In this document: positions 1 through 64,000 of the stretch, piece by piece | Numbering within the stretch: position 1 is the first letter of the stretch | Layout of the letters: every line of letters begins with the position of its first letter | From: Bacteroidales bacterium | Lineage (GTDB): Bacteria; Bacteroidota; Bacteroidia; Bacteroidales; M50B96 | Assembly (NCBI GenBank): GCA_021740905.1 | Contig: JAIOYV010000007.1 | Coordinates: forward strand, 1-64,000 | Reading direction: 5' to 3' | DNA length: 64,000 bases | Notes under the pieces: model-generated | What the model saw: the letters and a program-made list of their open reading frames with translations, nothing else | Databases searched by the model: none | What the model was told of the DNA's origin: nothing | Translations under genes and position numbers: made by a program

Positions 1-3000
1 TAGCCATGAACACACACCCATTGGCGTCAGTCACAGTTACTGAATAAGGTCCGGCAAGCAAACTTGTAATATCTTCTGTGCTTGCGCCATTCGACCATCC
101 AAACGAATAGCCCAAAGTCCCGCCGGTAACCGTCAGGTCGACTGCCCCGTTGGCATCCCCAAAGCAAAGGGCATCGGTGATGGTCGCCGTGGCATCCAAG
201 ACGACAGGTTCTGTAACAACAAACCCGGTAGTATATTGACACGAATGGGCATCGCTAACAGTCACGGAATAGTTGCCTGCTACAAGTCCTGAAATATCCT
301 GGGAGGTTGCCAAGTTCGACCAAAAATAGGCATAGGCGGGTGTACCACCTGAAACCGACAAGTCAATTGACCCGTTCGAATCGCCATTACAAGACACATC
401 TGTAACTGAACCCGCAGCCGTAAGGGCACTGATAGCTTGAACAGAAATTGATTGGCTCTTCTGGCAGCCGTTTGCATCGGTCAAGGTTATCGAATAGGTG
501 CCAACCGACAAATTTGAAAGATCCTGTGTCGTATAGCCACCTGTCCAACTGTAGGTATAAGGTGGGGTGCCTCCAAATGGAGTGACATTGATCGAACCAT
601 TCGATCCACCAGTACAGAAAATCGGTCCAATAGTCGCCATTATCTGTAGATTGGGAGGTTGAGAAACTGTAAAAGTGTCGATCTGTGTGCAAGAATTGAA
701 ATCTGTGACTGTAACTAAATAAGTACCTGCTGCCAACTGGTTTAGGTCTTCTGTTGAAATGCCACTAGACCACAAGAAAGTATATGGTGAAACACCTCCG
801 CTTACAGATAGGTTTATGGCTCCGGTTGAGTCACCAAAACAAAGAATCGGATTGACAACAGCAGAAAGAACAATCTCAGAGGCTTCCGAAACTGTTAATT
901 GACCGGTTTGTGTGCAGGAAATAGAATCAGTGACAGTGACAGAATAAGATCCAGCTGCGAGCATATTCAGGTCTTCCGAAGTCATTCCTGTCGACCACAA
1001 AAACGAATAGGGAGAAACACCTCCTGAAACTGTCAAGTCAATTGAGCCTGTCGAAATTCCATTACATGCAACCGGATTGGCAATAGCCGAAAGGATAATT
1101 TCTGATCCTTGAGTTACCGTAAACGTAAAAATACTATCACAGCCTTTCAAATCGCTTAGGGTAAGGTTGTACAATCCCGCCTGAAGATTAATTAGATCCT
1201 GTGTGGAATTGCCGGTTGACCATTGATAAGAATAGGGAATTGTTCCCCCTGTTGGTGTTATATCAATTGATCCGATAGAGTCTCCATAACAGGAAACATT
1301 GGTAATTAGAAAATTCGATAAGGTAAGCAATTGGGGTTGGCCAACGTAAATGACAGAACCTGTAATGCATCCATTGAAATCGGTCACTTCAACGGTATAA
1401 GATCCCGATATCAGACCCGATATATCCTCGGTTGTAGCCCCATTTGTCCAGCTAAATGTGTAGGGCTGAGTGCCACCTGAAACAGTGATGTTGATACTGC
1501 CATCGGAAGAGCCAAAGCAACTGGGTTTTAATGGGGTCGTGTTATTCATAAAAAGCAAGTCGGGCTGGGAAAGTACGTAACTTGCTGTAAGAATGCACAA
1601 ATTGGTATCTGTAATAGTCACGGAGTAATTGCCGGCCAACAGGTTATTGATATCCTCGGTTGTTTGGCCATTCGACCAGCCAAAAGAATAAGGTGAAACC
1701 CCTCCTGAAACAGTCAGGTCGATCGAGCCTGTCGAATCACCATAGCAAAGTATATTGAAAATGCTGTTTGATAAAGAAAGGACTGGTGGTTCCATGATTG
1801 TGTAGCTTGTAGTAATTGTACAAGAACTGGCATCAGTCACAGTTAAAGTATACGTTCCTGCAAGTAGTCCTGTGATATCCTCGGTGGTTTCCCCATTCGA
1901 CCAGATAAATGTATAGGGAGCTGGCCCCCCGGAAACACTTATATCAATGGATCCGTTTGAATCACTAAAACACGCATTGTCAATTGGGGTAGCTGTAACC
2001 ACAATAGGTGCAGGCCCGGTTATCACAAAAGAATAGTTGTATATGCAATCGTGCTCATCTGTCATAGTAACTGAATACGAGCCCGCCGGGATATTCAATA
2101 AATCCTCTGTAGTTGCCCCATTTGACCATAAAAATATATAAGGTGATTGTTCTCCTGTCATGATAAAATTAATAGAACCATCGGACACGCCGTTGCAGGA
2201 AACGGGAGTGGTGATTGTATCATCCACAACAACATTCCCATCTTCCACTTCAATCGTTCCACTTGCCACGCATCCATTGGCATCCGTTACGGTGATCAGG
2301 TAATCTCCTGCATACAGGTTTTCGATATCCTGCGTAGTTTCCCCGTTTGACCAATTATACGAATAGGGCAAAGTACCTCCGGAAGGAGTTAGGTTTATCT
2401 GTCCTGTACTATCCCCGATACAGTCAATTTCAATATTGTTGGGGTATGAAATTGAAAGCACGTCTGGCTGGTTTACAGTATAGGTAAAACTTACAGAACA
2501 GCTATTGGCATCGGTGATGGTGACTGAATAATTGCCTGCTGCAAGACTTGTGAGATCCTGTGTGCTTGCCGAATTCGACCATGCAAAAGAATAAGGAGCT
2601 GTTCCACCAGACACATTTAAAAGAATTCCTCCCGAACCATCGCCAAAGCATTGAAGATATTGGATGGTTTCAGTGGCTACAATTTCTGTGGGTTCTAAAA
2701 CGGTAAACGAGTTGGTGACCTCACAGACATTCCCATCAGTGACAGTAAGGCTGTATGTTCCCCCGGAAAGTCCGGATAAATCTTCGGTGGTCGCCCCGTT
2801 CGACCAGGCAAAAGTGTAGGGTGTTGTTCCCCCAGTGAATGTAAGATTGATCGAACCGTTTCCGGCTGCATAGCAAGTCACATTTTGAATGGTCTCGTTA
2901 AAATCGAAAGCAGGTGGCTCGGTAATGATATTGTAAGAAAATGTATAGCAATTGTAATCATCAATAATAGTAACATTATAAGACCCGGCAGAAAGGTTTG

Positions 3001-6000
3001 AAATATCCTGTGTGTGCTCCCCATTCGACCAATTGTAAATGTAAGGAGGAACTCCGCCCGACACATTTAGGTTGATAGAACCATCATTTCCACCAGGGCA
3101 GGTAACATGGTTCAATGTGGTTGAAAGGTTTACAGCAGGTGGTTCTAAAATAGTTGTATCAAATACACCAAAACATCCGTTGACTTTTGTAATTGTAACG
3201 GAATAATTTCCAGCAGATAAACTACCAATACTTCCTATTGTACTACCATTTGACCATAAAAATGATGCATTATTGTCACTCTGATGTGTTTGAATTCCCA
3301 GACTACCATTATTATACCCATTACAGGTTATATGTTGAATATAGTTAATACCGGTAATAGGATTGAGACCCTGATTCACCGTCAACACCATATTATCGGT
3401 ACTTTCGCAGGAGTTGGGATAAGTTACCGTGAGTGAATAGGTGCCTTGGTTGGCTGCAACAATATTGTTCAAAACTATTTCTGAGGCTGAGGAAGTGAAA
3501 CCAGATGGTCCTGTCCAGCTATACTGGGGGTTACAGGCTATTACATCGTAAATCTCAATTTTGTAATCCTCCACTTCGCCGAACATAATATTTTCGTCAC
3601 ACGAACCAGGTATTGAATCCCCTTTTAAAATAATTCTCATTTTAGTTTCACCTAATGAGGAATTAAAAGGTACGAATACACTTATTGAATCTATAAAACT
3701 GGTCGATTGATTTATAGCAATAGGTTGGGTTTCATTCAAATCATCAAAATCCCCATCCCTGTTCCAGTCAAAAAAAGCATATACGTTTTCTTGTTGCCCA
3801 GGGACAACAACTTCAATTTGAGTAATTAGTGTATAGATACCCCCTCTTTGCAACAAAGCCATTGAATAGCTGGTGTAATCAGAATAAGTGCTTGAGTCAT
3901 TTGTTTGTATGTTCCCATCCAGTGAAACCGAGGCAATATATTCTTCAAAATCTGGAGCACCATTATAAACGGGATCAAATACAGCATAGGATTCGCAATA
4001 GTTTTTAATGTTGCAGGTGTCACAATAATCATAGCAAAGCTGATTGTCAAGCATTGGGGCCAAAGTATAACTTTCCCCTGCACAAATCGCTGTATCTGCA
4101 GGCAAGGTAAAAGAAGGGACAGTGTCTATAAAGACTGTCTCACTGAACTTTCTCGTACAGCCGATTGCATCGGTAACTGTTACAAAATAATTCCCGGAGG
4201 GAAGATTGATAAGGTTTTGTGAGGTTTCCCCATTAGACCAGTTGAAAGTATAAGGCGGGTTGCCCACTGTAATCAGAATATCCAATACCCCCGATGATAA
4301 GGGGTTTGGTGCAGAAGCAGAACAGTCAATAGAATTATTAACTACAACCATTTCGATGGGATCGGGTTGAGTGACCATAATTATTGCAGAATCCACTGCT
4401 CCCGGAAACGATTCCCAAATTGAACCAGTGAGGGATTGAATAACAGACAATCCATTGTTCCCATAATTATTACCATCCGGGGAAAAGGTTTCAAATACCG
4501 GGGTCAATGGAATTAGCAAAGAATCACTTGCCCTCCAAAGCCTCCAATTGAAGGTTTCATTTGTATTAAAACCAAATTCAATAAACGGATTATTATCTTC
4601 TCCTCGTGCAGTAATTTGATAGCTATTTGATGGTCCTTCATAAAACAACCCTATGCCAGAAGTTAAATTTGTATTGTTAATTCCTAGTGCACCGCTTCTT
4701 AATGTTCCTAATGAATCATAATAAACGGAGATATAATCACCATTTGCAATAGGTACACCATCTAAGGTTATTGGCACTCCCAGTGGGATTAACAGGCTAT
4801 GGTCCGAACCTGTTACCTCATCGTACCAATTTCTTGGTGCCGGTGCCGGCCAGCCACTTGCATCCATTACAGTTACCCCATAATTCCCGGCGTGTAGATT
4901 ATTTTTTGTGACAGTAGTACTTACATTAATTATTTCGGTGCTACCATCCCACCAATCCACCTTATAGGGCGCAATACCTCCATATAAAAAGAGTTCGAGG
5001 GAACCATCGCTGCCGCCATAACAAGTTACTGGGAACCCATCGGGGAAAAGGAGCAATTGGGCTGGTTGGGTCAAAAGAAAATTTTGAACATAAGGGCAGG
5101 CATTGGCGTCGCTACCATAAATACCATAAGTCCCTGCACTTAGGTTTTGAACACTGGTACCTGATAATCCAGATTGAATCCACGTATATGAATAGGGTGG
5201 CGCACCTCCATGTACAAATACATCGATGCTTCCATCGGAACCACCATAAGTACTTATGTTATATCCATTGTAATTCGACAACGAAGCGGACACTTGTATT
5301 AAAGGTGGGGCCGTAAGCACAAAGGAAGATTGGGAGTTTTCATCAAAGGTAGCAATAAGCGAATCGATGACCATAAGGCCATTGGTTACAAAATAGCCAT
5401 TGTTGCCTGGGAGAGGTGTGTAATAGGGTACTGCATTAAAAATTGTACTATCCGAAGCTCTCCATATTTTCCAATACACACTATCGTTTGCGCCAAAGCC
5501 TTCCTTCACTGTAGTTAATTGATCATCGCCCCAAATTGGAAATCCTATAGCCATTCCATTATATAAGTCGAAACCTGCACATAGAAAGATTGTTGGGGAT
5601 TGCTCGTAAAATGCACCAATCATATCGCCATTGGAGACCAAAGCATTGTTTATTTTAACTACGTTCTGTATTGCGACAGACTGATTATTCCCGGTATTTT
5701 GCCACGACCAATTAAAAGCCACCCCTGTTTCAATTGTATTCGATGTAGTATTGACCATGCATCCATCTGCATCAATAACCGTGAGATTATAGGCGCCACC
5801 CGGAAGTAAAAAAACAGAATCTATAGTAGCCCCGGTGCTCCACAGAAACTGGTAGGGCGCAGTGCCTCCGTTTACATCAACACTTATCCAACCCAGTGCG
5901 TCGTTCGAACAGGGCACCCCAAATCCATTAAAATCGGAATAGCTCGGTATAAGTCCTAAACTGGGTGGTTGATTGATAATATATGATCCAATTATGATTT

Positions 6001-7537
6001 GGCTATTCGCGTCAACAATGAAAACTTCGTAGGAACCGGCTGCCAACCCCGAAATGTTTTGAGTAGACGCGCCATTGGACCAACTGAAAGTATAGGGTGT
6101 GGCACCCCCTGAAACGCTAAGGTTGATCGCCCCATCGGAAACCCCAAAGCAGGAAACATGTTGAAAAGTTGGGGTTAATGTAATGCTTTGCAATTGTGTA
6201 AGAATATAGGTTTCAACAATACTGCAACCGTTCACGTCGCTAACCGTAGCTGTATAGGAACCGGCAGTAAGGTTTTGCAAGATCGCCCCGAATTGACCCG
6301 TCGACCAGATAATAGTATAAGGTGTGGTGCCTCCTTCAACGGTAAGCTCGATGGATCCGTCGTTGGCCCCGGCAGTGCTTACCCCATATCCACCATAATC
6401 CGAAAGCTCGGCACTTATAAGTAGGGGCAAGGGTTCGGGCAACACAATAGAAGGGAGTGAGTTTTCATCATAATCGGCAATAAGGGAGTCGATTAAGGTC
6501 ATACCATTATTATAGAACTTTCCATCGAAATTGTTTAGTGGCAAATAATAGGGCTTGGCATTGAAGATGGTGCTGTCGGATGCCCGCCAAATCTTCCAAT
6601 AAATACTGTCGCTTTGCAAGAATCCATCTTTTATCATAGTAAGGTTGTCGTCGGGCCATAGGGCAACTGAGTTCACAGCACCTGTCCATTCACTATACCC
6701 CCCACACATATATACCCCGGCCGATTGTTCGAAGAAAGCCCCAACCATGTCTCCTATACTGATAACCGTGCCATCGATTTTGATTTTGTTGGCGGGTAAA
6801 AAGACCGAATGGGAATTTAAAGTTTGAACATACGACCAGATAAACGGGATGCCCGAAATATTGCCATTCGAACTGGTCATTACCTCACACGAAATACCAT
6901 CGGTAATGGTAAAATCATAAATTCCCCCTGGAAGGTTCGCCAGATCTTGGGTTGTTTGACCACCGTTCCATGCGTATTGATAGGGAGGGACCCCACCCGA
7001 AACGCTTAGGTCGATCCATCCATTGGTGGAAGATGAACAACTTACCCCAGCCCCATTGTAATTGGAGTAGGACACATTGACCAGGATTTGGGGCGGTTCG
7101 TTAACTGAAAAATTTGCTATTGTCCAAGTCCCGTCCCATACACTTACCGTATAGGAGGCGGCAGTCAGGTTGTTTATATTTTGAGTTGTGGCTCCGTTCG
7201 ACCAGTTGAAGCCATACGGAGTAGCTCCACCGCTTACCGTAATATTAATAGCCCCATCGGACATGCCAAAGCATGAAGCATCTGTTACCACATTGGTTAT
7301 AGTAGTATTTGGGGCAGGTTTTGTGGCTTTGTTTTTTTCTTCGGAAGAGGAATCGTTTTTTGTTCCCGGCAGGAATTCGTTTGCACGATGTTCGGAAAGT
7401 TTGGGAGAGGGTGACAAAACAGGCAAATCTATATTGCCTATTGCATTAAATTCAATAGCTCCGCTAAAGCCATCCTTTACGAATAAAAAAATGACTAAAG
7501 CGATGAAAATCAATGATTTTATGTAGAATTTCTCCAT
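1..7537 (-). CDS. Giant SprB-repeat surface adhesin, C-terminus off the left edge
   Basis: The frame is open from the ATG at 7537 to the first base of the window, giving 2512 residues with no stop, so the protein is truncated by the edge. Residues 1-26 form a signal peptide (MEKFYIKSLIFIALVIFLFV core). I count about 23 SprB-type repeats of roughly 75 residues, with the pattern C.G.SDGSI.L.VSGG..PY.F.WSNGATTQDI..L.AG.Y.VTVTD.NGC. Fifteen are contiguous from about residue 1387 to the edge. Three larger modules with a GD(M/Y)(V/I).(A/V) core and a WKIWRASDS motif lie near residues 226-362, 616-742 and 896-1059. A GEVED domain lies near 1152-1332 (FFDWNRDGDFDD, then GEVEDY). SprB repeats are known from Flavobacterium gliding adhesins exported by the type IX secretion system. 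A T9SS sorting domain beyond the edge is expected but not seen. Confidence 0.9.
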   Translation of the reverse strand, partial: MEKFYIKSLIFIALVIFLFVKDGFSGAIEFNAIGNIDLPVLSPSPKLSEHRANEFLPGTKNDSSSEEKNKATKPAPNTTITNVVTDASCFGMSDGAINITVSGGATPYGFNWSNGATTQNINNLTAASYTVSVWDGTWTIANFSVNEPPQILVNVSYSNYNGAGVSCSSSTNGWIDLSVSGGVPPYQYAWNGGQTTQDLANLPGGIYDFTITDGISCEVMTSSNGNISGIPFIWSYVQTLNSHSVFLPANKIKIDGTVISIGDMVGAFFEQSAGVYMCGGYSEWTGAVNSVALWPDDNLTMIKDGFLQSDSIYWKIWRASDSTIFNAKPYYLPLNNFDGKFYNNGMTLIDSLIADYDENSLPSIVLPEPLPLLISAELSDYGGYGVSTAGANDGSIELTVEGGTTPYTIIWSTGQFGAILQNLTAGSYTATVSDVNGCSIVETYILTQLQSITLTPTFQHVSCFGVSDGAINLSVSGGATPYTFSWSNGASTQNISGLAAGSYEVFIVDANSQIIIGSYIINQPPSLGLIPSYSDFNGFGVPCSNDALGWISVDVNGGTAPYQFLWSTGATIDSVFLLPGGAYNLTVIDADGCMVNTTSNTIETGVAFNWSWQNTGNNQSVAIQNVVKINNALVSNGDMIGAFYEQSPTIFLCAGFDLYNGMAIGFPIWGDDQLTTVKEGFGANDSVYWKIWRASDSTIFNAVPYYTPLPGNNGYFVTNGLMVIDSLIATFDENSQSSFVLTAPPLIQVSASLSNYNGYNISTYGGSDGSIDVFVHGGAPPYSYTWIQSGLSGTSVQNLSAGTYGIYGSDANACPYVQNFLLTQPAQLLLFPDGFPVTCYGGSDGSLELFLYGGIAPYKVDWWDGSTEIINVSTTVTKNNLHAGNYGVTVMDASGWPAPAPRNWYDEVTGSDHSLLIPLGVPITLDGVPIANGDYISVYYDSLGTLRSGALGINNTNLTSGIGLFYEGPSNSYQITARGEDNNPFIEFGFNTNETFNWRLWRASDSLLIPLTPVFETFSPDGNNYGNNGLSVIQSLTGSIWESFPGAVDSAIIMVTQPDPIEMVVVNNSIDCSASAPNPLSSGVLDILITVGNPPYTFNWSNGETSQNLINLPSGNYFVTVTDAIGCTRKFSETVFIDTVPSFTLPADTAICAGESYTLAPMLDNQLCYDYCDTCNIKNYCESYAVFDPVYNGAPDFEEYIASVSLDGNIQTNDSSTYSDYTSYSMALLQRGGIYTLITQIEVVVPGQQENVYAFFDWNRDGDFDDLNETQPIAINQSTSFIDSISVFVPFNSSLGETKMRIILKGDSIPGSCDENIMFGEVEDYKIEIYDVIACNPQYSWTGPSGFTSSASEIVLNNIVAANQGTYSLTVTYPNSCESTDNMVLTVNQGLNPITGINYIQHITCNGYNNGSLGIQTHQSDNNASFLWSNGSTIGSIGSLSAGNYSVTITKVNGCFGVFDTTILEPPAVNLSTTLNHVTCPGGNDGSINLNVSGGVPPYIYNWSNGEHTQDISNLSAGSYNVTIIDDYNCYTFSYNIITEPPAFDFNETIQNVTCYAAGNGSINLTFTGGTTPYTFAWSNGATTEDLSGLSGGTYSLTVTDGNVCEVTNSFTVLEPTEIVATETIQYLQCFGDGSGGILLNVSGGTAPYSFAWSNSASTQDLTSLAAGNYSVTITDANSCSVSFTYTVNQPDVLSISYPNNIEIDCIGDSTGQINLTPSGGTLPYSYNWSNGETTQDIENLYAGDYLITVTDANGCVASGTIEVEDGNVVVDDTITTPVSCNGVSDGSINFIMTGEQSPYIFLWSNGATTEDLLNIPAGSYSVTMTDEHDCIYNYSFVITGPAPIVVTATPIDNACFSDSNGSIDISVSGGPAPYTFIWSNGETTEDITGLLAGTYTLTVTDASSCTITTSYTIMEPPVLSLSNSIFNILCYGDSTGSIDLTVSGGVSPYSFGWSNGQTTEDINNLLAGNYSVTITDTNLCILTASYVLSQPDLLFMNNTTPLKPSCFGSSDGSINITVSGGTQPYTFSWTNGATTEDISGLISGSYTVEVTDFNGCITGSVIYVGQPQLLTLSNFLITNVSCYGDSIGSIDITPTGGTIPYSYQWSTGNSTQDLINLQAGLYNLTLSDLKGCDSIFTFTVTQGSEIILSAIANPVACNGISTGSIDLTVSGGVSPYSFLWSTGMTSEDLNMLAAGSYSVTVTDSISCTQTGQLTVSEASEIVLSAVVNPILCFGDSTGAINLSVSGGVSPYTFLWSSGISTEDLNQLAAGTYLVTVTDFNSCTQIDTFTVSQPPNLQIMATIGPIFCTGGSNGSINVTPFGGTPPYTYSWTGGYTTQDLSNLSVGTYSITLTDANGCQKSQSISVQAISALTAAGSVTDVSCNGDSNGSIDLSVSGGTPAYAYFWSNLATSQDISGLVAGNYSVTVSDAHSCQYTTGFVVTEPVVLDATATITDALCFGDANGAVDLTVTGGTLGYSFGWSNGASTEDITSLLAGPYSVTVTDANGCVFMA
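3540..4085 (-). other. GEVED domain nested in an Ig-like domain
   Basis: Within the SprB-repeat protein, an Ig-like domain starts normally (ADTAICAGESYTL) and is interrupted after DNQL by a GEVED domain of about 180 residues with several cysteines (CYDYCDTCN). It resumes with YSWTGPSGFTSS and NQGTYSLTVTY. The two halves make one complete Ig-like fold only when joined, so the GEVED unit sits inside a surface loop. Confidence 0.65.
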
Positions 7538-7991
7538 AAAAGACCCGGCACTATGATTTAAACGTAAATTTCATTAAAAGGTTCAAATACCTCTACTTAA
7601 AACAAAACATAAAAGTACCCTTAATTTCCAAAAGGTAAGCAGGCATCTAAATAATTATTAATCATTTAACAGATTAGTGAAAAATATCATTTTTAAGTAC
7701 TCCAATTTGGCACAAAATTAAATATTTTACCGATGAATCAACCTATTGGATCAAAAATTTATTGATTGTTTGGGATCGGAGTGGTGGTTGCCCTGATCCG
7801 TTCCTATCGGGATCTCCGCTGCGACTGGTTGCTGGTTGCTGGTTGCTGAAGAATGGACAGGACTGGAGAATGGAGACTGTGTGCTGCCAGTAAAGACGCG
7901 ATTTATCGCGTCTCAATAGTAAAAATAGGCTAAGAAAAAGACGCAAGAAATTGCCTCTCTACATTACCAACTGCCAACTGGCAACTGGCAA
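7538..7991. other. Intergenic region with low-complexity repeats
   Basis: This is the gap between two minus-strand genes. It holds no convincing gene. 7810-7860 and 7965-7993 carry short direct repeats of the type GCTGGTTGCTGGTT and AACTGGCAACTGGCAACT. A perfect 9-bp inverted repeat (AGACGCGAT, 2-nt loop) is at 7894-7913. The AT-rich part at 7550-7740 should hold the promoter of the adhesin gene, but I see no clear TAnnTTTG box in the minus direction. Confidence 0.6.
7894..7913. repeat. Palindromic AGACGCGAT hairpin
   Basis: The arms AGACGCGAT (7894-7902) and ATCGCGTCT (7905-7913) pair perfectly across a TT loop. The same AGACGC(G/A)AT word recurs in the elements at 10854-10877 and 10902-10925, so this is a dispersed repeat family and not a one-off terminator. 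Confidence 0.7.
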
Positions 7992-9176
7992 CTACTCCAC
8001 ATACAACACCAATCCTTTCAAATACTCACTTTCAGGATGGTAAATATTCACAGGATGATCGGCAGGTTGTGTCAACTGGTGAAGGATGCGGACAGACCTG
8101 CCGCTATTGGCCGCTGCCGCAAACACCGACTTGCGGAAATTGTCCTTGCTCACCACCTGCGAACACGAAAAAGTAAAAATAATTCCACCTGGTGCAATCT
8201 GCTCAATTGCTTTTGCATTGAGTTTTTTGTAGCCCTGGAGGGCATTGTGCAAAACATTGTTGTGCTTGGCAAAAGCCGGGGGATCTAAAATGATCAAATC
8301 ATATTTACCCTCAATGTCATCGAGAAATTTAAAAGCATCGACAGCAAAAGCCTCGTGCCTCGAAGTATCTTCAAAATTAAGCGCAATATTTTGATTGGTC
8401 AGGTCGATGGCCGGTTTTGAACTGTCGACCGAATGTACCAACTTTGCCCCACCTTGCATGGCATAAACCGAAAATCCTCCGGTAAAACCAAATACATTCA
8501 GCACCTTGCGATCTTTCGAATAAAATTCGACCAGTTTCCTGTTTTCGCGCTGATCGATGAAGAAACCGGTTTTTTGCCCTCCTTCCCAATCAACCAGAAA
8601 CTTATTCCCATATTCGTACAATTCAGTTTCGACAGGGCCTCCAAATACAAATCCATCTACAGGTTCGATGTCGGCTTTAAAAGGAAGAGTGGCCGAGCTT
8701 TTCTCATAAATGGCATGTAGCTTTTCGCCCAATACAATTTTAAGGGCTTCAACAATTTCATCTTTCGCCACAAACATCCCCACCGAGTGCATCTGAACAA
8801 CAGCAGTGCCTGCATAATAATCGATTATTAATCCAGGCAGGTTGTCGCCCTCGGCATGTACCAGCCGGAAAATGGTATTGTAGCCCTCCTTCAGCAATCC
8901 CAATTCCTTTCGCAGCCGGAAAGCTTTCTCGATACGGTTAACCCAAAAATCAATGTCAATTTTTTCCTGTTGAAAGCTCAACACACGCACAGCAATCGAC
9001 CCAATCTGATAATGGCCCACTGCCATGAAATTGTCGTGATTGTCATATAATTCCACCAAATCACCTTCGTTGGGATTGCCGTGCATTTTCTTGATGGCAC
9101 CCGAAAAAATCCAGGGATGTTTGCGGTGCAAGGATATGTCTTTGCCTGATTTCAGAATAATTTTCGGAAGTTCCAT
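7992..9176 (-). CDS. Class I rRNA large-subunit methyltransferase, RlmI-like
   Basis: The 394-residue protein has the architecture of the RlmI/YccW family, SAM-dependent cytosine-C5 methyltransferases acting on 23S rRNA. An N-terminal PUA-like RNA-binding domain (about 1-80, with KHPWIFSGAI) is followed by a Rossmann methyltransferase fold. The SAM-binding motif is VLNVFGFTGGFSVYA near residue 225, and the catalytic-loop motif LDPPAFAKHN is near 298. A further cysteine motif, TFSCSQ, is near 340. The length is normal for the family. The ATG at 9176 begins the PUA domain directly. It stands alone between the adhesin gene and a divergently transcribed reductase. The exact target base cannot be read from the sequence, so no gene symbol is given. 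Confidence 0.88.
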   Translation of the reverse strand: MELPKIILKSGKDISLHRKHPWIFSGAIKKMHGNPNEGDLVELYDNHDNFMAVGHYQIGSIAVRVLSFQQEKIDIDFWVNRIEKAFRLRKELGLLKEGYNTIFRLVHAEGDNLPGLIIDYYAGTAVVQMHSVGMFVAKDEIVEALKIVLGEKLHAIYEKSSATLPFKADIEPVDGFVFGGPVETELYEYGNKFLVDWEGGQKTGFFIDQRENRKLVEFYSKDRKVLNVFGFTGGFSVYAMQGGAKLVHSVDSSKPAIDLTNQNIALNFEDTSRHEAFAVDAFKFLDDIEGKYDLIILDPPAFAKHNNVLHNALQGYKKLNAKAIEQIAPGGIIFTFSCSQVVSKDNFRKSVFAAAANSGRSVRILHQLTQPADHPVNIYHPESEYLKGLVLYVE

Positions 9177-9458
9177 TGTTTTTTCTTTTGATAATTTTTA
9201 AGCCTGCAAAAGAAACCATTCTTTGCGACATGGGCAAAGTTGGGGAATTGAGTGGGTTCAGTCATCAGTCATCAGTTCTTTTTTACTGGAGACTGCCGAC
9301 TGCCAACTGCTAATTGCCTTTTGCGACTGAGGACTGAAGACTCCCGACTGAGAACGTCCTTATTTGGAACTAAAATAAAATAGACCGATTGGTCTATTTT
9401 TGAACATATCCTATTGAAGGAATATGTATTCTTGTATTGTAATTTTTAGATAGATAAT
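9177..9458. other. Divergent intergenic region with repeats and operator
   Basis: This region separates the methyltransferase (minus) from the reductase (plus). 9285-9352 is low-complexity DNA built from ACTGCCAACTG/GACTGAAGACT-like words. The right half carries a palindromic operator and a -7 box, described separately. I see no gene. Confidence 0.55.
9377..9402 (+). promoter_or_regulatory. NemR/TetR-like operator overlapping a -7 box
   Basis: AAAATAGACC (9377-9386) and GGTCTATTTT (9391-9400) form a perfect 10-bp inverted repeat around GATT. The core TAGACC-N4-GGTCTA matches the palindrome known as the E. coli NemR box. A Bacteroidota-type -7 box, TATTTTTG (9395-9402), overlaps the right arm, 56 bases before the start of the reductase gene. 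Repressor binding there would block the promoter. No tetR-family gene is in the window. Confidence 0.6.
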
Positions 9459-10820
9459 ATGGAATCCTATCCCGCTATTCTTTCATTGCTGATTTTTTGT
9501 GGCGGAGGTGTGTCTTTTTTGTACGCTGGGATAGTTTCTATTGTTGAAAAAGAAAGGCGGGCAACCCTACTGTTTTTTGCTTTTTCATTTCTTTTTCTTC
9601 TGATAAGTTGTTTGATCTTTCTATTTTCTGGTTCTTTCTCCGGGCCATTGGGTTATTTGATAGGGGTCGTTTTTACCTTGATTCTAATTCTGGTTGGATT
9701 TCCTATTTCAGGATTAAAAAACATCCAAAGAATATACCCGGAAAAGCGTTTCGACGAACGTGACATACAATTTGCCAGGCATCGCTTAAAGCCGGACACA
9801 CCAAATTTCAATGCCTATTATAACGACAACCCCGCAAACAAAAAGATTGATGATCATCAACGAAATATGCCTGGTCTTTTAAGCCCCAAAGCCAAGAAAT
9901 ACCACATCGCCTCTTTCAATGCTGCAGAGGCTAATTTTGAAACGGTAAGACTTTTGAGACCTCATGCGGTTGGCAGTGTCGACGAAGATAGAAAAGAACT
10001 CAATCCAGCTCAAATAAGCAAGTTCCTGAAAACCTGGTTGAAAAAACAGGGAGCGCACAGTGTGGGCGTATGCGAACTAAAAGACTACCATATCTATAAG
10101 CGGTCGGGAAAAACTTTCGACTATGGAAAAAAGATCGACCTAAACCACAAGTATGTAATTGTCTTTACGGTTGAAATGGACAAGGAAATGATCGACCTTG
10201 CACCCGGAGGCCCAACGATGATGGAGTCGTCGCATATATACCTTACTTCAGGGGTTATGGCTGTAAATGTAGCTGCCTTTATCCGCAATTTGGGACACTC
10301 AGCCCGTGCACACATCGATGGGAATTATGAAATAATTTGCCCTCTTGCGGCCCGCGATGCCGGTTTGGGCGAAATAGGGCGCATGGGAATTTTAATGACC
10401 CCCAAACTTGGCCCCAGGGTAAGGATTGCTGCCATTTCAACCAATCTTCCTTTAATAATATCGAAAGATATTCAATCGACAGAAATGGTTGATTTTTGCC
10501 GATTGTGTAAGAAATGTGCAAAAAACTGCCCCTCCCAGGCCATCCCCTTTGGCGACAGGGATGAAGAATCGGGTAGCTTACGGTGGAAAATAAACAGTGA
10601 TGCCTGCTTTTCGTTTTGGTGTAACACCGGAACCGACTGCGCACAATGTATAAAAGTTTGCCCATACTCACACCCTAATAGTGCTTTGCACAACCTGATC
10701 CGATGGGGAATTAAAAACAACCCTTTGTTTCGCCGTCTAGCCATTCATCTCGATGATCTCTTTTATGGTAGCAAAGCAACTGCCCGGCCAATGCCAGAAT
10801 GGATGGAGGTGGGGGGATAG
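9459..10820 (+). CDS. Membrane-anchored reductive-dehalogenase-like Fe-S protein
   Basis: The 453-residue protein has three N-terminal membrane helices (about 5-27, 35-56, 60-83) and then a cobalamin-dependent RdhA-like domain. The family motif around LGEIGRMGILMTPKLGPRVR is present. Two ferredoxin-type clusters follow: CRLCKKCAKNCP (CX2CX2CX3CP), then a cysteine in DACFSFWC leading to CAQCIKVCP. RdhA enzymes reductively remove halogens, or related leaving groups, from organic molecules using B12 and two 4Fe-4S clusters. There is no TAT signal. The three helices resemble the separate RdhB anchor of classical systems, so this may be a natural anchor-catalytic fusion. It is preceded by a NemR-like operator, which suggests induction by an electrophile or quinone. 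The true substrate is unknown, and relatives such as QueG share the Fe-S layout. Confidence 0.8.
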   Translation: MESYPAILSLLIFCGGGVSFLYAGIVSIVEKERRATLLFFAFSFLFLLISCLIFLFSGSFSGPLGYLIGVVFTLILILVGFPISGLKNIQRIYPEKRFDERDIQFARHRLKPDTPNFNAYYNDNPANKKIDDHQRNMPGLLSPKAKKYHIASFNAAEANFETVRLLRPHAVGSVDEDRKELNPAQISKFLKTWLKKQGAHSVGVCELKDYHIYKRSGKTFDYGKKIDLNHKYVIVFTVEMDKEMIDLAPGGPTMMESSHIYLTSGVMAVNVAAFIRNLGHSARAHIDGNYEIICPLAARDAGLGEIGRMGILMTPKLGPRVRIAAISTNLPLIISKDIQSTEMVDFCRLCKKCAKNCPSQAIPFGDRDEESGSLRWKINSDACFSFWCNTGTDCAQCIKVCPYSHPNSALHNLIRWGIKNNPLFRRLAIHLDDLFYGSKATARPMPEWMEVGG

Positions 10821-10853
10821 TTGGCAGTCGCTAGTCTTCAGTCAGAAGACAAT

Positions 10854-10925
10854 GTAGAGACGCAATTTATTGCGTCTAATTGAGAAACATTTATCAGTTT
10901 AAGACGCAATAAATTGCGTCTCTAC
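10854..10925. repeat. Nested inverted repeat, two exact 24-nt copies
   Basis: The 24 bases at 10854-10877 (GTAGAGACGCAATTTATTGC...) are the exact reverse complement of 10902-10925, with a 24-nt spacer between them. Each copy also has a palindromic core, AGACGCAAT against ATTGCGTCT. The whole could form one long hairpin or two small ones. The last 24-mer is followed by an A-rich run. It may act as a bidirectional terminator for the reductase gene or be a dispersed REP/MITE-like element. Confidence 0.75.
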
Positions 10926-11031
10926 AAAAAAAAACGAAACCTTATCATTCTCCGCTTCAGCATAAACAACTCGAAGCCTGAAACCCGAAACATTTCTGTC
11001 TTTTATCATTTATTATTCTGAAAATTCCTCT

Positions 11032-11039
11032 TAGATTTG
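11032..11039 (+). promoter_or_regulatory. Probable serC promoter -7 box
   Basis: TAGATTTG matches the Bacteroidota TAnnTTTG -7 consensus and lies 45 bases before the serC start. A clear TTG at -33 is not present, so this rests on the -7 match and position alone. Confidence 0.45.
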
Positions 11040-11084
11040 TAGGGAAAATAAAAGCTGATGATCTAATAGAATAACTAAATATTT

Positions 11085-12161
11085 ATGACTATGAGAAAAC
11101 ATATTTTTAATGCCGGACCTTGTGTATTATCCGACCCTGCCCGCGAAAACACCGCCAAAGCAGTTCTCGATCTCGACGGGATTGGGCAATCGATAATGGA
11201 AGTTTCCCACAGAGGAAAAGAGTTTATCGCAATTTTTGATGAAACCGTTGCGCTGTTCAAAGAGGTACTTGACATCCCCGAAGGCTACTCGGTATTGTTC
11301 CTGGGTGGTGGGGCAAGCCTCCAGTTTGCCATGATCCCTTATAATTTCCTCCACACAAAAGCTTTTTATCTCGATACAGGAACCTGGTCGACCAAAGCCT
11401 ACAAAGAGGCCCAACTTTACGGTGAAGCCATCATTGTAAGCTCGAAAGACAAAAATTACAGTTATATCCCAAAAGGCTATAAAGTGCCTGATGATATCGA
11501 CTATTTCCATATTACGACCAACAATACCATCAAAGGAACCGAAATCCATGTTGACTACGACTGTAAAGTACCTTTGATTGCCGATATGTCGTCCGATATT
11601 TTGAGCCGCCCGGTGGATGTGGCGAAATATGATATGATTTATGGTGGTGCTCAGAAAAACCTCGGCCCGGCCGGTGTTACTTTTGTGATCATCAAGAACT
11701 CCCTTCTCGACAAAGTGGTTGACAGGATTATCCCAACCATGCTGAAGTATTCAACCCATGTGGAAAACGAGTCAATGTTCAATACACCTCCTGTATTGCC
11801 TATATTTGTTGTCCGTGAAACACTGAAATGGGTGAAGAGCCTCGGTGGTGTAACTGAAATGTATAAGTTGAACAAGGCCAAAGCCGAACTGCTTTACAAG
11901 GCCATCGATGATAGCAATATGTTTGTGGGCACTGTCGAAAAAGAAGACCGTTCGCTAATGAACATCTGCTTTGTGATGAAAGAAAAATATGCTGAACTCG
12001 AAGGTGAATTTATAAAATTTGCTTCTTCCAAAAATTGTGTAGGCATCAAGGGGCACCGTTCAGTTGGCGGATTCAGGGCAAGTACCTATAATGCAACCAG
12101 TATTGAAGATGTGCAAGCCTTGGTGGATGCAATGAAGGAGTTTGAAGCCAACAATGCATAG
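11085..12161 (+). CDS. serC: Phosphoserine aminotransferase
   Basis: The 358-residue protein is full length for SerC. This PLP enzyme converts 3-phosphohydroxypyruvate and glutamate to phosphoserine and 2-oxoglutarate in serine biosynthesis, and also serves pyridoxal phosphate synthesis. The N-terminus [12 protein letters not shown] is the family signature. [12 protein letters not shown] contributes to cofactor binding. The PLP-binding lysine is K191 in [11 protein letters not shown]. The C-terminal [15 protein letters not shown] is also typical. The first ATG (MTMRKH) and a second ATG two codons on (MRKH, 11091) are both possible starts. The gene lies 182 bases before serA on the same strand, so the two consecutive steps of the serine pathway are probably co-transcribed. 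Confidence 0.95.
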
Positions 12162-12202
12162 ATAAAAGCTATAATAAATCACAAAAAGCAAATCACAAAA
12201 AA

Positions 12203-12271
12203 CAAATAAATTCCAAATTCAAAATTTCTAACTGTTTGAATTTTGGTGCTTATGAAATTGGAATTTATTTG
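12203..12271. repeat. Inverted repeat between serC and serA
   Basis: CAAATAAATTCCAAATTC (12203-12220) pairs with 12254-12271 with one mismatch, and an inner CAAAATT/AATTTTG extends the stem. It is an AT-rich hairpin inside the serC-serA gap. It lacks a clear T-run, so it may be a dispersed repeat or a processing or attenuation site and not a terminator. Confidence 0.55.
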
Positions 12272-12343
12272 CGATTTGGATCTTGAAACTTGGGATTTTG
12301 TCTAACAGAATAAACGCAAGTATTGAACTTAAAAGAAAATATT

Positions 12344-13264
12344 ATGACTAAAGTATTAGTTGCTACCGATAAACCTTTTGCCCCTGCCGCAGTCGACGGG
12401 ATTCGAAAGGTTGTTGAGGGTGCCGGGTTCGAGTTGGCCCTCCTCGAAAAATATACCAGCGTGGAAGATTTGAAAAAGGCGGTGGCTGATGCCGATGCTA
12501 TGATCATCCGCAGTGACAAAGCTACCCGTGAGGTTATCGAAAGTGGGAAAAAACTGAAAATTATTGTCCGTGCCGGGGCAGGTTACGATAACATAGACCT
12601 GGAAGCCGCCTCAGAAAAAGGGGTTGTGGCCATGAACACACCCGGTCAAAACTCCAATGCAGTGGCCGAACTCGCTCTTGGGATGATGGTTTTGATGGCC
12701 CGCAACAATTACAATGGCTCATCAGGCACCGAACTTAAGGGAAAAACCCTGGGTATCCATGCGTATGGGAACGTGGGCAAATTGGTGGCCGAAATCGCAA
12801 AAGGATTTGGCATGGAAATTTATGCTTTCGACCCCTTTGTCGCAAAAGCTGATATCGAAAAGGACGGCGTAAAAGTTGTGGATTCGGTGGAAGAACTGTA
12901 CAAAACCTGCCAGTATATTTCGCTGCATATCCCAGCCAACGCAAAAACAAAAGGTTCGATCGACCACAGTTTGTTGATGTCGATGCCCCAGGGTGCTTGC
13001 CTGGTGAACACAGCCCGCAAAGAAGTTATTGACGAGGCTGGCTTAATGAAAGTTTTTGCCGATCGTCCCGACTTCCAGTATATTTCAGACATTGCTCCCG
13101 ATTGCGCCGCTGACATAGCAACCAAATATGCCGGCCGCTTTTTCTTCACACCCAAGAAAATGGGCGCCCAAACCGAAGAGGCCAACATCAACGCCGGGAT
13201 TGCAGGGGCAAACCAGATAGTGAACTTCCTTAAAAATGGTGATACTACATTTAAGGTGAACTAG
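12344..13264 (+). CDS. serA: 3-phosphoglycerate dehydrogenase, Lys-type (IIIK), no ACT domain
   Basis: The protein is a D-2-hydroxyacid dehydrogenase of 306 residues. It oxidises 3-phosphoglycerate to phosphohydroxypyruvate, the first step of serine synthesis, upstream of SerC. RAGAGYDNIDL is the substrate-domain signature. GIHAYGNVGKLVAEIA is the Rossmann NAD loop, and NTARKEVIDE carries the active-site arginine. The usual catalytic histidine of TPHxGA is lysine here (K271, in TPKKMGAQ), and the usual glutamate of DVFxxEP is absent. From memory this matches the type IIIK enzymes of Bacteroides and Entamoeba. There is no C-terminal ACT domain, so no serine feedback site is visible. The ATG at 12344 is chosen over an upstream TTG at 12323 because MTKVLVATDKP starts the fold. 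Confidence 0.93.
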   Translation: MTKVLVATDKPFAPAAVDGIRKVVEGAGFELALLEKYTSVEDLKKAVADADAMIIRSDKATREVIESGKKLKIIVRAGAGYDNIDLEAASEKGVVAMNTPGQNSNAVAELALGMMVLMARNNYNGSSGTELKGKTLGIHAYGNVGKLVAEIAKGFGMEIYAFDPFVAKADIEKDGVKVVDSVEELYKTCQYISLHIPANAKTKGSIDHSLLMSMPQGACLVNTARKEVIDEAGLMKVFADRPDFQYISDIAPDCAADIATKYAGRFFFTPKKMGAQTEEANINAGIAGANQIVNFLKNGDTTFKVN

Positions 13265-13274
13265 GAGAAATGGT

Positions 13275-13560
13275 TATTATCTAATGATTAATGCGAATCA
13301 AGGGTTGAAAGCATTAACTATTATTTTATGTAAAGCCCTGAAAGGGTTTAATTTGAATAACCGTGTGCGAAGCCCACGGTAGAAGTGCATAGCACAATCC
13401 AGCCCCGAAGTGGGCTGAACATAAATAATTCAGTTCAACCACTTCGTGGCTGGAGTCTTATGGCATCCGGTTCCGTGGGCTATCGCCCACGGTTATTGAG
13501 ATTTAATCACTTCGTGACAATTGAATTTCAACTCTTGATTCGCATGATTATTGATAAATA
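13275..13560. repeat. Long imperfect palindrome, MITE/REP-like
   Basis: The left end GCGAATCAAGGGTTGAAA (13293-13310) is the reverse complement of 13526-13543 with one mismatch. The match continues inward in blocks: AATAACCGTG...AGCCCACGG, CCAGCC(C/A)CGAAGTGG and GTTCA. It also continues weakly outward through AT-rich DNA. The whole stretch can fold as one long hairpin with side stems. It has no coding capacity and fills the serA 3' gap. This is the structure of a miniature palindromic mobile element or a REP cluster. Confidence 0.7.
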
Positions 13561-13594
13561 GTCTGCCCTCAATTTTTTGTTGAAAATAGAATTG

Positions 13595-13623
13595 AAAGCC
13601 ACAAAATAATCTGTGGCTTTTTT
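13595..13623 (+). terminator. Rho-independent terminator after serC-serA
   Basis: AAAGCCACA (13595-13603) and TGTGGCTTT (13612-13620) form a 9-bp stem with an 8-nt loop, followed by a T-run. It ends the serC-serA unit and overlaps an upstream GTG that would otherwise extend the next gene, which supports a later start for that gene. Confidence 0.8.
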
Positions 13624-13702
13624 AATTTGTTGGCTTTATTTGAATTTTTCATATTTTGCATCACCAAATCGAAAAAAAATGAAACTAAAATATTGCCACC
13701 AA

Positions 13703-15475
13703 ATGAGAATTCAAAATCGCTGGTTGTATATTGTATTGCTGAATTTAATTGCCAATATTGTTTTTGGTCAGCATGTTTTCAATGGTGAAATTATTGATGA
13801 AGAAACCGGAGAAAAACTTCCGTTTGCAGCCCTTTCGAAAGTGGGTGCAAATATCGGTACGGTAAGTAATGCCGATGGATTTTTTTCTTTTAAAAGCCCG
13901 GAATGTTTGGTTGACATTGAAGTCACTTATCTTGGTTATCAAAATAAAACCATCCGTTTTAATTGTCAGAATGATCATTCACCAATTCAAATCCGGCTTC
14001 GTCCTTCCTCCATTGTGATTGGGGATGTGAGTGTCTTCTACAACGATTACATTGCTGAATTGATCATGAAAGCAAGAAAGGTCAATAATCGGTTTCAGCG
14101 GAAATCAAAAACCGGTAAATCCTTTTTTCGATTTTATTCTTTTGTCGAGGGCCAGCCAATTGAATTTTACGAGGGCTTTTACAACATCCAAACCTCAGTG
14201 AATGGTATTCACGATATCCAATTTAAGTCTGGCTCGCACCGGTTCGCCAGTCTGCCGGGAAATCAAAATGCCTATTTTGCAACCACATTTTTGTCACCCA
14301 TACTAAAACTCATTAGCCTGTTCGGACGGGAAAACCAGGGCTTTAATTTTCCAGATATGCCTTTTCATTTCACTTCGGCACGTAAACTAAAACAAACATT
14401 CTCGTTTAGCTTTGTGCCCCCTAACCTGAATGGCAACGGAATTTCTATTATTGGATTTGAATCGAAAAAAGATGCAAACTTTTATGGTCAGTTGGTTCTC
14501 GACAGTAGTTTGCAGGTAATGAAAGTTAGTTGCACAAAAGTTTTTTTGCCTGACGAAAGGAAGCCCATCATACCCAAATCGAATGGCAGGCTGGTCGATT
14601 CATTAAAAATGACCTACGAATTATTTTTCGACCAGGTGGATGGGACTATTGTATTAAGCCACTCCCATATCGATTACTCCTACAAATTTGAAACAGCTAA
14701 TCGAGATACACTGGCCATTACAACCAGCGTTTTGAATTCGAATTTCGATTATGACAATAACTTTAACCTACCCGACTATCCCCAACAATACCAGGATAAA
14801 TTGCAGGATATTATGCTTTGCGAATTGTCGCCATTTTTTGAGGATATCTATGCTCACGAAAATATAATTGAGCGAACAAAAAAGGAAACCATCCTTGACA
14901 GGCACTTCGAACGAGTTTCATCAGCTTCAGGAAAGTTGTGGTTTTCGATGCTTGAGTATGAACCCTGGCAACCGGGTTTTTCAATCAATATCGAAAAGCT
15001 AAAGAAAACCCCTGTTGTGCAAATTCGAGTATATATGTCACCAGGTGTAGATGGGCCTATAATGAGTAAATATGCCATCGAGCTATTTCCTTTCTCCGAT
15101 TATATCTGTTACGATAACAAACCCCGGTTTACCTCCAATGTGATAGTAGATTACGAACAATCGTATTGTTCTCTTCCCACTTCGGATAGTTTACTCAACC
15201 GGCATTTGAATAATTTTGTGGACATGGCAAAAGTGTATTCGCTAAAATCGGAAATTGAACTTACCGAAGCATACCCAGATTATTGCCCCGAACCAGAAGA
15301 TGTGAGAGCAATAGAAAAAAAACATTATTCTGCCTATCTTCTCGAATGGAAATATTACTTGGGCCATACCTATAATTTTGGGAATAATCGAACAGCGGAC
15401 CTTCATTTCTTGGAGGATAAAAATTACCCCGAAATGGTGGATAAGCTAATGGAGCTTGAAAGGGTAAGCCATTAA
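13703..15475 (+). CDS. Secreted protein with carboxypeptidase-regulatory-like domain
   Basis: From the ATG at 13703 the protein has 590 residues. It begins with a signal peptide (MRIQNRWLYIVLLNLIANIV, then FGQ). Residues about 25-105 form a CarboxypepD_reg-like beta-sandwich (GEIIDEETGEKLPFA, NADGFFSF, YLGYQNKTI). This is the type found at the N-terminus of many Bacteroidota outer-membrane proteins. The remaining 480 residues are rich in aromatic and charged residues and match no family I recognise. It is not a SusC/TonB receptor, since no plug or TonB box is seen. An ATG at 13679 is an alternative start. The GTG at 13613 is rejected because it lies in a terminator. It stands alone in its orientation. 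Confidence 0.7.
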   Translation: MRIQNRWLYIVLLNLIANIVFGQHVFNGEIIDEETGEKLPFAALSKVGANIGTVSNADGFFSFKSPECLVDIEVTYLGYQNKTIRFNCQNDHSPIQIRLRPSSIVIGDVSVFYNDYIAELIMKARKVNNRFQRKSKTGKSFFRFYSFVEGQPIEFYEGFYNIQTSVNGIHDIQFKSGSHRFASLPGNQNAYFATTFLSPILKLISLFGRENQGFNFPDMPFHFTSARKLKQTFSFSFVPPNLNGNGISIIGFESKKDANFYGQLVLDSSLQVMKVSCTKVFLPDERKPIIPKSNGRLVDSLKMTYELFFDQVDGTIVLSHSHIDYSYKFETANRDTLAITTSVLNSNFDYDNNFNLPDYPQQYQDKLQDIMLCELSPFFEDIYAHENIIERTKKETILDRHFERVSSASGKLWFSMLEYEPWQPGFSINIEKLKKTPVVQIRVYMSPGVDGPIMSKYAIELFPFSDYICYDNKPRFTSNVIVDYEQSYCSLPTSDSLLNRHLNNFVDMAKVYSLKSEIELTEAYPDYCPEPEDVRAIEKKHYSAYLLEWKYYLGHTYNFGNNRTADLHFLEDKNYPEMVDKLMELERVSH

Positions 15476-15507
15476 TATTTATAAACCCGAAATCTTTTTA
15501 TTGGGAT

Positions 15508-16083
15508 TTACATCTCAACAAGTTTTTCCAACCCTGTAATAAAATGATTGAAACTTTTTGATTTGTTATTTTGAATATCCATGTATTTGGGAATCTCCCT
15601 TGAGGCAAATGATTTTGTGAAATTCTTTGTCATCAGTTCCAATTCATGCGATCCAGAAACATTATCAGGATTTCTGAATTTGGCCTTGTTTTCATACTTG
15701 CTGGCTTTTATTTCAGGATAAACCTTTTCGATAGACTGGAAATCTCCAAGATACCAGTTTTCCAATTCTCTGCAGGCAATTCTAATCAAATATGGAATCG
15801 TTATATTTGACTGGCATATTACATCAAACTCATTCTTTAATCGCAAACAATCGTTTGAATCCTGATCGTGAATAATTAAGACTTTGACAGGATAACCAGA
15901 TCTTTGGTAAGCTCTCAATTTTCGTGGGATTGATTTTTTCAGATGGTTTTTGCCTTCGTGCGGATGGATGAAACAATTTACATCAAGTTGATAATCTTCC
16001 GGTAAAATGACAGGGAGGATTACCCGCAAGAAATTTTCCATCGAAGGTTCCTCTGCTAAAATCTCTATAAAATTAGGGTTCAT
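15508..16083 (-). CDS. DUF4276 family TOPRIM-like protein
   Basis: The 191-residue protein has the DUF4276 pattern. An acidic EEPSMENFL segment at the N-terminus, a DQDSNDC motif (DxD) near residues 73-79, CRELENWYLGD near 108, and FRNPDNVSGSHEL then NKSKSFNHFI near the C-terminus are visible. The early glutamate plus DxD is the catalytic layout of TOPRIM folds. It starts 2 bases after the stop of the ATPase gene, so the two are certainly co-transcribed and probably act together. ATPase and TOPRIM-like pairs such as OLD/Gabija, PARIS and RloA/RloB are phage-defence modules, with the TOPRIM partner as nuclease or effector. That role is an inference here. Confidence 0.8.
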   Translation of the reverse strand: MNPNFIEILAEEPSMENFLRVILPVILPEDYQLDVNCFIHPHEGKNHLKKSIPRKLRAYQRSGYPVKVLIIHDQDSNDCLRLKNEFDVICQSNITIPYLIRIACRELENWYLGDFQSIEKVYPEIKASKYENKAKFRNPDNVSGSHELELMTKNFTKSFASREIPKYMDIQNNKSKSFNHFITGLEKLVEM

Positions 16084-16085
16084 GC

Positions 16086-17270
16086 TTACTTAGGATTGCT
16101 TCCTTTGAAATAGTTTTCTTTCCATAGATAGCCCAGTTTGTCGCCTTCCTGGAATAAATTTACAATAGATGGATGATCCGAAGCCCTTTCAATTTTGGTA
16201 TATCCTTTCTCTTTTACCAACCAAAAAACCTCATCAGGGTTCGCGCCATTCAATAAATCGGGCGAGTGAGAAGAAACAAATACCTGCCCCCCTTTCCGGG
16301 CATTGAGCTTGAACTCATCCAACAATTCGTTCAACAAACTTGGGTAAAGTTGATTCTCAGGTTCCTCGACACATAAAAGAGGATGGGGATGAGGATCATT
16401 TAATAGCAACAAGTAAGCAAACATTTTAATGGTTCCATCCGATACATAGTTGGCAATAAAAGGATCTTTAAACGATCCATCCTGAAATCTCAAAACTATT
16501 CTTCCATCCACTGTTGATTCGGCTTTCACATCACTGATGCCTGGTACTCTCGCTTTCATCTTATCCAGGACTTGATCGAAAATTTGTGGGTGGTTCTCAT
16601 AAATGTATTGTGCTACCAAGGGCAGATTTTCACCAGTTGGCGACAGATGTTCAGCATAACCAGCTTCTCTGCTGGGACGAGCGGCGGCAATATGAAAATC
16701 GGAAACATGCCAGTTCTCGATGAAATTTCTATATGCATTTGCTGCTTTAAACCTCTCAAACTGTCCAAGACCTTTGATAGCCAAAATGTCGGGCGAACCC
16801 AGGACCTGCTCCTCTCTCTCTAATTCCTCATCTGGCTTGTCAAAATCCTCTTCATTTGTAATGGCATAACCAGTCCCTCTTGAAAAATCCAAAAAATGAA
16901 AGGGTGAACCATAAGCACCTCTTTTGTATCTGAGGATTTCTCTTTCGATATAGGGTTTGCCGCTTTCTTCACCAATTTCCAAACGATAAGTAACCAATCT
17001 GTTTTTCTTTGCAATTACCAAGCGAAATTGTAACTCGATTACAATCAATCCACTTTGTCCCCGGCTAATTACTTCCTTAAAACCCCCTCGCTTTAATAAT
17101 GCCTGCCGTATATTGTTATTTAAAGAATCGCTTAAAAAACCAAGTGCGTCGAAAAGAGTGCTTTTACCTGACCCATTTGCACCCACAAAAATGGCTAATT
17201 CAGGTAGATTGCTTATTTCCAAATCCTGAAAAGCCTTATAGTTTTTCAGCTTAATGCTTTCAATCTTCAT
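16086..17270 (-). CDS. AAA/ABC-type ATPase of the OLD/SMC-like AAA_15/21 group
   Basis: The 394-residue protein begins MKIESIKLKNYKAFQDLEI, typical of RecF/SMC-like ATPases. Walker A is GANGSGKST (about 32-40), followed by the Q-loop region. A signature-like YVSDGTIKMFAYLL near 280 precedes Walker B LLCVEEPENQLYP near 300 and a switch histidine in VFVSSHSPDLL near 335. It lacks the long coiled coil of true SMC proteins. The downstream DUF4276 gene is 2 bases away, so it likely powers or gates that partner in an anti-phage type system. A housekeeping DNA repair role is less likely given the linkage. The gene begins at the ATG at 17270. Confidence 0.85.
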   Translation of the reverse strand: MKIESIKLKNYKAFQDLEISNLPELAIFVGANGSGKSTLFDALGFLSDSLNNNIRQALLKRGGFKEVISRGQSGLIVIELQFRLVIAKKNRLVTYRLEIGEESGKPYIEREILRYKRGAYGSPFHFLDFSRGTGYAITNEEDFDKPDEELEREEQVLGSPDILAIKGLGQFERFKAANAYRNFIENWHVSDFHIAAARPSREAGYAEHLSPTGENLPLVAQYIYENHPQIFDQVLDKMKARVPGISDVKAESTVDGRIVLRFQDGSFKDPFIANYVSDGTIKMFAYLLLLNDPHPHPLLCVEEPENQLYPSLLNELLDEFKLNARKGGQVFVSSHSPDLLNGANPDEVFWLVKEKGYTKIERASDHPSIVNLFQEGDKLGYLWKENYFKGSNPK

Positions 17271-17524
17271 ATCCCAAAAATTAGTAATAAACCCATCTGG
17301 CTTGTACTTTCAATCAAATTGCACAGTTTCCAATTCAACGGGAAATGCAAAGATAACATATCAGTTAATTAATGTTGTTGAATATTGTAAATTAGCAAGG
17401 TCAAAATACAGTGCCTTGCTTATTGTACTGCACGGATCAAGGGGCTTTTTACTTTTTTGCCTCTGCAAAATATAAGACAGCCGTGACGGTAAACGGATTT
17501 GGGTAAATTTTCTATTTTCAAATT
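17271..17524. other. Intergenic region, nothing recognised
   Basis: This AT-rich gap of 254 bases lies between two minus-strand genes. I see no gene, strong hairpin or promoter consensus in it. Confidence 0.4.
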
Positions 17525-18145
17525 CTAATCTACCCCAAAAAGAAATTTGAATCCCAGTATCAATCCCCCTGGTTGAATTATGACAAGAGCTTGCTTTGCT
17601 GTCTCAGAAAGTATTACTCCAGTTGACTTTAATTCATAAGCATTATTTGTTACTGGTATTGCATAACCTGTGCTGAGTACAAACTTGCTTTTTCGTCCCA
17701 AGTGAAAATTATAGGAATAAACCAGATTTATAGTTCCTACACGATTTAAGTCAAGAGTGACTTTTTTATTTTGATCATTGGGTTCTACAGGTAATTCTGT
17801 TTCAAAGTCTTTCAAACCTGAAGCAGATGCATACCCAATTCCAAATGACGATTTATATGGAGTTTTTGATGGATAGAAACTAATTCCTGCTCCTAGTTTC
17901 CACCCCCATCCTCCTAATCCAGCATTCCCATATATACTGAGCCTATCTACAATCGGAATCTCCATGCAGCCACCCAGTCCATATTCGTTTAAACCCAGAC
18001 CTAAGCCTATAAATATTTGGGGTGTATGCGTTGTTTCAGTTGTCTGTGGATCTTGTTGAGCATGTATTGACCCATTTACAAATAGTAAAAATGTGATCAA
18101 CATAATAACTGTTAACAAATTGGTTAAAATTGATTTTGTCTTCAT
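17525..18145 (-). CDS. Predicted outer-membrane beta-barrel protein, hypothetical
   Basis: The 206-residue protein has a signal peptide (about 1-29, ending SIHAQ). The rest is made of alternating hydrophobic and polar strands rich in glycine and aromatics (IFIGLGLGLNEYGLGG, LSIYGNAGLGGWGW, SSFGIGYASASG), ending in FKFLFGVD. This looks like a small eight-strand outer-membrane barrel. No specific family is recognised. It has its own promoter with a near-perfect Bacteroidota consensus and stands alone between the ATPase pair and the surface-protein block. Confidence 0.6.
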   Translation of the reverse strand: MKTKSILTNLLTVIMLITFLLFVNGSIHAQQDPQTTETTHTPQIFIGLGLGLNEYGLGGCMEIPIVDRLSIYGNAGLGGWGWKLGAGISFYPSKTPYKSSFGIGYASASGLKDFETELPVEPNDQNKKVTLDLNRVGTINLVYSYNFHLGRKSKFVLSTGYAIPVTNNAYELKSTGVILSETAKQALVIIQPGGLILGFKFLFGVD

Positions 18146-18226
18146 GGAATTTTTTTTAGTTGATTAATTTATTTGCTTATCCTATAAATTGAGAATGATT
18201 TTTTCATCTTGCTTTTCAATATTCAC

Positions 18227-18256
18227 CAAAGGTAACGAATGTTTCAATACACACAA
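18227..18256 (-). promoter_or_regulatory. Consensus Bacteroidota promoter for the outer-membrane protein gene
   Basis: On the minus strand a TTG (18256-18254) is separated by exactly 19 bases from TACCTTTG (18234-18227). This matches the TTG-N19-TAnnTTTG consensus. The gene start is about 80 bases downstream. Confidence 0.65.
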
Positions 18257-18347
18257 CTTTTAAAATAAGGAAAATCATCGCCACGAAAACAATAAAAAAT
18301 CATCGTGCAAATAAAAACTCAGACATGTTCAATAAACCAAAATTAAC

Positions 18348-19949
18348 CTAATTCGGAGGGTACACCAGCGTATCGGCTACATTCATTTTTATCTGGTAGC
18401 CCTGGCCGGGTATCATATTCCCAATTAAGTTGAGATTGAATATGGGCCAATACACATGTCCCGCCCCATCTTTCATAAGCACTATGTTGGAATTTATTGT
18501 GGACATAGCAATTCCGGTAGCAAGATTGGAAGTACGAAGGTAACCAAACAAGCTCCAGCCCGAAGCTAAGGGTATTGGTATTTCCTCAGGGAAAAGGTAA
18601 AACCCGTAGCAGGTTAAAGTAGACGGCACATTACACCTTATCTGATAGCCTTCTTCAATTTGAAAATCGCCAATAAGGTTCAGGTTAAATGTTGGCCAAA
18701 ATACATTTCCAGTTTCATCTTTTGCAATTTGGATGTTCGACAATATGGGTTGAAGCACACTGTCGGCAGAAGGCTCGTAAGGCTCTATATTAAATGAAAA
18801 CATGCTCCACTGAGCGGGAAAACTCAATTGTTGTGATGAATGGATTCTGACCAATGCTTCACTTTCCACTTCACAGGCCGAGGCATCAATAAGCGTAAGC
18901 CCATATAAGTCACCATCGAGGTTGCTGAGATCTTCGGTTGTAAATCCCCCCGTCCACAAGTAGGAATATGGCGGGTTGCCTCCTGAAACAGTCAGGTCAA
19001 CAGCCCCATCGCCTGCCCCGAATTGGGAAACGTGGGTGACGGTCACATCAATCAAAATTTCGGTGCCCTGGGATATTCCGAAATTGGCATTGTCTTCGCA
19101 GCCATTGCTATCGGTCAGTATTAGGCTGTAGCTCCCCGCCACTAGGTTGGTTGCTGTTGCTGAAGTCTGGCCATCGGACCATGTATATGAGTATGGAGAT
19201 GTTCCCCCCGTAATAAGCGTTGTAACTTCACCGGTAGATTGTCCAAAGCAAAGCACATCCTGCGTTTGGATGCTTAACGTAGGTGCCTCATGCAAAATCA
19301 CTGTCTGGCTTGCTGTGTCGCCAAAGCCATACGCATTGACCACTGTATAGTCCACAGAATATGTTCCTGGAGGTAAAACTCCAGGCTGAAAAGAGGTAGC
19401 TATGTTTCCATTGATTGTAAAAATACCCCCTTCGGGCGAACCTAGCAGGTTAATGGTTGGCGCATCTTGACAATAGGCAGTGCCAAGCCCCGAGATGGAT
19501 GCAACTATGGTTTCACTTACACTCCCATCCACATAACTTATGGACATCGTATTCGTTGAGGTAAAATTGGCGATATCGCAGCTTGCAGGGAAGGTAAGGT
19601 CGCAAGCTCCGCCCAGGAAATTAAAACGCACTTCGCACAGTTGCTCCGAGGTAATTGTCACGCCAGAGAGAAAAGCGCTCCACGCCATCCCGATTTGCTG
19701 GTTGCCCATGTTATTAAACAAAAGACCAGAAAAATTACTATTGATGTTTAAGACCGTGTCGTACTCCAACACCGTATTATCGAAGGTGAGGAATAGGGTA
19801 ATGGCACCCACATCGGTTAAATTAGTCAGGTTGATGGGAACCAACACCTGTGTTCCTTGATTGACATTGTAATGATCCACGCTAACACTCTGCGCCGACA
19901 GCATAAAACTACTTGAGGTCACTATTAGGAATAAGATAAGTTTTTTCAT
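18348..19949 (-). CDS. Secreted cohesin-like/SprB-repeat protein without T9SS tail
   Basis: The 533-residue protein has a signal peptide (MKKLILFLIVTSSSFMLSAQ). Residues about 21-150 form a cohesin-like domain (VGAITLFLTFDNTVLEYD, QQIGMAWSAF). An Ig-like segment follows (YCQDAPTINLLGSPEGG). Two SprB-type repeats lie at about 220-370, one with SGGNPPYSYLWTGGFTTEDL. Two copies of a tryptophan-led module with WP.FNLNLIG...GYQI close the protein (about 375-533). Unlike its neighbours it ends at DTLVYPPN with no T9SS sorting domain, so it may stay periplasmic or be held by partners. The start lies 12 bases after the preceding gene, in the same operon. Confidence 0.8.
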   Translation of the reverse strand: MKKLILFLIVTSSSFMLSAQSVSVDHYNVNQGTQVLVPINLTNLTDVGAITLFLTFDNTVLEYDTVLNINSNFSGLLFNNMGNQQIGMAWSAFLSGVTITSEQLCEVRFNFLGGACDLTFPASCDIANFTSTNTMSISYVDGSVSETIVASISGLGTAYCQDAPTINLLGSPEGGIFTINGNIATSFQPGVLPPGTYSVDYTVVNAYGFGDTASQTVILHEAPTLSIQTQDVLCFGQSTGEVTTLITGGTSPYSYTWSDGQTSATATNLVAGSYSLILTDSNGCEDNANFGISQGTEILIDVTVTHVSQFGAGDGAVDLTVSGGNPPYSYLWTGGFTTEDLSNLDGDLYGLTLIDASACEVESEALVRIHSSQQLSFPAQWSMFSFNIEPYEPSADSVLQPILSNIQIAKDETGNVFWPTFNLNLIGDFQIEEGYQIRCNVPSTLTCYGFYLFPEEIPIPLASGWSLFGYLRTSNLATGIAMSTINSNIVLMKDGAGHVYWPIFNLNLIGNMIPGQGYQIKMNVADTLVYPPN

Positions 19950-19961
19950 TTGGCTAAAGTT

Positions 19962-20996
19962 TTATAGGGTTTGTAAGTACAATTTCTTTGTTTGATGAAT
20001 TATTTGTTCTGTTGTCAAGAAATCCAGCTTAAGGAAATAATAGCCAGTATTCTTAGGTTTTGTCGATATTTTGAATTCGTATAGTCCAACATGGATGTTT
20101 CCTGAAAATATGTTTTCTACTGCTTTCCCATCCAAAGTAACCAAAGACAGCGATAAATTACCCTCGCTTGTTGAGTTAACCTTAATGGAGGAAGTCTCAG
20201 GCGATTGAATTATTTCCCAATCAAAAGTAGTCTCGTCCCTTAGATCGATGCCTAGGAATACCTGGAGCAAAGCAGAATCGGAATAGGTTGTGTTGCAACC
20301 TTCGAGGTAACAACGAAAACACCGACCATTCCAGTCAAGGCCAGGATTATATAAGCTTAGGGTAGGGGAGGATGATCCGGAAACGACCACATTGTCGCTT
20401 AGATTTTGCCAAATCCCATTATCCAGCATCTGCCATGAAAAGGAATTTACATTGACAGTATTGATTGAAAAAAGAGCAATGCCATTGTCAATAATGGTTT
20501 CAGGCTGAGGTTGGGCTAATATCTCAACGGTATCGCTATAGGATATTTGCCCACTGGAATAAGTGACAGGAAGTATGGTTGCTGATGTATCGACAATTTC
20601 GCAAGCCGATGAAAAGCCTATTTCCGCAGTGGGGCCGATAAAGCTAAAATGAAGTTTGAAAATTATATCGTTTCCCAAGTTGGCCGGATTGAACCCACTC
20701 CAGGCAAAACCTATTTTACCTATGGAAGCAGGTGGGGTTCCCCCTTGAACATCATTGTAAATCATGGCTGCAAGCATAGGATGAAGGGAAGTGAGCGTGT
20801 CAAATACAAGCCTATCGGGCATGTATTCAATAAACAGGGTGATTGCGCCAATCGTATTCAGGTTGTTTGCTGTCACGTCAATCTCGATGGCATCGCCATC
20901 ACAGCCTGTGGCACTGCCTATTGACAGTCCGTAGTTCTGGGCAAAAAGATAATTTGCGATCAGCAATAAAAACAATATGAAAGTAATCCTTTTCAC
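19962..20996 (-). CDS. Secreted cohesin-like protein with T9SS-like C-terminus
   Basis: The 344-residue protein starts at GTG with CAGGATA upstream, and no ATG is near. It has a signal peptide (MKRITFILFLLLIANYLFAQ). Residues about 21-165 are cohesin-like (IGAITLFIEYMPDRLVFD, IGKIGFAWSGF), closely related to the N-terminal domains of the 533- and 2799-residue neighbours. An Ig-like domain with paired cysteines (CFRCYLEGC) follows at about 175-245. The C-terminal 85 residues end SLVTLDGKAVENIF...TGYYFLKLDF, a T9SS type A-like sorting fold, though its N.PNPF start motif is degenerate. It is the first gene of a two-gene unit. Confidence 0.75.
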   Translation of the reverse strand: MKRITFILFLLLIANYLFAQNYGLSIGSATGCDGDAIEIDVTANNLNTIGAITLFIEYMPDRLVFDTLTSLHPMLAAMIYNDVQGGTPPASIGKIGFAWSGFNPANLGNDIIFKLHFSFIGPTAEIGFSSACEIVDTSATILPVTYSSGQISYSDTVEILAQPQPETIIDNGIALFSINTVNVNSFSWQMLDNGIWQNLSDNVVVSGSSSPTLSLYNPGLDWNGRCFRCYLEGCNTTYSDSALLQVFLGIDLRDETTFDWEIIQSPETSSIKVNSTSEGNLSLSLVTLDGKAVENIFSGNIHVGLYEFKISTKPKNTGYYFLKLDFLTTEQIIHQTKKLYLQTL

Positions 20997-21064
20997 TATC
21001 CTGTTTTCAATGTCTCATGTATTAATAAAAGGGTAGGTGCAATTTGTACCCATCCTTTTGAAAT

Positions 21065-21072
21065 CAAATCTA
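21065..21072 (-). promoter_or_regulatory. Possible -7 box for the 344/533-residue gene pair
   Basis: On the minus strand 21072-21065 reads TAGATTTG, a TAnnTTTG match about 70 bases upstream of the GTG start. It follows the terminator hairpin of the preceding giant gene. The -33 TTG is not at ideal spacing. Confidence 0.4.
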
Positions 21073-21124
21073 AGTATGACCATTTTCAAAACATAATTTT
21101 CTTATTAGCAAAGGAAGAAAAACA

Positions 21125-21153
21125 ACCGGGACTATCCTCAAAATAGCCCCGGT
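21125..21153 (-). terminator. Terminator of the giant-protein unit
   Basis: ATAGCCCCGGT (21143-21153) pairs with ACCGGGACTAT (21125-21135) with one mismatch. On the minus strand the hairpin is followed by TTGTTTTTC, 10 bases after the stop of the 2799-residue gene. It probably ends the four-gene transcript. Confidence 0.7.
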
Positions 21154-21162
21154 CTGCTCCCC

Positions 21163-24100
21163 CTATTTATTAATCATCATCATGTTCGTTTTACTGAACA
21201 TCTGAGATTCTCCATTGATCGAAATTTTGTACTGGTAAATACCCGAGGCCAGATCCCCGCCATCGAAGCGGACTTTGTGATGACCTGCCTCCTGGTGCTT
21301 GTTCACCAATATCCCGATAAACTCGCCCAGCGAATTGTACACCATCAGTTGAACATCGCCTGCTTCGGGCATCGAATAACTGATTTCGGTATAGTCGCTG
21401 AAAGGGTTCGGGTAGTTGTGGTTCAAGGCATATTCCCCTTTCTTCAGAATGTTGATTTCTGGATAGGTCAATGTAACCTTCGGATAAACTACTGCATTTC
21501 GGTCGGCAAATTCACTTTCATAAATTGCAGACAAGTAGGTAACAATAGACTCATTAGTGGATTTAGCCCTGAACTGAAGGCTCAATACATGATCGTCGTT
21601 GCTAAACATGATAGGTTCCAGCGACTCCCAGGCAATACTTAGCACCCCATTTTCTACATGGTACATTAACTCTGGAATCTCAGAACTTACATTCAGTAGG
21701 TCAAGCACATCCGCGTCGAAATCGATATGCAAGGTAATGGCCCCTGCTTCCAGTTCTTCTTTCATGCTGATATCAACCACAATTTCCGACCCCGAAACGG
21801 CTGACACTTGCCCCCAGGAGCTTAGGTCAACTTTCCCGGATGTCGATTTTGAATAAGGAATAAGTCCTGGGTTATAAGATCCATTTACATCGCCAAAGCA
21901 AATTGCAGCAATATCAACCACAGTATAGCCATCAAGCAAAAATTCAGGTTGCTCGACCAACCAATCGCCAGATGGAAATGAGCTTATGCTGCCAATGGTC
22001 CTTCGCTTGATCAACAAACCGTCGGTGGCATTGATAATAGTGTTCGCGTTTACATCGGCTGCCAACTGCCTGAAATCCGACAATGTGTAAGCACTAACTG
22101 TAAACTTGTTAATAATAAGTGCATCGGTTGCATTTCCGCCACCCCATGGTTCATTAAAGCTGGTTTCGAGTGAATAGTTATCGGGTGGTAAAGCCGAGAA
22201 GTAATAGTTTCCAATATTATCGCTAAAAGCCGTATCAACAGGGTTGCCAAGTGTATCTTTGGCTACGATCATAGCCCCTTGGATAGGTGTGTTTGCCGTA
22301 TTGTCATAAGAGACAATGCCTCCTAACGAGAGGCCAGATGGATTGATAATGGTGGTTGCTTCGGCATAGTTTTTAATAGGCTCTTTGTAATTAACATTGT
22401 CCATTGCACGTGAGAAGAAGCCATAACTAGCATTGTTCAATCCGGTGAAAGAAACAGGTTCGCCCAGTTGGAAATTCTTGTGCATTATCCAGGGGCCGCC
22501 ATTTTCGGAATAATATAATTCGTAGGACTGAATCCCTGATCCACCCTGGTCATCAGCAGCAATAATATCTATTGATATTGTCGTGCTATCGCTTATTTGG
22601 GGTAATGCATCCACTGTACTGGAAGGCATTCCGGCATCGATAGTATTAAATATCAGCGGAGTAAGAATTGGATCATTAATGTCGAAAACAATTTCGGCCT
22701 CGGCAAAGATAGTATCTCCAGTTTGGGTATTGGTTTTTGGCAATACTGTGTATCCAACAAATCCTTCTCCTGATCCTGTTGAATCATTAATGGCAAGAAA
22801 CCCGGTTAAGGCATCAACAGGAGGTTGCCCGGTTGTTGGATCGATAGTCTGAAAAATCCAGAAGGCTTCGTTGTCGACAATATCTATTCCAGCTGTAACT
22901 TCAAGATCCCATCCCAAACTGTCGGGCATATCAAGTACTTGGAAGTAGGAGGCAGAATTCTCAGGAACATTAAATATGTATTCTCCAAAACCAAACGTAG
23001 ATAATCGAATAGAAAGCGGATTCAGGGTAGGCGGAATAACTTGTTTAATTTCTACCCTTTGTGCGGCAGTAGTTGCAAATTCTGCATCATTTTCAAAACG
23101 TATTGTATAGGGTAATAGTTCATTTTGAGCCACAAACCTGCCGGCACCATATCCCCTAGGCCCTATGATATCATTGGGATCGCACGATTTGACAACTGCA
23201 CTACAAATCTCTTCGAGTACACAAATTGCAAAACTCCCCGGATCCCCAAGGCATCCAATCAAGGATACACCTTTCGGTACCCCGATATCAACTCCTGTTA
23301 CGTGTTTTATACAGGTCGAAAGAGCAGCAACACATCCTGCAACTCCAATAGTTCCTGTTAACCATGTAAGAGTCCCTCCTGAAGCGGCAGTTGCACCAGC
23401 CAGGAATCCAACACAACCGAGTGCTCCCCATCCACATGAAACCGCTGGTAAAATTTTATTGCAAAACTCCTGTTCCGCATCATCAGCGCTATTGCATGGG
23501 ATTCCCGAATTAGAGGGGCCTGAATTTGGATTTGGGTTATCGTTGATATTCTGGTTGTTATTATTACCCGAATTATTCGAATTTGATCCCCCAGGTCCCG
23601 GACTTGGTGGACTACCAGGAGTAGTTGGATTAGTGCTTGGTGATGAGGGTGTATTTCCTCCATTAGGGCCATTTGGGCCATTACTACCCGGGGTGGTAGT
23701 ATTTGGGCTACTTGGCGTACCCGCCGGACCACCAGGGCCGCCCGGGCCACCAGGGCCAGGTGGAGGAGTGATCGATGGGGGAAGCACTGGCCCGGCAGAA
23801 CCACCAGGGCCACCAGGGCCGCCAACACCACCGTTTCCGTTAATACCACCACTTCCACCAGGGCCACCAGGACCACCTTGTCCACCAGCTTGTCCGTAGC
23901 CTCCATGTCCACCGGCACCACCTTGTCCTCCAGGACCTCCATCTTGACCTACATCGCCGTCACCACCTGGACCACCAGGGCCGCCATCGCCCGGTTCCAA
24001 ACCTATTCCGGGCATTCCAGGCCCTCCGGCGCCACCAACGCCACCAGCGCCAGGCAATATGCCAAGGTTACTATCGCCCGGCCCGCCTTTTCCTCCTGGC

Positions 24101-27100
24101 GAGCCATCTTCTCCAGGAGCACCAGGAGTGCCTGGCACTCCATCTTCTCCCGGGCCGGGAACATAAGCAGTAAAACATAGTAGAATGGTATCAGTTCCTT
24201 GCAAGGCTAGACTAAATTTACCACCGTAAGTATAATTATGGTCAGTAAAACGTGTTAAATCAATCGCAAATTTGGCTGTATCAAAGTTATTTACACCACC
24301 ATCTGCAATAGCAATTGGCCAGCATTTATCAACAGCGGGGTACCAGCCAGCCAAATAATCGGGTTGATTCCAATAATTTAAACTGGCAATCCGAAGCACA
24401 AATGGATTGGCGGAAGTTGAGTTTATATTTATTGAACTGGAACATCGAATAATATCCCATCCGGGGTCGGCCCCCGGAGCCCCCGCATACTTATTTATTT
24501 CCCATAAATAGTCCTCTCCAGAATTGAAATCTGCAACAGGGGTATTATATATACCAGGGCTTGTTCCAGGACTATATGTAAAGTCATTTCCATACGAATA
24601 CGCACCTAAACCATACTCTGAGCCAGATGTAAGTGTGTCACAACTTAAATCAACCCCCACAGAATCAGCAGTTGTAACCAACCCCATAAGGACCATTGTA
24701 TGGTAAATACTGTCTCTAAATGCCTCACAATCATTTAATGCCGCCTGCTGTTCAGGAGTTTGGGCGAAATTATAGTAACCAGGATTGGCAGCTAAATAAG
24801 CCCTTGTAAGTTCTGCCGTGTGCAGTTGATCCCAGATATAGTCGGCTGTGCTATATCCAAAAGCATATACGTTGACATTAAATACACTTTGACTAAATCC
24901 ACTTACGACCATATTAACAGTCATAATTTCTCCGGCTGTTAAATCTTTCCTTACAAATGGAATAACACGTGCGCCTCCCATATCAACATATTCCTCTATT
25001 TCGAGATCAAGGAGGGAGAATAAATCGCTTCGCAGCATGATACCATTTGAAACATTTAAGGCTTCTAAATTCGTATAGGATGGAACCGCAATTCCAGCTT
25101 TTACATAAGGAATATCCACATTTCCAATATTCCTAAAATAGAATGTATAAACTCCTTGCCGCCCAACCCGCAATAGAGTTGGAGATATGTAATTAAAGTC
25201 GACCAGGAAGCCAGTTGACTCTTCAATGGTCATTCCATCCACTTGGGTAATGGTAGTATCCGGGTTTATGGCCACCACATCATAAGTTCCAAGAGGAATT
25301 GTATCAAGGTTCCAATAAACCTGTACATTCATGCTATTGATAAAGTTGGCCATAGAGCCCTGAACAACTGGATTGCTTCCGTTGTAGAGCCAGAATTGAG
25401 TATTCGTTTTAAACCCGGCACCGAAAAATTCATTGGTCACTTCACCAGCTCCTACAGTGTCAGGGTTAATCACTAAAATAGAAAATGGCAACGCCTGTGC
25501 TAAAATCTCAACCGTTTGAAGTCCATAAGAATTATAAGGTGTTTTAATCAACACATAATAGCTGCCTGCTGAAGTGCTCGGTACAAGAACCATCTGATCA
25601 GCACTTTGCGGATATTCAAACAGAAAGTCAAAGTCGTTTACAGCTGGCACCCGATCGTAAGCTACATATATTTCATTGGCACCGTATCCAAGATTACTGG
25701 TGAGTGTTACGAGAAGATCCAGATCGGCAGCCACATCAATTCTATAATAAAGCACATCACCAATATCAAGGCTCTTATTTTTCGGAATATCCAACTCAAG
25801 TACTTCAATATCAACATTAAGTTGACTTTCCGTTATTGTATCGTTGTTGGTATCGTCGCTTTCAGGAATTGATTTTAGAATATTAGTACGCCCTACGCCA
25901 TGATAATCTCCGGGCAGTACATTTGGTGTTTTCCCTGAAATAGTACCACTAAGGGTTTGACCAGGTTGGATATACACCCCTCTGTCTTTAACACTTAGAA
26001 GTTTATCAATGGCCCCGTCAAAAAGAGTATCTTCCGAGAAATAAAAGGCATCGCGCAAACTCCCAACAGCCGGATTTTGGCCAATATTCTCAATGGTATA
26101 ATTGATACTCACATCATCGCCAAGGGTAATGCTGTCGGGCATTGAAAGAGCGCTAAACCGCAGATCGGAAGGAGCTGGTTGGGTAATGCTTATAGTTTGA
26201 TAAGCAAAGTTATTTCCATCCAACCCATTCTCAAAAACCAGGTCGTTGTAATCGCAAGCATACACTAAAAAATAATATCCATTTGCCCACGATGGGATAG
26301 TCACACCCAAGGTCCCGGTGTAGCTATCGTTTGCTGCGAGTGGAGTATATTCTGATCGTGAACCAATAACTGTTTTCCATCCTGATAAATCGGGGCTTGT
26401 GCTTAGGTACAATTTATCATGAAAAGGATAATGGATAGTTGGCCCGGTGCCCTGGTTCAGCACTTCGTAATTAACCGAGATATACTGACCGGCAATAGCA
26501 TTTGCAGGACTGGTCAAACCATCGACAATTAAATCGGGAGGAGGAGAGAAGAATATTTCAATGGACTGGACACCCCGATTGTTCAAGGCATCCAGTTCGT
26601 TCGTCTCCCAGTCATAATGGTCGATCCGCATGAGCAAATAGTATGTACCTACTTTATTATGTCCAAAAGTCACCGATTTGCTTGCATTATATAAACCACC
26701 TACTTGAAGGGTTCCATAATGATATTTTTCAATTATTCGTTCATCGTCTGAACTTAGCTGATTGTCCGTTGAAAGATATATATGGTCGACCCATTGGCTT
26801 TGATTGGTAGCTTTTTCCCCGATATTGTTTACCTGCCATGAAAAGGAATACGTCTGGCCTGTCCAAGCAGTTGATGGAGCGGATACACTTACCAGGTTTA
26901 AATCACTTTGCAAGGTATCAGCAACAATAACAATTGGAGGTGGTGGTTGGGTTGTGTTTATGGTAGTATCTTCAAAATAGCCTGCATTGGCTACATTATT
27001 TCCTTCATAATTATATTCATAAACGGCATTCCCATAATCCGTATAAACATACACATAATATGATCCCGACGAAGTTTGAGGGACCACAAAGGAAGATGAT

Positions 27101-29562
27101 TTGGTATAAGTACTACCAACAGGCAGCCCTCCCGTATGGGTTTGCGACAACAAGGTAGCTGTTCCGTTGGGGTTCCAATTAGGGTTTGATGATAAAAATA
27201 CCCTGTCGTACCAGCTACCTGAGGCTGGGCCGTTGCCTTGATTTTTCACAGTCCAGGAAATAGGGACTACATCCCCTGTTCCTGTTATTTGCCCCATCGT
27301 AATATCAACGATTGTAAGGTCTGGATAAGGAGAGAGAGTTATATTAAGAGGCAAGGAACGCTTAATATTGTCATCATCAAAAAGATATTCAAATACTTCG
27401 TTAAAAGCATCGGTATGCACATAAACATAATATTGTCCTGATATGCCATTCGGGAGTGTGTAATAAATACTATCGGTATAGGTGCTGAAAGGCACCAACG
27501 CATTTCCTCCATAATGGTATTTGGTTGAAATAAGTGTCGAGACATTGATATTAAATGTATCGACTTGCGAGAGATAAATTTTATCGCGCCATATAGTTTC
27601 AACAGGTGGGTTCGCCCCCGTATTTTCTGTTTCCCATTTCACCTTAATAGTTTCACCTGATACAGCCGAGGTGGATGAAGTAACATAATTCACTTCGAGG
27701 TTGGGTGGTGGTGTTAGGATCACATCAACCGCATTACTACGGATCCAATTGTTGGTTTCAACCAATTCATTAACAAGGCTGCCACCCGAGGAAGCATTCC
27801 GGTCGGCCAAAACGTAGAAATAATAAGTTCCATAAATATTATGGGGAATGACCACACTAACATTTCTTGAATAAGAACTATCTACAGGCAAAAAATCGGA
27901 ATAGCTATACCAATCCAACGAACAGGAAACCGGTATCCCTAACTCTCCTGAGCGAAGACCAATATATACCCCTGTCAACGGAATTGCAGTACTCGACGAA
28001 TAAGTGCTTTCTGGCGAGATATAAATCTGATCCCTCCAATACCGCTCGTAAAAACTACAGCCGGGAATATTATAGTAATTTACCTGGCTTCCCTGAGCAG
28101 AAGCAAATCCATCGTTCTTTACACTATAGTTAACATTTACTGTATTACCCGAATAAAACGATGTAGGAACGCCTATGGATGTAGCTATTAAATCGGGTTG
28201 TGGTGGAAGTTGTATTTCCAACATTGCTCCTGATGGATCAACCAAATAGTTATTATCTTCATTCGATTCGTATAAGTTATTCGAGTTATCGGCCACCATT
28301 ATTACAAAGAAATTCCCAAACAAAGAGGAAGGAATGGTAAACTCACTGGTCATCACATAACTTTCGGCTGTGTCTAAAGCGGCCAGATTTCCAACCTGAC
28401 CAATTTTTATATCCCCACTTCCAAAAATCGTATCTAACGAAAGATAGCAAGCATCCACCCATTGGGTTGAGTAGGTTTCACCCAAGCCCTGGTTATTCAC
28501 TGTCCAGGAAACAGTCAATGGTTGACCCGCATAGATGGTGCTTGGGGTTAAAATATTGCTAATAACCAAATCGGGGATGTAACGCATTTGGAATGTCTGA
28601 ATAGGTCCCAAGGTTGATGCGCAACTATTCTTAGCGGCAACTTGCCAACTGTAGTTTTTCTCGTATTCCAAAATACCTGCATAGCTGGTATTGATGGACG
28701 TAATATTCATTTTCCGAAGACTACCAATTGGCGATTGTCCTGTCTCCCAAATATACACATCGTATTTTGTGGCATTTGCTCCCGGAAACCAAGAGAGTGT
28801 AACCGGGATTGTCAAATCTTCTGTGCCATCGGCAGGCATCATATTGCTTACCGCAGAAGGTTGAATGGCAGGATAAATATCAATAAACACCTGCCCAGTC
28901 TCAATATCAGGTCCATCGGTAACCGTAACATAATAGGTTGTGGGTACAATTGGTGCCACAGAGGGTTCTGCTTCCGTACTAGTAAAGCCAATAGGGTCCG
29001 ATGTCCACTGATAAACATAATCGCCAAAACCCCATTCCGAATTAGTACTAAGTAAACTCGAATCCTGCAAACAAATTATGGAAGGCGATGCGGTAACATT
29101 TATTTCGAAGCGCGGAACAACCAACCCACTGATATAAGTAGGTGCCGGTGAAATAGCTATCCCAACCGTATCGGTTACCTCGCAATTCGACGTAAAAGAA
29201 AATGGCCATTGCTGCCCTTGATATTTAAACTTAAAGTCAAGGAGTTTCCCATCGGCAATAGTAGCACCATCTGCATTGGCCCAAGCGAGAATAATCTTTC
29301 CGGCTCCGGCATTTACCAATGGTTGATCGGCAACAAGCCCGGCGTGCCAGTTCAGGCCTCGTCCCCAAGCCGTCATCGAATTGTTGTACCCGATATACAG
29401 GGTAAACGACCCTACATCCTGAAAGCCCGAAACATATACAGGTACAACAACACTATCGCCTTGAGTTGCCGAGACAGAATCGACCCTAAAACTCAGCCCC
29501 TGGGAGTAAGAATTTACTGCCATTGCAGCTATTATCAGAAATACGCTTATAATCTTTTTCAT
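21163..29562 (-). CDS. Giant CARDB/collagen-like/dockerin-cohesin T9SS surface protein
   Basis: The protein has 2799 residues from MKKIISVFLI; an in-frame ATG 5 codons upstream (29577) is less likely. The signal peptide is followed by a cohesin-like domain (21-147), an Ig-like and an FN3-like domain, and seven CARDB domains (about 325-1260, each opening PDL or NL). PPC/IPT-like domains follow, then a region I cannot assign. A glycine-rich collagen-like stretch lies at about 1797-2008. Next come a cysteine-rich hydrophobic hairpin (about 2014-2121) and a domain with CDPNDIIGPRGYG and LPYTIRFEND, of the kind seen in Planctomycetes surface proteins. A carboxypeptidase-regulatory-like domain precedes dockerin-like repeats (ADVNANTIINATDGL, CFGDVNGSY), a second cohesin-like domain, and a T9SS type A tail (NHNYPNPFSDYTEI). 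It starts 18 bases after the 5000-residue gene, so the two are translationally linked. Confidence 0.85.
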   Translation of the reverse strand: MKKIISVFLIIAAMAVNSYSQGLSFRVDSVSATQGDSVVVPVYVSGFQDVGSFTLYIGYNNSMTAWGRGLNWHAGLVADQPLVNAGAGKIILAWANADGATIADGKLLDFKFKYQGQQWPFSFTSNCEVTDTVGIAISPAPTYISGLVVPRFEINVTASPSIICLQDSSLLSTNSEWGFGDYVYQWTSDPIGFTSTEAEPSVAPIVPTTYYVTVTDGPDIETGQVFIDIYPAIQPSAVSNMMPADGTEDLTIPVTLSWFPGANATKYDVYIWETGQSPIGSLRKMNITSINTSYAGILEYEKNYSWQVAAKNSCASTLGPIQTFQMRYIPDLVISNILTPSTIYAGQPLTVSWTVNNQGLGETYSTQWVDACYLSLDTIFGSGDIKIGQVGNLAALDTAESYVMTSEFTIPSSLFGNFFVIMVADNSNNLYESNEDNNYLVDPSGAMLEIQLPPQPDLIATSIGVPTSFYSGNTVNVNYSVKNDGFASAQGSQVNYYNIPGCSFYERYWRDQIYISPESTYSSSTAIPLTGVYIGLRSGELGIPVSCSLDWYSYSDFLPVDSSYSRNVSVVIPHNIYGTYYFYVLADRNASSGGSLVNELVETNNWIRSNAVDVILTPPPNLEVNYVTSSTSAVSGETIKVKWETENTGANPPVETIWRDKIYLSQVDTFNINVSTLISTKYHYGGNALVPFSTYTDSIYYTLPNGISGQYYVYVHTDAFNEVFEYLFDDDNIKRSLPLNITLSPYPDLTIVDITMGQITGTGDVVPISWTVKNQGNGPASGSWYDRVFLSSNPNWNPNGTATLLSQTHTGGLPVGSTYTKSSSFVVPQTSSGSYYVYVYTDYGNAVYEYNYEGNNVANAGYFEDTTINTTQPPPPIVIVADTLQSDLNLVSVSAPSTAWTGQTYSFSWQVNNIGEKATNQSQWVDHIYLSTDNQLSSDDERIIEKYHYGTLQVGGLYNASKSVTFGHNKVGTYYLLMRIDHYDWETNELDALNNRGVQSIEIFFSPPPDLIVDGLTSPANAIAGQYISVNYEVLNQGTGPTIHYPFHDKLYLSTSPDLSGWKTVIGSRSEYTPLAANDSYTGTLGVTIPSWANGYYFLVYACDYNDLVFENGLDGNNFAYQTISITQPAPSDLRFSALSMPDSITLGDDVSINYTIENIGQNPAVGSLRDAFYFSEDTLFDGAIDKLLSVKDRGVYIQPGQTLSGTISGKTPNVLPGDYHGVGRTNILKSIPESDDTNNDTITESQLNVDIEVLELDIPKNKSLDIGDVLYYRIDVAADLDLLVTLTSNLGYGANEIYVAYDRVPAVNDFDFLFEYPQSADQMVLVPSTSAGSYYVLIKTPYNSYGLQTVEILAQALPFSILVINPDTVGAGEVTNEFFGAGFKTNTQFWLYNGSNPVVQGSMANFINSMNVQVYWNLDTIPLGTYDVVAINPDTTITQVDGMTIEESTGFLVDFNYISPTLLRVGRQGVYTFYFRNIGNVDIPYVKAGIAVPSYTNLEALNVSNGIMLRSDLFSLLDLEIEEYVDMGGARVIPFVRKDLTAGEIMTVNMVVSGFSQSVFNVNVYAFGYSTADYIWDQLHTAELTRAYLAANPGYYNFAQTPEQQAALNDCEAFRDSIYHTMVLMGLVTTADSVGVDLSCDTLTSGSEYGLGAYSYGNDFTYSPGTSPGIYNTPVADFNSGEDYLWEINKYAGAPGADPGWDIIRCSSSININSTSANPFVLRIASLNYWNQPDYLAGWYPAVDKCWPIAIADGGVNNFDTAKFAIDLTRFTDHNYTYGGKFSLALQGTDTILLCFTAYVPGPGEDGVPGTPGAPGEDGSPGGKGGPGDSNLGILPGAGGVGGAGGPGMPGIGLEPGDGGPGGPGGDGDVGQDGGPGGQGGAGGHGGYGQAGGQGGPGGPGGSGGINGNGGVGGPGGPGGSAGPVLPPSITPPPGPGGPGGPGGPAGTPSSPNTTTPGSNGPNGPNGGNTPSSPSTNPTTPGSPPSPGPGGSNSNNSGNNNNQNINDNPNPNSGPSNSGIPCNSADDAEQEFCNKILPAVSCGWGALGCVGFLAGATAASGGTLTWLTGTIGVAGCVAALSTCIKHVTGVDIGVPKGVSLIGCLGDPGSFAICVLEEICSAVVKSCDPNDIIGPRGYGAGRFVAQNELLPYTIRFENDAEFATTAAQRVEIKQVIPPTLNPLSIRLSTFGFGEYIFNVPENSASYFQVLDMPDSLGWDLEVTAGIDIVDNEAFWIFQTIDPTTGQPPVDALTGFLAINDSTGSGEGFVGYTVLPKTNTQTGDTIFAEAEIVFDINDPILTPLIFNTIDAGMPSSTVDALPQISDSTTISIDIIAADDQGGSGIQSYELYYSENGGPWIMHKNFQLGEPVSFTGLNNASYGFFSRAMDNVNYKEPIKNYAEATTIINPSGLSLGGIVSYDNTANTPIQGAMIVAKDTLGNPVDTAFSDNIGNYYFSALPPDNYSLETSFNEPWGGGNATDALIINKFTVSAYTLSDFRQLAADVNANTIINATDGLLIKRRTIGSISSFPSGDWLVEQPEFLLDGYTVVDIAAICFGDVNGSYNPGLIPYSKSTSGKVDLSSWGQVSAVSGSEIVVDISMKEELEAGAITLHIDFDADVLDLLNVSSEIPELMYHVENGVLSIAWESLEPIMFSNDDHVLSLQFRAKSTNESIVTYLSAIYESEFADRNAVVYPKVTLTYPEINILKKGEYALNHNYPNPFSDYTEISYSMPEAGDVQLMVYNSLGEFIGILVNKHQEAGHHKVRFDGGDLASGIYQYKISINGESQMFSKTNMMMINK
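23200..24155 (-). other. Collagen-like Gly-X-Y tract followed by cysteine-rich hydrophobic hairpin
   Basis: Inside the 2799-residue protein, nine consecutive Gly-X-Y triplets (GED, GVP, GTP, GAP and so on) are followed by about thirty X-Gly-Gly units and then a Pro/Ser/Asn-rich linker. Next is a segment with CGWGALGCVGFLAG and GVAGCVAALSTC. It looks like two membrane-like helices with five or more cysteines, unusual in an otherwise soluble secreted protein. The DNA here is visibly richer in G and C than its flanks. Confidence 0.75.
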
Positions 29563-29580
29563 GATTTCTGTCCTCATCTT

Positions 29581-32500
29581 TTATTTTATTATTTGCATAA
29601 TTCGTGAAGCATTGAATTTACCAGACTCGCCGGCCACTTCAATCTTATAAATATAGATACCTGCTGATAATTTGGAACCATTGAATTCAACAATATAATT
29701 GCCGGCATCCTGATTATCATCCACAAGTATTTCCAGTTCCTGTCCAAGTACATCCTGAACGACAAGCCGCACCTGGGCATCATCAGGAATTGAGTAATCG
29801 ATATGTGTGAGGTTGCTGAAAGGGTTCGGGAAGTTGTGGCCCAGGGCAAAGCCTTCGGCCTCATCCTGCGAACCTATTTCAGGCATGGTAATAATTATAT
29901 CCTTGAGCACGTTCCCGTTAATATCCGCAAATTCAGTTTCCCAGGTGAGCATAAAATTACCGCCTTGTTTGTCTGATTTTCGGATCATTTTTAGGGACAC
30001 GAATGCCTCTCCTGTTGACAGATACGCACCATCCACATTTTCCCACGCAAGGCGCAGTGTACCATTTTCTGCCTTGTAAAGCAGGTCTTGTAATTTGCTT
30101 TCTACCGAGATGATTTCAAAATCGGTTGAAGGATAATTTATCACCATTGTAACAGCACCTAATTGGGTAGCCGATTTTACAGCTATTGGAAGAATGAATT
30201 CTTCTCCCTGAGCGGGTTGCACAATCCCCGACTTTTCCATAGCAACAAAACTTGCCTGTTTTGTCGGGTTGCTTTGATAACTGTCGTTTACATCGCCAAA
30301 GCAAACCCCATACACATTTTGCGACGTGTCGGAATTGAGGATTATGACTTGCGGATTATCGAATACCCAAGTCCCGGCAGGGAATGAAGTGATGTATCCA
30401 ACCGTTTTTCGTAGAACCAGCAAGGCATCGGCAGCTGTAATGCCTCCACTTGCATTTACATCGGCGGCAGCCAGGTTTAAGCCTCCCAGGTAAGTAAGCA
30501 TTACCACGTGTCGGCGGATATTCAATGCATCGGTTGCATTGATCCCGTTCACTGGCAGGTTAGCCGTAGCCGAAAGATAATAGGTTCCGTTTGGATATTG
30601 TGTAAACTGGAAGTCTCCACTTGTGTTATTTGGGGTAAATTCGAGTGCATTATGATTGTTGTCTTCAAGATATACAATTGCAGGATTTATAGGAGTTTGT
30701 GCCTGGTTGTTGTATAGAACTGCACCGGAAATATCATACACAGTAGTTACAAAAACAGATTGTGAAGCCACATCAGAACAACCATAAGCATCGGTGTAAC
30801 CGTACGAAATAGTATGTGTGCCAACACCCGCAATCATTGGATCGAAGATATTGGTCTGCATATTACCTCCAGAGAAGAAGCCTCCCGCCGGTGATCCGGT
30901 TAAGGTGTCTGCCGGATCGTCGGTAAAGTATTGGGCCTCAAGTCCGGTAAATGAAACCGTAGGGGCTGCATACACCGTTGTGCTTGCTGAGGTGCTGTTA
31001 GTACAACCATTATTATCAGTGTAAGAATAGTAGATTGTTATGCTGCCCGGGTTCACAAGAGAAGGATTAAAGCTACCCATTGAAACACCTGTGCCTGTGA
31101 AATTGCCTCCCTGGGGAGATCCTGTCAAAGGAATTACATCCCCTATATCGCAATAACTTGTATCGAGTCCGATGATACTTACGACAGGAAGCGGATGTAC
31201 ATATACATTAATGGAATCGCTCACCGAGCATCCGTTCAAATCGGAAACAGTGACTGAATACATGTTTTGTAGCCAAACTGTAAGGGTCTGGTTCGTACTG
31301 CCATTCGACCAGTTGTAGGTATCATAATACCCTGCAAACAAGGTTGCCTGATCTCCCTGACAAAGGTTGAGGTCGGGGCCAAGATCGAACTGAGCTATCT
31401 GGGAAGGAAGAACAGCCACATCATCCCAAGCAGTACAACCATTGCTATCGCTTACCGTAATTGAATAGACTCCTGTTTGATTCACCGTTATTGATTGGGT
31501 AGTTGCCTGGTTCGACCACAGATATGTTTCGAATTGAGTTGCATCCAATGTTACACTTCCACCAGGACACATAATCACATCCGGTCCAAGATCAACAGAA
31601 ATTGGAATAACCGTGAGCACAAACTGATCGAAAGCCCCACATCCATTTGCATCGTTTACCGATACATAATATGTCCCTTGTGCACCAACCGTAAGAGTTT
31701 GATTGGTTGACTGATCGTTCCACATATAGCCACTAAAAACACCCGGGTCGAGCGTAACTGTTTCCCCTTCGCAAACGGTAGTGTCGGGGCCTAAGTCAAT
31801 GGTTGGCGAAGCTACCTGGGTAACCCAAGCCGACCGGAAATTTTCACAGCCATTCTGATCGGTAACCGTAACCATGTAGGTTCCCGGACTCGAAACAAGC
31901 AAGATTTGATTTGTGGATTGATTGTTCCAGAAATAGCTGGCAAATACTCCCGGATCGAGTGTTATAAATTGTCCCGAACATAAATTAACCTGGTCGTCCC
32001 AAATGATTTCAGGAAGTGGATTCATGGTTACAATTATGCTGTCTACTGTTTCACATTGACTGTCTGGATTTGTAATTGTCAGATAATAAATCCCACCATC
32101 CGAAATAGTGATGGTTGAAGATGTATCGCCAGTCGACCATTCATAAGGAACATAAAGTACGGGAACAGATATATCGAAACTTTCGCCACTACAAATCGCA
32201 GTGTCGTTCCCCAAATCAAAATAAAGCTGACCATCGTTTACATCGAAGGTATCGGCACGTGAACAACCACTTTGGAAGGTGACCGTAAGACTATAAGTAC
32301 CCATATCGGTTATCGTAATGCTATCGTTAGTAGCTCCGGTCGACCATAACCAGGATATGCCCTGATTAGTGCCTGCCGGAATAGGATTGCCACACCATGT
32401 TAAATCTGGTAGATTAAGGGCAGGAACGGAAATTTCAGCCACTTCTACACTTGTACTTCCGCTACATCCTGTCTGATCACTTACTGTAACCGAATATGTG

Positions 32501-35500
32501 CCAACTGAATTTACTGTAAGTGTAGCATTGGTACTTTGGTCGTTCCACAGATAGTTAGCATAGTTACCCGGATCGAGCACGATACTCCCACCTGGACAAA
32601 TGCTAATTAATTGTCCTAAATTGGGGTATAAGCCAGATACAAATTGGATAAATATTGTATCATGATCTGCACATTCATTTGAATTGCTTACTGTCACTGA
32701 ATAGTAACCCGTTTGGGTAACAGAGATCGTTTGTGTAGATGCTCCGGTTGACCAGAAATAATTACTTTGTTGACCGGCATCCAAAGTTAAAGTTTGCCCG
32801 GAACAGATTGTCTGATCAGGACCAAGATCAACCGAAACCAGTTCCACAATAAATTCAATTGTATCCACCGTGGTACAGCCGACTTCATCGGTTACTGTTA
32901 AATAATAGAAACCGGGTTGGGTGAAAATGGCTGTATCGGCAGTACTTCCTGTTGACCATTCAAAATATAAATAAGGGCTTCGTGGTGAATGATATACAAA
33001 ATAATACTGTCCACAACTGGTTATTACATCATTCATTGGCGATAAACCCTGGTTCATGTTCACATAGATTGTATCGCTATCGGTACATCCAAAATTCAGC
33101 ATTTCTACACTTACCCAATAGGTTCCATTATCGGTAATGGTTATGGTCTGGGTTGTTTCACCTGTCGACCACAGATAGGTGTCGAAAGTTCCGGCATCGA
33201 GGACATAGCTTGTATCGCCACAAAGTTGAAGGTCAGGTCCCAGGTTAACATCAACATCAATTACCTGAATGGTAACCGAAGCCGAGGCAGTATAGAATCC
33301 ATCTTCCACCGTAAGTGTATACACTGTGGTGACTTCAGGGCTTACCAGTACATCGGGATTGGATGTGGCACCGGTATATGGATTTTGCATCCAGGTATAG
33401 AAATAGGTACCCAGGCCTCCCGCGACGGTGCTGTAAATAGATACATTTTGACCCTTGCAAATTAATGTTGCACTTGGGTCGAGACTTACTGTAAGTGGGG
33501 GTATTGCCGTTCCAAAGTCGATATAGGTATGATTATTATAGATGTTGAATTCTTCGGGATTCGAATTGACAATATTGGCATGGATCCGCCCGTAGGGCGA
33601 TGTTACCACCCAATTGAAAGGCACATCAATGGAATCGTATGGTGCCGCCGTAAATGGAATGGTGGCTATTACCGTGGTGGTATTAAGAATTTCCAGACTG
33701 AGGACAAGTTCAGCAGAACCTGTTGCCCCTCCATTGTTCTCGATGACTGAATTGATTAAGATAGTATCGCCCATACTTGGGAAAGTATCGCTCAACCATA
33801 TCCCCTGACCGGCATCCGAGAAGGTGTGGTCGGGTGCATCGCCCACAATAATGGCACGGCTGGCCATGTTGTTCATCTCATTGGTTTCAACCACATCGTT
33901 GAAGGCATCTACCTCCATTCGCAAAACGTGCGTACCTATCAGCGTCGAAGAGAACGGCGCAGTGCAAGCCACCGTGGAGTCTTCGTGGGCCGCAATTCCA
34001 CTTACATAAATCGAATCACCCAACTGCACCGAATTCGCATAGAACTTAATAAAGAACGGCCCTGCCGGAACATTTCCTTCGTTGGTGAAAGAGCCGTACA
34101 CATCAATTACTTCACCCGGATCGGGATTCAGTTCTGTAGGTGAAATATGCTGCGACAATACCTGCAAGTCGGGATCTTCGCCATATACATGTATATGCAG
34201 AATGGTTGTATTGTTGGTTTCGTCCAATTCGCAATAGCGGGTCGAATCGGGCCAGATCATATCGGCATAAATCAAGATGTCATAATCGCCGGTGTAGTTA
34301 AATGTGTACAAATGATTACTCGGGGCATAGCTTTGGTGGTTGATTAATGGAACACCATCGTAAGCAATAAGGGTGCTTCCATTCATAATATAGGAAACAA
34401 ACACAGTATCGGCATCAAGGGTTCCGTTGTTATAAACCCTGCATTTCATGTTTACGGTTGACCCGACCAATACCGAAATATGACTACTATAATAATAAGG
34501 CCAGAGACTTGGTACGAAATCAGTCCCTATTGGCCTGTTTGTATAATTATTATATTCATTTGTTTCAGGGATTAAATTTTCCTCATCGACAGTGGCTGAC
34601 ACCTGATGTGGGCAATCTTCCACCTGCCAGGGATCGGAAGTGATCAGCATATTTACACCGGCCGGCAGGTAGTTCACCCAAATCGAATCGCTGAGTTGAA
34701 CCCCATCTATATAATACCTCACATAGAAATCGCTTGCATCGGCTGTCCCATTGTTCCAGATTGTTGCTGTGAAGTTTATGTAACCTCCAATGGGTGGATT
34801 GTAAGCGGAGAAACTGATGTCAGAAATTTTTAAATCAGCAATTGCCTGTTCAACATAGAATGAACCTGTAAGTGTATTATTATATTCATTTAATTCTGCC
34901 ACATTATTGTATGGATCAACAACCATCATTATGTAGTGCCAACCAACCTGGTTGAAGGTTTGGTTATATAGGTATTGGTTATCCCAACTGAGGCTTCCAA
35001 TTGCATCGACCGGCACATTTGCCAGGAAAAATGTATCGGGTCCGTAAATGTGGTAAATATCCACCGAGCATGTATCTGTTGGTGTACATTGAGTATTGGC
35101 TGTCCTGAAGGTCATGTTTATTGGATGGCCTTGTAATGGAGAATTATCGCTGAACCATATATTCGTGGGTTGTAAGTCTGGTTCCAGCGGATATATCCAT
35201 CGAGTCCGTTGCCCGTAATTATTCCATTCGGCCAATTCCCAAATATCGTCATACGGGTCAATGTCAACACTTACGCTATGATAGTCTACGGTATTGTAGG
35301 TCACCCAAAATGTAATGATCTTATTGGTCCCTGCCGGGATAGAATCGTATACCGGTGATAATATCAAGCTATTATCTTTGAAAACATGAACCAGGGCATT
35401 GTATGCCGTCATGTTCCCAATATTAGTCACAATGGCTGTCACTTCAATGGGGTCGCCAATTCGTCTGCACTCAGATGTCCAGTGAATATCCGTGCCCCAC

Positions 35501-38500
35501 CAATAGGTAATGGCAAGGTCGGGCCCCATTATCGGATTGTTGACCACCGGAACATACACCGTAAAATATTTGGTCGGTGCATTAGCAAGTAAAGTAAAAT
35601 CGGTTACCGTTGCATTGACTGTATAGGTACCAACAGTTGACGGGGCAGTAAAATAGAGACTAAAATCCCCTACTGAGTTTGTATAGATTGTGTACGTGTA
35701 TCCGGTTTGAGCGATGGTAACCTGAACCTGTGCCCCGGAAACCACAGCATTCGGATCATACGAGTTTACATAGTCGGCATGTCCCCAATAATGTACGGTT
35801 CCATAAGGTGAAACAGTAGAAGGTGCAATATTTGCCGATACAACAATCGCCCCGGGGATGGAAAATTCGCCCACAACCACCGGCCTTATAGCAAAGTTGT
35901 TCAACTCGTTGTCTTCAATAATGTAGTTCTGTTCATCAATCACTACCTTCATCGGATAAAATTCATCGATGGTGAATACATGGGTGATGTACACCGTACT
36001 TGATGATTGTGGTCCGAGATAGGGTATCCACAATTCTACGAGGAATGAATCCTCCTCATAAAATTTCACGGATACATTTTGTGCAGGATAATCGGAATTG
36101 TTATGCACAGTGGCCGAAATTGTAACTACTTCTCCAACAGCGGGTGTCAGATTTGAGAAGTTAATATCATTGGCGTAGATCGAAACATCGAGGAAATCGT
36201 TGCTCACATCAGGATCTGATCTGTATTGAAGCGCTTCTCCAACAGGTGGGTTCCCAAGACTGTCGTAAGCAAAGAAGGAATAACCCAGATTGAAATTGAT
36301 GGGCAACTGACGAACAAAGAAATATTCCTTCCCATCGGTATAATCCACATCGGTAGGGTCTAATTCATACATTGGGAATTCATCCTCGCCCGAATCCAGA
36401 AAATCCGTATCGCCATTCAAACCTACCCCAACAACAGGGTAACCTGTCATTGGTGGATTGTTATCGGCATCGGTATAAATTACACGGTATTCAAACCACT
36501 GATCGGTTGATCCAATTAGCGGGTCAACCCCGTGAATACCATTATATGGCATTGAATCGACATACGTCAAAATTGGAGCTTGTGACAAGAAGAAACCGCG
36601 TCCATCGAGCAAAATTTCTTTGGTGCCGATAGCATTCACAGTCCACAACAGGGTACTTTCGTAAATCGCAATAGCATCGGGATTGAAATAAACCGTAACT
36701 GTTTTGTGCCCTCCTACCGGGATGGTGAAAATAGTATCGGAAACCGAGAAGTGTGCTGTGTCCGACATCGACCAGTCGTCCATTGTGAAAGGAACATTTC
36801 CCCAGTTATAAATAGTCAGGTTCTTACTTGCCCCTACTGCGTTGTCGACCAAGCCAAAATCGTGCTGACTCCAGGAATAACCCCACACATAACTTGGCAT
36901 TTCCCCAATCCCGGTAACCGGGACATTGATTACCCCAATGTTGGTGGCAATATGAATGGTTTCATTGTAAATTACCGTGTAGCTTGGCATAAATGTTACC
37001 GGCACATAGATACTTGCCCCAGCCGGAATGAATGTATTCAAGAAGAGCGGCATGGTGTAAGGCGCAACCGAATAGATACTGTCGATGGTTAAGTCAACGT
37101 TTCCATTATTTAATATTTGTAAATTCAGGGTTTCTCCAACATTTATTACAGTGTACCCAAAATTTAAAGTGGATGGTAGGGAAACCAACGTTGCATGTAA
37201 AATATCAAGATTTACAGGGATGATGTATTGTAAAAGATTTGGGTCGTTGGATGTAATATTGATAGTAGTTTGATAATTCCCATGTGGATTATTTCCATCG
37301 TACGTAACAAAAATGCTATCGTGCCCGCCTGCAGGGATGGAACCGGAATATTGGTTTAGGGAAAGCCAGTTGGCATTTTCTGTTAAGGTATAATTTAATG
37401 GGCCAAAGCCATTGTTCACAATAAAGAAAGTATCATGTTCCAGTTCCTGGTAAGTTACATATTTTGATAAGGAAGTTGTTGAGACACTCATCTCTGCCCC
37501 ATAAAGTAGAAGAGAAACCGGGACGAGAAGGCTTGGATTAACCAGGTCGTTGGATGTAAGTTGCAACTGGGCCAGGTAATCACCACCGTCGTTTATACCG
37601 TTGAAAGTAAAATCTACATCGAGGTAGCTGTTGGCAGGAATAGTATCTATCGCAGGTGTGACGGTGAGCCATTGTGCAGGAATACCACCAAAGTTGAAAT
37701 ACAGTGGGCCATCGCCATTGTTGTTAATCCTGAATTGTTTGGTGCTGGTATTGCCCCAATAGAGGGTGTCGCCAATACTCATCTGTGTTAATGAAATTAT
37801 TGGTGGGTTAAGCCCTGTGGCTGCAAGGGGTACTTCCAATATGGGGTTGCCAGAACTGTTGAAAATCCGCAAAGTATCTTCATGTGCACCGGCTGAAGTA
37901 GGTTCAAAAATTACGTTTACAAATTTGTGCGAATAAGGAAATACATACGGATATTCAAACTCCAGACTATAATCCGGATCGGACAATATCCAATCGCTTA
38001 CGTTGATCAAAGCTTGTCCTGGATTGACCACATCAATCTGCAAGTTTTCAGATAAGCCAATATAAGTATCTGAAAAGGTAAGTGATGCAGGTGAAACTAA
38101 TAAATTGTCAGCACCTGAAACTGTCATCATTGCCAAAACAGTTGTTTGCGGTAAATCAGGATCGTTGGAATTTACCCGGATGGGGATTTCATAATCTCCG
38201 GCAGCAAAGCCATTGGGTGTAAAATTCACGTTAATACTATTAGTGCCAGATGCAGAGATTGTCCCGGATGTGGGGCTTAGGCTGAAAAAACTATCCAGGA
38301 TTTGTCCTGAACCGGTGCGGGTTGCATTTCCATAGAAAGTACCGTTGTTGCCTTGTGTACTTGCATCCTGTGCTATATTCCCACTGGCTTCGTTGAACTT
38401 GTAATACAATGCCAGGCCGGGTTCAGTTCCAAATAATCCCTGTCCCATCATAGCCTGTATTTCAGTGTCATTTTTATAGAGACCCCAGATTCGGAGTTCG

Positions 38501-41500
38501 TCTATTTTTCCTTTGAAGTATTCGTTGAAATAGGATCGGCCTATTCTAACATTCAGGGTATTTGCGCTAATGGTGAACGGCGCATAAGTCATCTCGGCAT
38601 CAAGTACACCATTGATGAATACTTGCAAGACTTTCCCATTGGTCGAGGCCGCCACATGAGTCCATGTATTCACCGGGATTGTGGTGGTCGAACTTACTGA
38701 CTTGCTGTTGTTCAACTGGAATTGAAGTTTTCCTGATGAATTTATATACAACCTGTAATTACCAACTGCCGAATATTCCTTGGCTACAATGAACTCCTGA
38801 CTATTATTTTCGGGATAAATCCAGGCTTCGATAGTCAAAGCTGTATCAGGATTCAATTCCGGAGCATTGGCCACGTTCAGGTAATCGCCATTGCCATCTA
38901 GCAATAAGGCTTTTCCCGCCCGGTTATCAACCTGAAGATTATACGTGAGAGGCTGCCCCCCCGAATTATGAATATTGAAAGTTTGTATACCTGGCAGTAA
39001 ATCGGATGATGAAAACTGGACAGTGTCCTTGTTCAACACAATATTCTGGGGTAAGTTACCTACTCCCTGTAAAGCAACCGGGAAAACCGGCCAGTTGACA
39101 GCATTCGAATACACCGTGAAGATACCCGAATAGCTTATTGCCATGGAGGGTGCAAACAACAAGGGGATGGTATCGCTGGTTCCGGGAAGAATATAAAAGT
39201 TTCCGGGACCGGCATAACTAAATACCGGATTGCTTATTTCAAGAGAGTCGATAAAAAGGGTGTCGCTTCCAATATTTTGAATGATGTAATTGAACAAGCC
39301 GTAAGTTCCCACATTTACAACCCCAAAATTATGGAAATTGGGAGCTGCCAAATCGGGTTGACCAGAAACAATCAAATTCATCGAATAGGTCAAGCTTGGG
39401 TCGATCAAATCATTTGAATTAATCTGGAATGTACCCGAATAAAGTCCGGCATACACGCCAACAGTTGATACGTTTATCTGAATAGCCATACTATCCAGCA
39501 CACCTACTGTTCCGGCAGCCGGATTGAGCGATAGCCACGGAATTGAATTGATAAGGGTAAATTCAAGATTTGCCTGACCATAATTGTAAATGTAAAAAGT
39601 GTCGATCATAAAATCTCCCGAGTTCATACTACCAAACCAGGATAGGGATGAAACCTCAATATCAGCGGGAGTCAATCCGGTTCCTTGCAAAGTTACCAAT
39701 GCAGTATCCTCGTTCGATGCATTGGAAATTATCCAGAGACTGTCGATAATTAAACCGTCAATAGTTGGTGTAAAATCTATCGAAATGGTTTCCGTATTCA
39801 AGGGGGCAATTTCAATTGGAAAAACCAATGGATTGGTAAACGAGAACGCATTGTTCAAATCAAAATACATCGTATCAATTATAAGGCTGTCGGTACCAAT
39901 ATTGGTAAGCACAATGCTTTGAGAGCTTGACTGACCAACTATTAGATCACCAAAATCAATTGCAATTGGATCAATTGAGATTTGAGGGTTTCCTGTCACA
40001 TTCAGGGTTATGGGAAGATTGATATTGGAGTTGTTCAACGAGTTGCTTTTTACATTGAAGTAGAAGTTGTACAAACCGTCAATCAGGCCTGCCGAGAATA
40101 CATTTATATCCACATTAACAGAAGTGCTTTGTGCAAGTGTGTCGATACCTGTTTGCGTTTGAATCCAATTGTAATAGGTGGGTGCACCAATGTTACTAAT
40201 ACTTGCTCCAGATTGTAATGTGCCATTGTTGCCGTTACCCACTAAATTATTTGCAGTACCGTCATCAAAATTGTAGTATTTCACAAGTCCTGCTTCGTTG
40301 CCTGCAAAGGTATTGTGCATATTGGAGGCAATATCGGATTCGGATCGTACATAATTCCAGAGTTTGACTTCATCGACAAGGCCTGGGAAATTATTGCCTC
40401 CACAACATGCTTCTCCACCAATCCGAACATCGCTGCCATAGCCAGTATAGTTTGTCAAAACGGGGGCTGAGGCTAAAAATACTCCATTTACATATAATCG
40501 GGCGGTAGTTCCGTCATTTGTTGCAGCCACATGTGCCCATTCTCCTATAACAGCTGCACCAGCAATTCCACCTGAAACAGTTTGGGAACAATCGGATGGT
40601 GGATCAATCCCAACACTATAGATTCCAGATGACATAGAAATCCCCCAATCCACACAAGAGGCGAATCCTCCAAATATTGTTCTTCGTCCACTTGGTGTTG
40701 AGGAAGGTTTTACCCATGCCTCAACAGTCCATTGAGTGCCTGGTGATAAACTTCCGAGTGCGACATAATCGTTGCTGCCATCAAGGGAAAGGCAAGTGCC
40801 ATTTGGATTTTCACCAGGAATAAGTTCATAATATAAATCCTCCGTTCCTGCATTTTGAATATTCAAATTCAAAATTGTGGAATCAGGCTCATCTAATGCG
40901 ATGAAGAAAGAAGTCGGATTAATAATAATGTCTGGTACATCAATATTTAAACTACACACCGAAAACATTCCATAACCAAAGTTTCCATTCCCAACCGTGT
41001 AGGTAGCGGTGGCATCAAACTCCGAATCGTAGGTGTTGATGCTTGTCCACACTTTATACGACATGGCGTTTCCGGGTGTAAAACCGGGAAGGCCCAACTG
41101 AACATCAGCCTGCCATGCAGTAAGCAAGATGCTTCCACTAAGGCTTTGGACGGCAGAAACCCCAACGCATAAACTTCCATCGAAGACTGCAATTTCATCG
41201 CCGATCTTCAGGTTTGAGCCCAGGTTGTGGTCTTCAATAACAATGGTGTAGGGAAGACCTGTTTCATTCACCGAAAGAAAATGACCGTCAATTCCAACAC
41301 CGCTCAGGTTTACCACAGGGTTGCCTGCATTTGACTGGACTGTCAGGGTACCTGTTTTTAAGCCTTTCCCGGTAGGCGAAAATTGCACTTCAACCAACTG
41401 ATTGTCGTTTGTGTTGGCAAGGGTAAAACTTGTGGGTGAGGCAACAAACTGTCCGTTCGATGACGACATACCGCTTATTGTAAGTGGGGCTGTTCCATTA

Positions 41501-44500
41501 TTGATAACATTGAAGAAGAGGCTTTTTGTGTTGCCAACTTCAACGGTATTAAATTCGAGGTTTTGCTGCGTGAGATTAATATCCGTTTGTCCCACAGGCA
41601 AAGCGAAACCTTCGAGGGTAATAATGGTTTCCAAATGTTCTGGATCGTTGCTGAACACATGCAACTGGGTTGAATAATTTCCGGGAGTTGTAGGCGTGAA
41701 ATTAACAATTACTTCAACCGTGTCGTTTGCATTTATATATCCATATTGAATGGAAGTCGAGAAGGCTGCACTGTTCTCCGCAAAACTCAGGTTGGCTGGT
41801 GCATTGCCCACATTGTAAATATAAAACGTGTCGCTGGTCGATTGATTTACCTGCACTTGACCTGCATACACACTGGAATCCGAAAAAACAAGTTCGGGGT
41901 CTAAGCCCGAGGTGGCCGATAGGTCAACCACCGTGAAGGGTACATAGCCAAAGTTCCCGTTGCCTTGTAAATAGGTGGGTGTTGCATTCAATTCAACCCA
42001 CGTATCAAACACATTGGCATAAAGCTTAAACGACATTGGGTTGCCAGATGTAAAACCTACCAGACCTTGCGTTGGGTCGGCTTCCCAGGTAACTATATTG
42101 AACGCATTCGAAACCAGTTGACTTCCCCCTTGAATATTGGCGTTCCCATATAGGGTGCCATTATGTGAGTTTCCGCTATAATCAAGTGGCAGGAAATTGT
42201 CAAAACTGTAATAGACTTCCAGGTTCGGTTCGTTCCCGATTAAAGTATTATTCATTTGGGCTAGAATTTCAGTTTGTGATTTGGCATAGTTCCAAATCCT
42301 GACCTCATCGATTTGCCCGTTGAAGTAGCCTTTGTCGGCAGAATAGCCTACGTCGATTCCTGTTTGAGAGGTAAAGTCGGAATAAGATTTACTACCGGAA
42401 GCTTTCAAAATACCATCTACATAAATTTTCTGACCTCCTTGTGTGCCCCCAAAAACATGGGCTACATGATGCCAGTTTCCATCGCCATAGTTGTAGCCCG
42501 AAGTATTGATTACCTCATTGCTCCAAACCCTGGTGGTTATGTTTCCATTATTCAAATATATATGACGGTCGTGACCGCCACCTATCACGGAGAATAAGCC
42601 TCCGTTCGAGCTGTTCGTTTTAAACCACATCTCGCAAGTGTAGTTGCTTTCCGACACATTTACGGTGGCTTCGAGATAATCCCCGCTACCATCCAGTGTA
42701 AGGGAATTACCTGATGAGTAAGAGAAATTGTTGACACCCACACAAAGTGTATTGTCAAACACACCAACCTGGTCGCCAAGCTCAATGCTATTGCCATCAA
42801 TCTCAGCACTGTTTACAATAATATTATAAGGAAGCCCGGTAGGTGATGCAGGATTGAAATAATACTGTCCTGCATTCGCGTAAATGGCAATATTGACATT
42901 CCCATTGTTTGAATACACCGTAAGATTTGTATAATAGGATCCTTGTGCCAATGGCTTAAACTTCAGGAAATATTGTTGATTTTGGTTTTGTGTCAAAGTA
43001 AGGCTTGCAGGCCCGGTAAGTGTCGAGTAAGGCAAGCCTGTACTTACATTGGTTATTATAAGATCACCATTTCCCACATTTTGAACAGTAAAAGGAAGCG
43101 TAAGGCTATCGCCTATATTTATATTTCCATAATTCAGATATTGGGGCATAACAGAAATGGATGGAGTAGGGGTAGGCAAACCGGTTCCATGCAATGCAAC
43201 CGAAACGGTGGGTTGATTTGGATCGTCTGTATGCAAGGTCAATGTTTCAGTATAAACCACTACCTGAGTGGGTGTAAAAGTAATTACGATTGTGTCAGAA
43301 TCTCCCGGGTCAATCATCATGCTTGACGGGCTTCGGCTAAAGTTAGTCGAACTTGACACTATATTATATACATCAAGGATGGCTGTTCCAGTGTTTGTTA
43401 CTATCAAGGTGTCCGACAAACTTGAGTTTATCGGGAGGGCATTGAAGTTAAACAAGGATTGAGAAATGGTATATCCAGGAGTCAAGCCGGTGGTAATATT
43501 CAAACTAACAACGGAAAAAGTACCCGTGCCAAAATTTCCATTCCCCATTGTGAAAGTGGGTGTGGCTGTGAATATTTGCATTTCTGAAAACCAGGTAGTC
43601 CTTACTTTGAAGGTAATGGGATTACCCGAAGTAAAACCTGCCAAACCCTGCGAAGCATCAGCTTGCCAGGTCACCATCTGTGCATTTTGGTTATTGTTAT
43701 TGAAAACAGAACCTACACAAGTGCTGCCATCGTAAGCGGCAATACTGGCATTCGTTGGCAAACTGCCGCCATCAATAGTTACTCCGGTAATAATTATGGA
43801 GTATGGCAAACCGGTTGGATCGACTGGTGAAAAGGGTGCTGCGCTCGAATTATTGGGCAGTACGGGAGCCGATGACGAGACAAAAACAGCATCGTATTGC
43901 AGCGTCCCATTATTTTCGTTTGGAGATAGGTCATAAGCTGTGGTCCCGAAGCTTTCGTTAAGGTTGAAGGCCATCAACAGTCCGAGTTCATTTCCAATTA
44001 GCTCTGTGTACATTTCAGCTACTATTTCTTCTTCCGAAGCAAAAACATAATTATAAATTCGCACTTCATCAACAGCTCCCTTCCAGTAATAGGCATTAGT
44101 TTCCATGCCAATATTTAGCATGCTGGCACCTCCAGTGAAACTAGCACTATTAACATAAATGCCATCGATGTAGAGGGTGCCTGTTGATCCCGATTTTACA
44201 TACGTTAAATGATGCCAGTTGCCATCGAAGGCATCGGTACTGGTACCAAAATTCGAAATGTAGTTCCCATCCTGTATCCCGAAATAATTATTCCCGGAGT
44301 GCTTCCCAAGAAAGAAACTTCCGTCGATACTACCTATAATGGTACGATAGGAATCCCCCGAACTACCTTCAAATTTGAACCAGGTCATCATAGTAAAATT
44401 AGTCAGGTTCGACCGGTTAATGGGGGTCGTAATCCTATCCTGATTGCCGTCGAAGCTTACTGCATAATTTTGCGCATTCAGGCTAAAACTCATAGCTAGC

Positions 44501-44583
44501 AGCAGCAAAAGCAGGGGCATCCGTATATAGAATTTCTTATTTATTTTTCGGTTTCGTGTTTCTGCAAACATTTCTTTTTCCAT
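29581..44583 (-). CDS. 5000-residue multidomain T9SS surface protein
   Basis: The protein has exactly 5000 residues. The signal peptide is at about 20-38 (MPLLLLLLAMSFSLNAQ). LamG domains lie at about 39-230, 618-822, 1258-1462 and 1885-2092. GDEIGVFDG/GNGNFG modules lie at about 250-365, 575-885 and 1098-1218. Many HYDIN/ASPM-like Ig domains fill the region to about 2700. About seven CARDB domains (2808-3694) precede a PKD-like domain. Ten Ig-like repeats opening LGPD...C.G occupy about 3781-4464. Two further Ig-like domains, dockerin-like repeats (DVNASGGITAADALLVLRK, CFGDVNDSY), a cohesin-like domain (4774-4897) and a T9SS type A tail (NFPNPFSNLTHIDYS) close it. LamG often binds carbohydrate, and CARDB and Ig units form stalks, so a long adhesive fibre is likely. 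It is the third gene of the operon. Confidence 0.88.
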   Translation of the reverse strand: MEKEMFAETRNRKINKKFYIRMPLLLLLLAMSFSLNAQNYAVSFDGNQDRITTPINRSNLTNFTMMTWFKFEGSSGDSYRTIIGSIDGSFFLGKHSGNNYFGIQDGNYISNFGTSTDAFDGNWHHLTYVKSGSTGTLYIDGIYVNSASFTGGASMLNIGMETNAYYWKGAVDEVRIYNYVFASEEEIVAEMYTELIGNELGLLMAFNLNESFGTTAYDLSPNENNGTLQYDAVFVSSSAPVLPNNSSAAPFSPVDPTGLPYSIIITGVTIDGGSLPTNASIAAYDGSTCVGSVFNNNNQNAQMVTWQADASQGLAGFTSGNPITFKVRTTWFSEMQIFTATPTFTMGNGNFGTGTFSVVSLNITTGLTPGYTISQSLFNFNALPINSSLSDTLIVTNTGTAILDVYNIVSSSTNFSRSPSSMMIDPGDSDTIVITFTPTQVVVYTETLTLHTDDPNQPTVSVALHGTGLPTPTPSISVMPQYLNYGNINIGDSLTLPFTVQNVGNGDLIITNVSTGLPYSTLTGPASLTLTQNQNQQYFLKFKPLAQGSYYTNLTVYSNNGNVNIAIYANAGQYYFNPASPTGLPYNIIVNSAEIDGNSIELGDQVGVFDNTLCVGVNNFSYSSGNSLTLDGSGDYLEATVNVSESNYTCEMWFKTNSSNGGLFSVIGGGHDRHIYLNNGNITTRVWSNEVINTSGYNYGDGNWHHVAHVFGGTQGGQKIYVDGILKASGSKSYSDFTSQTGIDVGYSADKGYFNGQIDEVRIWNYAKSQTEILAQMNNTLIGNEPNLEVYYSFDNFLPLDYSGNSHNGTLYGNANIQGGSQLVSNAFNIVTWEADPTQGLVGFTSGNPMSFKLYANVFDTWVELNATPTYLQGNGNFGYVPFTVVDLSATSGLDPELVFSDSSVYAGQVQVNQSTSDTFYIYNVGNAPANLSFAENSAAFSTSIQYGYINANDTVEVIVNFTPTTPGNYSTQLHVFSNDPEHLETIITLEGFALPVGQTDINLTQQNLEFNTVEVGNTKSLFFNVINNGTAPLTISGMSSSNGQFVASPTSFTLANTNDNQLVEVQFSPTGKGLKTGTLTVQSNAGNPVVNLSGVGIDGHFLSVNETGLPYTIVIEDHNLGSNLKIGDEIAVFDGSLCVGVSAVQSLSGSILLTAWQADVQLGLPGFTPGNAMSYKVWTSINTYDSEFDATATYTVGNGNFGYGMFSVCSLNIDVPDIIINPTSFFIALDEPDSTILNLNIQNAGTEDLYYELIPGENPNGTCLSLDGSNDYVALGSLSPGTQWTVEAWVKPSSTPSGRRTIFGGFASCVDWGISMSSGIYSVGIDPPSDCSQTVSGGIAGAAVIGEWAHVAATNDGTTARLYVNGVFLASAPVLTNYTGYGSDVRIGGEACCGGNNFPGLVDEVKLWNYVRSESDIASNMHNTFAGNEAGLVKYYNFDDGTANNLVGNGNNGTLQSGASISNIGAPTYYNWIQTQTGIDTLAQSTSVNVDINVFSAGLIDGLYNFYFNVKSNSLNNSNINLPITLNVTGNPQISIDPIAIDFGDLIVGQSSSQSIVLTNIGTDSLIIDTMYFDLNNAFSFTNPLVFPIEIAPLNTETISIDFTPTIDGLIIDSLWIISNASNEDTALVTLQGTGLTPADIEVSSLSWFGSMNSGDFMIDTFYIYNYGQANLEFTLINSIPWLSLNPAAGTVGVLDSMAIQINVSTVGVYAGLYSGTFQINSNDLIDPSLTYSMNLIVSGQPDLAAPNFHNFGVVNVGTYGLFNYIIQNIGSDTLFIDSLEISNPVFSYAGPGNFYILPGTSDTIPLLFAPSMAISYSGIFTVYSNAVNWPVFPVALQGVGNLPQNIVLNKDTVQFSSSDLLPGIQTFNIHNSGGQPLTYNLQVDNRAGKALLLDGNGDYLNVANAPELNPDTALTIEAWIYPENNSQEFIVAKEYSAVGNYRLYINSSGKLQFQLNNSKSVSSTTTIPVNTWTHVAASTNGKVLQVFINGVLDAEMTYAPFTISANTLNVRIGRSYFNEYFKGKIDELRIWGLYKNDTEIQAMMGQGLFGTEPGLALYYKFNEASGNIAQDASTQGNNGTFYGNATRTGSGQILDSFFSLSPTSGTISASGTNSINVNFTPNGFAAGDYEIPIRVNSNDPDLPQTTVLAMMTVSGADNLLVSPASLTFSDTYIGLSENLQIDVVNPGQALINVSDWILSDPDYSLEFEYPYVFPYSHKFVNVIFEPTSAGAHEDTLRIFNSSGNPILEVPLAATGLNPPIISLTQMSIGDTLYWGNTSTKQFRINNNGDGPLYFNFGGIPAQWLTVTPAIDTIPANSYLDVDFTFNGINDGGDYLAQLQLTSNDLVNPSLLVPVSLLLYGAEMSVSTTSLSKYVTYQELEHDTFFIVNNGFGPLNYTLTENANWLSLNQYSGSIPAGGHDSIFVTYDGNNPHGNYQTTINITSNDPNLLQYIIPVNLDILHATLVSLPSTLNFGYTVINVGETLNLQILNNGNVDLTIDSIYSVAPYTMPLFLNTFIPAGASIYVPVTFMPSYTVIYNETIHIATNIGVINVPVTGIGEMPSYVWGYSWSQHDFGLVDNAVGASKNLTIYNWGNVPFTMDDWSMSDTAHFSVSDTIFTIPVGGHKTVTVYFNPDAIAIYESTLLWTVNAIGTKEILLDGRGFFLSQAPILTYVDSMPYNGIHGVDPLIGSTDQWFEYRVIYTDADNNPPMTGYPVVGVGLNGDTDFLDSGEDEFPMYELDPTDVDYTDGKEYFFVRQLPINFNLGYSFFAYDSLGNPPVGEALQYRSDPDVSNDFLDVSIYANDINFSNLTPAVGEVVTISATVHNNSDYPAQNVSVKFYEEDSFLVELWIPYLGPQSSSTVYITHVFTIDEFYPMKVVIDEQNYIIEDNELNNFAIRPVVVGEFSIPGAIVVSANIAPSTVSPYGTVHYWGHADYVNSYDPNAVVSGAQVQVTIAQTGYTYTIYTNSVGDFSLYFTAPSTVGTYTVNATVTDFTLLANAPTKYFTVYVPVVNNPIMGPDLAITYWWGTDIHWTSECRRIGDPIEVTAIVTNIGNMTAYNALVHVFKDNSLILSPVYDSIPAGTNKIITFWVTYNTVDYHSVSVDIDPYDDIWELAEWNNYGQRTRWIYPLEPDLQPTNIWFSDNSPLQGHPINMTFRTANTQCTPTDTCSVDIYHIYGPDTFFLANVPVDAIGSLSWDNQYLYNQTFNQVGWHYIMMVVDPYNNVAELNEYNNTLTGSFYVEQAIADLKISDISFSAYNPPIGGYINFTATIWNNGTADASDFYVRYYIDGVQLSDSIWVNYLPAGVNMLITSDPWQVEDCPHQVSATVDEENLIPETNEYNNYTNRPIGTDFVPSLWPYYYSSHISVLVGSTVNMKCRVYNNGTLDADTVFVSYIMNGSTLIAYDGVPLINHQSYAPSNHLYTFNYTGDYDILIYADMIWPDSTRYCELDETNNTTILHIHVYGEDPDLQVLSQHISPTELNPDPGEVIDVYGSFTNEGNVPAGPFFIKFYANSVQLGDSIYVSGIAAHEDSTVACTAPFSSTLIGTHVLRMEVDAFNDVVETNEMNNMASRAIIVGDAPDHTFSDAGQGIWLSDTFPSMGDTILINSVIENNGGATGSAELVLSLEILNTTTVIATIPFTAAPYDSIDVPFNWVVTSPYGRIHANIVNSNPEEFNIYNNHTYIDFGTAIPPLTVSLDPSATLICKGQNVSIYSTVAGGLGTYFYTWMQNPYTGATSNPDVLVSPEVTTVYTLTVEDGFYTASASVTIQVIDVDVNLGPDLQLCGDTSYVLDAGTFDTYLWSTGETTQTITITDNGTYWVSVEMLNFGCTDSDTIYVNMNQGLSPMNDVITSCGQYYFVYHSPRSPYLYFEWSTGSTADTAIFTQPGFYYLTVTDEVGCTTVDTIEFIVELVSVDLGPDQTICSGQTLTLDAGQQSNYFWSTGASTQTISVTQTGYYSVTVSNSNECADHDTIFIQFVSGLYPNLGQLISICPGGSIVLDPGNYANYLWNDQSTNATLTVNSVGTYSVTVSDQTGCSGSTSVEVAEISVPALNLPDLTWCGNPIPAGTNQGISWLWSTGATNDSITITDMGTYSLTVTFQSGCSRADTFDVNDGQLYFDLGNDTAICSGESFDISVPVLYVPYEWSTGDTSSTITISDGGIYYLTITNPDSQCETVDSIIVTMNPLPEIIWDDQVNLCSGQFITLDPGVFASYFWNNQSTNQILLVSSPGTYMVTVTDQNGCENFRSAWVTQVASPTIDLGPDTTVCEGETVTLDPGVFSGYMWNDQSTNQTLTVGAQGTYYVSVNDANGCGAFDQFVLTVIPISVDLGPDVIMCPGGSVTLDATQFETYLWSNQATTQSITVNQTGVYSITVSDSNGCTAWDDVAVLPSQIAQFDLGPDLNLCQGDQATLFAGYYDTYNWSNGSTNQTLTVWLQNMYSVTVSDLNGCSVSDSINVYVHPLPVVSIIGLDTSYCDIGDVIPLTGSPQGGNFTGTGVSMGSFNPSLVNPGSITIYYSYTDNNGCTNSTSASTTVYAAPTVSFTGLEAQYFTDDPADTLTGSPAGGFFSGGNMQTNIFDPMIAGVGTHTISYGYTDAYGCSDVASQSVFVTTVYDISGAVLYNNQAQTPINPAIVYLEDNNHNALEFTPNNTSGDFQFTQYPNGTYYLSATANLPVNGINATDALNIRRHVVMLTYLGGLNLAAADVNASGGITAADALLVLRKTVGYITSFPAGTWVFDNPQVIILNSDTSQNVYGVCFGDVNDSYQSNPTKQASFVAMEKSGIVQPAQGEEFILPIAVKSATQLGAVTMVINYPSTDFEIISVESKLQDLLYKAENGTLRLAWENVDGAYLSTGEAFVSLKMIRKSDKQGGNFMLTWETEFADINGNVLKDIIITMPEIGSQDEAEGFALGHNFPNPFSNLTHIDYSIPDDAQVRLVVQDVLGQELEILVDDNQDAGNYIVEFNGSKLSAGIYIYKIEVAGESGKFNASRIMQIIK
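40215..40810 (-). other. LamG domain inserted into an Ig-like domain (5000-residue protein)
   Basis: The Ig-like host breaks after DLYYELIPGE and resumes at YNWIQTQTGIDTL. Between them is a complete LamG domain from CLSLDGSNDYVALG to the NGTLQSGAS end motif. Uninterrupted sister domains in the same protein read LNYTLTENANWLSLNQYSG across that point, so the insertion site is the loop just before the tryptophan strand. Confidence 0.7.
42115..42730 (-). other. LamG domain inserted into a GDEIGVFDG module
   Basis: The module starts normally (IDGNSIELGDQVGVFDNTLC) and is split after NNFSYSSGN by a LamG domain (LTLDGSGDYLEATV to NGTLYGNANIQGG). It then continues with FNIVTWEADPTQGLVGFTSG and GNGNFGYVPF. 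The other copies of the module are continuous here. Confidence 0.75.
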
Positions 44584-44628
44584 GATGCAATATATTTTAT
44601 ATGTATGAAAGCAACATTTTATTCAAAA

Positions 44629-45342
44629 TCAGGGAGCTCCCTGGTATATTAGTTTTCTGATAATGATTTCGTCCGCGCAATGGATTTTGACCAGGATCAT
44701 TTGAGTACTGGGCCTGTCAACAATAATTTTTCCTGCCGGGATATTCATTTTTGATTTACCCTGATGAAAAATTTCCTTACTGAGTAATTTCCCTGATATG
44801 TCGAAAAACTCAATCTGATTACAAACCTTCCCTTCAAAATAGAAATGGATAAAATCTGAAAATGGATTGGGGTAAATGGAAATTTGTTTCGGTTCATCTA
44901 TATTGGTCATTCCAACAATTACGGATGTAACCTGCAGACTGATTACAGAGAAACTGCCATATCCGAAATTCCCATTGCCCACCGAGAAGGTAGGAACAGC
45001 TTCCTCGACATAAACAGTTGAACCAACAACCAAACCAGCCTTAAAGCTCATCGGATGTCCCTGTGAAAAACCTTCCAGGCTTTGCGAAGGATCGCCCTGC
45101 CAGGCTACGAGTTGAATATTCCCACTATCGAGAAACAGCACCGTCCCCACGCACAAGGTATCGTCGAATACGGCAATCTCAGTTGAATCAGGCAGGCTTC
45201 CGTTGTTTAGCCCTGCCCCCGAAATGACAATGGAATAGGGTATCCCGGTTGGATCGACGGGGACAAAAGGACTATTGACCTGTGCCTGTATCAGGATCAG
45301 GTTTGCTGTGAGAAATCCTATTATCAGAATAAGTTTATTCAT
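44629..45342 (-). CDS. Minimal T9SS protein with a single GDEIGVFDG-type module
   Basis: The protein has 237 residues from the ATG at 45342, which is preceded by GAAAGAG. A TTG three codons upstream is less likely. The signal peptide (MNKLILIIGFLTANLILIQA) is followed by one copy of the module shared by this operon (about 30-145). It opens FVPVDPTGIPYSIVISG, carries IAVFDDTLCVGT and ends with VGNGNFGYGSFSVISLQ. A T9SS type A tail follows (ISIYPNPFSDFIHFYF to LIYQGAP). It is the simplest member of the set and shows that the module can stand alone on the surface. It lies between the 2064- and 5000-residue genes, with gaps of about 70 and 45 bases. Confidence 0.8.
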   Translation of the reverse strand: MNKLILIIGFLTANLILIQAQVNSPFVPVDPTGIPYSIVISGAGLNNGSLPDSTEIAVFDDTLCVGTVLFLDSGNIQLVAWQGDPSQSLEGFSQGHPMSFKAGLVVGSTVYVEEAVPTFSVGNGNFGYGSFSVISLQVTSVIVGMTNIDEPKQISIYPNPFSDFIHFYFEGKVCNQIEFFDISGKLLSKEIFHQGKSKMNIPAGKIIVDRPSTQMILVKIHCADEIIIRKLIYQGAP

Positions 45343-45369
45343 CTCTTTCAAATGGCTTTATTAAATAAT

Positions 45370-45404
45370 GGAAACCTGCCAACTTACTGGTCGGGCAGGC
45401 TTCC
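45370..45404 (-). terminator. Hairpin between first and second surface genes (terminator or attenuator)
   Basis: GGAAACCTGCC (45370-45380) pairs with GGCAGGCTTCC (45394-45404) with one mismatch. It sits just after the stop of the 2064-residue gene. The following minus-strand bases are AT-rich but lack a strong T-run, so partial readthrough into the downstream giant genes is likely. Confidence 0.5.
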
Positions 45405-45413
45405 TTTAAAGAA

Positions 45414-48400
45414 TTATTTTATCCTGATAAGTTTTTCTGTTGTCCTTTCAGTGCCATTGTTGAATTCGATGAAATAAACTCCGGTTGAAATCTTGTTTCC
45501 TCCCGAATCAGAGCCATTCCAATTAAATGTATGGCTGCCTGCAGTCAGGGTTTTCTGGAGAATTACGTCAATTTCCCTGCCCGAAAGATCTGTTACGCGC
45601 AAGGTTACATCGCTTTCTTCTTCAAGATATATGGAAATATTGGTTGTTTCGGCAAAGGGATTTGGGTAACAACTGAAACCGGTTTGTACATCCTGAACAG
45701 GTTCAATTTCAACATGGGCAAAATTAGCTGCCTTGAAATGCTCGTTGTCGTTGTTATTCAATCCTTTCGAGGCACAGGCCAATTCACCAAACTGTGCCGA
45801 GTACAACCTGAAACTCATTTCATGGCCTTTCTCAAAGCCCGATAGTTTGGTTCGGGAATCACCTTCCCAGCCTGTGATAAGTATTCTTGAAGAACCAGTA
45901 ATTACGGCTGCTCCAACACAAGCATCATTATCAAACACTGCAATTTCATCACCGGGTTGTGGTTGTTGTCCATTAACTTCGGTAACATCAGCAACAATCT
46001 GGTAAGGTAAACCTGTTTTTGCAAATTTGAAATATTGAGGTTGTGGCTGAACAGGTAGATCTACCTTATTGGTGCCATTCACTACTTGGTACACCAGATT
46101 AATATTTGATTGTGAGCTTAAAGCAATTTGATATCCCATTGCAGGCATGAAATTTCCCAAAGTGTTGATATTTAGCGATGGAATCCATGCGTTTCCATTG
46201 GAAGCCTGAATGATAGAAATTGAATCGACAATTGACGGAAGAATAGCAGATACTACTGGGGACATTACATCACCCAAATAGGCAATTGAATTCCATTTGT
46301 TGACTTCTACCAAAATAGGCCATTCAGCCGGGTCGATTGGAGTTCCTTCAAAGAAAACCGTATCATTGGAATTAGTATAAACATGGTATCCATCCTTGAA
46401 ATAAATATCTCCAATAGTGTTGATATTGTAAGGTGGAATAAGTGCGTTTCCAGCATCGTTATAGGCTATTTGCAAATCACTTAAATCTCCAAACACAGTT
46501 GTGGCAGCACTATAATGTGGCAATAAGTTGAACGAAATTAGATTAAACATTCCTCCCGTAATTGGCACTTCCTGGATTTTGTACACGGTACCATTCAGGC
46601 TAAGAGCCGAAAAAGTTTTGAATCCGAAGGTGCCATCACCCACTGTGTATGTTGCATCTGAGGGAGCTTCAAGATCGGCAGAGGTATCATAAATGATGAA
46701 AGACATAATATTTCCTGAAAGGAATCCTGTTATTCCTGCAGCCGGTTCGTCTTCCCAAACGGTAATTACAAAGTTGAAATTCCCATCGAAAATTCCAGCA
46801 CCCACGCATAGGCTTCCATCATATACCCCAATTTCATCGCCAACTGCAATGGTAGCTCCATCTACCATAGCATTTGTTATAATAATAGTATAGGGTATGC
46901 CGGTTGGGGTTACCGGAGTAAAATGTACCGGGGTAGAAGGCACAGTTTGTCCAAATGTCAAAGCCATTTCATATTCAATATCCTGATTCCCGAGGATATT
47001 AGAATAAATATGCTGAGTATAAAGATAGGTTCCGGTTTGTCCTGAATTAATAAAATCGAAAGGAATCGAAAGTGTGGCACTGGCTGCAATATCATAACTT
47101 TCGCCGTTCGGTAATATATAAGGTATAATATCATAAGCAATCCCGGAGGTGGTTGTTAGGTACATATTTCCACTAACATTGAAACCAATTCCATAAATAG
47201 AATGGTCGTTGTGGTCATTCTTTAGCGGCCAGTAACCCAATAGGCCAGGTTCTGAACCTGTTAAGGGAGAATACATGTGTTTTTGGATTTCTTCCTGGCT
47301 ACGGGCATAGTTCCAGATCCTGGCTTCGGATAAATATCCATTGAAATCATAACTCCAATCGTTTGCACGGGCACCAATGGTAAAATAATAGGTCAGGTTT
47401 GGAATTGCATTTGGCATCACGTTATCGTTGTGGTCAACCAGATTGCCATCGGCATAAAACCACATATCTGTTCCTTCCCAGGTAATGGCCAGGTGGTGCC
47501 ATTCATTTGCAGGAACCACCCAGTTGGCTGTATAATTTTCATAAAAGTCAGAGGTAAATCCTTTGTACGTCCCAAACATGTTATTGCTATTAATATACAT
47601 AGAATATTGTCGGTAATGCTTACCAAAGAATTCCATGTGGCCATTAGCTTGTCGGTAAACCCATAATTCCATAGTCATTGCCGTCATGCCTTCTAAGTGG
47701 GCCGGATCGGAAGCATAATAGAAATCATCGCCACCGTCGAAATGGGTACACTTGTTATCCGATCCTTGTGGAAATTCTATATGCAATTCTTTCGATCCAT
47801 TGTTTGTAACCAACAGGTTTTCATTTAGGGTATCAGTTGTTATGGTTAGGTTAAATGCTTCGGGATCGAACCCTATTCCGGGAACACCAGGGATTGCTGA
47901 AACTTTTGGGGCATATCCACTAACAGAGAAACCATACACACCCGCTACCGTGAAATTGTAAAGCGAATCGTTGGTCAGGCCAGTAACATCTGTTGATAAA
48001 CCAGCCGCATTGCCAAACATGGTATAGGTGCTGGCCGAATTGAGTTTATAATAGACATTGTATGAAAGTAAGCTATCTATTTCGATGGAATCCCAACGTA
48101 AACTAATGGTCTGGTTTGAATAACCATCCACATAGATGTTGTGAGGATACCCCTGATCGAAATACAAAGCACCTAAATCGGAAGTTGTTTTATCGGGATC
48201 GAGTATTGCAGGATCGCCGGTATTAATACAGGGCGATGGAGCCGATAATTGGAGATCTAATGAATCAACAGCAAATAGGAACAAAGGATCTTCCGAAATA
48301 TTCAGGTAGATGTCAGCCGAATCGTTTTGGGCATTATAGGATACAAAGTTCCACGAGTTGACCGGCAGATTTGCGGTATTGGAAACTTCACCGGTGCCGT

Positions 48401-51400
48401 TGGAGTATATATCGTTGTATTCAAATACCCCGACTACTTTATTCGACCGTAAACCATATTCATTGTTGTTGGCAATTATATTATTCGTAATTGTAAATGC
48501 CCCACTTGTTTGATTTACCTCAATCCCATCCCCAATATTTCCAAAGATAGTGTTGTAGCTAATTATTGCTGAACTGTAATGGTCGTCACGGTGAATCCCA
48601 TCGCCATTGTTATAGGCAATCACATTGTGATGAATATATGGATCGCAATAATGGTTGTTGTCAAAATAGATACCTATACTATTGTTGTTTAAGATTCTAT
48701 TGTTGTAAATACGAGCATCAATTTCGTAATACAGATACATTCCCCCGCCATTGTTTTGAATCAAGTTGCCCTTGATTTCGGAGGCGGCTGTATGATAATG
48801 TCGTAAAAATAATCCCCATGAGGTATTGTCTTCAATTATACAATCGACTATATCCGTCGAATGCCATCCGTGTCCATCATAATCAGTAGATATACCGTAT
48901 CCGGTATTATCGGACACTTGACAACCTTGAATAGTTGGACTGCTAATATAGCGAATATCTATCCCCCAACTTGAGTTGTTTGTTACTTCCGTATCGTAAA
49001 CCCCTGGTGAAGAATACCTGTAAATATACATCCCTCGTGAGCTATTATTACTGAAAGCGGAATTTGAAATACTTCCATACGAATAATAATCCCAATATAA
49101 TCCATGATTTGAATTATGGTGGGAATTCATATAGGTAATGGTTGGACGGGCATAGTAGGAATAAATCCCATCATAACACCAGAATATTTCAGTATTGTTA
49201 ATCTCATTATAAACAGTAGAACCATTAAGCTGAATTCCCTTGTCGCTGCAATAATAAATCTTACAATGATTGACTGAGGTATTTGCTTCATCAATATAAA
49301 TTCCATCCACAGCATATCGGATAATGGCATAATTAACCGCACTGGTATTGTCGCTGGCATCATAGAAATCGATTCCCTGCCATTGTCCGGTTGCCCACAC
49401 CTGATTGTAAGGGGCTGATGTAAAGAGCACGGAATCGCCTTCTGCCCCGTCAACCAATAAATATCCATATACATAGATGTTATAGTTGCCAAGGAAACGG
49501 ATTTCGGACCCTGCATTAATAATAAGGGTATCGCCATTGGGAACCGTGATATTCCCTGAAACAGTGTACAATCCATCCCATACTCCTGTTGCATTTCCAG
49601 AGACAGTTGTCCCCATCATCATAATGGTTGATTCACCAAAGTTATAATCATCGATAATCGACAAGTTGGTTGCCCTGGTGTATGTTTGGAATGTGACTTT
49701 TTCGTATGTTACATCATATATCCCGGGAACGACAGTGGTTTCAAAATAACCAAGTGCATTGGTATATGTACTATCAAGAACCGCCGAAGGAGAAATAGGG
49801 TGAAATTTGATCTTGATGTTGGCATGGTTCGACTGTCCTTCGAGATATGCATAACCCAGCACAGTTGTATAGTTTGCATCATTTACAAGGATATGTTCTT
49901 CATGACTGGTTGCTACATTTAAACCATAATTAGCACCAACCACATAATAGTAATGATAAAAATCGCTCACTGTATTGTCCACATAGAATGTGTCGCTGGC
50001 TACTGTGGCTATTTCATAAGTAGGACCAGGAGTAAAATTTGTGGCACTGTGCCGGTACACTTTATAATTTACAAGGCTCCCTAATGTTGTTGGGGCATTC
50101 CAATTTAGCTCAACACTTCCATTATACATGTCAGTAACTGAAAAACTCGAAGGTGGATACCCATTCACCAAAAATGAATAATAACCTGTTGGTGCATCCA
50201 GTGGAGAATAATATACATCACTACCATCTGTTCCACTTATATAATAATCAACTGCTGCTCCAATCGACTGAGCTGGAATTCCTGCTGAAAAACTATACCC
50301 TCCTCCGGCTGTCATTGCCAGAGTAACCCAGGAACCAGTATTGACCCGGTAAAAAACCGAAGCACTGGTGATCGTATTTCCTTGCTCATCAATAATCAAG
50401 GCGGCAACATCATACGTGCCGGTAATATCGGGCTGGTTGGTTAATGGCAGATGGATGATCCCAAACAGATTATTTTCAAGAGCCAAGGGAACAACATTTC
50501 CTGTATTGGTATAATTTTTTGTGATGATCCTGATCCTTCCAACCGAGCCGTTTCCTCCATCGCCACCTGAGGGGGAATTAAACCCGGTTCCTCCATTAGC
50601 CACAATATTCGAGTCGTTTTGGAAACCGATGGCTTGAATAAAAATAGACCCACCGGCACCACCACCGGCTCCTCCGTCATTGCTTCCGCCACTAGCCTGG
50701 CCTGTCAGCCCGTTGGATGATAAAATACCAAAGTTCGTCAGTTGATAGGCGGCTATTATTAGGATACCACCTCCCGAACCACTGTTGGGATTGGTGGCCG
50801 CATTGCTGTCGTTGTCGCCTCCTGTACCACCTGCACCTCCCATAAAAACAGAGGTAAGTAAAGAATCTCCAAGAGTCTGGCCGCCCAAACCTGGGTTTGT
50901 GTTCGTGCCATCTCCTCCGGCAAAAGCATAGCCGCCACCACCGCCGCCGCCATAAGCATGTTGGCCGCCACCACCAGCATTCCCATTGGCCGACATGGAT
51001 TGAACACCCAATCCAAATAGACCTTCTCCCTGGTAACCATGTTGGTTATCGGATTGTCTGTTGTGACCCCGATAGCCTTTTCCGTCTACATTTATTTTTC
51101 CGGTTGTTGAGATGGTTACAGAACCTGTTGCCCGGAAAAATAATACTCCACCTGTCGATCCATCCCAATTGGAACAGGTCATTTCCCCATTTACTGTTAC
51201 ATCAGTATAATTTGGAATTTTTACAACTTGGTGCAATTGGCCACCAGTGCTAAAAAAGTTATGTAAAAGAGCATCTTCCAGAACAAGTTGATTTTGGGCA
51301 ACCGCATGAATATAATGGGTTTCGTATTGCCCTACCAGATTTACACTTGTATTTGTTTCAGGGTCGACCATGGTGATGATAATGACTTCATCTCCTTGTT

Positions 51401-51608
51401 GGAATACACTTCCATCTCCTACAGCAATCGAATTCGAACCTGTTGAAAAATCACCTACAATGGGCGATTTGGCCTGGTCGGTAATGAAAACATTACCAGA
51501 GGCTACTGTAAGAGCACCATCGTTTCCAGTCCCAAAATGAGTTTGGGCATTCATATACTGAATGGCAACCAAAAACAATACAATCAAAAAGAGTAATTTT
51601 TTTTGCAT
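45414..51608 (-). CDS. Beta-helix/LamG T9SS surface protein, first gene of the block
   Basis: The start at 51608 is set by a strong AGGAGG (51621-51616) seven bases upstream and gives 2064 residues. An upstream ATG (51668) would place 20 extra residues before the signal peptide (MQKKLLFLIVLFLVAIQYMN). A glycine-rich sheet region follows at about 150-370 (AYGGGGGGGYAFAGGDG), then FN3-like and carboxypeptidase-regulatory-like domains. A right-handed parallel beta-helix occupies about 670-1136, with repeated N.I..N...GI. rungs and many YY/YW pairs. Another FN3 precedes an Ig-like domain split by a LamG (about 1283-1483). A GDEIGVFDG module, two tryptophan-led modules, a second GDEIGVFDG module and a T9SS type A tail (YPNPFAETTNISIYL) complete it. 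Beta-helices often bind or cleave polysaccharides, but no catalytic residues are identified. Confidence 0.85.
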   Translation of the reverse strand: MQKKLLFLIVLFLVAIQYMNAQTHFGTGNDGALTVASGNVFITDQAKSPIVGDFSTGSNSIAVGDGSVFQQGDEVIIITMVDPETNTSVNLVGQYETHYIHAVAQNQLVLEDALLHNFFSTGGQLHQVVKIPNYTDVTVNGEMTCSNWDGSTGGVLFFRATGSVTISTTGKINVDGKGYRGHNRQSDNQHGYQGEGLFGLGVQSMSANGNAGGGGQHAYGGGGGGGYAFAGGDGTNTNPGLGGQTLGDSLLTSVFMGGAGGTGGDNDSNAATNPNSGSGGGILIIAAYQLTNFGILSSNGLTGQASGGSNDGGAGGGAGGSIFIQAIGFQNDSNIVANGGTGFNSPSGGDGGNGSVGRIRIITKNYTNTGNVVPLALENNLFGIIHLPLTNQPDITGTYDVAALIIDEQGNTITSASVFYRVNTGSWVTLAMTAGGGYSFSAGIPAQSIGAAVDYYISGTDGSDVYYSPLDAPTGYYSFLVNGYPPSSFSVTDMYNGSVELNWNAPTTLGSLVNYKVYRHSATNFTPGPTYEIATVASDTFYVDNTVSDFYHYYYVVGANYGLNVATSHEEHILVNDANYTTVLGYAYLEGQSNHANIKIKFHPISPSAVLDSTYTNALGYFETTVVPGIYDVTYEKVTFQTYTRATNLSIIDDYNFGESTIMMMGTTVSGNATGVWDGLYTVSGNITVPNGDTLIINAGSEIRFLGNYNIYVYGYLLVDGAEGDSVLFTSAPYNQVWATGQWQGIDFYDASDNTSAVNYAIIRYAVDGIYIDEANTSVNHCKIYYCSDKGIQLNGSTVYNEINNTEIFWCYDGIYSYYARPTITYMNSHHNSNHGLYWDYYSYGSISNSAFSNNSSRGMYIYRYSSPGVYDTEVTNNSSWGIDIRYISSPTIQGCQVSDNTGYGISTDYDGHGWHSTDIVDCIIEDNTSWGLFLRHYHTAASEIKGNLIQNNGGGMYLYYEIDARIYNNRILNNNSIGIYFDNNHYCDPYIHHNVIAYNNGDGIHRDDHYSSAIISYNTIFGNIGDGIEVNQTSGAFTITNNIIANNNEYGLRSNKVVGVFEYNDIYSNGTGEVSNTANLPVNSWNFVSYNAQNDSADIYLNISEDPLFLFAVDSLDLQLSAPSPCINTGDPAILDPDKTTSDLGALYFDQGYPHNIYVDGYSNQTISLRWDSIEIDSLLSYNVYYKLNSASTYTMFGNAAGLSTDVTGLTNDSLYNFTVAGVYGFSVSGYAPKVSAIPGVPGIGFDPEAFNLTITTDTLNENLLVTNNGSKELHIEFPQGSDNKCTHFDGGDDFYYASDPAHLEGMTAMTMELWVYRQANGHMEFFGKHYRQYSMYINSNNMFGTYKGFTSDFYENYTANWVVPANEWHHLAITWEGTDMWFYADGNLVDHNDNVMPNAIPNLTYYFTIGARANDWSYDFNGYLSEARIWNYARSQEEIQKHMYSPLTGSEPGLLGYWPLKNDHNDHSIYGIGFNVSGNMYLTTTSGIAYDIIPYILPNGESYDIAASATLSIPFDFINSGQTGTYLYTQHIYSNILGNQDIEYEMALTFGQTVPSTPVHFTPVTPTGIPYTIIITNAMVDGATIAVGDEIGVYDGSLCVGAGIFDGNFNFVITVWEDEPAAGITGFLSGNIMSFIIYDTSADLEAPSDATYTVGDGTFGFKTFSALSLNGTVYKIQEVPITGGMFNLISFNLLPHYSAATTVFGDLSDLQIAYNDAGNALIPPYNINTIGDIYFKDGYHVYTNSNDTVFFEGTPIDPAEWPILVEVNKWNSIAYLGDVMSPVVSAILPSIVDSISIIQASNGNAWIPSLNINTLGNFMPAMGYQIALSSQSNINLVYQVVNGTNKVDLPVQPQPQYFKFAKTGLPYQIVADVTEVNGQQPQPGDEIAVFDNDACVGAAVITGSSRILITGWEGDSRTKLSGFEKGHEMSFRLYSAQFGELACASKGLNNNDNEHFKAANFAHVEIEPVQDVQTGFSCYPNPFAETTNISIYLEEESDVTLRVTDLSGREIDVILQKTLTAGSHTFNWNGSDSGGNKISTGVYFIEFNNGTERTTEKLIRIK
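47160..47765 (-). other. LamG domain inserted into an Ig-like domain (2064-residue protein)
   Basis: The Ig-like host strand KELHIEFPQGSD is followed directly by a LamG domain (THFDGGDDFYYASDPAHLEG to EARIWNYARSQEEI). The host then resumes at AYDIIPYILPNGESYDI. The insertion is at the same loop as the two Ig-hosted LamG copies in the 5000-residue protein. Confidence 0.65.
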
Positions 51609-52147
51609 TTTCTTTCCTCCTAAATTAGGTATAATATTTATCGTAGTATTATGTGTTAAAACAATCATTCCATATAGTACGCTATGTGTTCAAAAGTACC
51701 TGCGCTACATTCCAATTCTGGGTTTTGGCTATGTAGCTAAACAATGTGTAATAATCCAATCCTCACTTTCGTACCCAAAATTAAGGTTTCTTGTGGAATT
51801 TTAAAATTTTTTAAGACAGTTTTTTAAGAAAAAAACAGTTTTTATTTAAATTCTTGCAAAAGAGTCTTCTTTTTTTACCGGAACTATAAATAAGGATAAT
51901 TGGACTATATGTTGATAGCGAAGTGTCAAGGTGAGTTTAGTTGATCATTTTCTAAATAAGGTCTAAATAATGATTGTGAATCTTAATGCAGCCCTGGTGG
52001 CTTGCCCCGTAGAAGGCGGTAAAAGGATTAATCAATTTTAATATCTGGATATCAACACAGGCAAGCCTTTCTTTATTTTAAGGAAGGAGTGTGCATTTAA
52101 TTATTTACTATTCAACTCCTCAACTCTTCAACTCTTCAACTTTTCAA
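51609..52147. other. Intergenic region upstream of the surface-protein operon
   Basis: About 540 bases. The minus strand has a TAnnTTTG match, TACTTTTG, at 51698-51691, about 85 bases before the first surface gene; this is the best promoter candidate. An 8-bp inverted repeat, GGCTTGCC (51999-52006) and GGCAAGCC (52060-52067), and a CAACTCTT tandem microsatellite (52101-52150) lie nearer the MFS gene end. I see no gene. Confidence 0.45.
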
Positions 52148-53308
52148 CTACTTATCCCATTTAGCCATAAGGAGTGCAAACACAATAGATCCGGCACTTA
52201 AAACGGCAGCTATGCGAAAAGTCTGTTCAAGCCCAAGCAGGTCGCCCATGATCCCCGTCAACAGGATGGCAAAAGCCCCCACAGCAAAACTGACTGTCAT
52301 GAAAACTCCATTTAGAAAGGCGGGATGCGAAGTTTTGATCCGGTTTACAAGAGCCAACAAAACAGGACCTGTGGATAGAATAAAAAAGCCAAGTAGCATT
52401 AGTACCGGGATTTGCCAAAAATCATCGGCAAGCATAAACAAACCCATTAAGATAGGTGTGACAATGGCGATGGTAATTAATATAGTCCGTCGGCCCAATT
52501 TATCGGAAAGGGTGCCTGAGACAACTACGCCCAAAGCCCCGGTGAATTGAAATATCGAGAGTGCCCCATTCACGAACCAGAGGCTTTGTCCTTGTTCGTC
52601 GAGGTAAATAGTTAGGAAAGTGGTTAATGCCCCTTTGGCGATTCCCCTGAAAAATATAAACCCGGCAAGGATGAGAAAAAAGGGTAGTGTCTCTCGCAGT
52701 GTTTTCCCAATGCTACTATAACTTGCCGGTTTCTGTATGTCCTTGGCGATGGGGATTTTTCGTAGTTGGAGGAAAAGCACAAAGGAGGCGACCAACCCAA
52801 AGGGAATAAGTTTCCAAATCCCTTCTAGCCCCCAATAGCTGACAGCCGCTGTAATAATAAGCGGGCCGAGCGTACGCGCAAACTCCCCTCCCAGCATATA
52901 AAAGCTCATGCCTTTTCCTGGCTTGTCGCCCGACACTTTTTTAATCATCACGGGCGAAGGGGTATGGAAAAGGGTGGAGCTGATGCCCATCACGAAAAGC
53001 AGGATGCCTAAAATTACGATTCCCGGGGCTAAGCCTATCAGGCTCATCACAATGGCAGTGATAGCAGGCGATACAATCACAAAATAGCGAACAGGGAATT
53101 TATCGGCCATAATTCCAACCAGGGGGTTGAAAAGTGAAGGCAAGCGCTGCACCACCGACAAGATGCCAATATCCGAATTGCTTAGGCCAAGTTTCACTTT
53201 TAGCAATGGTAGGAGAGGGGCAAAGAAGGAGGAAAAAATATCGTGCAGCCCATGTGCCAATGAAATAGTAAGCACATGGCCCCACTGGAATTTTTTCGGG
53301 TCGGACAT
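52148..53308 (-). CDS. MFS transporter, fosmidomycin-resistance (Fsr)-like
   Basis: The 386-residue protein has about twelve membrane helices. It begins with a helix carrying LAHGLHDIFSSFFAPLLPLL, the Fsr-type N-terminal signature, and has the MFS loop motif GIMADKFPVRY between helices 2 and 3. The segment STLFHTPSPVMIKKVSGDKPGKGMSF matches the long Fsr-type loop. Such proteins export small hydrophilic drugs or metabolites using the proton gradient. It starts 8 bases after the OsmC gene, so both are on one transcript. The substrate cannot be told from the sequence. Co-expression with OsmC suggests a stress or detoxification role. Confidence 0.85.
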   Translation of the reverse strand: MSDPKKFQWGHVLTISLAHGLHDIFSSFFAPLLPLLKVKLGLSNSDIGILSVVQRLPSLFNPLVGIMADKFPVRYFVIVSPAITAIVMSLIGLAPGIVILGILLFVMGISSTLFHTPSPVMIKKVSGDKPGKGMSFYMLGGEFARTLGPLIITAAVSYWGLEGIWKLIPFGLVASFVLFLQLRKIPIAKDIQKPASYSSIGKTLRETLPFFLILAGFIFFRGIAKGALTTFLTIYLDEQGQSLWFVNGALSIFQFTGALGVVVSGTLSDKLGRRTILITIAIVTPILMGLFMLADDFWQIPVLMLLGFFILSTGPVLLALVNRIKTSHPAFLNGVFMTVSFAVGAFAILLTGIMGDLLGLEQTFRIAAVLSAGSIVFALLMAKWDK

Positions 53309-53316
53309 AATTTTCC

Positions 53317-53721
53317 CTAAAAGTTAAAGCCGATACTTTGGATCAAATCGGGATGAAGGCTCAACGAGGAGGGGCAGGTTTTTGCAGCATGTTCAATAAA
53401 TTTTTTCTCCTTGTCGCTGTAGTTGTTTTTTGGAAAGTCGAATTCAATTTTAATTTCCTTCACCCTCCGTGGGTTGGAGGCCATAATTTTGGTAATCCTT
53501 GCCTTGGTGCCATCAATATTAAAACCATGCTCGTTGGCAGATATGCCCATAATGGTCATCATGCAGCTGCCCAACGAGGCGGCCAATAAATCGGTAGGAG
53601 AAAAAGCTTCCCCTTTGCCTTTATTGTCGAGCGGGGCATCGGTAATGATCTCGTTGCCCGATTGCAAATGCTTTGCCTGGGTGCGCAGTTGCCCGATATA
53701 GGTTGTGTGAATTGTTTCCAT
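53317..53721 (-). CDS. OsmC/Ohr family peroxidase-like protein
   Basis: The 134-residue protein is the usual length for OsmC-family thiol peroxidases, which reduce organic hydroperoxides. The two redox cysteines are present, in LLAASLGSCMMTIMG near residue 53 and AKTCPSSLSLHPD near 115. The leading sequence FSPTDLLAASLGSC is the family signature. The closest group appears to be the YhfA-like branch. It is first in a two-gene unit with the Fsr-like transporter. A TATTTTTG -7 box on the minus strand (53752-53745) lies about 25 bases before the ATG. Confidence 0.88.
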   Translation of the reverse strand: METIHTTYIGQLRTQAKHLQSGNEIITDAPLDNKGKGEAFSPTDLLAASLGSCMMTIMGISANEHGFNIDGTKARITKIMASNPRRVKEIKIEFDFPKNNYSDKEKKFIEHAAKTCPSSLSLHPDLIQSIGFNF

Positions 53722-53744
53722 TGTATTTCAATTTTTAGAGTTCG

Positions 53745-53752
53745 CAAAAATA
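53745..53752 (-). promoter_or_regulatory. -7 box for the OsmC-MFS unit
   Basis: TATTTTTG on the minus strand fits TAnnTTTG and lies 24 bases upstream of the osmC-like ATG, leaving a short leader. No TTG at -33 is evident. Confidence 0.4.
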
Positions 53753-53960
53753 GTAAAAAGTAGAAGGTTTCGGGTTTCGAGTCTTGTGTTTCGTGATCCT
53801 GGTTAGTGTAATCTGGTAGAGCCGCCCAACTGTGTGTCTCTAGGGTGCCAACTGCCATCTGCCTACAGAGGACTACCGACTCGGATTCTTTACTCCTTAA
53901 TCATTAATCAATCAACAATAATCAATAAATATTTCTAATTTCGCTTCACTATTGTAGAAA

Positions 53961-54791
53961 ATGGAAAAAACGACACAGCCCATAACAATCATTTTGGACA
54001 AGAACTCCGGGCTTGACAAAATCCTGCATTACGGTATTCAGCTTTGCATCGCTTTTAAAAAGAAACTCCAGATTATTGTGCTGGAGAATTTCGAGCCGTT
54101 TGGTCCGGGTGATCTGGAAAGCAATATCCTCGAACGTGTGCAGAAGTTGTGCGATAAAAAAATCTCTTGCGTCGATATCCTTTTGGTGGAGAAGCTACGG
54201 GACATCCATACTTCGGTGGCTTGCCTAATTGCCGACAGTTACTTATTTGTCATAGCTGTAAGCAATCGATGGATTGGCCCATCCCGCGTGCGTTTCGATT
54301 TTGTCCGCACAATCATACAATTCCGAGCCCCGGTGCTGGTTATCAATAAAAACGCACCGGAGCAATTCAACCTGGAATTTGGTTTGCTACCCTTGGATCA
54401 TAAAAAGGAAAGCCGCGAGAAAATCCTTTGGACGTGTGCCTTTGGCAAACATGCCGGAAGCTTTATCCAGCTTATTGTCCCCAACGAAAAAGACGATGGC
54501 CTCCGTCAGAAAATGCACAATACCCTTTTCTTGTGCAAAAAAACAATGAAGGAACTGGATGTAAATTATGAAGTACATCGCCTGCCGGGAAGTGTATTTC
54601 ACAGCAACCGATTGGCCTTGGAGTATGCAAGGGATAAGCAAGCCGGGTTTTGCATTATCACGCTAAGCCGCTATCTAAACTTTTTCCATTACCTGTTTGG
54701 CTTCCCCGAAGAAAAGGCACTTTTTAACAAGCATGGAATCCCAGTTTTGTTGATCAATCCAAGGAAGGATTTATATGTGCCGTGTGTTTGA
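53961..54791 (+). CDS. Degenerate tandem universal-stress-protein-like protein
   Basis: The 276-residue protein reads as two UspA-like halves. The first (about 6-130) ends in FRAPVLVINKNAPE and the second (about 150-268) in HGIPVLLINPRKD. Both are the terminal beta-strand motif of Usp domains. The ATP-binding GxxGxxxxG(S/T) motif is missing from both halves, so nucleotide binding is doubtful. Tandem Usp proteins are common in Bacteroidota, usually as stress-linked regulators. The assignment is by fold pattern, so it is moderate. It is a lone gene, divergent from the OsmC unit. Confidence 0.65.
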   Translation: MEKTTQPITIILDKNSGLDKILHYGIQLCIAFKKKLQIIVLENFEPFGPGDLESNILERVQKLCDKKISCVDILLVEKLRDIHTSVACLIADSYLFVIAVSNRWIGPSRVRFDFVRTIIQFRAPVLVINKNAPEQFNLEFGLLPLDHKKESREKILWTCAFGKHAGSFIQLIVPNEKDDGLRQKMHNTLFLCKKTMKELDVNYEVHRLPGSVFHSNRLALEYARDKQAGFCIITLSRYLNFFHYLFGFPEEKALFNKHGIPVLLINPRKDLYVPCV

Positions 54792-55014
54792 ATGTTTCTG
54801 TAGAATAAGAATTAAAGTCTCTCAAACGAACTTAAGGATCGTTCTTTTATCCAAAATAGGAATTTGGAGTATTGGGTGGCAATTTGCAAACACTTCAATA
54901 CTCCATCGCTCCATCGCTCCATTACTCCATTACTCCATTACTTCAATTGTTTCTTTGTAACCCCTAAGTTTTTAGTATTGTAAGAATTTATTCAAATTCC
55001 CAACAGACTTTCTA
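54792..55014. other. Intergenic region with tandem CTCCATTA words
   Basis: The stretch 54897-54950 is made of CTCCATCG/CTCCATTA tandem octamers. Similar CTCCAA/CTCCAC words occur near 56632-56655. No gene is seen. Confidence 0.5.
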
Positions 55015-55044
55015 TTGTCGGATAAAAAAATATATCTACTTTTG
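55015..55044 (+). promoter_or_regulatory. Consensus promoter of tRNA-Leu
   Basis: TTG (55015-55017), a 19-base spacer, and TACTTTTG (55037-55044) match the Bacteroidota -33/-7 consensus exactly. The tRNA starts 12 bases later. Confidence 0.8.
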
Positions 55045-55055
55045 CAGCCTCTTAA

Positions 55056-55139
55056 GCCCAGATGGCGAAATTGGTAGACGCACCAGCTTGAGGGGCTGGC
55101 GCCGGTTACGGTGTGCAAGTTCGAGTCTTGTTCTGGGCA
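55056..55139 (+). tRNA. tRNA-Leu (anticodon GAG)
   Basis: An 84-nt class II tRNA with a long variable arm. The acceptor stem GCCCAGA (55056-55062) pairs with TCTGGGC (55132-55138), and the discriminator A is at 55139. The anticodon stem CCAGC/GCTGG encloses TTGAGGG, giving GAG at 55090-55092. The T-arm has GTTCGAGTC. CCA is not encoded. It has its own promoter and terminator. Confidence 0.95.
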
Positions 55140-55144
55140 CTAAA

Positions 55145-55172
55145 AAACCTGCTTGAAAGAGCGGGTTTTTTT
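55145..55172 (+). terminator. Rho-independent terminator after tRNA-Leu
   Basis: AAACCTGCT (55145-55153) pairs with AGCGGGTTT (55160-55168), allowing one G-T pair, and is followed by a T-run to 55172. It lies 6 bases after the tRNA. Confidence 0.85.
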
Positions 55173-55184
55173 ATTTCAAGAACT

Positions 55185-55192
55185 TACTTTTG
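55185..55192 (+). promoter_or_regulatory. Possible -7 box for the HEEGH protein gene
   Basis: TACTTTTG fits TAnnTTTG and lies about 90 bases before the ATG at 55281. No -33 TTG is seen because the tRNA terminator occupies that position. Confidence 0.4.
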
Positions 55193-55280
55193 CCTAAAAA
55201 AGTCTATTTTTAGGATGTGGTTCTTGCGATATGGATCGGATTAGGTGAGGGCCTCTGTAATCTCAAAAAAAATGTTGACT

Positions 55281-56510
55281 ATGAAAAAATTGACATTCCT
55301 GTTTTTTTGCTTTTCTGTGCTACATACCCTCGCGCAGAAAGACTCCCTGATCGAAACAAGGGATTATAGCTTTGTGATTCAGGATTCACCCTCGCAACTC
55401 TTTACGATGAGGCAATTCAACGAGAGCTATTTGTCGGGATATCGCCTTTTTGCCCGTGGGCTGAATAATGTGTCAAAAAACGATTACCTGTCAACGTTGA
55501 TCCAACTCGGAATCCATACGCTGTTTTTTATGCCGTTGACCCACGAGGAAGGCCATCGGTCCATATTGACAGTCAACAATATCGGCTCGATCTCACAACC
55601 CTATTTCAATAAGTATGGTGCGGCTTACGTGAAAGGTGTGACCGATCAAGCGCTAGTGGATTTACGCGATAATGATTTGCCCACTTACATTCGTCTACAC
55701 ACAGGAGGTCTGGAATCGGATTATATGCTCACCAAACGGATGGAAGAAGTGGCCAGTTTTGGTCAGGATGAATTCAAAAATTATAGGGTGGAATATTACA
55801 TGCGGAAACTGGCAATCATGCAATATTATGTGCTTGGCCTTTTGAAATATGAGATCGACCTGGATGAGGAGAAAGATGAACTCGAACGTGATATTGTCGG
55901 GTTCGACACTTACGGGGCAGCCAAGAATTTGTATCGGCCCACCCTCGGTTTTTATCGCTACACCCGCTATAAAGACCTTACCGGCGATGAAAAGAAATTT
56001 GTGCAACGGATTGGCATCCGGTCTTTCGTGAATTTACTCAACCCGCTTATGATCGGAAAAGGCAATTTCAAACGCAACGGATCGACCCGGTTTAATGTGG
56101 GGATGGGCTATACCATGTCGCCTTTCGGCGATTTTATCGACGAGAATATCTGGGTAAAATACAAGGATTTGAAAATTGGCTTTTATGCCCGGCAATTTCA
56201 AAATAAAGAAAATTGGTTTCCCGGTTTTGGCCTTAGTTTGACAGATTATCCGCTTTCCCAAAAAATGTCAACCACCCTATCGGGGCATTATTGGCAACAA
56301 CCTGTCGACTTCGATTTTAACACAAGCCACTCGTTCGCCGGAGGTGCAATCAACTGGGATATCAGCTATTTCTTCCCGGTCGCTCACAAGGCCCTGAGTG
56401 CCTTTTCTGTTGACCTTGGCCTCACCTACAAAACGAAAGGCTTCCTGCCAGAAGACCTTTATCTGGATGAACATTTCGGGGCAAGGATAGGAACAACAAT
56501 ACGCTTATAA
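55281..56510 (+). CDS. Predicted outer-membrane protein with HEEGH motif
   Basis: From the ATG at 55281 the protein has 409 residues and a signal peptide (MKKLTFLFFCFSVLHTLAQ). Earlier in-frame starts (55245) would bury the signal. A helical, hydrophobic first half contains LTHEEGHRSILTVNNIG near residues 87-103. HEEGH fits the HExxH zinc-protease pattern. From about 250 to the end the sequence alternates like beta-strands (YTMSPFGDFIDENIWVKYKD, ending FGARIGTTIRL), as in an outer-membrane barrel. I recognise no named family. A metalloprotease joined to a barrel is possible. The third zinc ligand is not evident, so activity is unproven. Confidence 0.6.
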   Translation: MKKLTFLFFCFSVLHTLAQKDSLIETRDYSFVIQDSPSQLFTMRQFNESYLSGYRLFARGLNNVSKNDYLSTLIQLGIHTLFFMPLTHEEGHRSILTVNNIGSISQPYFNKYGAAYVKGVTDQALVDLRDNDLPTYIRLHTGGLESDYMLTKRMEEVASFGQDEFKNYRVEYYMRKLAIMQYYVLGLLKYEIDLDEEKDELERDIVGFDTYGAAKNLYRPTLGFYRYTRYKDLTGDEKKFVQRIGIRSFVNLLNPLMIGKGNFKRNGSTRFNVGMGYTMSPFGDFIDENIWVKYKDLKIGFYARQFQNKENWFPGFGLSLTDYPLSQKMSTTLSGHYWQQPVDFDFNTSHSFAGGAINWDISYFFPVAHKALSAFSVDLGLTYKTKGFLPEDLYLDEHFGARIGTTIRL

Positions 56511-56833
56511 AGAAAAATTTGGGTGTATGGCAAAACCTTCTCCTTCTTAGGATTGTCTTCCATCTTTTACTAAACTTTTCTGGAGTACTGGACTACTGGA
56601 GTATTGGAGAGCAATTGGCAAACCACCCCCCAATGCTCCAACACTCCAATAGCCTACTTTTTCACAAAACCACAGAACTATCATTCACCGTGGAATTTGA
56701 ATTGCACCCGTAAATTCTCTTGTTGTAGGGATTCGGCAAACTTCCCCAATCGAAAACCGATAAAAAACATGACCATACAGCATCCTTTCGAAATATTTAC
56801 TAGTTTTAAGGAATTATTTGATTGATGTAATAT
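56511..56833. other. Intergenic region before the cassette array
   Basis: This stretch contains CTCCAA-type repeats near 56632-56655 and otherwise nothing I recognise. It marks the change from ordinary composition to the AT-rich cassette array. Confidence 0.45.
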
Positions 56834-56940
56834 AGGGCATAACAACCATGATAAGAGAAATATTCACTATGCTATTGCGTATATCGACCCTATTTGGGTA
56901 TTTATTTACTATGGTAGTGATGATTTTTGAGTTGTAGCCA
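56834..56940 (+). repeat. Cassette junction J0 (attC-like)
   Basis: It begins TAGGGCATAAC and ends GTTGTAGCCA (56931-56940). The interior is weakly palindromic: ACCATGATAAGAGAAATA near the left end resembles the reverse complement of the right side. Its right end is the left terminus of cassette A. It is shorter (107 bp) and more degenerate than J1 and J2. Confidence 0.45.
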
Positions 56941-56969
56941 ATTAGTGACAGCGTAAATACTAAATATAT

Positions 56970-57683
56970 ATGAAGAAAAAATTTAAATTACTGATTCTAA
57001 TATTACCAATAATATTCAATTCTTGCATTACTGAGAGTGATAATCAATTAGACGAAATTGTCAATTTATATAGTGGTCAATTTGAACTTGGAAGTGGAAT
57101 TGATCTTAATTCTTCGGATGGTAAAATAAATTATACAAAGCTTACGATTTCAGATAATGACTTGATGGAAAGCGGTTGGATTCAAACAGAGGCTGTTGCA
57201 AATAATTGTGCCATTTTAATTGATAAAAAGAGTCCAAATATTCTTAATAATGGAGAGCGAATTGATATAGAAATTATATTGACCAGCTCAAATATAACTG
57301 AGAAGTCTTTAACTTATGACTATACCAATGATAAACTCTCTAAAATAAAGAAAAAGTATACTCAAGTTGACAGTATCGTAAATAGATTTATTGATTATGT
57401 TAATATTAGCGAATATGATATATGCTTAGAAATGATGGATGATTTAAAAAAAGTTACTAATGAGGAATTCATTTCATTTCTTGATATGTTAAAGAAGACC
57501 ATACCTGCAAGTTACATTGATTCCAAATTAATTGGATATTTAATAAAAAATGAGGATGAACTTGGAGACAATTTGATTTTTTGTAATGCAGTAATGATTT
57601 CTGATGATGAATACCAGAAAATGGTAAATATTATAATAGTAAATAAAAATGACTCATTAAAGATAAGAGAGTTTGTATTTTAA
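56970..57683 (+). CDS. Cassette A: hypothetical lipoprotein
   Basis: The 237-residue protein starts with a lipoprotein signal (MKKKFKLLILILPIIFNSC). The lipobox cysteine at residue 19 is followed by an acidic, Asn-rich mature region. I recognise no domain. Codon use is strikingly AT-rich compared with the flanking chromosome. The stop codon lies one base before the right terminus of its cassette (TGGCTACAAC, 57685-57694), which is the exact inverse of the left terminus at 56931-56940. The gene is the only content of the cassette. This indicates acquisition as a mobile unit. Confidence 0.65.
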   Translation: MKKKFKLLILILPIIFNSCITESDNQLDEIVNLYSGQFELGSGIDLNSSDGKINYTKLTISDNDLMESGWIQTEAVANNCAILIDKKSPNILNNGERIDIEIILTSSNITEKSLTYDYTNDKLSKIKKKYTQVDSIVNRFIDYVNISEYDICLEMMDDLKKVTNEEFISFLDMLKKTIPASYIDSKLIGYLIKNEDELGDNLIFCNAVMISDDEYQKMVNIIIVNKNDSLKIREFVF

Positions 57684-57684
57684 C

Positions 57685-57822
57685 TGGCTACAACACGCGG
57701 TCATAAAAAATTGGGGGCTTGATATGGTTGCAAGCCTTTCAACTCGCATCAAACTTTGGTGTACCATGATAGGAAAGCAGCCCCGATCGCCCCAACTTTT
57801 CATACCGCCACCGTTATGGCTC
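57685..57822 (+). repeat. Cassette junction J1 (attC-like, 138 bp)
   Basis: The left end TGGCTACAAC closes cassette A and the right end GTTATGGCTC (57813-57822) opens cassette B. Between them the arms CGGTCATAAAAAATTGGGG and the reverse complement of CCCCAACTTTTCATACCG pair imperfectly. The central ATCAAACTTTG lies 63 bases from the start, as in J2. Confidence 0.65.
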
Positions 57823-57849
57823 ATTAAAAAAAACGACACAGCAAACATT

Positions 57850-58500
57850 ATGAATAAGAAATTAACGACATTTTTAGTGACACTTTTAATAAGTGTTTCA
57901 ACTTTCGGACAGACAGAAACCAAAATTATTGTTCCAGATTTTAAGGACAAGTATTCTGACTATGTGAGACAATTAGAATCAGGAGAAACAGACATTGACT
58001 ACCAAGACTTTCGGTTCAGTTTCATAGAAAGTGAACAATTTATTATTGCAAACAAGAACTCGACAAAACTTGACAGCTTAAAGAGAGAAATGTATGCTAA
58101 AATGAAGACAAAAAGTTATTCTGAAATAGTTGACATAACAAAGCAAATGCTGAGTATTGACTATACAAGTATGTTGGCTCATAAAATTTTACGACAGACT
58201 TACAACATTATTGGCGACACAACAAATTCAATAAAATACAAGACTATTCAATTTGGACTATTAAATTCAATTGTGAAAAAAGGAGACGGACAAACTTGTG
58301 CAACAGCTTGGCCAGTCATACAACTATCAGAAGAATATTTTATACTTGAAATGTTAGACGCAGAACTTCAAAAGCAAAGTATTGACAATGACGGTGGACT
58401 TTGTGACAAAATGGAAGTGAAAGTGGACGGCAAGAAAAAGACTTATTATTTTGAGACAAGTAAGATATTTGTTGGCTATAAAAAACTTGGACTTGAATAG
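57850..58500 (+). CDS. Cassette B: secreted DUF4919-like protein
   Basis: The 216-residue protein begins with a signal peptide (MNKKLTTFLVTLLISVSTFGQ). The ATG at 57850 is preferred because an earlier in-frame start would run through junction J1. The middle and end carry a pattern I associate with DUF4919 of Bacteroidota: a helical repeat-like centre, then KKGDGQTCATAWPVIQLSEE and a closing beta-rich stretch ending KKTYYFETSKIFVGY. Its function is unknown. The DNA is AT-rich. It is the sole gene between perfectly inverted 10-bp ends (57813-57822 and 58516-58525). Confidence 0.7.
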   Translation: MNKKLTTFLVTLLISVSTFGQTETKIIVPDFKDKYSDYVRQLESGETDIDYQDFRFSFIESEQFIIANKNSTKLDSLKREMYAKMKTKSYSEIVDITKQMLSIDYTSMLAHKILRQTYNIIGDTTNSIKYKTIQFGLLNSIVKKGDGQTCATAWPVIQLSEEYFILEMLDAELQKQSIDNDGGLCDKMEVKVDGKKKTYYFETSKIFVGYKKLGLE

Positions 58501-58515
58501 AATGACAAGAAAAAC

Positions 58516-58653
58516 GAGCCATAACAGCACCTACCCAAAAGTGGCGGTTCAGTGGTTAAATCAAGCTTCGTACTTCTATCAAAGTTTGTGCTTGGTTGAC
58601 AGTGAATCGCTTCGAAATCGCCACCTTCGGGTAGCTGCAATACGTTGGCACTA
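58516..58653 (+). repeat. Cassette junction J2 (attC-like, 138 bp)
   Basis: The left end GAGCCATAAC closes cassette B and the right end GTTGGCACTA (58644-58653) opens cassette C. The arms CTACCCAAAAGTGGCGGTT and the reverse complement of AATCGCCACCTTCGGGTAG pair with three mismatches. The central ATCAAAGTTTG is 62 bases from the start. This is the best-preserved palindrome of the array. Confidence 0.7.
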
Positions 58654-58676
58654 ATACTGAGAAAACCCCTACTACT

Positions 58677-59873
58677 ATGAAAATACAGTTAATAAAAGAA
58701 GACAACATTGAAGTAAACTTAAATGGAATTAAGGATTATCTTAATTCAAAAGTGAAATTTTATGATTTTCAAGTTGGAGAATCCATTGAAATTATTGACA
58801 CAGTAATTTCTTATCCAGAGACTCATAAATCTATTTTTTCGCTTATCAATAATCATGATGATTTTGATTATAACTTCATTTTCACAGACAAACCATATGA
58901 TAACAACTTTTTCTTTGAGGGTTATAGCAATATTATACCTTTCTCATTTTACCAATGGGACGCATTGACGAATTTGTCAAAGAATAATGGTGTTTTACAC
59001 TTTATAGCTGTTCATATTTCACTTGATTTGGATGATGAATTTAGACACGATTCGACAACAGGCTGCATCTATGATTTTTTGTGGAACAAAGCTGGAATAG
59101 ACGACTGTATGAGACAAGCTAGGGTATGTCAGCCTTGTTTAGCTCGAATTAGTGAAAGTATTGATGATAGTGGAAAACAGATATTAAATGACTTGAAGGT
59201 TATTTTAAATGACCTCTCATGTGCTTCAAAATGGAATCAAGATTTATTGGAATATTTGAAAACAGAGAATGTAATAACTAAGCAAAAGGAATTTCAAAAA
59301 CGTAAATCATTAAAAAGAGGAGAAATAAATGTTTTATTAGCATCACCATCTGATACAGAAATTGAAAGAAATAAACTAATTCATAATCTTGAACGAAAAT
59401 TCAGAACTGAAAACTATGAAAAGTTATGCAATCATAGATTAATATTAAATATTTGGGAAGATGTAGCCTCTCAAAATGGTTATGCTCAAGATATTATAAA
59501 TGATGAAATTCTACACCATGTTGATATAGTCTTAGCAGTATTTAAACATAAACTTGGAACTCCAACTACTGATACTTCTGGTGCGGAAAGAGCTCCTTCT
59601 GGTAGTGCTGAAGAGTTACTCTATGCAATAGATAATCATGATAACTCAAAGAACCCAATAGGGATGGCATACTTTTACTCAAAAGCTCCAAGCCCTTCAT
59701 TTGATTTACCTGATTTTCAAAAAATATTATCAGAATGGAATAGGCTTGAAAAATTCAAAACAGATATCAGAACTAAAATTTTATATAAACCATATAGTGA
59801 TTCTGAAGAACTATTAGATTTAACATGTCGTGATTTATCTAATATTATATTGAGTAAATTTGAAAAGTACTAG
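58677..59873 (+). CDS. Cassette C: two-domain protein with DUF4062-like C-terminus
   Basis: The 398-residue protein has two parts. The N-terminal half (1-205) contains a His/Asp/Cys-rich stretch, HDSTTGCIYDF...DDCMRQARVCQPC, with a CX2C pair that could bind metal. The C-terminal half (about 215-398) begins INVLLASPSDTEIERNKLI and continues with DIINDEILHHVDIVLAVFKH, GTPT and SGSAEELLYAI. This is the layout of DUF4062, a TIR-like flavodoxin-fold domain found in NLR-like and other immune proteins. A defence effector role is therefore plausible but is an inference. Its stop codon TAG is part of the right cassette terminus (TAGTGCCAAC, 59871-59880), the exact inverse of the left terminus at 58644-58653. 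The gene is AT-rich. Confidence 0.65.
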   Translation: MKIQLIKEDNIEVNLNGIKDYLNSKVKFYDFQVGESIEIIDTVISYPETHKSIFSLINNHDDFDYNFIFTDKPYDNNFFFEGYSNIIPFSFYQWDALTNLSKNNGVLHFIAVHISLDLDDEFRHDSTTGCIYDFLWNKAGIDDCMRQARVCQPCLARISESIDDSGKQILNDLKVILNDLSCASKWNQDLLEYLKTENVITKQKEFQKRKSLKRGEINVLLASPSDTEIERNKLIHNLERKFRTENYEKLCNHRLILNIWEDVASQNGYAQDIINDEILHHVDIVLAVFKHKLGTPTTDTSGAERAPSGSAEELLYAIDNHDNSKNPIGMAYFYSKAPSPSFDLPDFQKILSEWNRLEKFKTDIRTKILYKPYSDSEELLDLTCRDLSNIILSKFEKY

Positions 59874-60006
59874 TGCCAACAAAAAATATAATGCATGCCG
59901 CAATTCGTATAAATATGAAAATTAATGGTCAAATACAAATTGGTTGTAGTTTGAAAATTAATCGTTTCAAAATGCGGCACGCATCATATTCAAAACGTAC
60001 CGCACG
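59871..60006 (+). repeat. Cassette junction J3 (attC-like, 136 bp)
   Basis: The left end TAGTGCCAAC closes cassette C. Arms ATAATGCATGCCGCAAT and the reverse complement of AATGCGGCACGCATCAT pair with three mismatches. The right end reads GTACCGCACG (59997-60006), a weaker match to the GTT-type termini. Beyond it, to about 60160, there is no convincing gene, so the next cassette is empty, decayed or the array ends here. Confidence 0.55.
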
Positions 60007-60185
60007 AATTCACGGCTACCGCACGATTGTATCGTTTGGCTACTTTGTTTCAATATTATTCTATCTTTACAAAAGAAAGCTATTGAAAACGATATGTCAA
60101 GTACGGCACGGATTGCAAATCCGCGTTGGGAGTAGAAGATAAGCGATTTACAAACTAATCGCCAACAGAATTATAACCCACAAAA
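60007..60185. other. Region after the last cassette, nothing recognised
   Basis: It contains short palindrome-like words (ACCGCACGA, GTACGGCACGG, GCGATT...AATCGC) that may be remnants of further cassette junctions. No credible coding sequence is seen. Confidence 0.4.
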
Positions 60186-60217
60186 AAAGCCCCCTATCTC
60201 TTATGACAGGAGGCTTT
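60186..60217 (-). terminator. Terminator of the Gld-type operon
   Basis: AAAGCCCCCT (60186-60195) and AGGAGGCTTT (60208-60217) form a stem with one mismatch. On the minus strand it is followed by a T-run (complement of 60182-60188), 44 bases after the DUF4340 gene stop. An AT-rich tail on the other side may also stop transcription from the cassettes. Confidence 0.75.
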
Positions 60218-60261
60218 ATATTTTCAATTGCCACTAAATTATTGGCACAAACATTACTACT

Positions 60262-61215
60262 CTATTGTAGCAGGATTTGTGCTTCCGGGTTTAGGTAAAA
60301 ATTCGCTTTAGGCACAAAAACCCTGTCGAATAAACCGTTGTTGCCGCTCATCACAGAAGTTGGGTTTTCGCTGGATACCATCACATGCCCATGTACAGCT
60401 TCTGCCGGATATGCATCGAGTGTGATCACATCCATGTTTTCGCCCTCGAAGGTAATGCTGTGCGAGGGCGTGTTCTGGCTGGGGTCGAATTCATCGACAA
60501 AAACAGTTCCGCCCAACCGGGCCATAGATGCCAGGTAGTTGGCACAGGTGATCGAATCAACCGGCAGCCCATCAACCCTCCAATGACCGGTTGTATCTTT
60601 TTGAAGAACAAACGAACTATCGCCGGGGTAGCTATAAGTAACCCGGGTCCATTGCAGTTGATCGGCGAAAATCAGCGAACGGTCGCGAAAACTTTCCCTG
60701 TCCCGGTCGAAAGTCATGCTTAAATAGCCATCCACAGCGTACACTTTATCTTTATCTGCCAGCCTTACATAACTGGCTGCTTTTTGGGTTTGTTGGTTAT
60801 AATCGAATTTGCCAAAAATCAGGTCGGCCACAACATCTCCATCTACTTCCATTTTCACAAGGGTGCCAAGCGAGTCGGTCACTTCGTACTTCTCCCATTT
60901 ATCTTCGGAAGAAGAGGCCAAACGCGAAGGCTTTAGTTCCTGAATCTCGCGAAGCATTGCCTTCATGGAATTATCATCGGTAGTAAACTTTCTGTCACCC
61001 GATACAAGCATCCATTCGGCTCCTACTTTTTCAAATCTAATTTCCTTTTTACCGGCTGATTTGGGATAGATTTCGATGGCGGTAATTGCTGAAGTATCCG
61101 CCTCGACCAAATCGGCCAAAAGGGTACGGTCGCCTTTTTGCTTTTCCACAAAATAATTGATCCCAAGAATCACAATCAATATCGCAAAAATTATTATCAG
61201 TGTTTTTGATTTCAT
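60262..61215 (-). CDS. DUF4340 domain protein, distal gene of the Gld-type operon
   Basis: The 317-residue protein has one N-terminal membrane helix (MKSKTLIIIFAILIVILGIN) and a large extracytoplasmic domain of DUF4340 type. Typical features are an ITAIEIYPKS-like strand, EWMLVSGDRKFTTDD and a TQKAASYVRLADKDKVYAVDGYL segment. The function of DUF4340 is not established. It regularly follows GldG-like genes, so it is probably an accessory subunit of the same ABC complex in the inner membrane. It is the last gene before the operon terminator. Confidence 0.85.
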   Translation of the reverse strand: MKSKTLIIIFAILIVILGINYFVEKQKGDRTLLADLVEADTSAITAIEIYPKSAGKKEIRFEKVGAEWMLVSGDRKFTTDDNSMKAMLREIQELKPSRLASSSEDKWEKYEVTDSLGTLVKMEVDGDVVADLIFGKFDYNQQTQKAASYVRLADKDKVYAVDGYLSMTFDRDRESFRDRSLIFADQLQWTRVTYSYPGDSSFVLQKDTTGHWRVDGLPVDSITCANYLASMARLGGTVFVDEFDPSQNTPSHSITFEGENMDVITLDAYPAEAVHGHVMVSSENPTSVMSGNNGLFDRVFVPKANFYLNPEAQILLQ

Positions 61216-61359
61216 TTTTCTCTTTTTTTATTAGTTCAAAGTTCTGAATTAGGGAGTTCTAAGTTAGGAAGTTCTGAGTTATTTAATTGATTGAACTTTT
61301 TCAACTCTGAACTTTTTCAACTCTGAACTCTTCAACTCAGAAATCTTCAACTCTTTTAA

Positions 61360-62880
61360 CTAAACGTATCCTTTCTCCATCCGCTTCACGCGCAATACCC
61401 TATTGCGTTGCATCCTGAAAATTCCATAAATCAAGATCAGTATAATTGGCAACAAGAAATTCAACCACTTTAACAAAGCCTTGGTTCCGTCTTCAATCTG
61501 GTCTAGTGGCCGGGCGGTTACACCTTTCGTGCGCAACTCAATCAATCCGGTATCATCGCTCAACCAATCGATAGAATTTACAAACAGGCTTATGTTGTCG
61601 GGTTGATGTTGCTGGGCCTGCTGACCCTCGCCATTTACACAAAAACCACCATCGCCAACCAACACAATGGTCGATTCCATGTTTCCACTAATCTTTCCGC
61701 TTAAAACACCTGCCACAGTAAGGTTTGCAAGAGGAAAATCCTTTTCGGCCCATTTCCGGCTAATATCAAAATAGGTAGGACAGGGTTGAGTGCCCGACTT
61801 TTTCGATGTTTTAGCAAGGGGTGTAAACCTCAAGCTCGAATCGCCGGTAAAACTAACTGTACTGGCAAATGGCAGCATTACCATTTCAAGCCCTTTGGTA
61901 ATAGGGTGTTCTTCGAAGGTATTAATAATAGGCAAATAATGAAACGGCATCGGCCTGTTCATCATAAAAAATCCCTGCTGTTGACGTACAGTAACATTGG
62001 CACAACTTTGATCGACCACAAAATTGCTTTCGACCAAAAGCCCTTTTTGTTCGAGCCAGGTTTCGAGGCCGGTTGTAATTTCAGTACCCTGGGCAGTTTG
62101 CAAATCACCATCAACCCTATCCATGCCGATAAAGAGTTTTCCGCCCCTTGACAAGAAATCGTCCAATTGTCTGAGGTGGCTGTAAGGGAATGAATCGCGT
62201 GGGGCTAAGATTGCCACCGTGGTATATTTTCCCAATGCTTCAGTTGTGTCCGTAAGTTCAACAGGCTCCACCTGATATAGGATCTGGAGCGACTGCATGG
62301 CTTGTTGCAATTCAGCCAGAGCAGGCTCGCCATGTCCCTGCAAATACCCGATAACTGGTTTGTTGGTTACGGCTAGTTTTTTAATGCTGGTCGAAAGTGC
62401 ATATTCCATGGCAGACCCTTCCTGCATAAAGGGGATCACATCGGTTTCGTCGCCCAGCGAAATAACAGCGCCCATGTAGGCTTTTTGTTGTTTCATCTGG
62501 TCTTTTTCGCGAACCGAAATAATGACAGGCTGAATCCCATTTTGCATGGCTTCCTGTTCCACTTCGGCATCCTTGCTGGGGTCGATGAATTCGTACACCA
62601 CGTTGCCGTGCGAAAGGTTTCCAAATTCTATCAGCATTTCCTTGAAATCGCGACGCACCTTCAAAATATTGGGTGGTAAGCCTTCTTCGGTAAAATAGGC
62701 TTTTACTGTAATTGGTTCTTCCAGGTCGTCTAAAATATTTTCGGTGGCTTTACTTAGTGTAAAACGATTGTCTTCGGTTAAATCGAGCCGGGCAAAAAAG
62801 CGGTCCGACAGGATATTTACCACTACAATAATGGCAATCACCAGAAGTATATAACTTACAATTGATTTTCTTTTTTCCAT
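61360..62880 (-). CDS. gldG: GldG-family ABC transporter auxiliary protein
   Basis: The 506-residue protein has an N-terminal helix (VSYILLVIAIIVVVNILSD) and a C-terminal helix (LNFLLPIILILIYGIF) ending in a basic tail. Between them is the GldG/ABC_transp_aux region: LDLTEDNRFTLSKAT, EPITVKAYFTEEGLPPN, PVIGYLQGHGEPAL and GGKLFIGMDRVDGD. GldG with GldF and GldA forms an ABC transporter needed for gliding in Flavobacterium, though homologues occur in non-gliding Bacteroidota. The gene lies 36 bases after the permease gene. The 144-base gap that follows contains AACTCTTC-type tandem repeats. Confidence 0.85.
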   Translation of the reverse strand: MEKRKSIVSYILLVIAIIVVVNILSDRFFARLDLTEDNRFTLSKATENILDDLEEPITVKAYFTEEGLPPNILKVRRDFKEMLIEFGNLSHGNVVYEFIDPSKDAEVEQEAMQNGIQPVIISVREKDQMKQQKAYMGAVISLGDETDVIPFMQEGSAMEYALSTSIKKLAVTNKPVIGYLQGHGEPALAELQQAMQSLQILYQVEPVELTDTTEALGKYTTVAILAPRDSFPYSHLRQLDDFLSRGGKLFIGMDRVDGDLQTAQGTEITTGLETWLEQKGLLVESNFVVDQSCANVTVRQQQGFFMMNRPMPFHYLPIINTFEEHPITKGLEMVMLPFASTVSFTGDSSLRFTPLAKTSKKSGTQPCPTYFDISRKWAEKDFPLANLTVAGVLSGKISGNMESTIVLVGDGGFCVNGEGQQAQQHQPDNISLFVNSIDWLSDDTGLIELRTKGVTARPLDQIEDGTKALLKWLNFLLPIILILIYGIFRMQRNRVLRVKRMEKGYV

Positions 62881-62916
62881 TTTTCTGATTTTTTCAATGT
62901 TAAAAGATACTTCTTT

Positions 62917-63639
62917 TTAGGATGAATGTTTTTTCGACAATATCCCTTCGGTAGCTACCAGGCTCACAGTAATCATCGAGAAGAAATAAATTAAATCTTT
63001 GGTGTCGATCACGCCCCGCGAAATAGAATCGAAATGCGCCTGTGTACTGAGGAAATTGAACAGTTCGCCAAATATCCCGCTGATGCCCATGGCCAACATG
63101 CCAAATACCCAGTGGAAAAATATCCCAATAAATATCGCAAGAAGGAAACCCACAATCTGGTTGTTCGAAATACTACTGGCAAAAATACCAATGGCCACGT
63201 AGGTTGCACTCATCAACAATAAGCCCAAATAGCCTGAGATTACTGCCCCGTGGTCGATTGGGCCAAGGTTTGCCACTGTAATGTAATAAGGAATCGTACA
63301 GGCCAGCGCAATGGCGATTAGGATCAATGTAGATAAAAATTTACCCACAATTACCTGGCGATCGCGCACCGGTTTGGTCAACAATAATTCAATGGTGCCC
63401 GAACGGTTCTCTTCGGCCAATTGCCCCATGGTAAGGGCAGGGATAAAGAAGAACAGGGTCCAATACGAAATGCCAAAGAATACCTGGAGGCTGGCTTCGT
63501 TCCGAAGGAAAATATCGGCTACGTACAACCAGGTAAACAAGCCTGTAAAACCCAGAAATGCAATGAGCATCACGTAGGCCATCAGGCTATCGAAAAACGA
63601 GTTAAGCTCGCGTTTACAAATTATCCATACTTGTCTCAT
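62917..63639 (-). CDS. gldF: GldF-type ABC-2 permease
   Basis: The 240-residue protein has about six membrane helices and belongs to the ABC-2 permease group. It opens MRQVWIICKRELNSFFDSLM, typical of GldF, and has the EENRSGTIELLLTKPVRDRQ coupling motif between helices 2 and 3. It would form the membrane channel with the ATPase encoded just upstream. The intergenic gap to the ATPase gene is 31 bases. Confidence 0.85.
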   Translation of the reverse strand: MRQVWIICKRELNSFFDSLMAYVMLIAFLGFTGLFTWLYVADIFLRNEASLQVFFGISYWTLFFFIPALTMGQLAEENRSGTIELLLTKPVRDRQVIVGKFLSTLILIAIALACTIPYYITVANLGPIDHGAVISGYLGLLLMSATYVAIGIFASSISNNQIVGFLLAIFIGIFFHWVFGMLAMGISGIFGELFNFLSTQAHFDSISRGVIDTKDLIYFFSMITVSLVATEGILSKKHSS

Positions 63640-63670
63640 GGTTATATTTTGTTTTAGTTTCTACAATTGA

Positions 63671-64000
63671 TTAATTCATGGTCAGCTCGTGGAAAATATC
63701 TTCCAGCTTGGTCACGATTGGGGTCATCTCGGTGAGTACCCACCCTTTCTCGACACACAATTTATACACTGCCTTGCGCGACGAAAGTTCGGGACGGCTC
63801 TGCACTTCATACCTATTCTCAGTGCCTTTCGTGAGGTCGGCAAGGTCAACGGTATCTAAAGCTTGCAAAGCAGGGATCACCTCATTTTTATCCGCATCTT
63901 CGATAGTTAGATGAAGGATTTCTTTTCCCTGGGCATGTTTGCGCAGATCGTCTGAGGTGCCATCGGCCACAATTTTTCCTTTGCTGATAATCAAAATCCG
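63671..64000 (-). CDS. gldA: ABC transporter ATP-binding protein, GldA-like, C-terminal part
   Basis: Only the last 109 residues are in the window. The frame stays open to the right edge, where it reads RILIISKGKIVADGTSDDLRK. This is the segment that follows the Walker B and H-loop in ABC ATPases. The C-terminal domain (EILHLTIEDADKNEV to KLEDIFHELTMN) ends with the IVTKLEDIFHELT motif common to drug or gliding type ABC ATPases. The Walker motifs lie beyond the edge. Its position directly upstream of the permease and GldG genes supports the GldA role. Confidence 0.75.
   Translation of the reverse strand, partial: RILIISKGKIVADGTSDDLRKHAQGKEILHLTIEDADKNEVIPALQALDTVDLADLTKGTENRYEVQSRPELSSRKAVYKLCVEKGWVLTEMTPIVTKLEDIFHELTMN

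Follow-up and report, generated by a model that had tools for sequence, protein, structure and literature searches.

Split Ig-like domains in giant Bacteroidota proteins with T9SS-type tails as probable sockets for LamG and other domains

Why should LamG domains recur in one and the same loop of Ig-like hosts? The question is raised by a 64,000-nucleotide stretch from a Bacteroidales bacterium (contig JAIOYV010000007.1, positions 1 to 64,000; the window hereafter), in which the first-pass annotation had read four of five LamG copies as nested rather than placed in series, with either a preferred recombination site or a structural reason behind their common insertion site. All five copies score above the Pfam gathering cut-off for LamG (PF13385), four of them in gene A and one in gene B (Table 1). 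The gene A product consists of a leader (assigned by eye), LamG, GD modules, a chain of HYDIN-type Ig domains, CARDB, PKD-like repeats (also by eye) and a T9SS-type tail; that of gene B runs from an AgmC-N-like Gly-rich region through a beta-helix, fn3, a socket Ig with LamG and GD modules to a T9SS tail. Specifically, the T9SS type A sorting domain TIGR04183 scores 42.8 bits in gene B and 23.9 bits in gene A, the latter barely above the NCBIfam cut-off of 23, and the Pfam tail model scores 36.8 bits in gene B, above its cut-off of 27, and 22.9 bits in gene A, below it. Elsewhere in the same genome, LamG is also held by other hosts, HYR-like and PKD-like as judged by eye.

Direct reading and alignment with uninterrupted sister domains confirm that four of the five LamG domains are nested at the places proposed, with slightly different borders. 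Three lie in one loop of an Ig domain of the HYDIN type, which we term a socket, and one lies in a GDEIGVFDG-type module. An HMM built from naturally uninterrupted (empty) sockets matches both halves beside the inserts.

Table 1. Positions of genes, nested LamG domains and their hosts in the window
Feature	Position	Strand	First-pass borders	Basis or remark
Gene A	29581..44583	-		5000-aa giant protein
LamG 1 of gene A	43888..44466	-		after N-terminal leader; in series, unnested
GD(E/Q)(I/V)xVFD module, N-half (host)	42709..42858	-		pLDDT 86-93, residues 11-40
LamG nested in GD module	42136..42708	-	42730-42115	place unchanged in G002 ortholog
GD module, C-half (host)	41914..42108	-		
Socket Ig 1, N-half	40798..40935	-		HMM from uninterrupted sisters
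LamG in socket Ig 1	40177..40797	-	40810-40215	PA14 at that place in G002 ortholog
Socket Ig 1, C-half	39991..40176	-		HMM from uninterrupted sisters
Empty (uninterrupted) socket-type Ig	39361..39669	-		HMM match, sister alignment
Socket Ig 2, N-half	38917..39048	-		sister alignment and AlphaFold2 composite
LamG in socket Ig 2	38296..38916	-	38930-38330	75% identity to G002 ortholog counterpart
Socket Ig 2, C-half	38113..38295	-		sister alignment and AlphaFold2 composite
Empty socket-type Ig	37498..37806	-		HMM match, sister alignment
Empty socket-type Ig	37198..37497	-		HMM match, sister alignment
Uninterrupted GD module, sister of the split one	44929..45267	-		gene C, 45351-44629
Gene B	45414..51668	-		2084 aa
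Gene B socket Ig, N-half	47754..47882	-		
LamG in gene B socket	47130..47753	-	47765-47160	place unchanged in G002 ortholog
Gene B socket Ig, C-half	46950..47129	-		

Structure prediction, named in the first-pass annotation as a check, is consistent with the split Ig domain and served the GD module less well. For the LamG-in-Ig composite of socket 2, AlphaFold2 (with 11 underlying sequences) gave a mean pLDDT of 79.4 and a pTM of 0.68, and placed strands in both Ig halves; in ten-residue blocks, the pLDDT is 85-92 in the N-half and an uneven 59-91 in the C-half. The modelled LamG matches LamG/pentraxin folds (best Z 23.8 over 197 residues, rmsd 2.3), and also PDB 4DQA, a LamG-type putative carbohydrate-binding protein of Bacteroides ovatus (Z 22.9, 198 residues, rmsd 2.5), in a match confined to the LamG part of the composite. 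In a search of PDB sequences with an E-value limit of 0.01, all matches of composite profile A1 likewise fell on its LamG part. In the GD composite (overall pLDDT 55.3, pTM 0.41), the host halves reach 80-94 apart from the first ten residues at 51, whereas the LamG part, with only 2 sequences covering it, lies mostly below 50. Of the four nested LamG domains, the ConA/LamG-like fold test thus has one well modelled and the GD one poorly modelled. The weak PDB matches of the GD-module model, the best of which spans the two halves (Z 5.7, rmsd 3.7, 93 residues), carry no information on kinship.

As for the identity of the Ig host, family matches to HYDIN/ASH/choice-of-anchor-D Ig models (PF22544, PF15780, NF012200) run along gene A, and the empty domains match HYDIN; a profile of 6 natural empties finds Hydin 7sqc in the PDB at 1.8e-14. 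PF22544 scores 33.8 bits in the PA14-holding socket, against a cut-off of 25.5. BACON domains have a WLxxxPxxGxI look, and the C-half of the PA14-holding socket does match BACON (PF19190) at 7.7e-5, below the cut-off. We rejected a BACON identity of the host, as PF19190 scores 23.0 bits in L059:4521-5252 against a cut-off of 25, and 12.2 in window:37807-39666.

The common breakpoint extends well beyond the window. Across 33 loci, whose choice for LamG or long proteins means that insert counts are no census, half-domain HMMs found 83 half-domain pairs, with a gap above 80 aa in 55, a gap of at most 40 in 28 and none between. Inspection accepted 54 of the 55 long-gap pairs; index 48, which spans a GD module, was dropped, and indices 16 and 35 were retained as real sockets despite a wrongly paired N-half. 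In these 54 occupied sockets, the inserts are about 100-370 residues long and share one breakpoint. Against an HMM of 101 columns made from 7 naturally uninterrupted sister domains only, the N-part matches end at a median column of 40 (48 of 51 within 35-46) and the C-part matches start at a median column of 43 (45 of 51 within 35-52), with three sockets lacking an N-part match and three a C-part match; because the search for these parts went no further than 25 aa from borders that the half-domain HMMs had placed beforehand, the result is a consistency test and no independent discovery. Sockets overlooked by the half-domain scan include ones in G173, G087:C47, G049 and G092, and in L092, at 3605, a LamG is accompanied by a C-half and by no recognisable N-half. 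Canonical HYDIN Ig domains of the same loci gave 110 full-length uninterrupted matches (empty sockets account for some of these) and no clear case of a split domain. Socket and canonical Ig intergrade, the canonical model covering 23 of the 28 short-gap pairs.

It is most improbable that nesting is absent altogether, the flanks being two short Ig-like pieces independent of each other or edge effects of the domain models. Partial domain matches are reported to be mostly alignment or annotation artefacts (PMC4443539), and the C-half-only case in L092 would suit such a reading, but the N- and C-parts are complementary at one sister-domain column in most of the 54 sockets, natural empties occur in the same proteins and AlphaFold2 predicts strands in both halves. 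Sequence and one prediction together argue that a single Ig-like domain is discontinuous around another domain, and the common insertion loop proposed earlier holds.

What the loop holds is broader than LamG. The 54 accepted inserts form 12 sequence clusters, some of which may be distantly related: LamG (24), GEVED (11), MAM-like (4), an unnamed 120-aa type (3), Reelin-subrepeat-like (3), beta-propeller (3) and six singletons, PA14 included; Gly-rich AgmC-like domains are also among the insert clusters. Pfam naming, which covered cluster representatives only (8 + 10 inserts out of 54), gave PA14 (3.5e-19), GEVED (4.1e-15), Reelin_subrepeat-B (3.9e-30), a lactonase-type propeller (5.6e-15) and P_proprotein adjoining a LamG (4.7e-11); one insert shows a weak ThuA likeness (0.016, below cut-off), and several representatives have no Pfam name. 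The three beta-propellers and the Gly-rich, ThuA-like and Pfam-nameless inserts are not obviously binders. The original framing around LamG therefore stands for 24 of 54 inserts but is too narrow, since many other domains occupy the same loop.

A change of content is seen in one orthologous socket. Gene A was searched for in three family members and has an ortholog in one of them, G002, which belongs to another genus (about 55% identity); a scan of named genomes yielded one contig only, G002's own. Where the window's gene A has LamG in socket 1, the G002 ortholog has PA14, and the other three nested LamG domains are retained in the G002 orthologs. This is a comparison of two species, compatible with either order of the two states, and because the PA14 state comes from one metagenome-assembled genome, it may reflect mis-assembly among repeated sockets. 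The N-half of the swapped socket is conserved as far as the junction, and the first 30 residues of its C-half are identical at 8 of 30 positions, against 80 of 150 in five other orthologous sockets (Fisher p 0.009), a sequence difference which hints that the exchange extended into the C-half. For gene B, a whole-protein search of 41 genomes gave, outside the family, only weak matches among those listed, and a composite-profile search found that G087 has a gene-B-like protein in which a LamG is nested.

Could the shared site simply record ancestry, with LamG landing in the Ig loop by chance on one or a few occasions and the composite being copied as a unit thereafter? The LamG tree (106 rows of 107 distinct domains, a few domains being entered twice with slightly different ends) goes part of the way with this explanation. 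Its socket labels, in which nine of ten one-sided cases were set to socket by eye and the tenth to C-half only, are clustered: the label changes 13 times, where shuffling gives a mean of 24.7 and none of 500 shuffles is as low. Additionally, the partner of the socket-2 LamG is its counterpart in G002 (SH-aLRT 100), as is that of the GD LamG (93), and a group with a support of 100 unites the gene B LamG, its counterpart in G002 and the gene-B-like protein of another family (G087:C47). On the other hand, the starred branches force at least three changes of the socket label, so that a single origin of all socket LamG domains is unsupported, and the LamG of the swapped socket belongs, with full support, to a clade of 6 in which every other domain comes from a socket (C-half only in one case), with four other families represented. 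Because GEVED, PA14, propellers, Reelin-like domains and more are found at this site too, and because one orthologous socket differs in content, LamG ancestry alone is insufficient, and we consider inheritance an unlikely explanation of the common site.

A site in the DNA of the loop region at which recombination or insertion is preferred, and which would steer insertions, is far less likely still. The single narrow breakpoint and the divergent start of the swapped C-half count in favour of such a site, but the nucleotide comparison of borders that the first-pass annotation had called for lends it no support. At 15 own-genome sockets, the longest common word of the two borders of one insert averages 5.87, against 5.81 at random positions, that between borders of different inserts is 5.66 and 5.96, against a random 5.85 (sd 0.18), and no shared DNA word, target duplication or flanking repeat above control was found; host interiors are more alike than the borders. 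The canonical Ig domains of the same loci, with no clear split case, also speak against it. Old insertions would have shed such marks, and their absence accordingly does not exclude a recombination site.

Of the two causes first offered for the common loop, the structural one is favoured by the 12 insert clusters, by the lack of a clear split case among the canonical Ig domains and by the reported precedent of RTX adhesin split Ig domains (PMC12077191, PMC10865825). Taken together, we consider it probable that the Ig hosts are split-domain sockets, which would hold domains with a presumed binding role out to the side of a long stalk. A variant of the HYDIN/choice-of-anchor-D-type Ig would accept domains with close ends in the loop that follows predicted strand four and complete its own fold after the insert; tandem Ig domains would form the stalk of giant proteins, putatively exported by the T9SS, and the sockets would carry LamG and other candidate ligand-binding domains sideways off that stalk. 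Over evolutionary time, most inserts would stay and be inherited with the host, and some would give way to a domain of a different type within their socket, perhaps through recombination between sockets. More tentatively, and less probably than not, the Ig halves might act as interchangeable ends of a cassette system, in which recombination within the halves would move binding domains from socket to socket, from gene to gene and between species; the LamG/PA14 difference, the divergence of the first 30 C-half residues and the clade of 6 around the swapped-socket LamG are possible footprints of it. With such a system, the specificities of giant surface proteins would form an evolvable set.

In RTX adhesins, split domains have served as a pointer to domains that bind ligands. 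If the same logic applies to T9SS-tailed Bacteroidota giants, socket content would point to candidate binding domains of uncharacterised giant proteins, and the rule would also reach nameless insert families. Moreover, with its tolerance of lectins, propellers and other folds, the Ig loop offers a ready scaffold for domain-insertion tests and display. A literature search on nested LamG, Ig insertions and split domains in Bacteroidota gave nothing relevant among the matches listed, and Graham et al. 2024 (10.1002/prot.26689) may contain such cases.

The projection of domains from split Ig hosts proposed here, by analogy, resembles that of RTX adhesins, in which ligand-binding domains are reported to project from split Ig domains (PMC12077191, PMC10865825): PA14 buds from a split Ig in MpIBP of Marinomonas, a CBM and an RTX-like beta-roll do so in AhLap of Aeromonas, and the first section of the split Ig in FrhA of Vibrio is a 12-residue strand (PMC10865825). 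Both are long proteins, presumably exported in the present case, with tandem Ig-like domains and an interrupted Ig holding an inserted domain of adjacent ends. Unlike RTX adhesins, however, gene A, gene B and the G002 ortholog of gene A have no match to GGxG[ND]D, a motif close to the nonapeptide consensus given in PMC12077191, and the tails are of the T9SS type (TIGR04183). The host Ig here is HYDIN-related, and about 40 of its 100 residues, with four predicted strands, precede the insert, whereas the split Ig of FrhA and AhLap is interrupted after its first beta-strand (PMC10865825, PMC12077191). Finally, distinct from RTX adhesins, a single protein here has nine filled sockets, and the domains in them are of five kinds.

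Four of the five LamG domains that score above the Pfam cut-off in the window are not in series but nested, as the first-pass annotation had claimed, and both reading and alignment to uninterrupted sister domains in the same proteins confirm this arrangement. Specifically, three LamG domains split a HYDIN-type Ig-like domain, at all three sites between its L.Y.L strand and the following W/F strand, whereas the fourth splits a GD(E/Q)(I/V)xVFD-type (GD) module, first read as GDEIGVFDG; the sisters comprise Ig domains and several GD modules, and the earlier coordinates agree with the measured borders to about 12 codons. We call the Ig host a socket, whose loop is either empty or occupied, its parts before and after the insert the N-half and C-half, and both halves with the insert a composite.

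Features of the window discussed here
Feature	Position	Strand	Remark
Gene A	44583-29581	-	5000-aa giant protein
Gene B	51668-45414	-	2084-aa giant protein, neighbour of gene A
LamG insert in socket 1	40797-40177	-	gene A
LamG insert in socket 2	38916-38296	-	gene A
LamG insert in socket	47753-47130	-	gene B
LamG insert in GD module	42708-42136
LamG in series, not nested	44466-43888	-	gene A
Uninterrupted Ig	39669-39361
Uninterrupted Ig	37806-37498
Uninterrupted Ig	37497-37198
Dockerin-like stretch	30409-30543		gene A; 1.2e-4, 22.6 bits, slightly below cut-off 22.9
Gene with cohesin-like match	21163-29577		just downstream of gene A; 1.7e-9
Partial giant gene	2-7537		21 SprB-repeat stretches, one GEVED domain

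The window lies on contig C17, in a 6.54 Mb draft genome. Gene A encodes LamG domains, a HYDIN/choice-of-anchor-D Ig chain and CARDB, with PKD-like repeats recognised by eye, and gene B an AgmC-N-like region (below the cut-off of the AgmC-N model), beta-helix, fn3, LamG and GD modules. Both proteins pass the NCBIfam model of the T9SS type A sorting domain, gene A barely (23.9 versus a cut-off of 23), and gene A lies below the cut-off of the Pfam sorting-domain model. The dockerin-like stretch of gene A and the cohesin-like downstream gene are a possible partner pair. The GEVED domain of the partial giant gene belongs to the same Pfam family as socket inserts in other genomes.

The two flanking halves are consistent with a single fold. 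In an HMM built from seven natural uninterrupted sockets (three from gene A, three from its ortholog in G002, a genome of the same family but another genus, and one from contig C52 of the source genome), N-part matches around 54 occupied sockets stop at median column 40 of 101 and C-part matches resume at median column 43, with three sockets lacking an N-part match and three a C-part match; partial matches were counted within 25 residues of borders located beforehand with half-domain HMMs, so this result is a consistency check. The AlphaFold2 model of the Ig composite at 39054-38113 (11 sequences; mean pLDDT 79.4, pTM 0.68) has an N-half of four strands (blocks 85-92), followed by LamG and by the C-half strands (blocks 59-91). 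Its modelled LamG aligns with PAPP-A, 4DQA and pentraxins (best Z 23.8 over 197 residues, rmsd 2.3), and the empty-socket profile matches HYDIN in the PDB (1.8e-14). In the GD composite, prediction is confident for the host halves (80-94) but not for the LamG part (overall pLDDT 55.3), and the fold matches of the host model are weak.

N-half and C-half HMMs, run over the 33 loci that were fetched, yielded 83 half-domain pairs, separated by more than 80 residues in 55 and by at most 40 in 28, with none between. One wide-gap pair was a false pairing; the 54 accepted inserts, present in 13 of the 33 loci, form 12 sequence clusters: LamG (24), GEVED (11), MAM-like (4), an unnamed 120-residue type (3), Reelin-subrepeat-like (3), beta-propeller (3) and six singletons (PA14, a Gly-rich domain, a weakly ThuA-like domain and three unnamed). 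Names derive from Pfam scans of 18 of the 54 inserts, the counts are not a census because loci were picked for LamG or length, and clusters without a sequence link, such as MAM-like and Reelin-like, may be distantly related. In particular, a 7308-aa open frame on C52 (from 990, + strand) has ten sockets, one empty and nine occupied by five kinds of domain: LamG plus P-domain, two more LamG, three beta-propellers, two jelly rolls resembling MAM (scoring below its cut-off) and a Gly-rich domain. The Gly-rich stretch overlaps a region 42% identical to the N-terminal part of gene B. As judged from these assignments, socket use is not limited to LamG.

The content of one socket differs between orthologs. 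In G002, on a contig matching JANTGP010000015.1 ('MAG: Bacteroidetes bacterium isolate bin10073'), the orthologs of genes A and B are adjacent and 54-56% identical, and nested LamG is kept in gene B, the GD module and socket 2; socket 1 instead holds an in-frame PA14 of about 140 residues (PF07691, 3.5e-19). The socket 1 N-halves are 55% identical as far as the junction, whereas the first 30 C-half residues match at 8 of 30 positions versus 80 of 150 summed over the five further orthologous socket pairs that were compared (27% versus 33-63% each; Fisher p 0.009), which hints, in one case from one metagenome-assembled genome, that the exchange extended into the C-half.

A quick maximum-likelihood analysis of 106 LamG domains shows the socket LamGs clustered (13 label changes versus 24.7 in shuffles) but not as a single clade; starred branches force at least three changes. 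The socket 1 LamG falls in a clade of six (SH-aLRT 100) whose other members are from G049, G118, G096 and G054, five of the six lying in sockets and one having a C-half only; the remaining gene A LamGs do not have it among their nearest tree rows. At L092 (G049:C722) a socket C-half follows the LamG at residue 3605, but no N-half is recognisable ahead of this LamG; the host may be half lost. A profile of seven composites, searched against 198 genomes of the order, gave at least 26 composite-spanning matches (position ≤14 to ≥303) in at least 10 genomes, including the source and G002, a lower bound because about 11 candidates per genome were scored and only matches listed are counted. Across a sample of 198 genomes from the phylum (E ≤1e-20), the only full-span matches listed beyond the source genome were three, all from G346, which shares only the phylum with it. 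There, at L131 and L132, the composites lie in reading frames 872 and 883 aa long, one of them behind a peptidase-like domain (by eye); sockets may thus be used not only in stalks but also with enzymes.

The common insertion site had been attributed to either a preferred recombination site or a structural reason, and this interpretation held in part: nesting at a common Ig loop stands. At 15 sockets of the source genome, the longest word common to the two borders of one insert is no longer than at control positions, and different inserts have no more border sequence in common than random. These border comparisons give a preferred DNA site no support, but old insertion events could have lost its marks. 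On the protein side, a canonical HYDIN Ig model built from the same proteins gave 110 full-length, no N-part-only and eight C-part-only matches in the same loci, the last being five socket C-halves, a sixth after a LamG (G092) and two on contig C83. Of the 28 short-gap pairs, 23 are matched by this canonical model too, which means that the boundary between canonical and empty socket domains is not sharp. Elsewhere in the source genome, by eye, LamGs at about 1257 and 1639 of a 2801-aa frame (L017, C22) appear to split HYR-like repeats and one at 137 of L019 (C42) a PKD-like repeat, so nesting would not be confined to HYDIN-type Ig; on C5 a LamG possibly splits a HYDIN Ig at a different loop.

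Because the two chain ends of LamG and PA14 folds are adjacent, such domains can fit into a single loop of a rigid Ig. We propose that the insert would be threaded into this loop, the Ig fold would close after it, and the insert would project from the stalk, leaving its distal face exposed. Split Ig domains of RTX adhesins are reported to project ligand-binding domains in this way, e.g. a fucose-binding CBM or PA14 (PMC12077191, PMC10865825). The window proteins may work similarly, with putative binding and projection. Unlike RTX adhesins, they bear T9SS tails and a HYDIN-type host Ig, no RTX repeat was found in them, and the insert begins some 40 residues into a domain of about 100, not after a first strand; by the features tested they are not RTX adhesins. 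The split-Ig principle is already known; what these T9SS-tailed giants add is a multi-purpose version of the socket, whose content differs between orthologs in one case.
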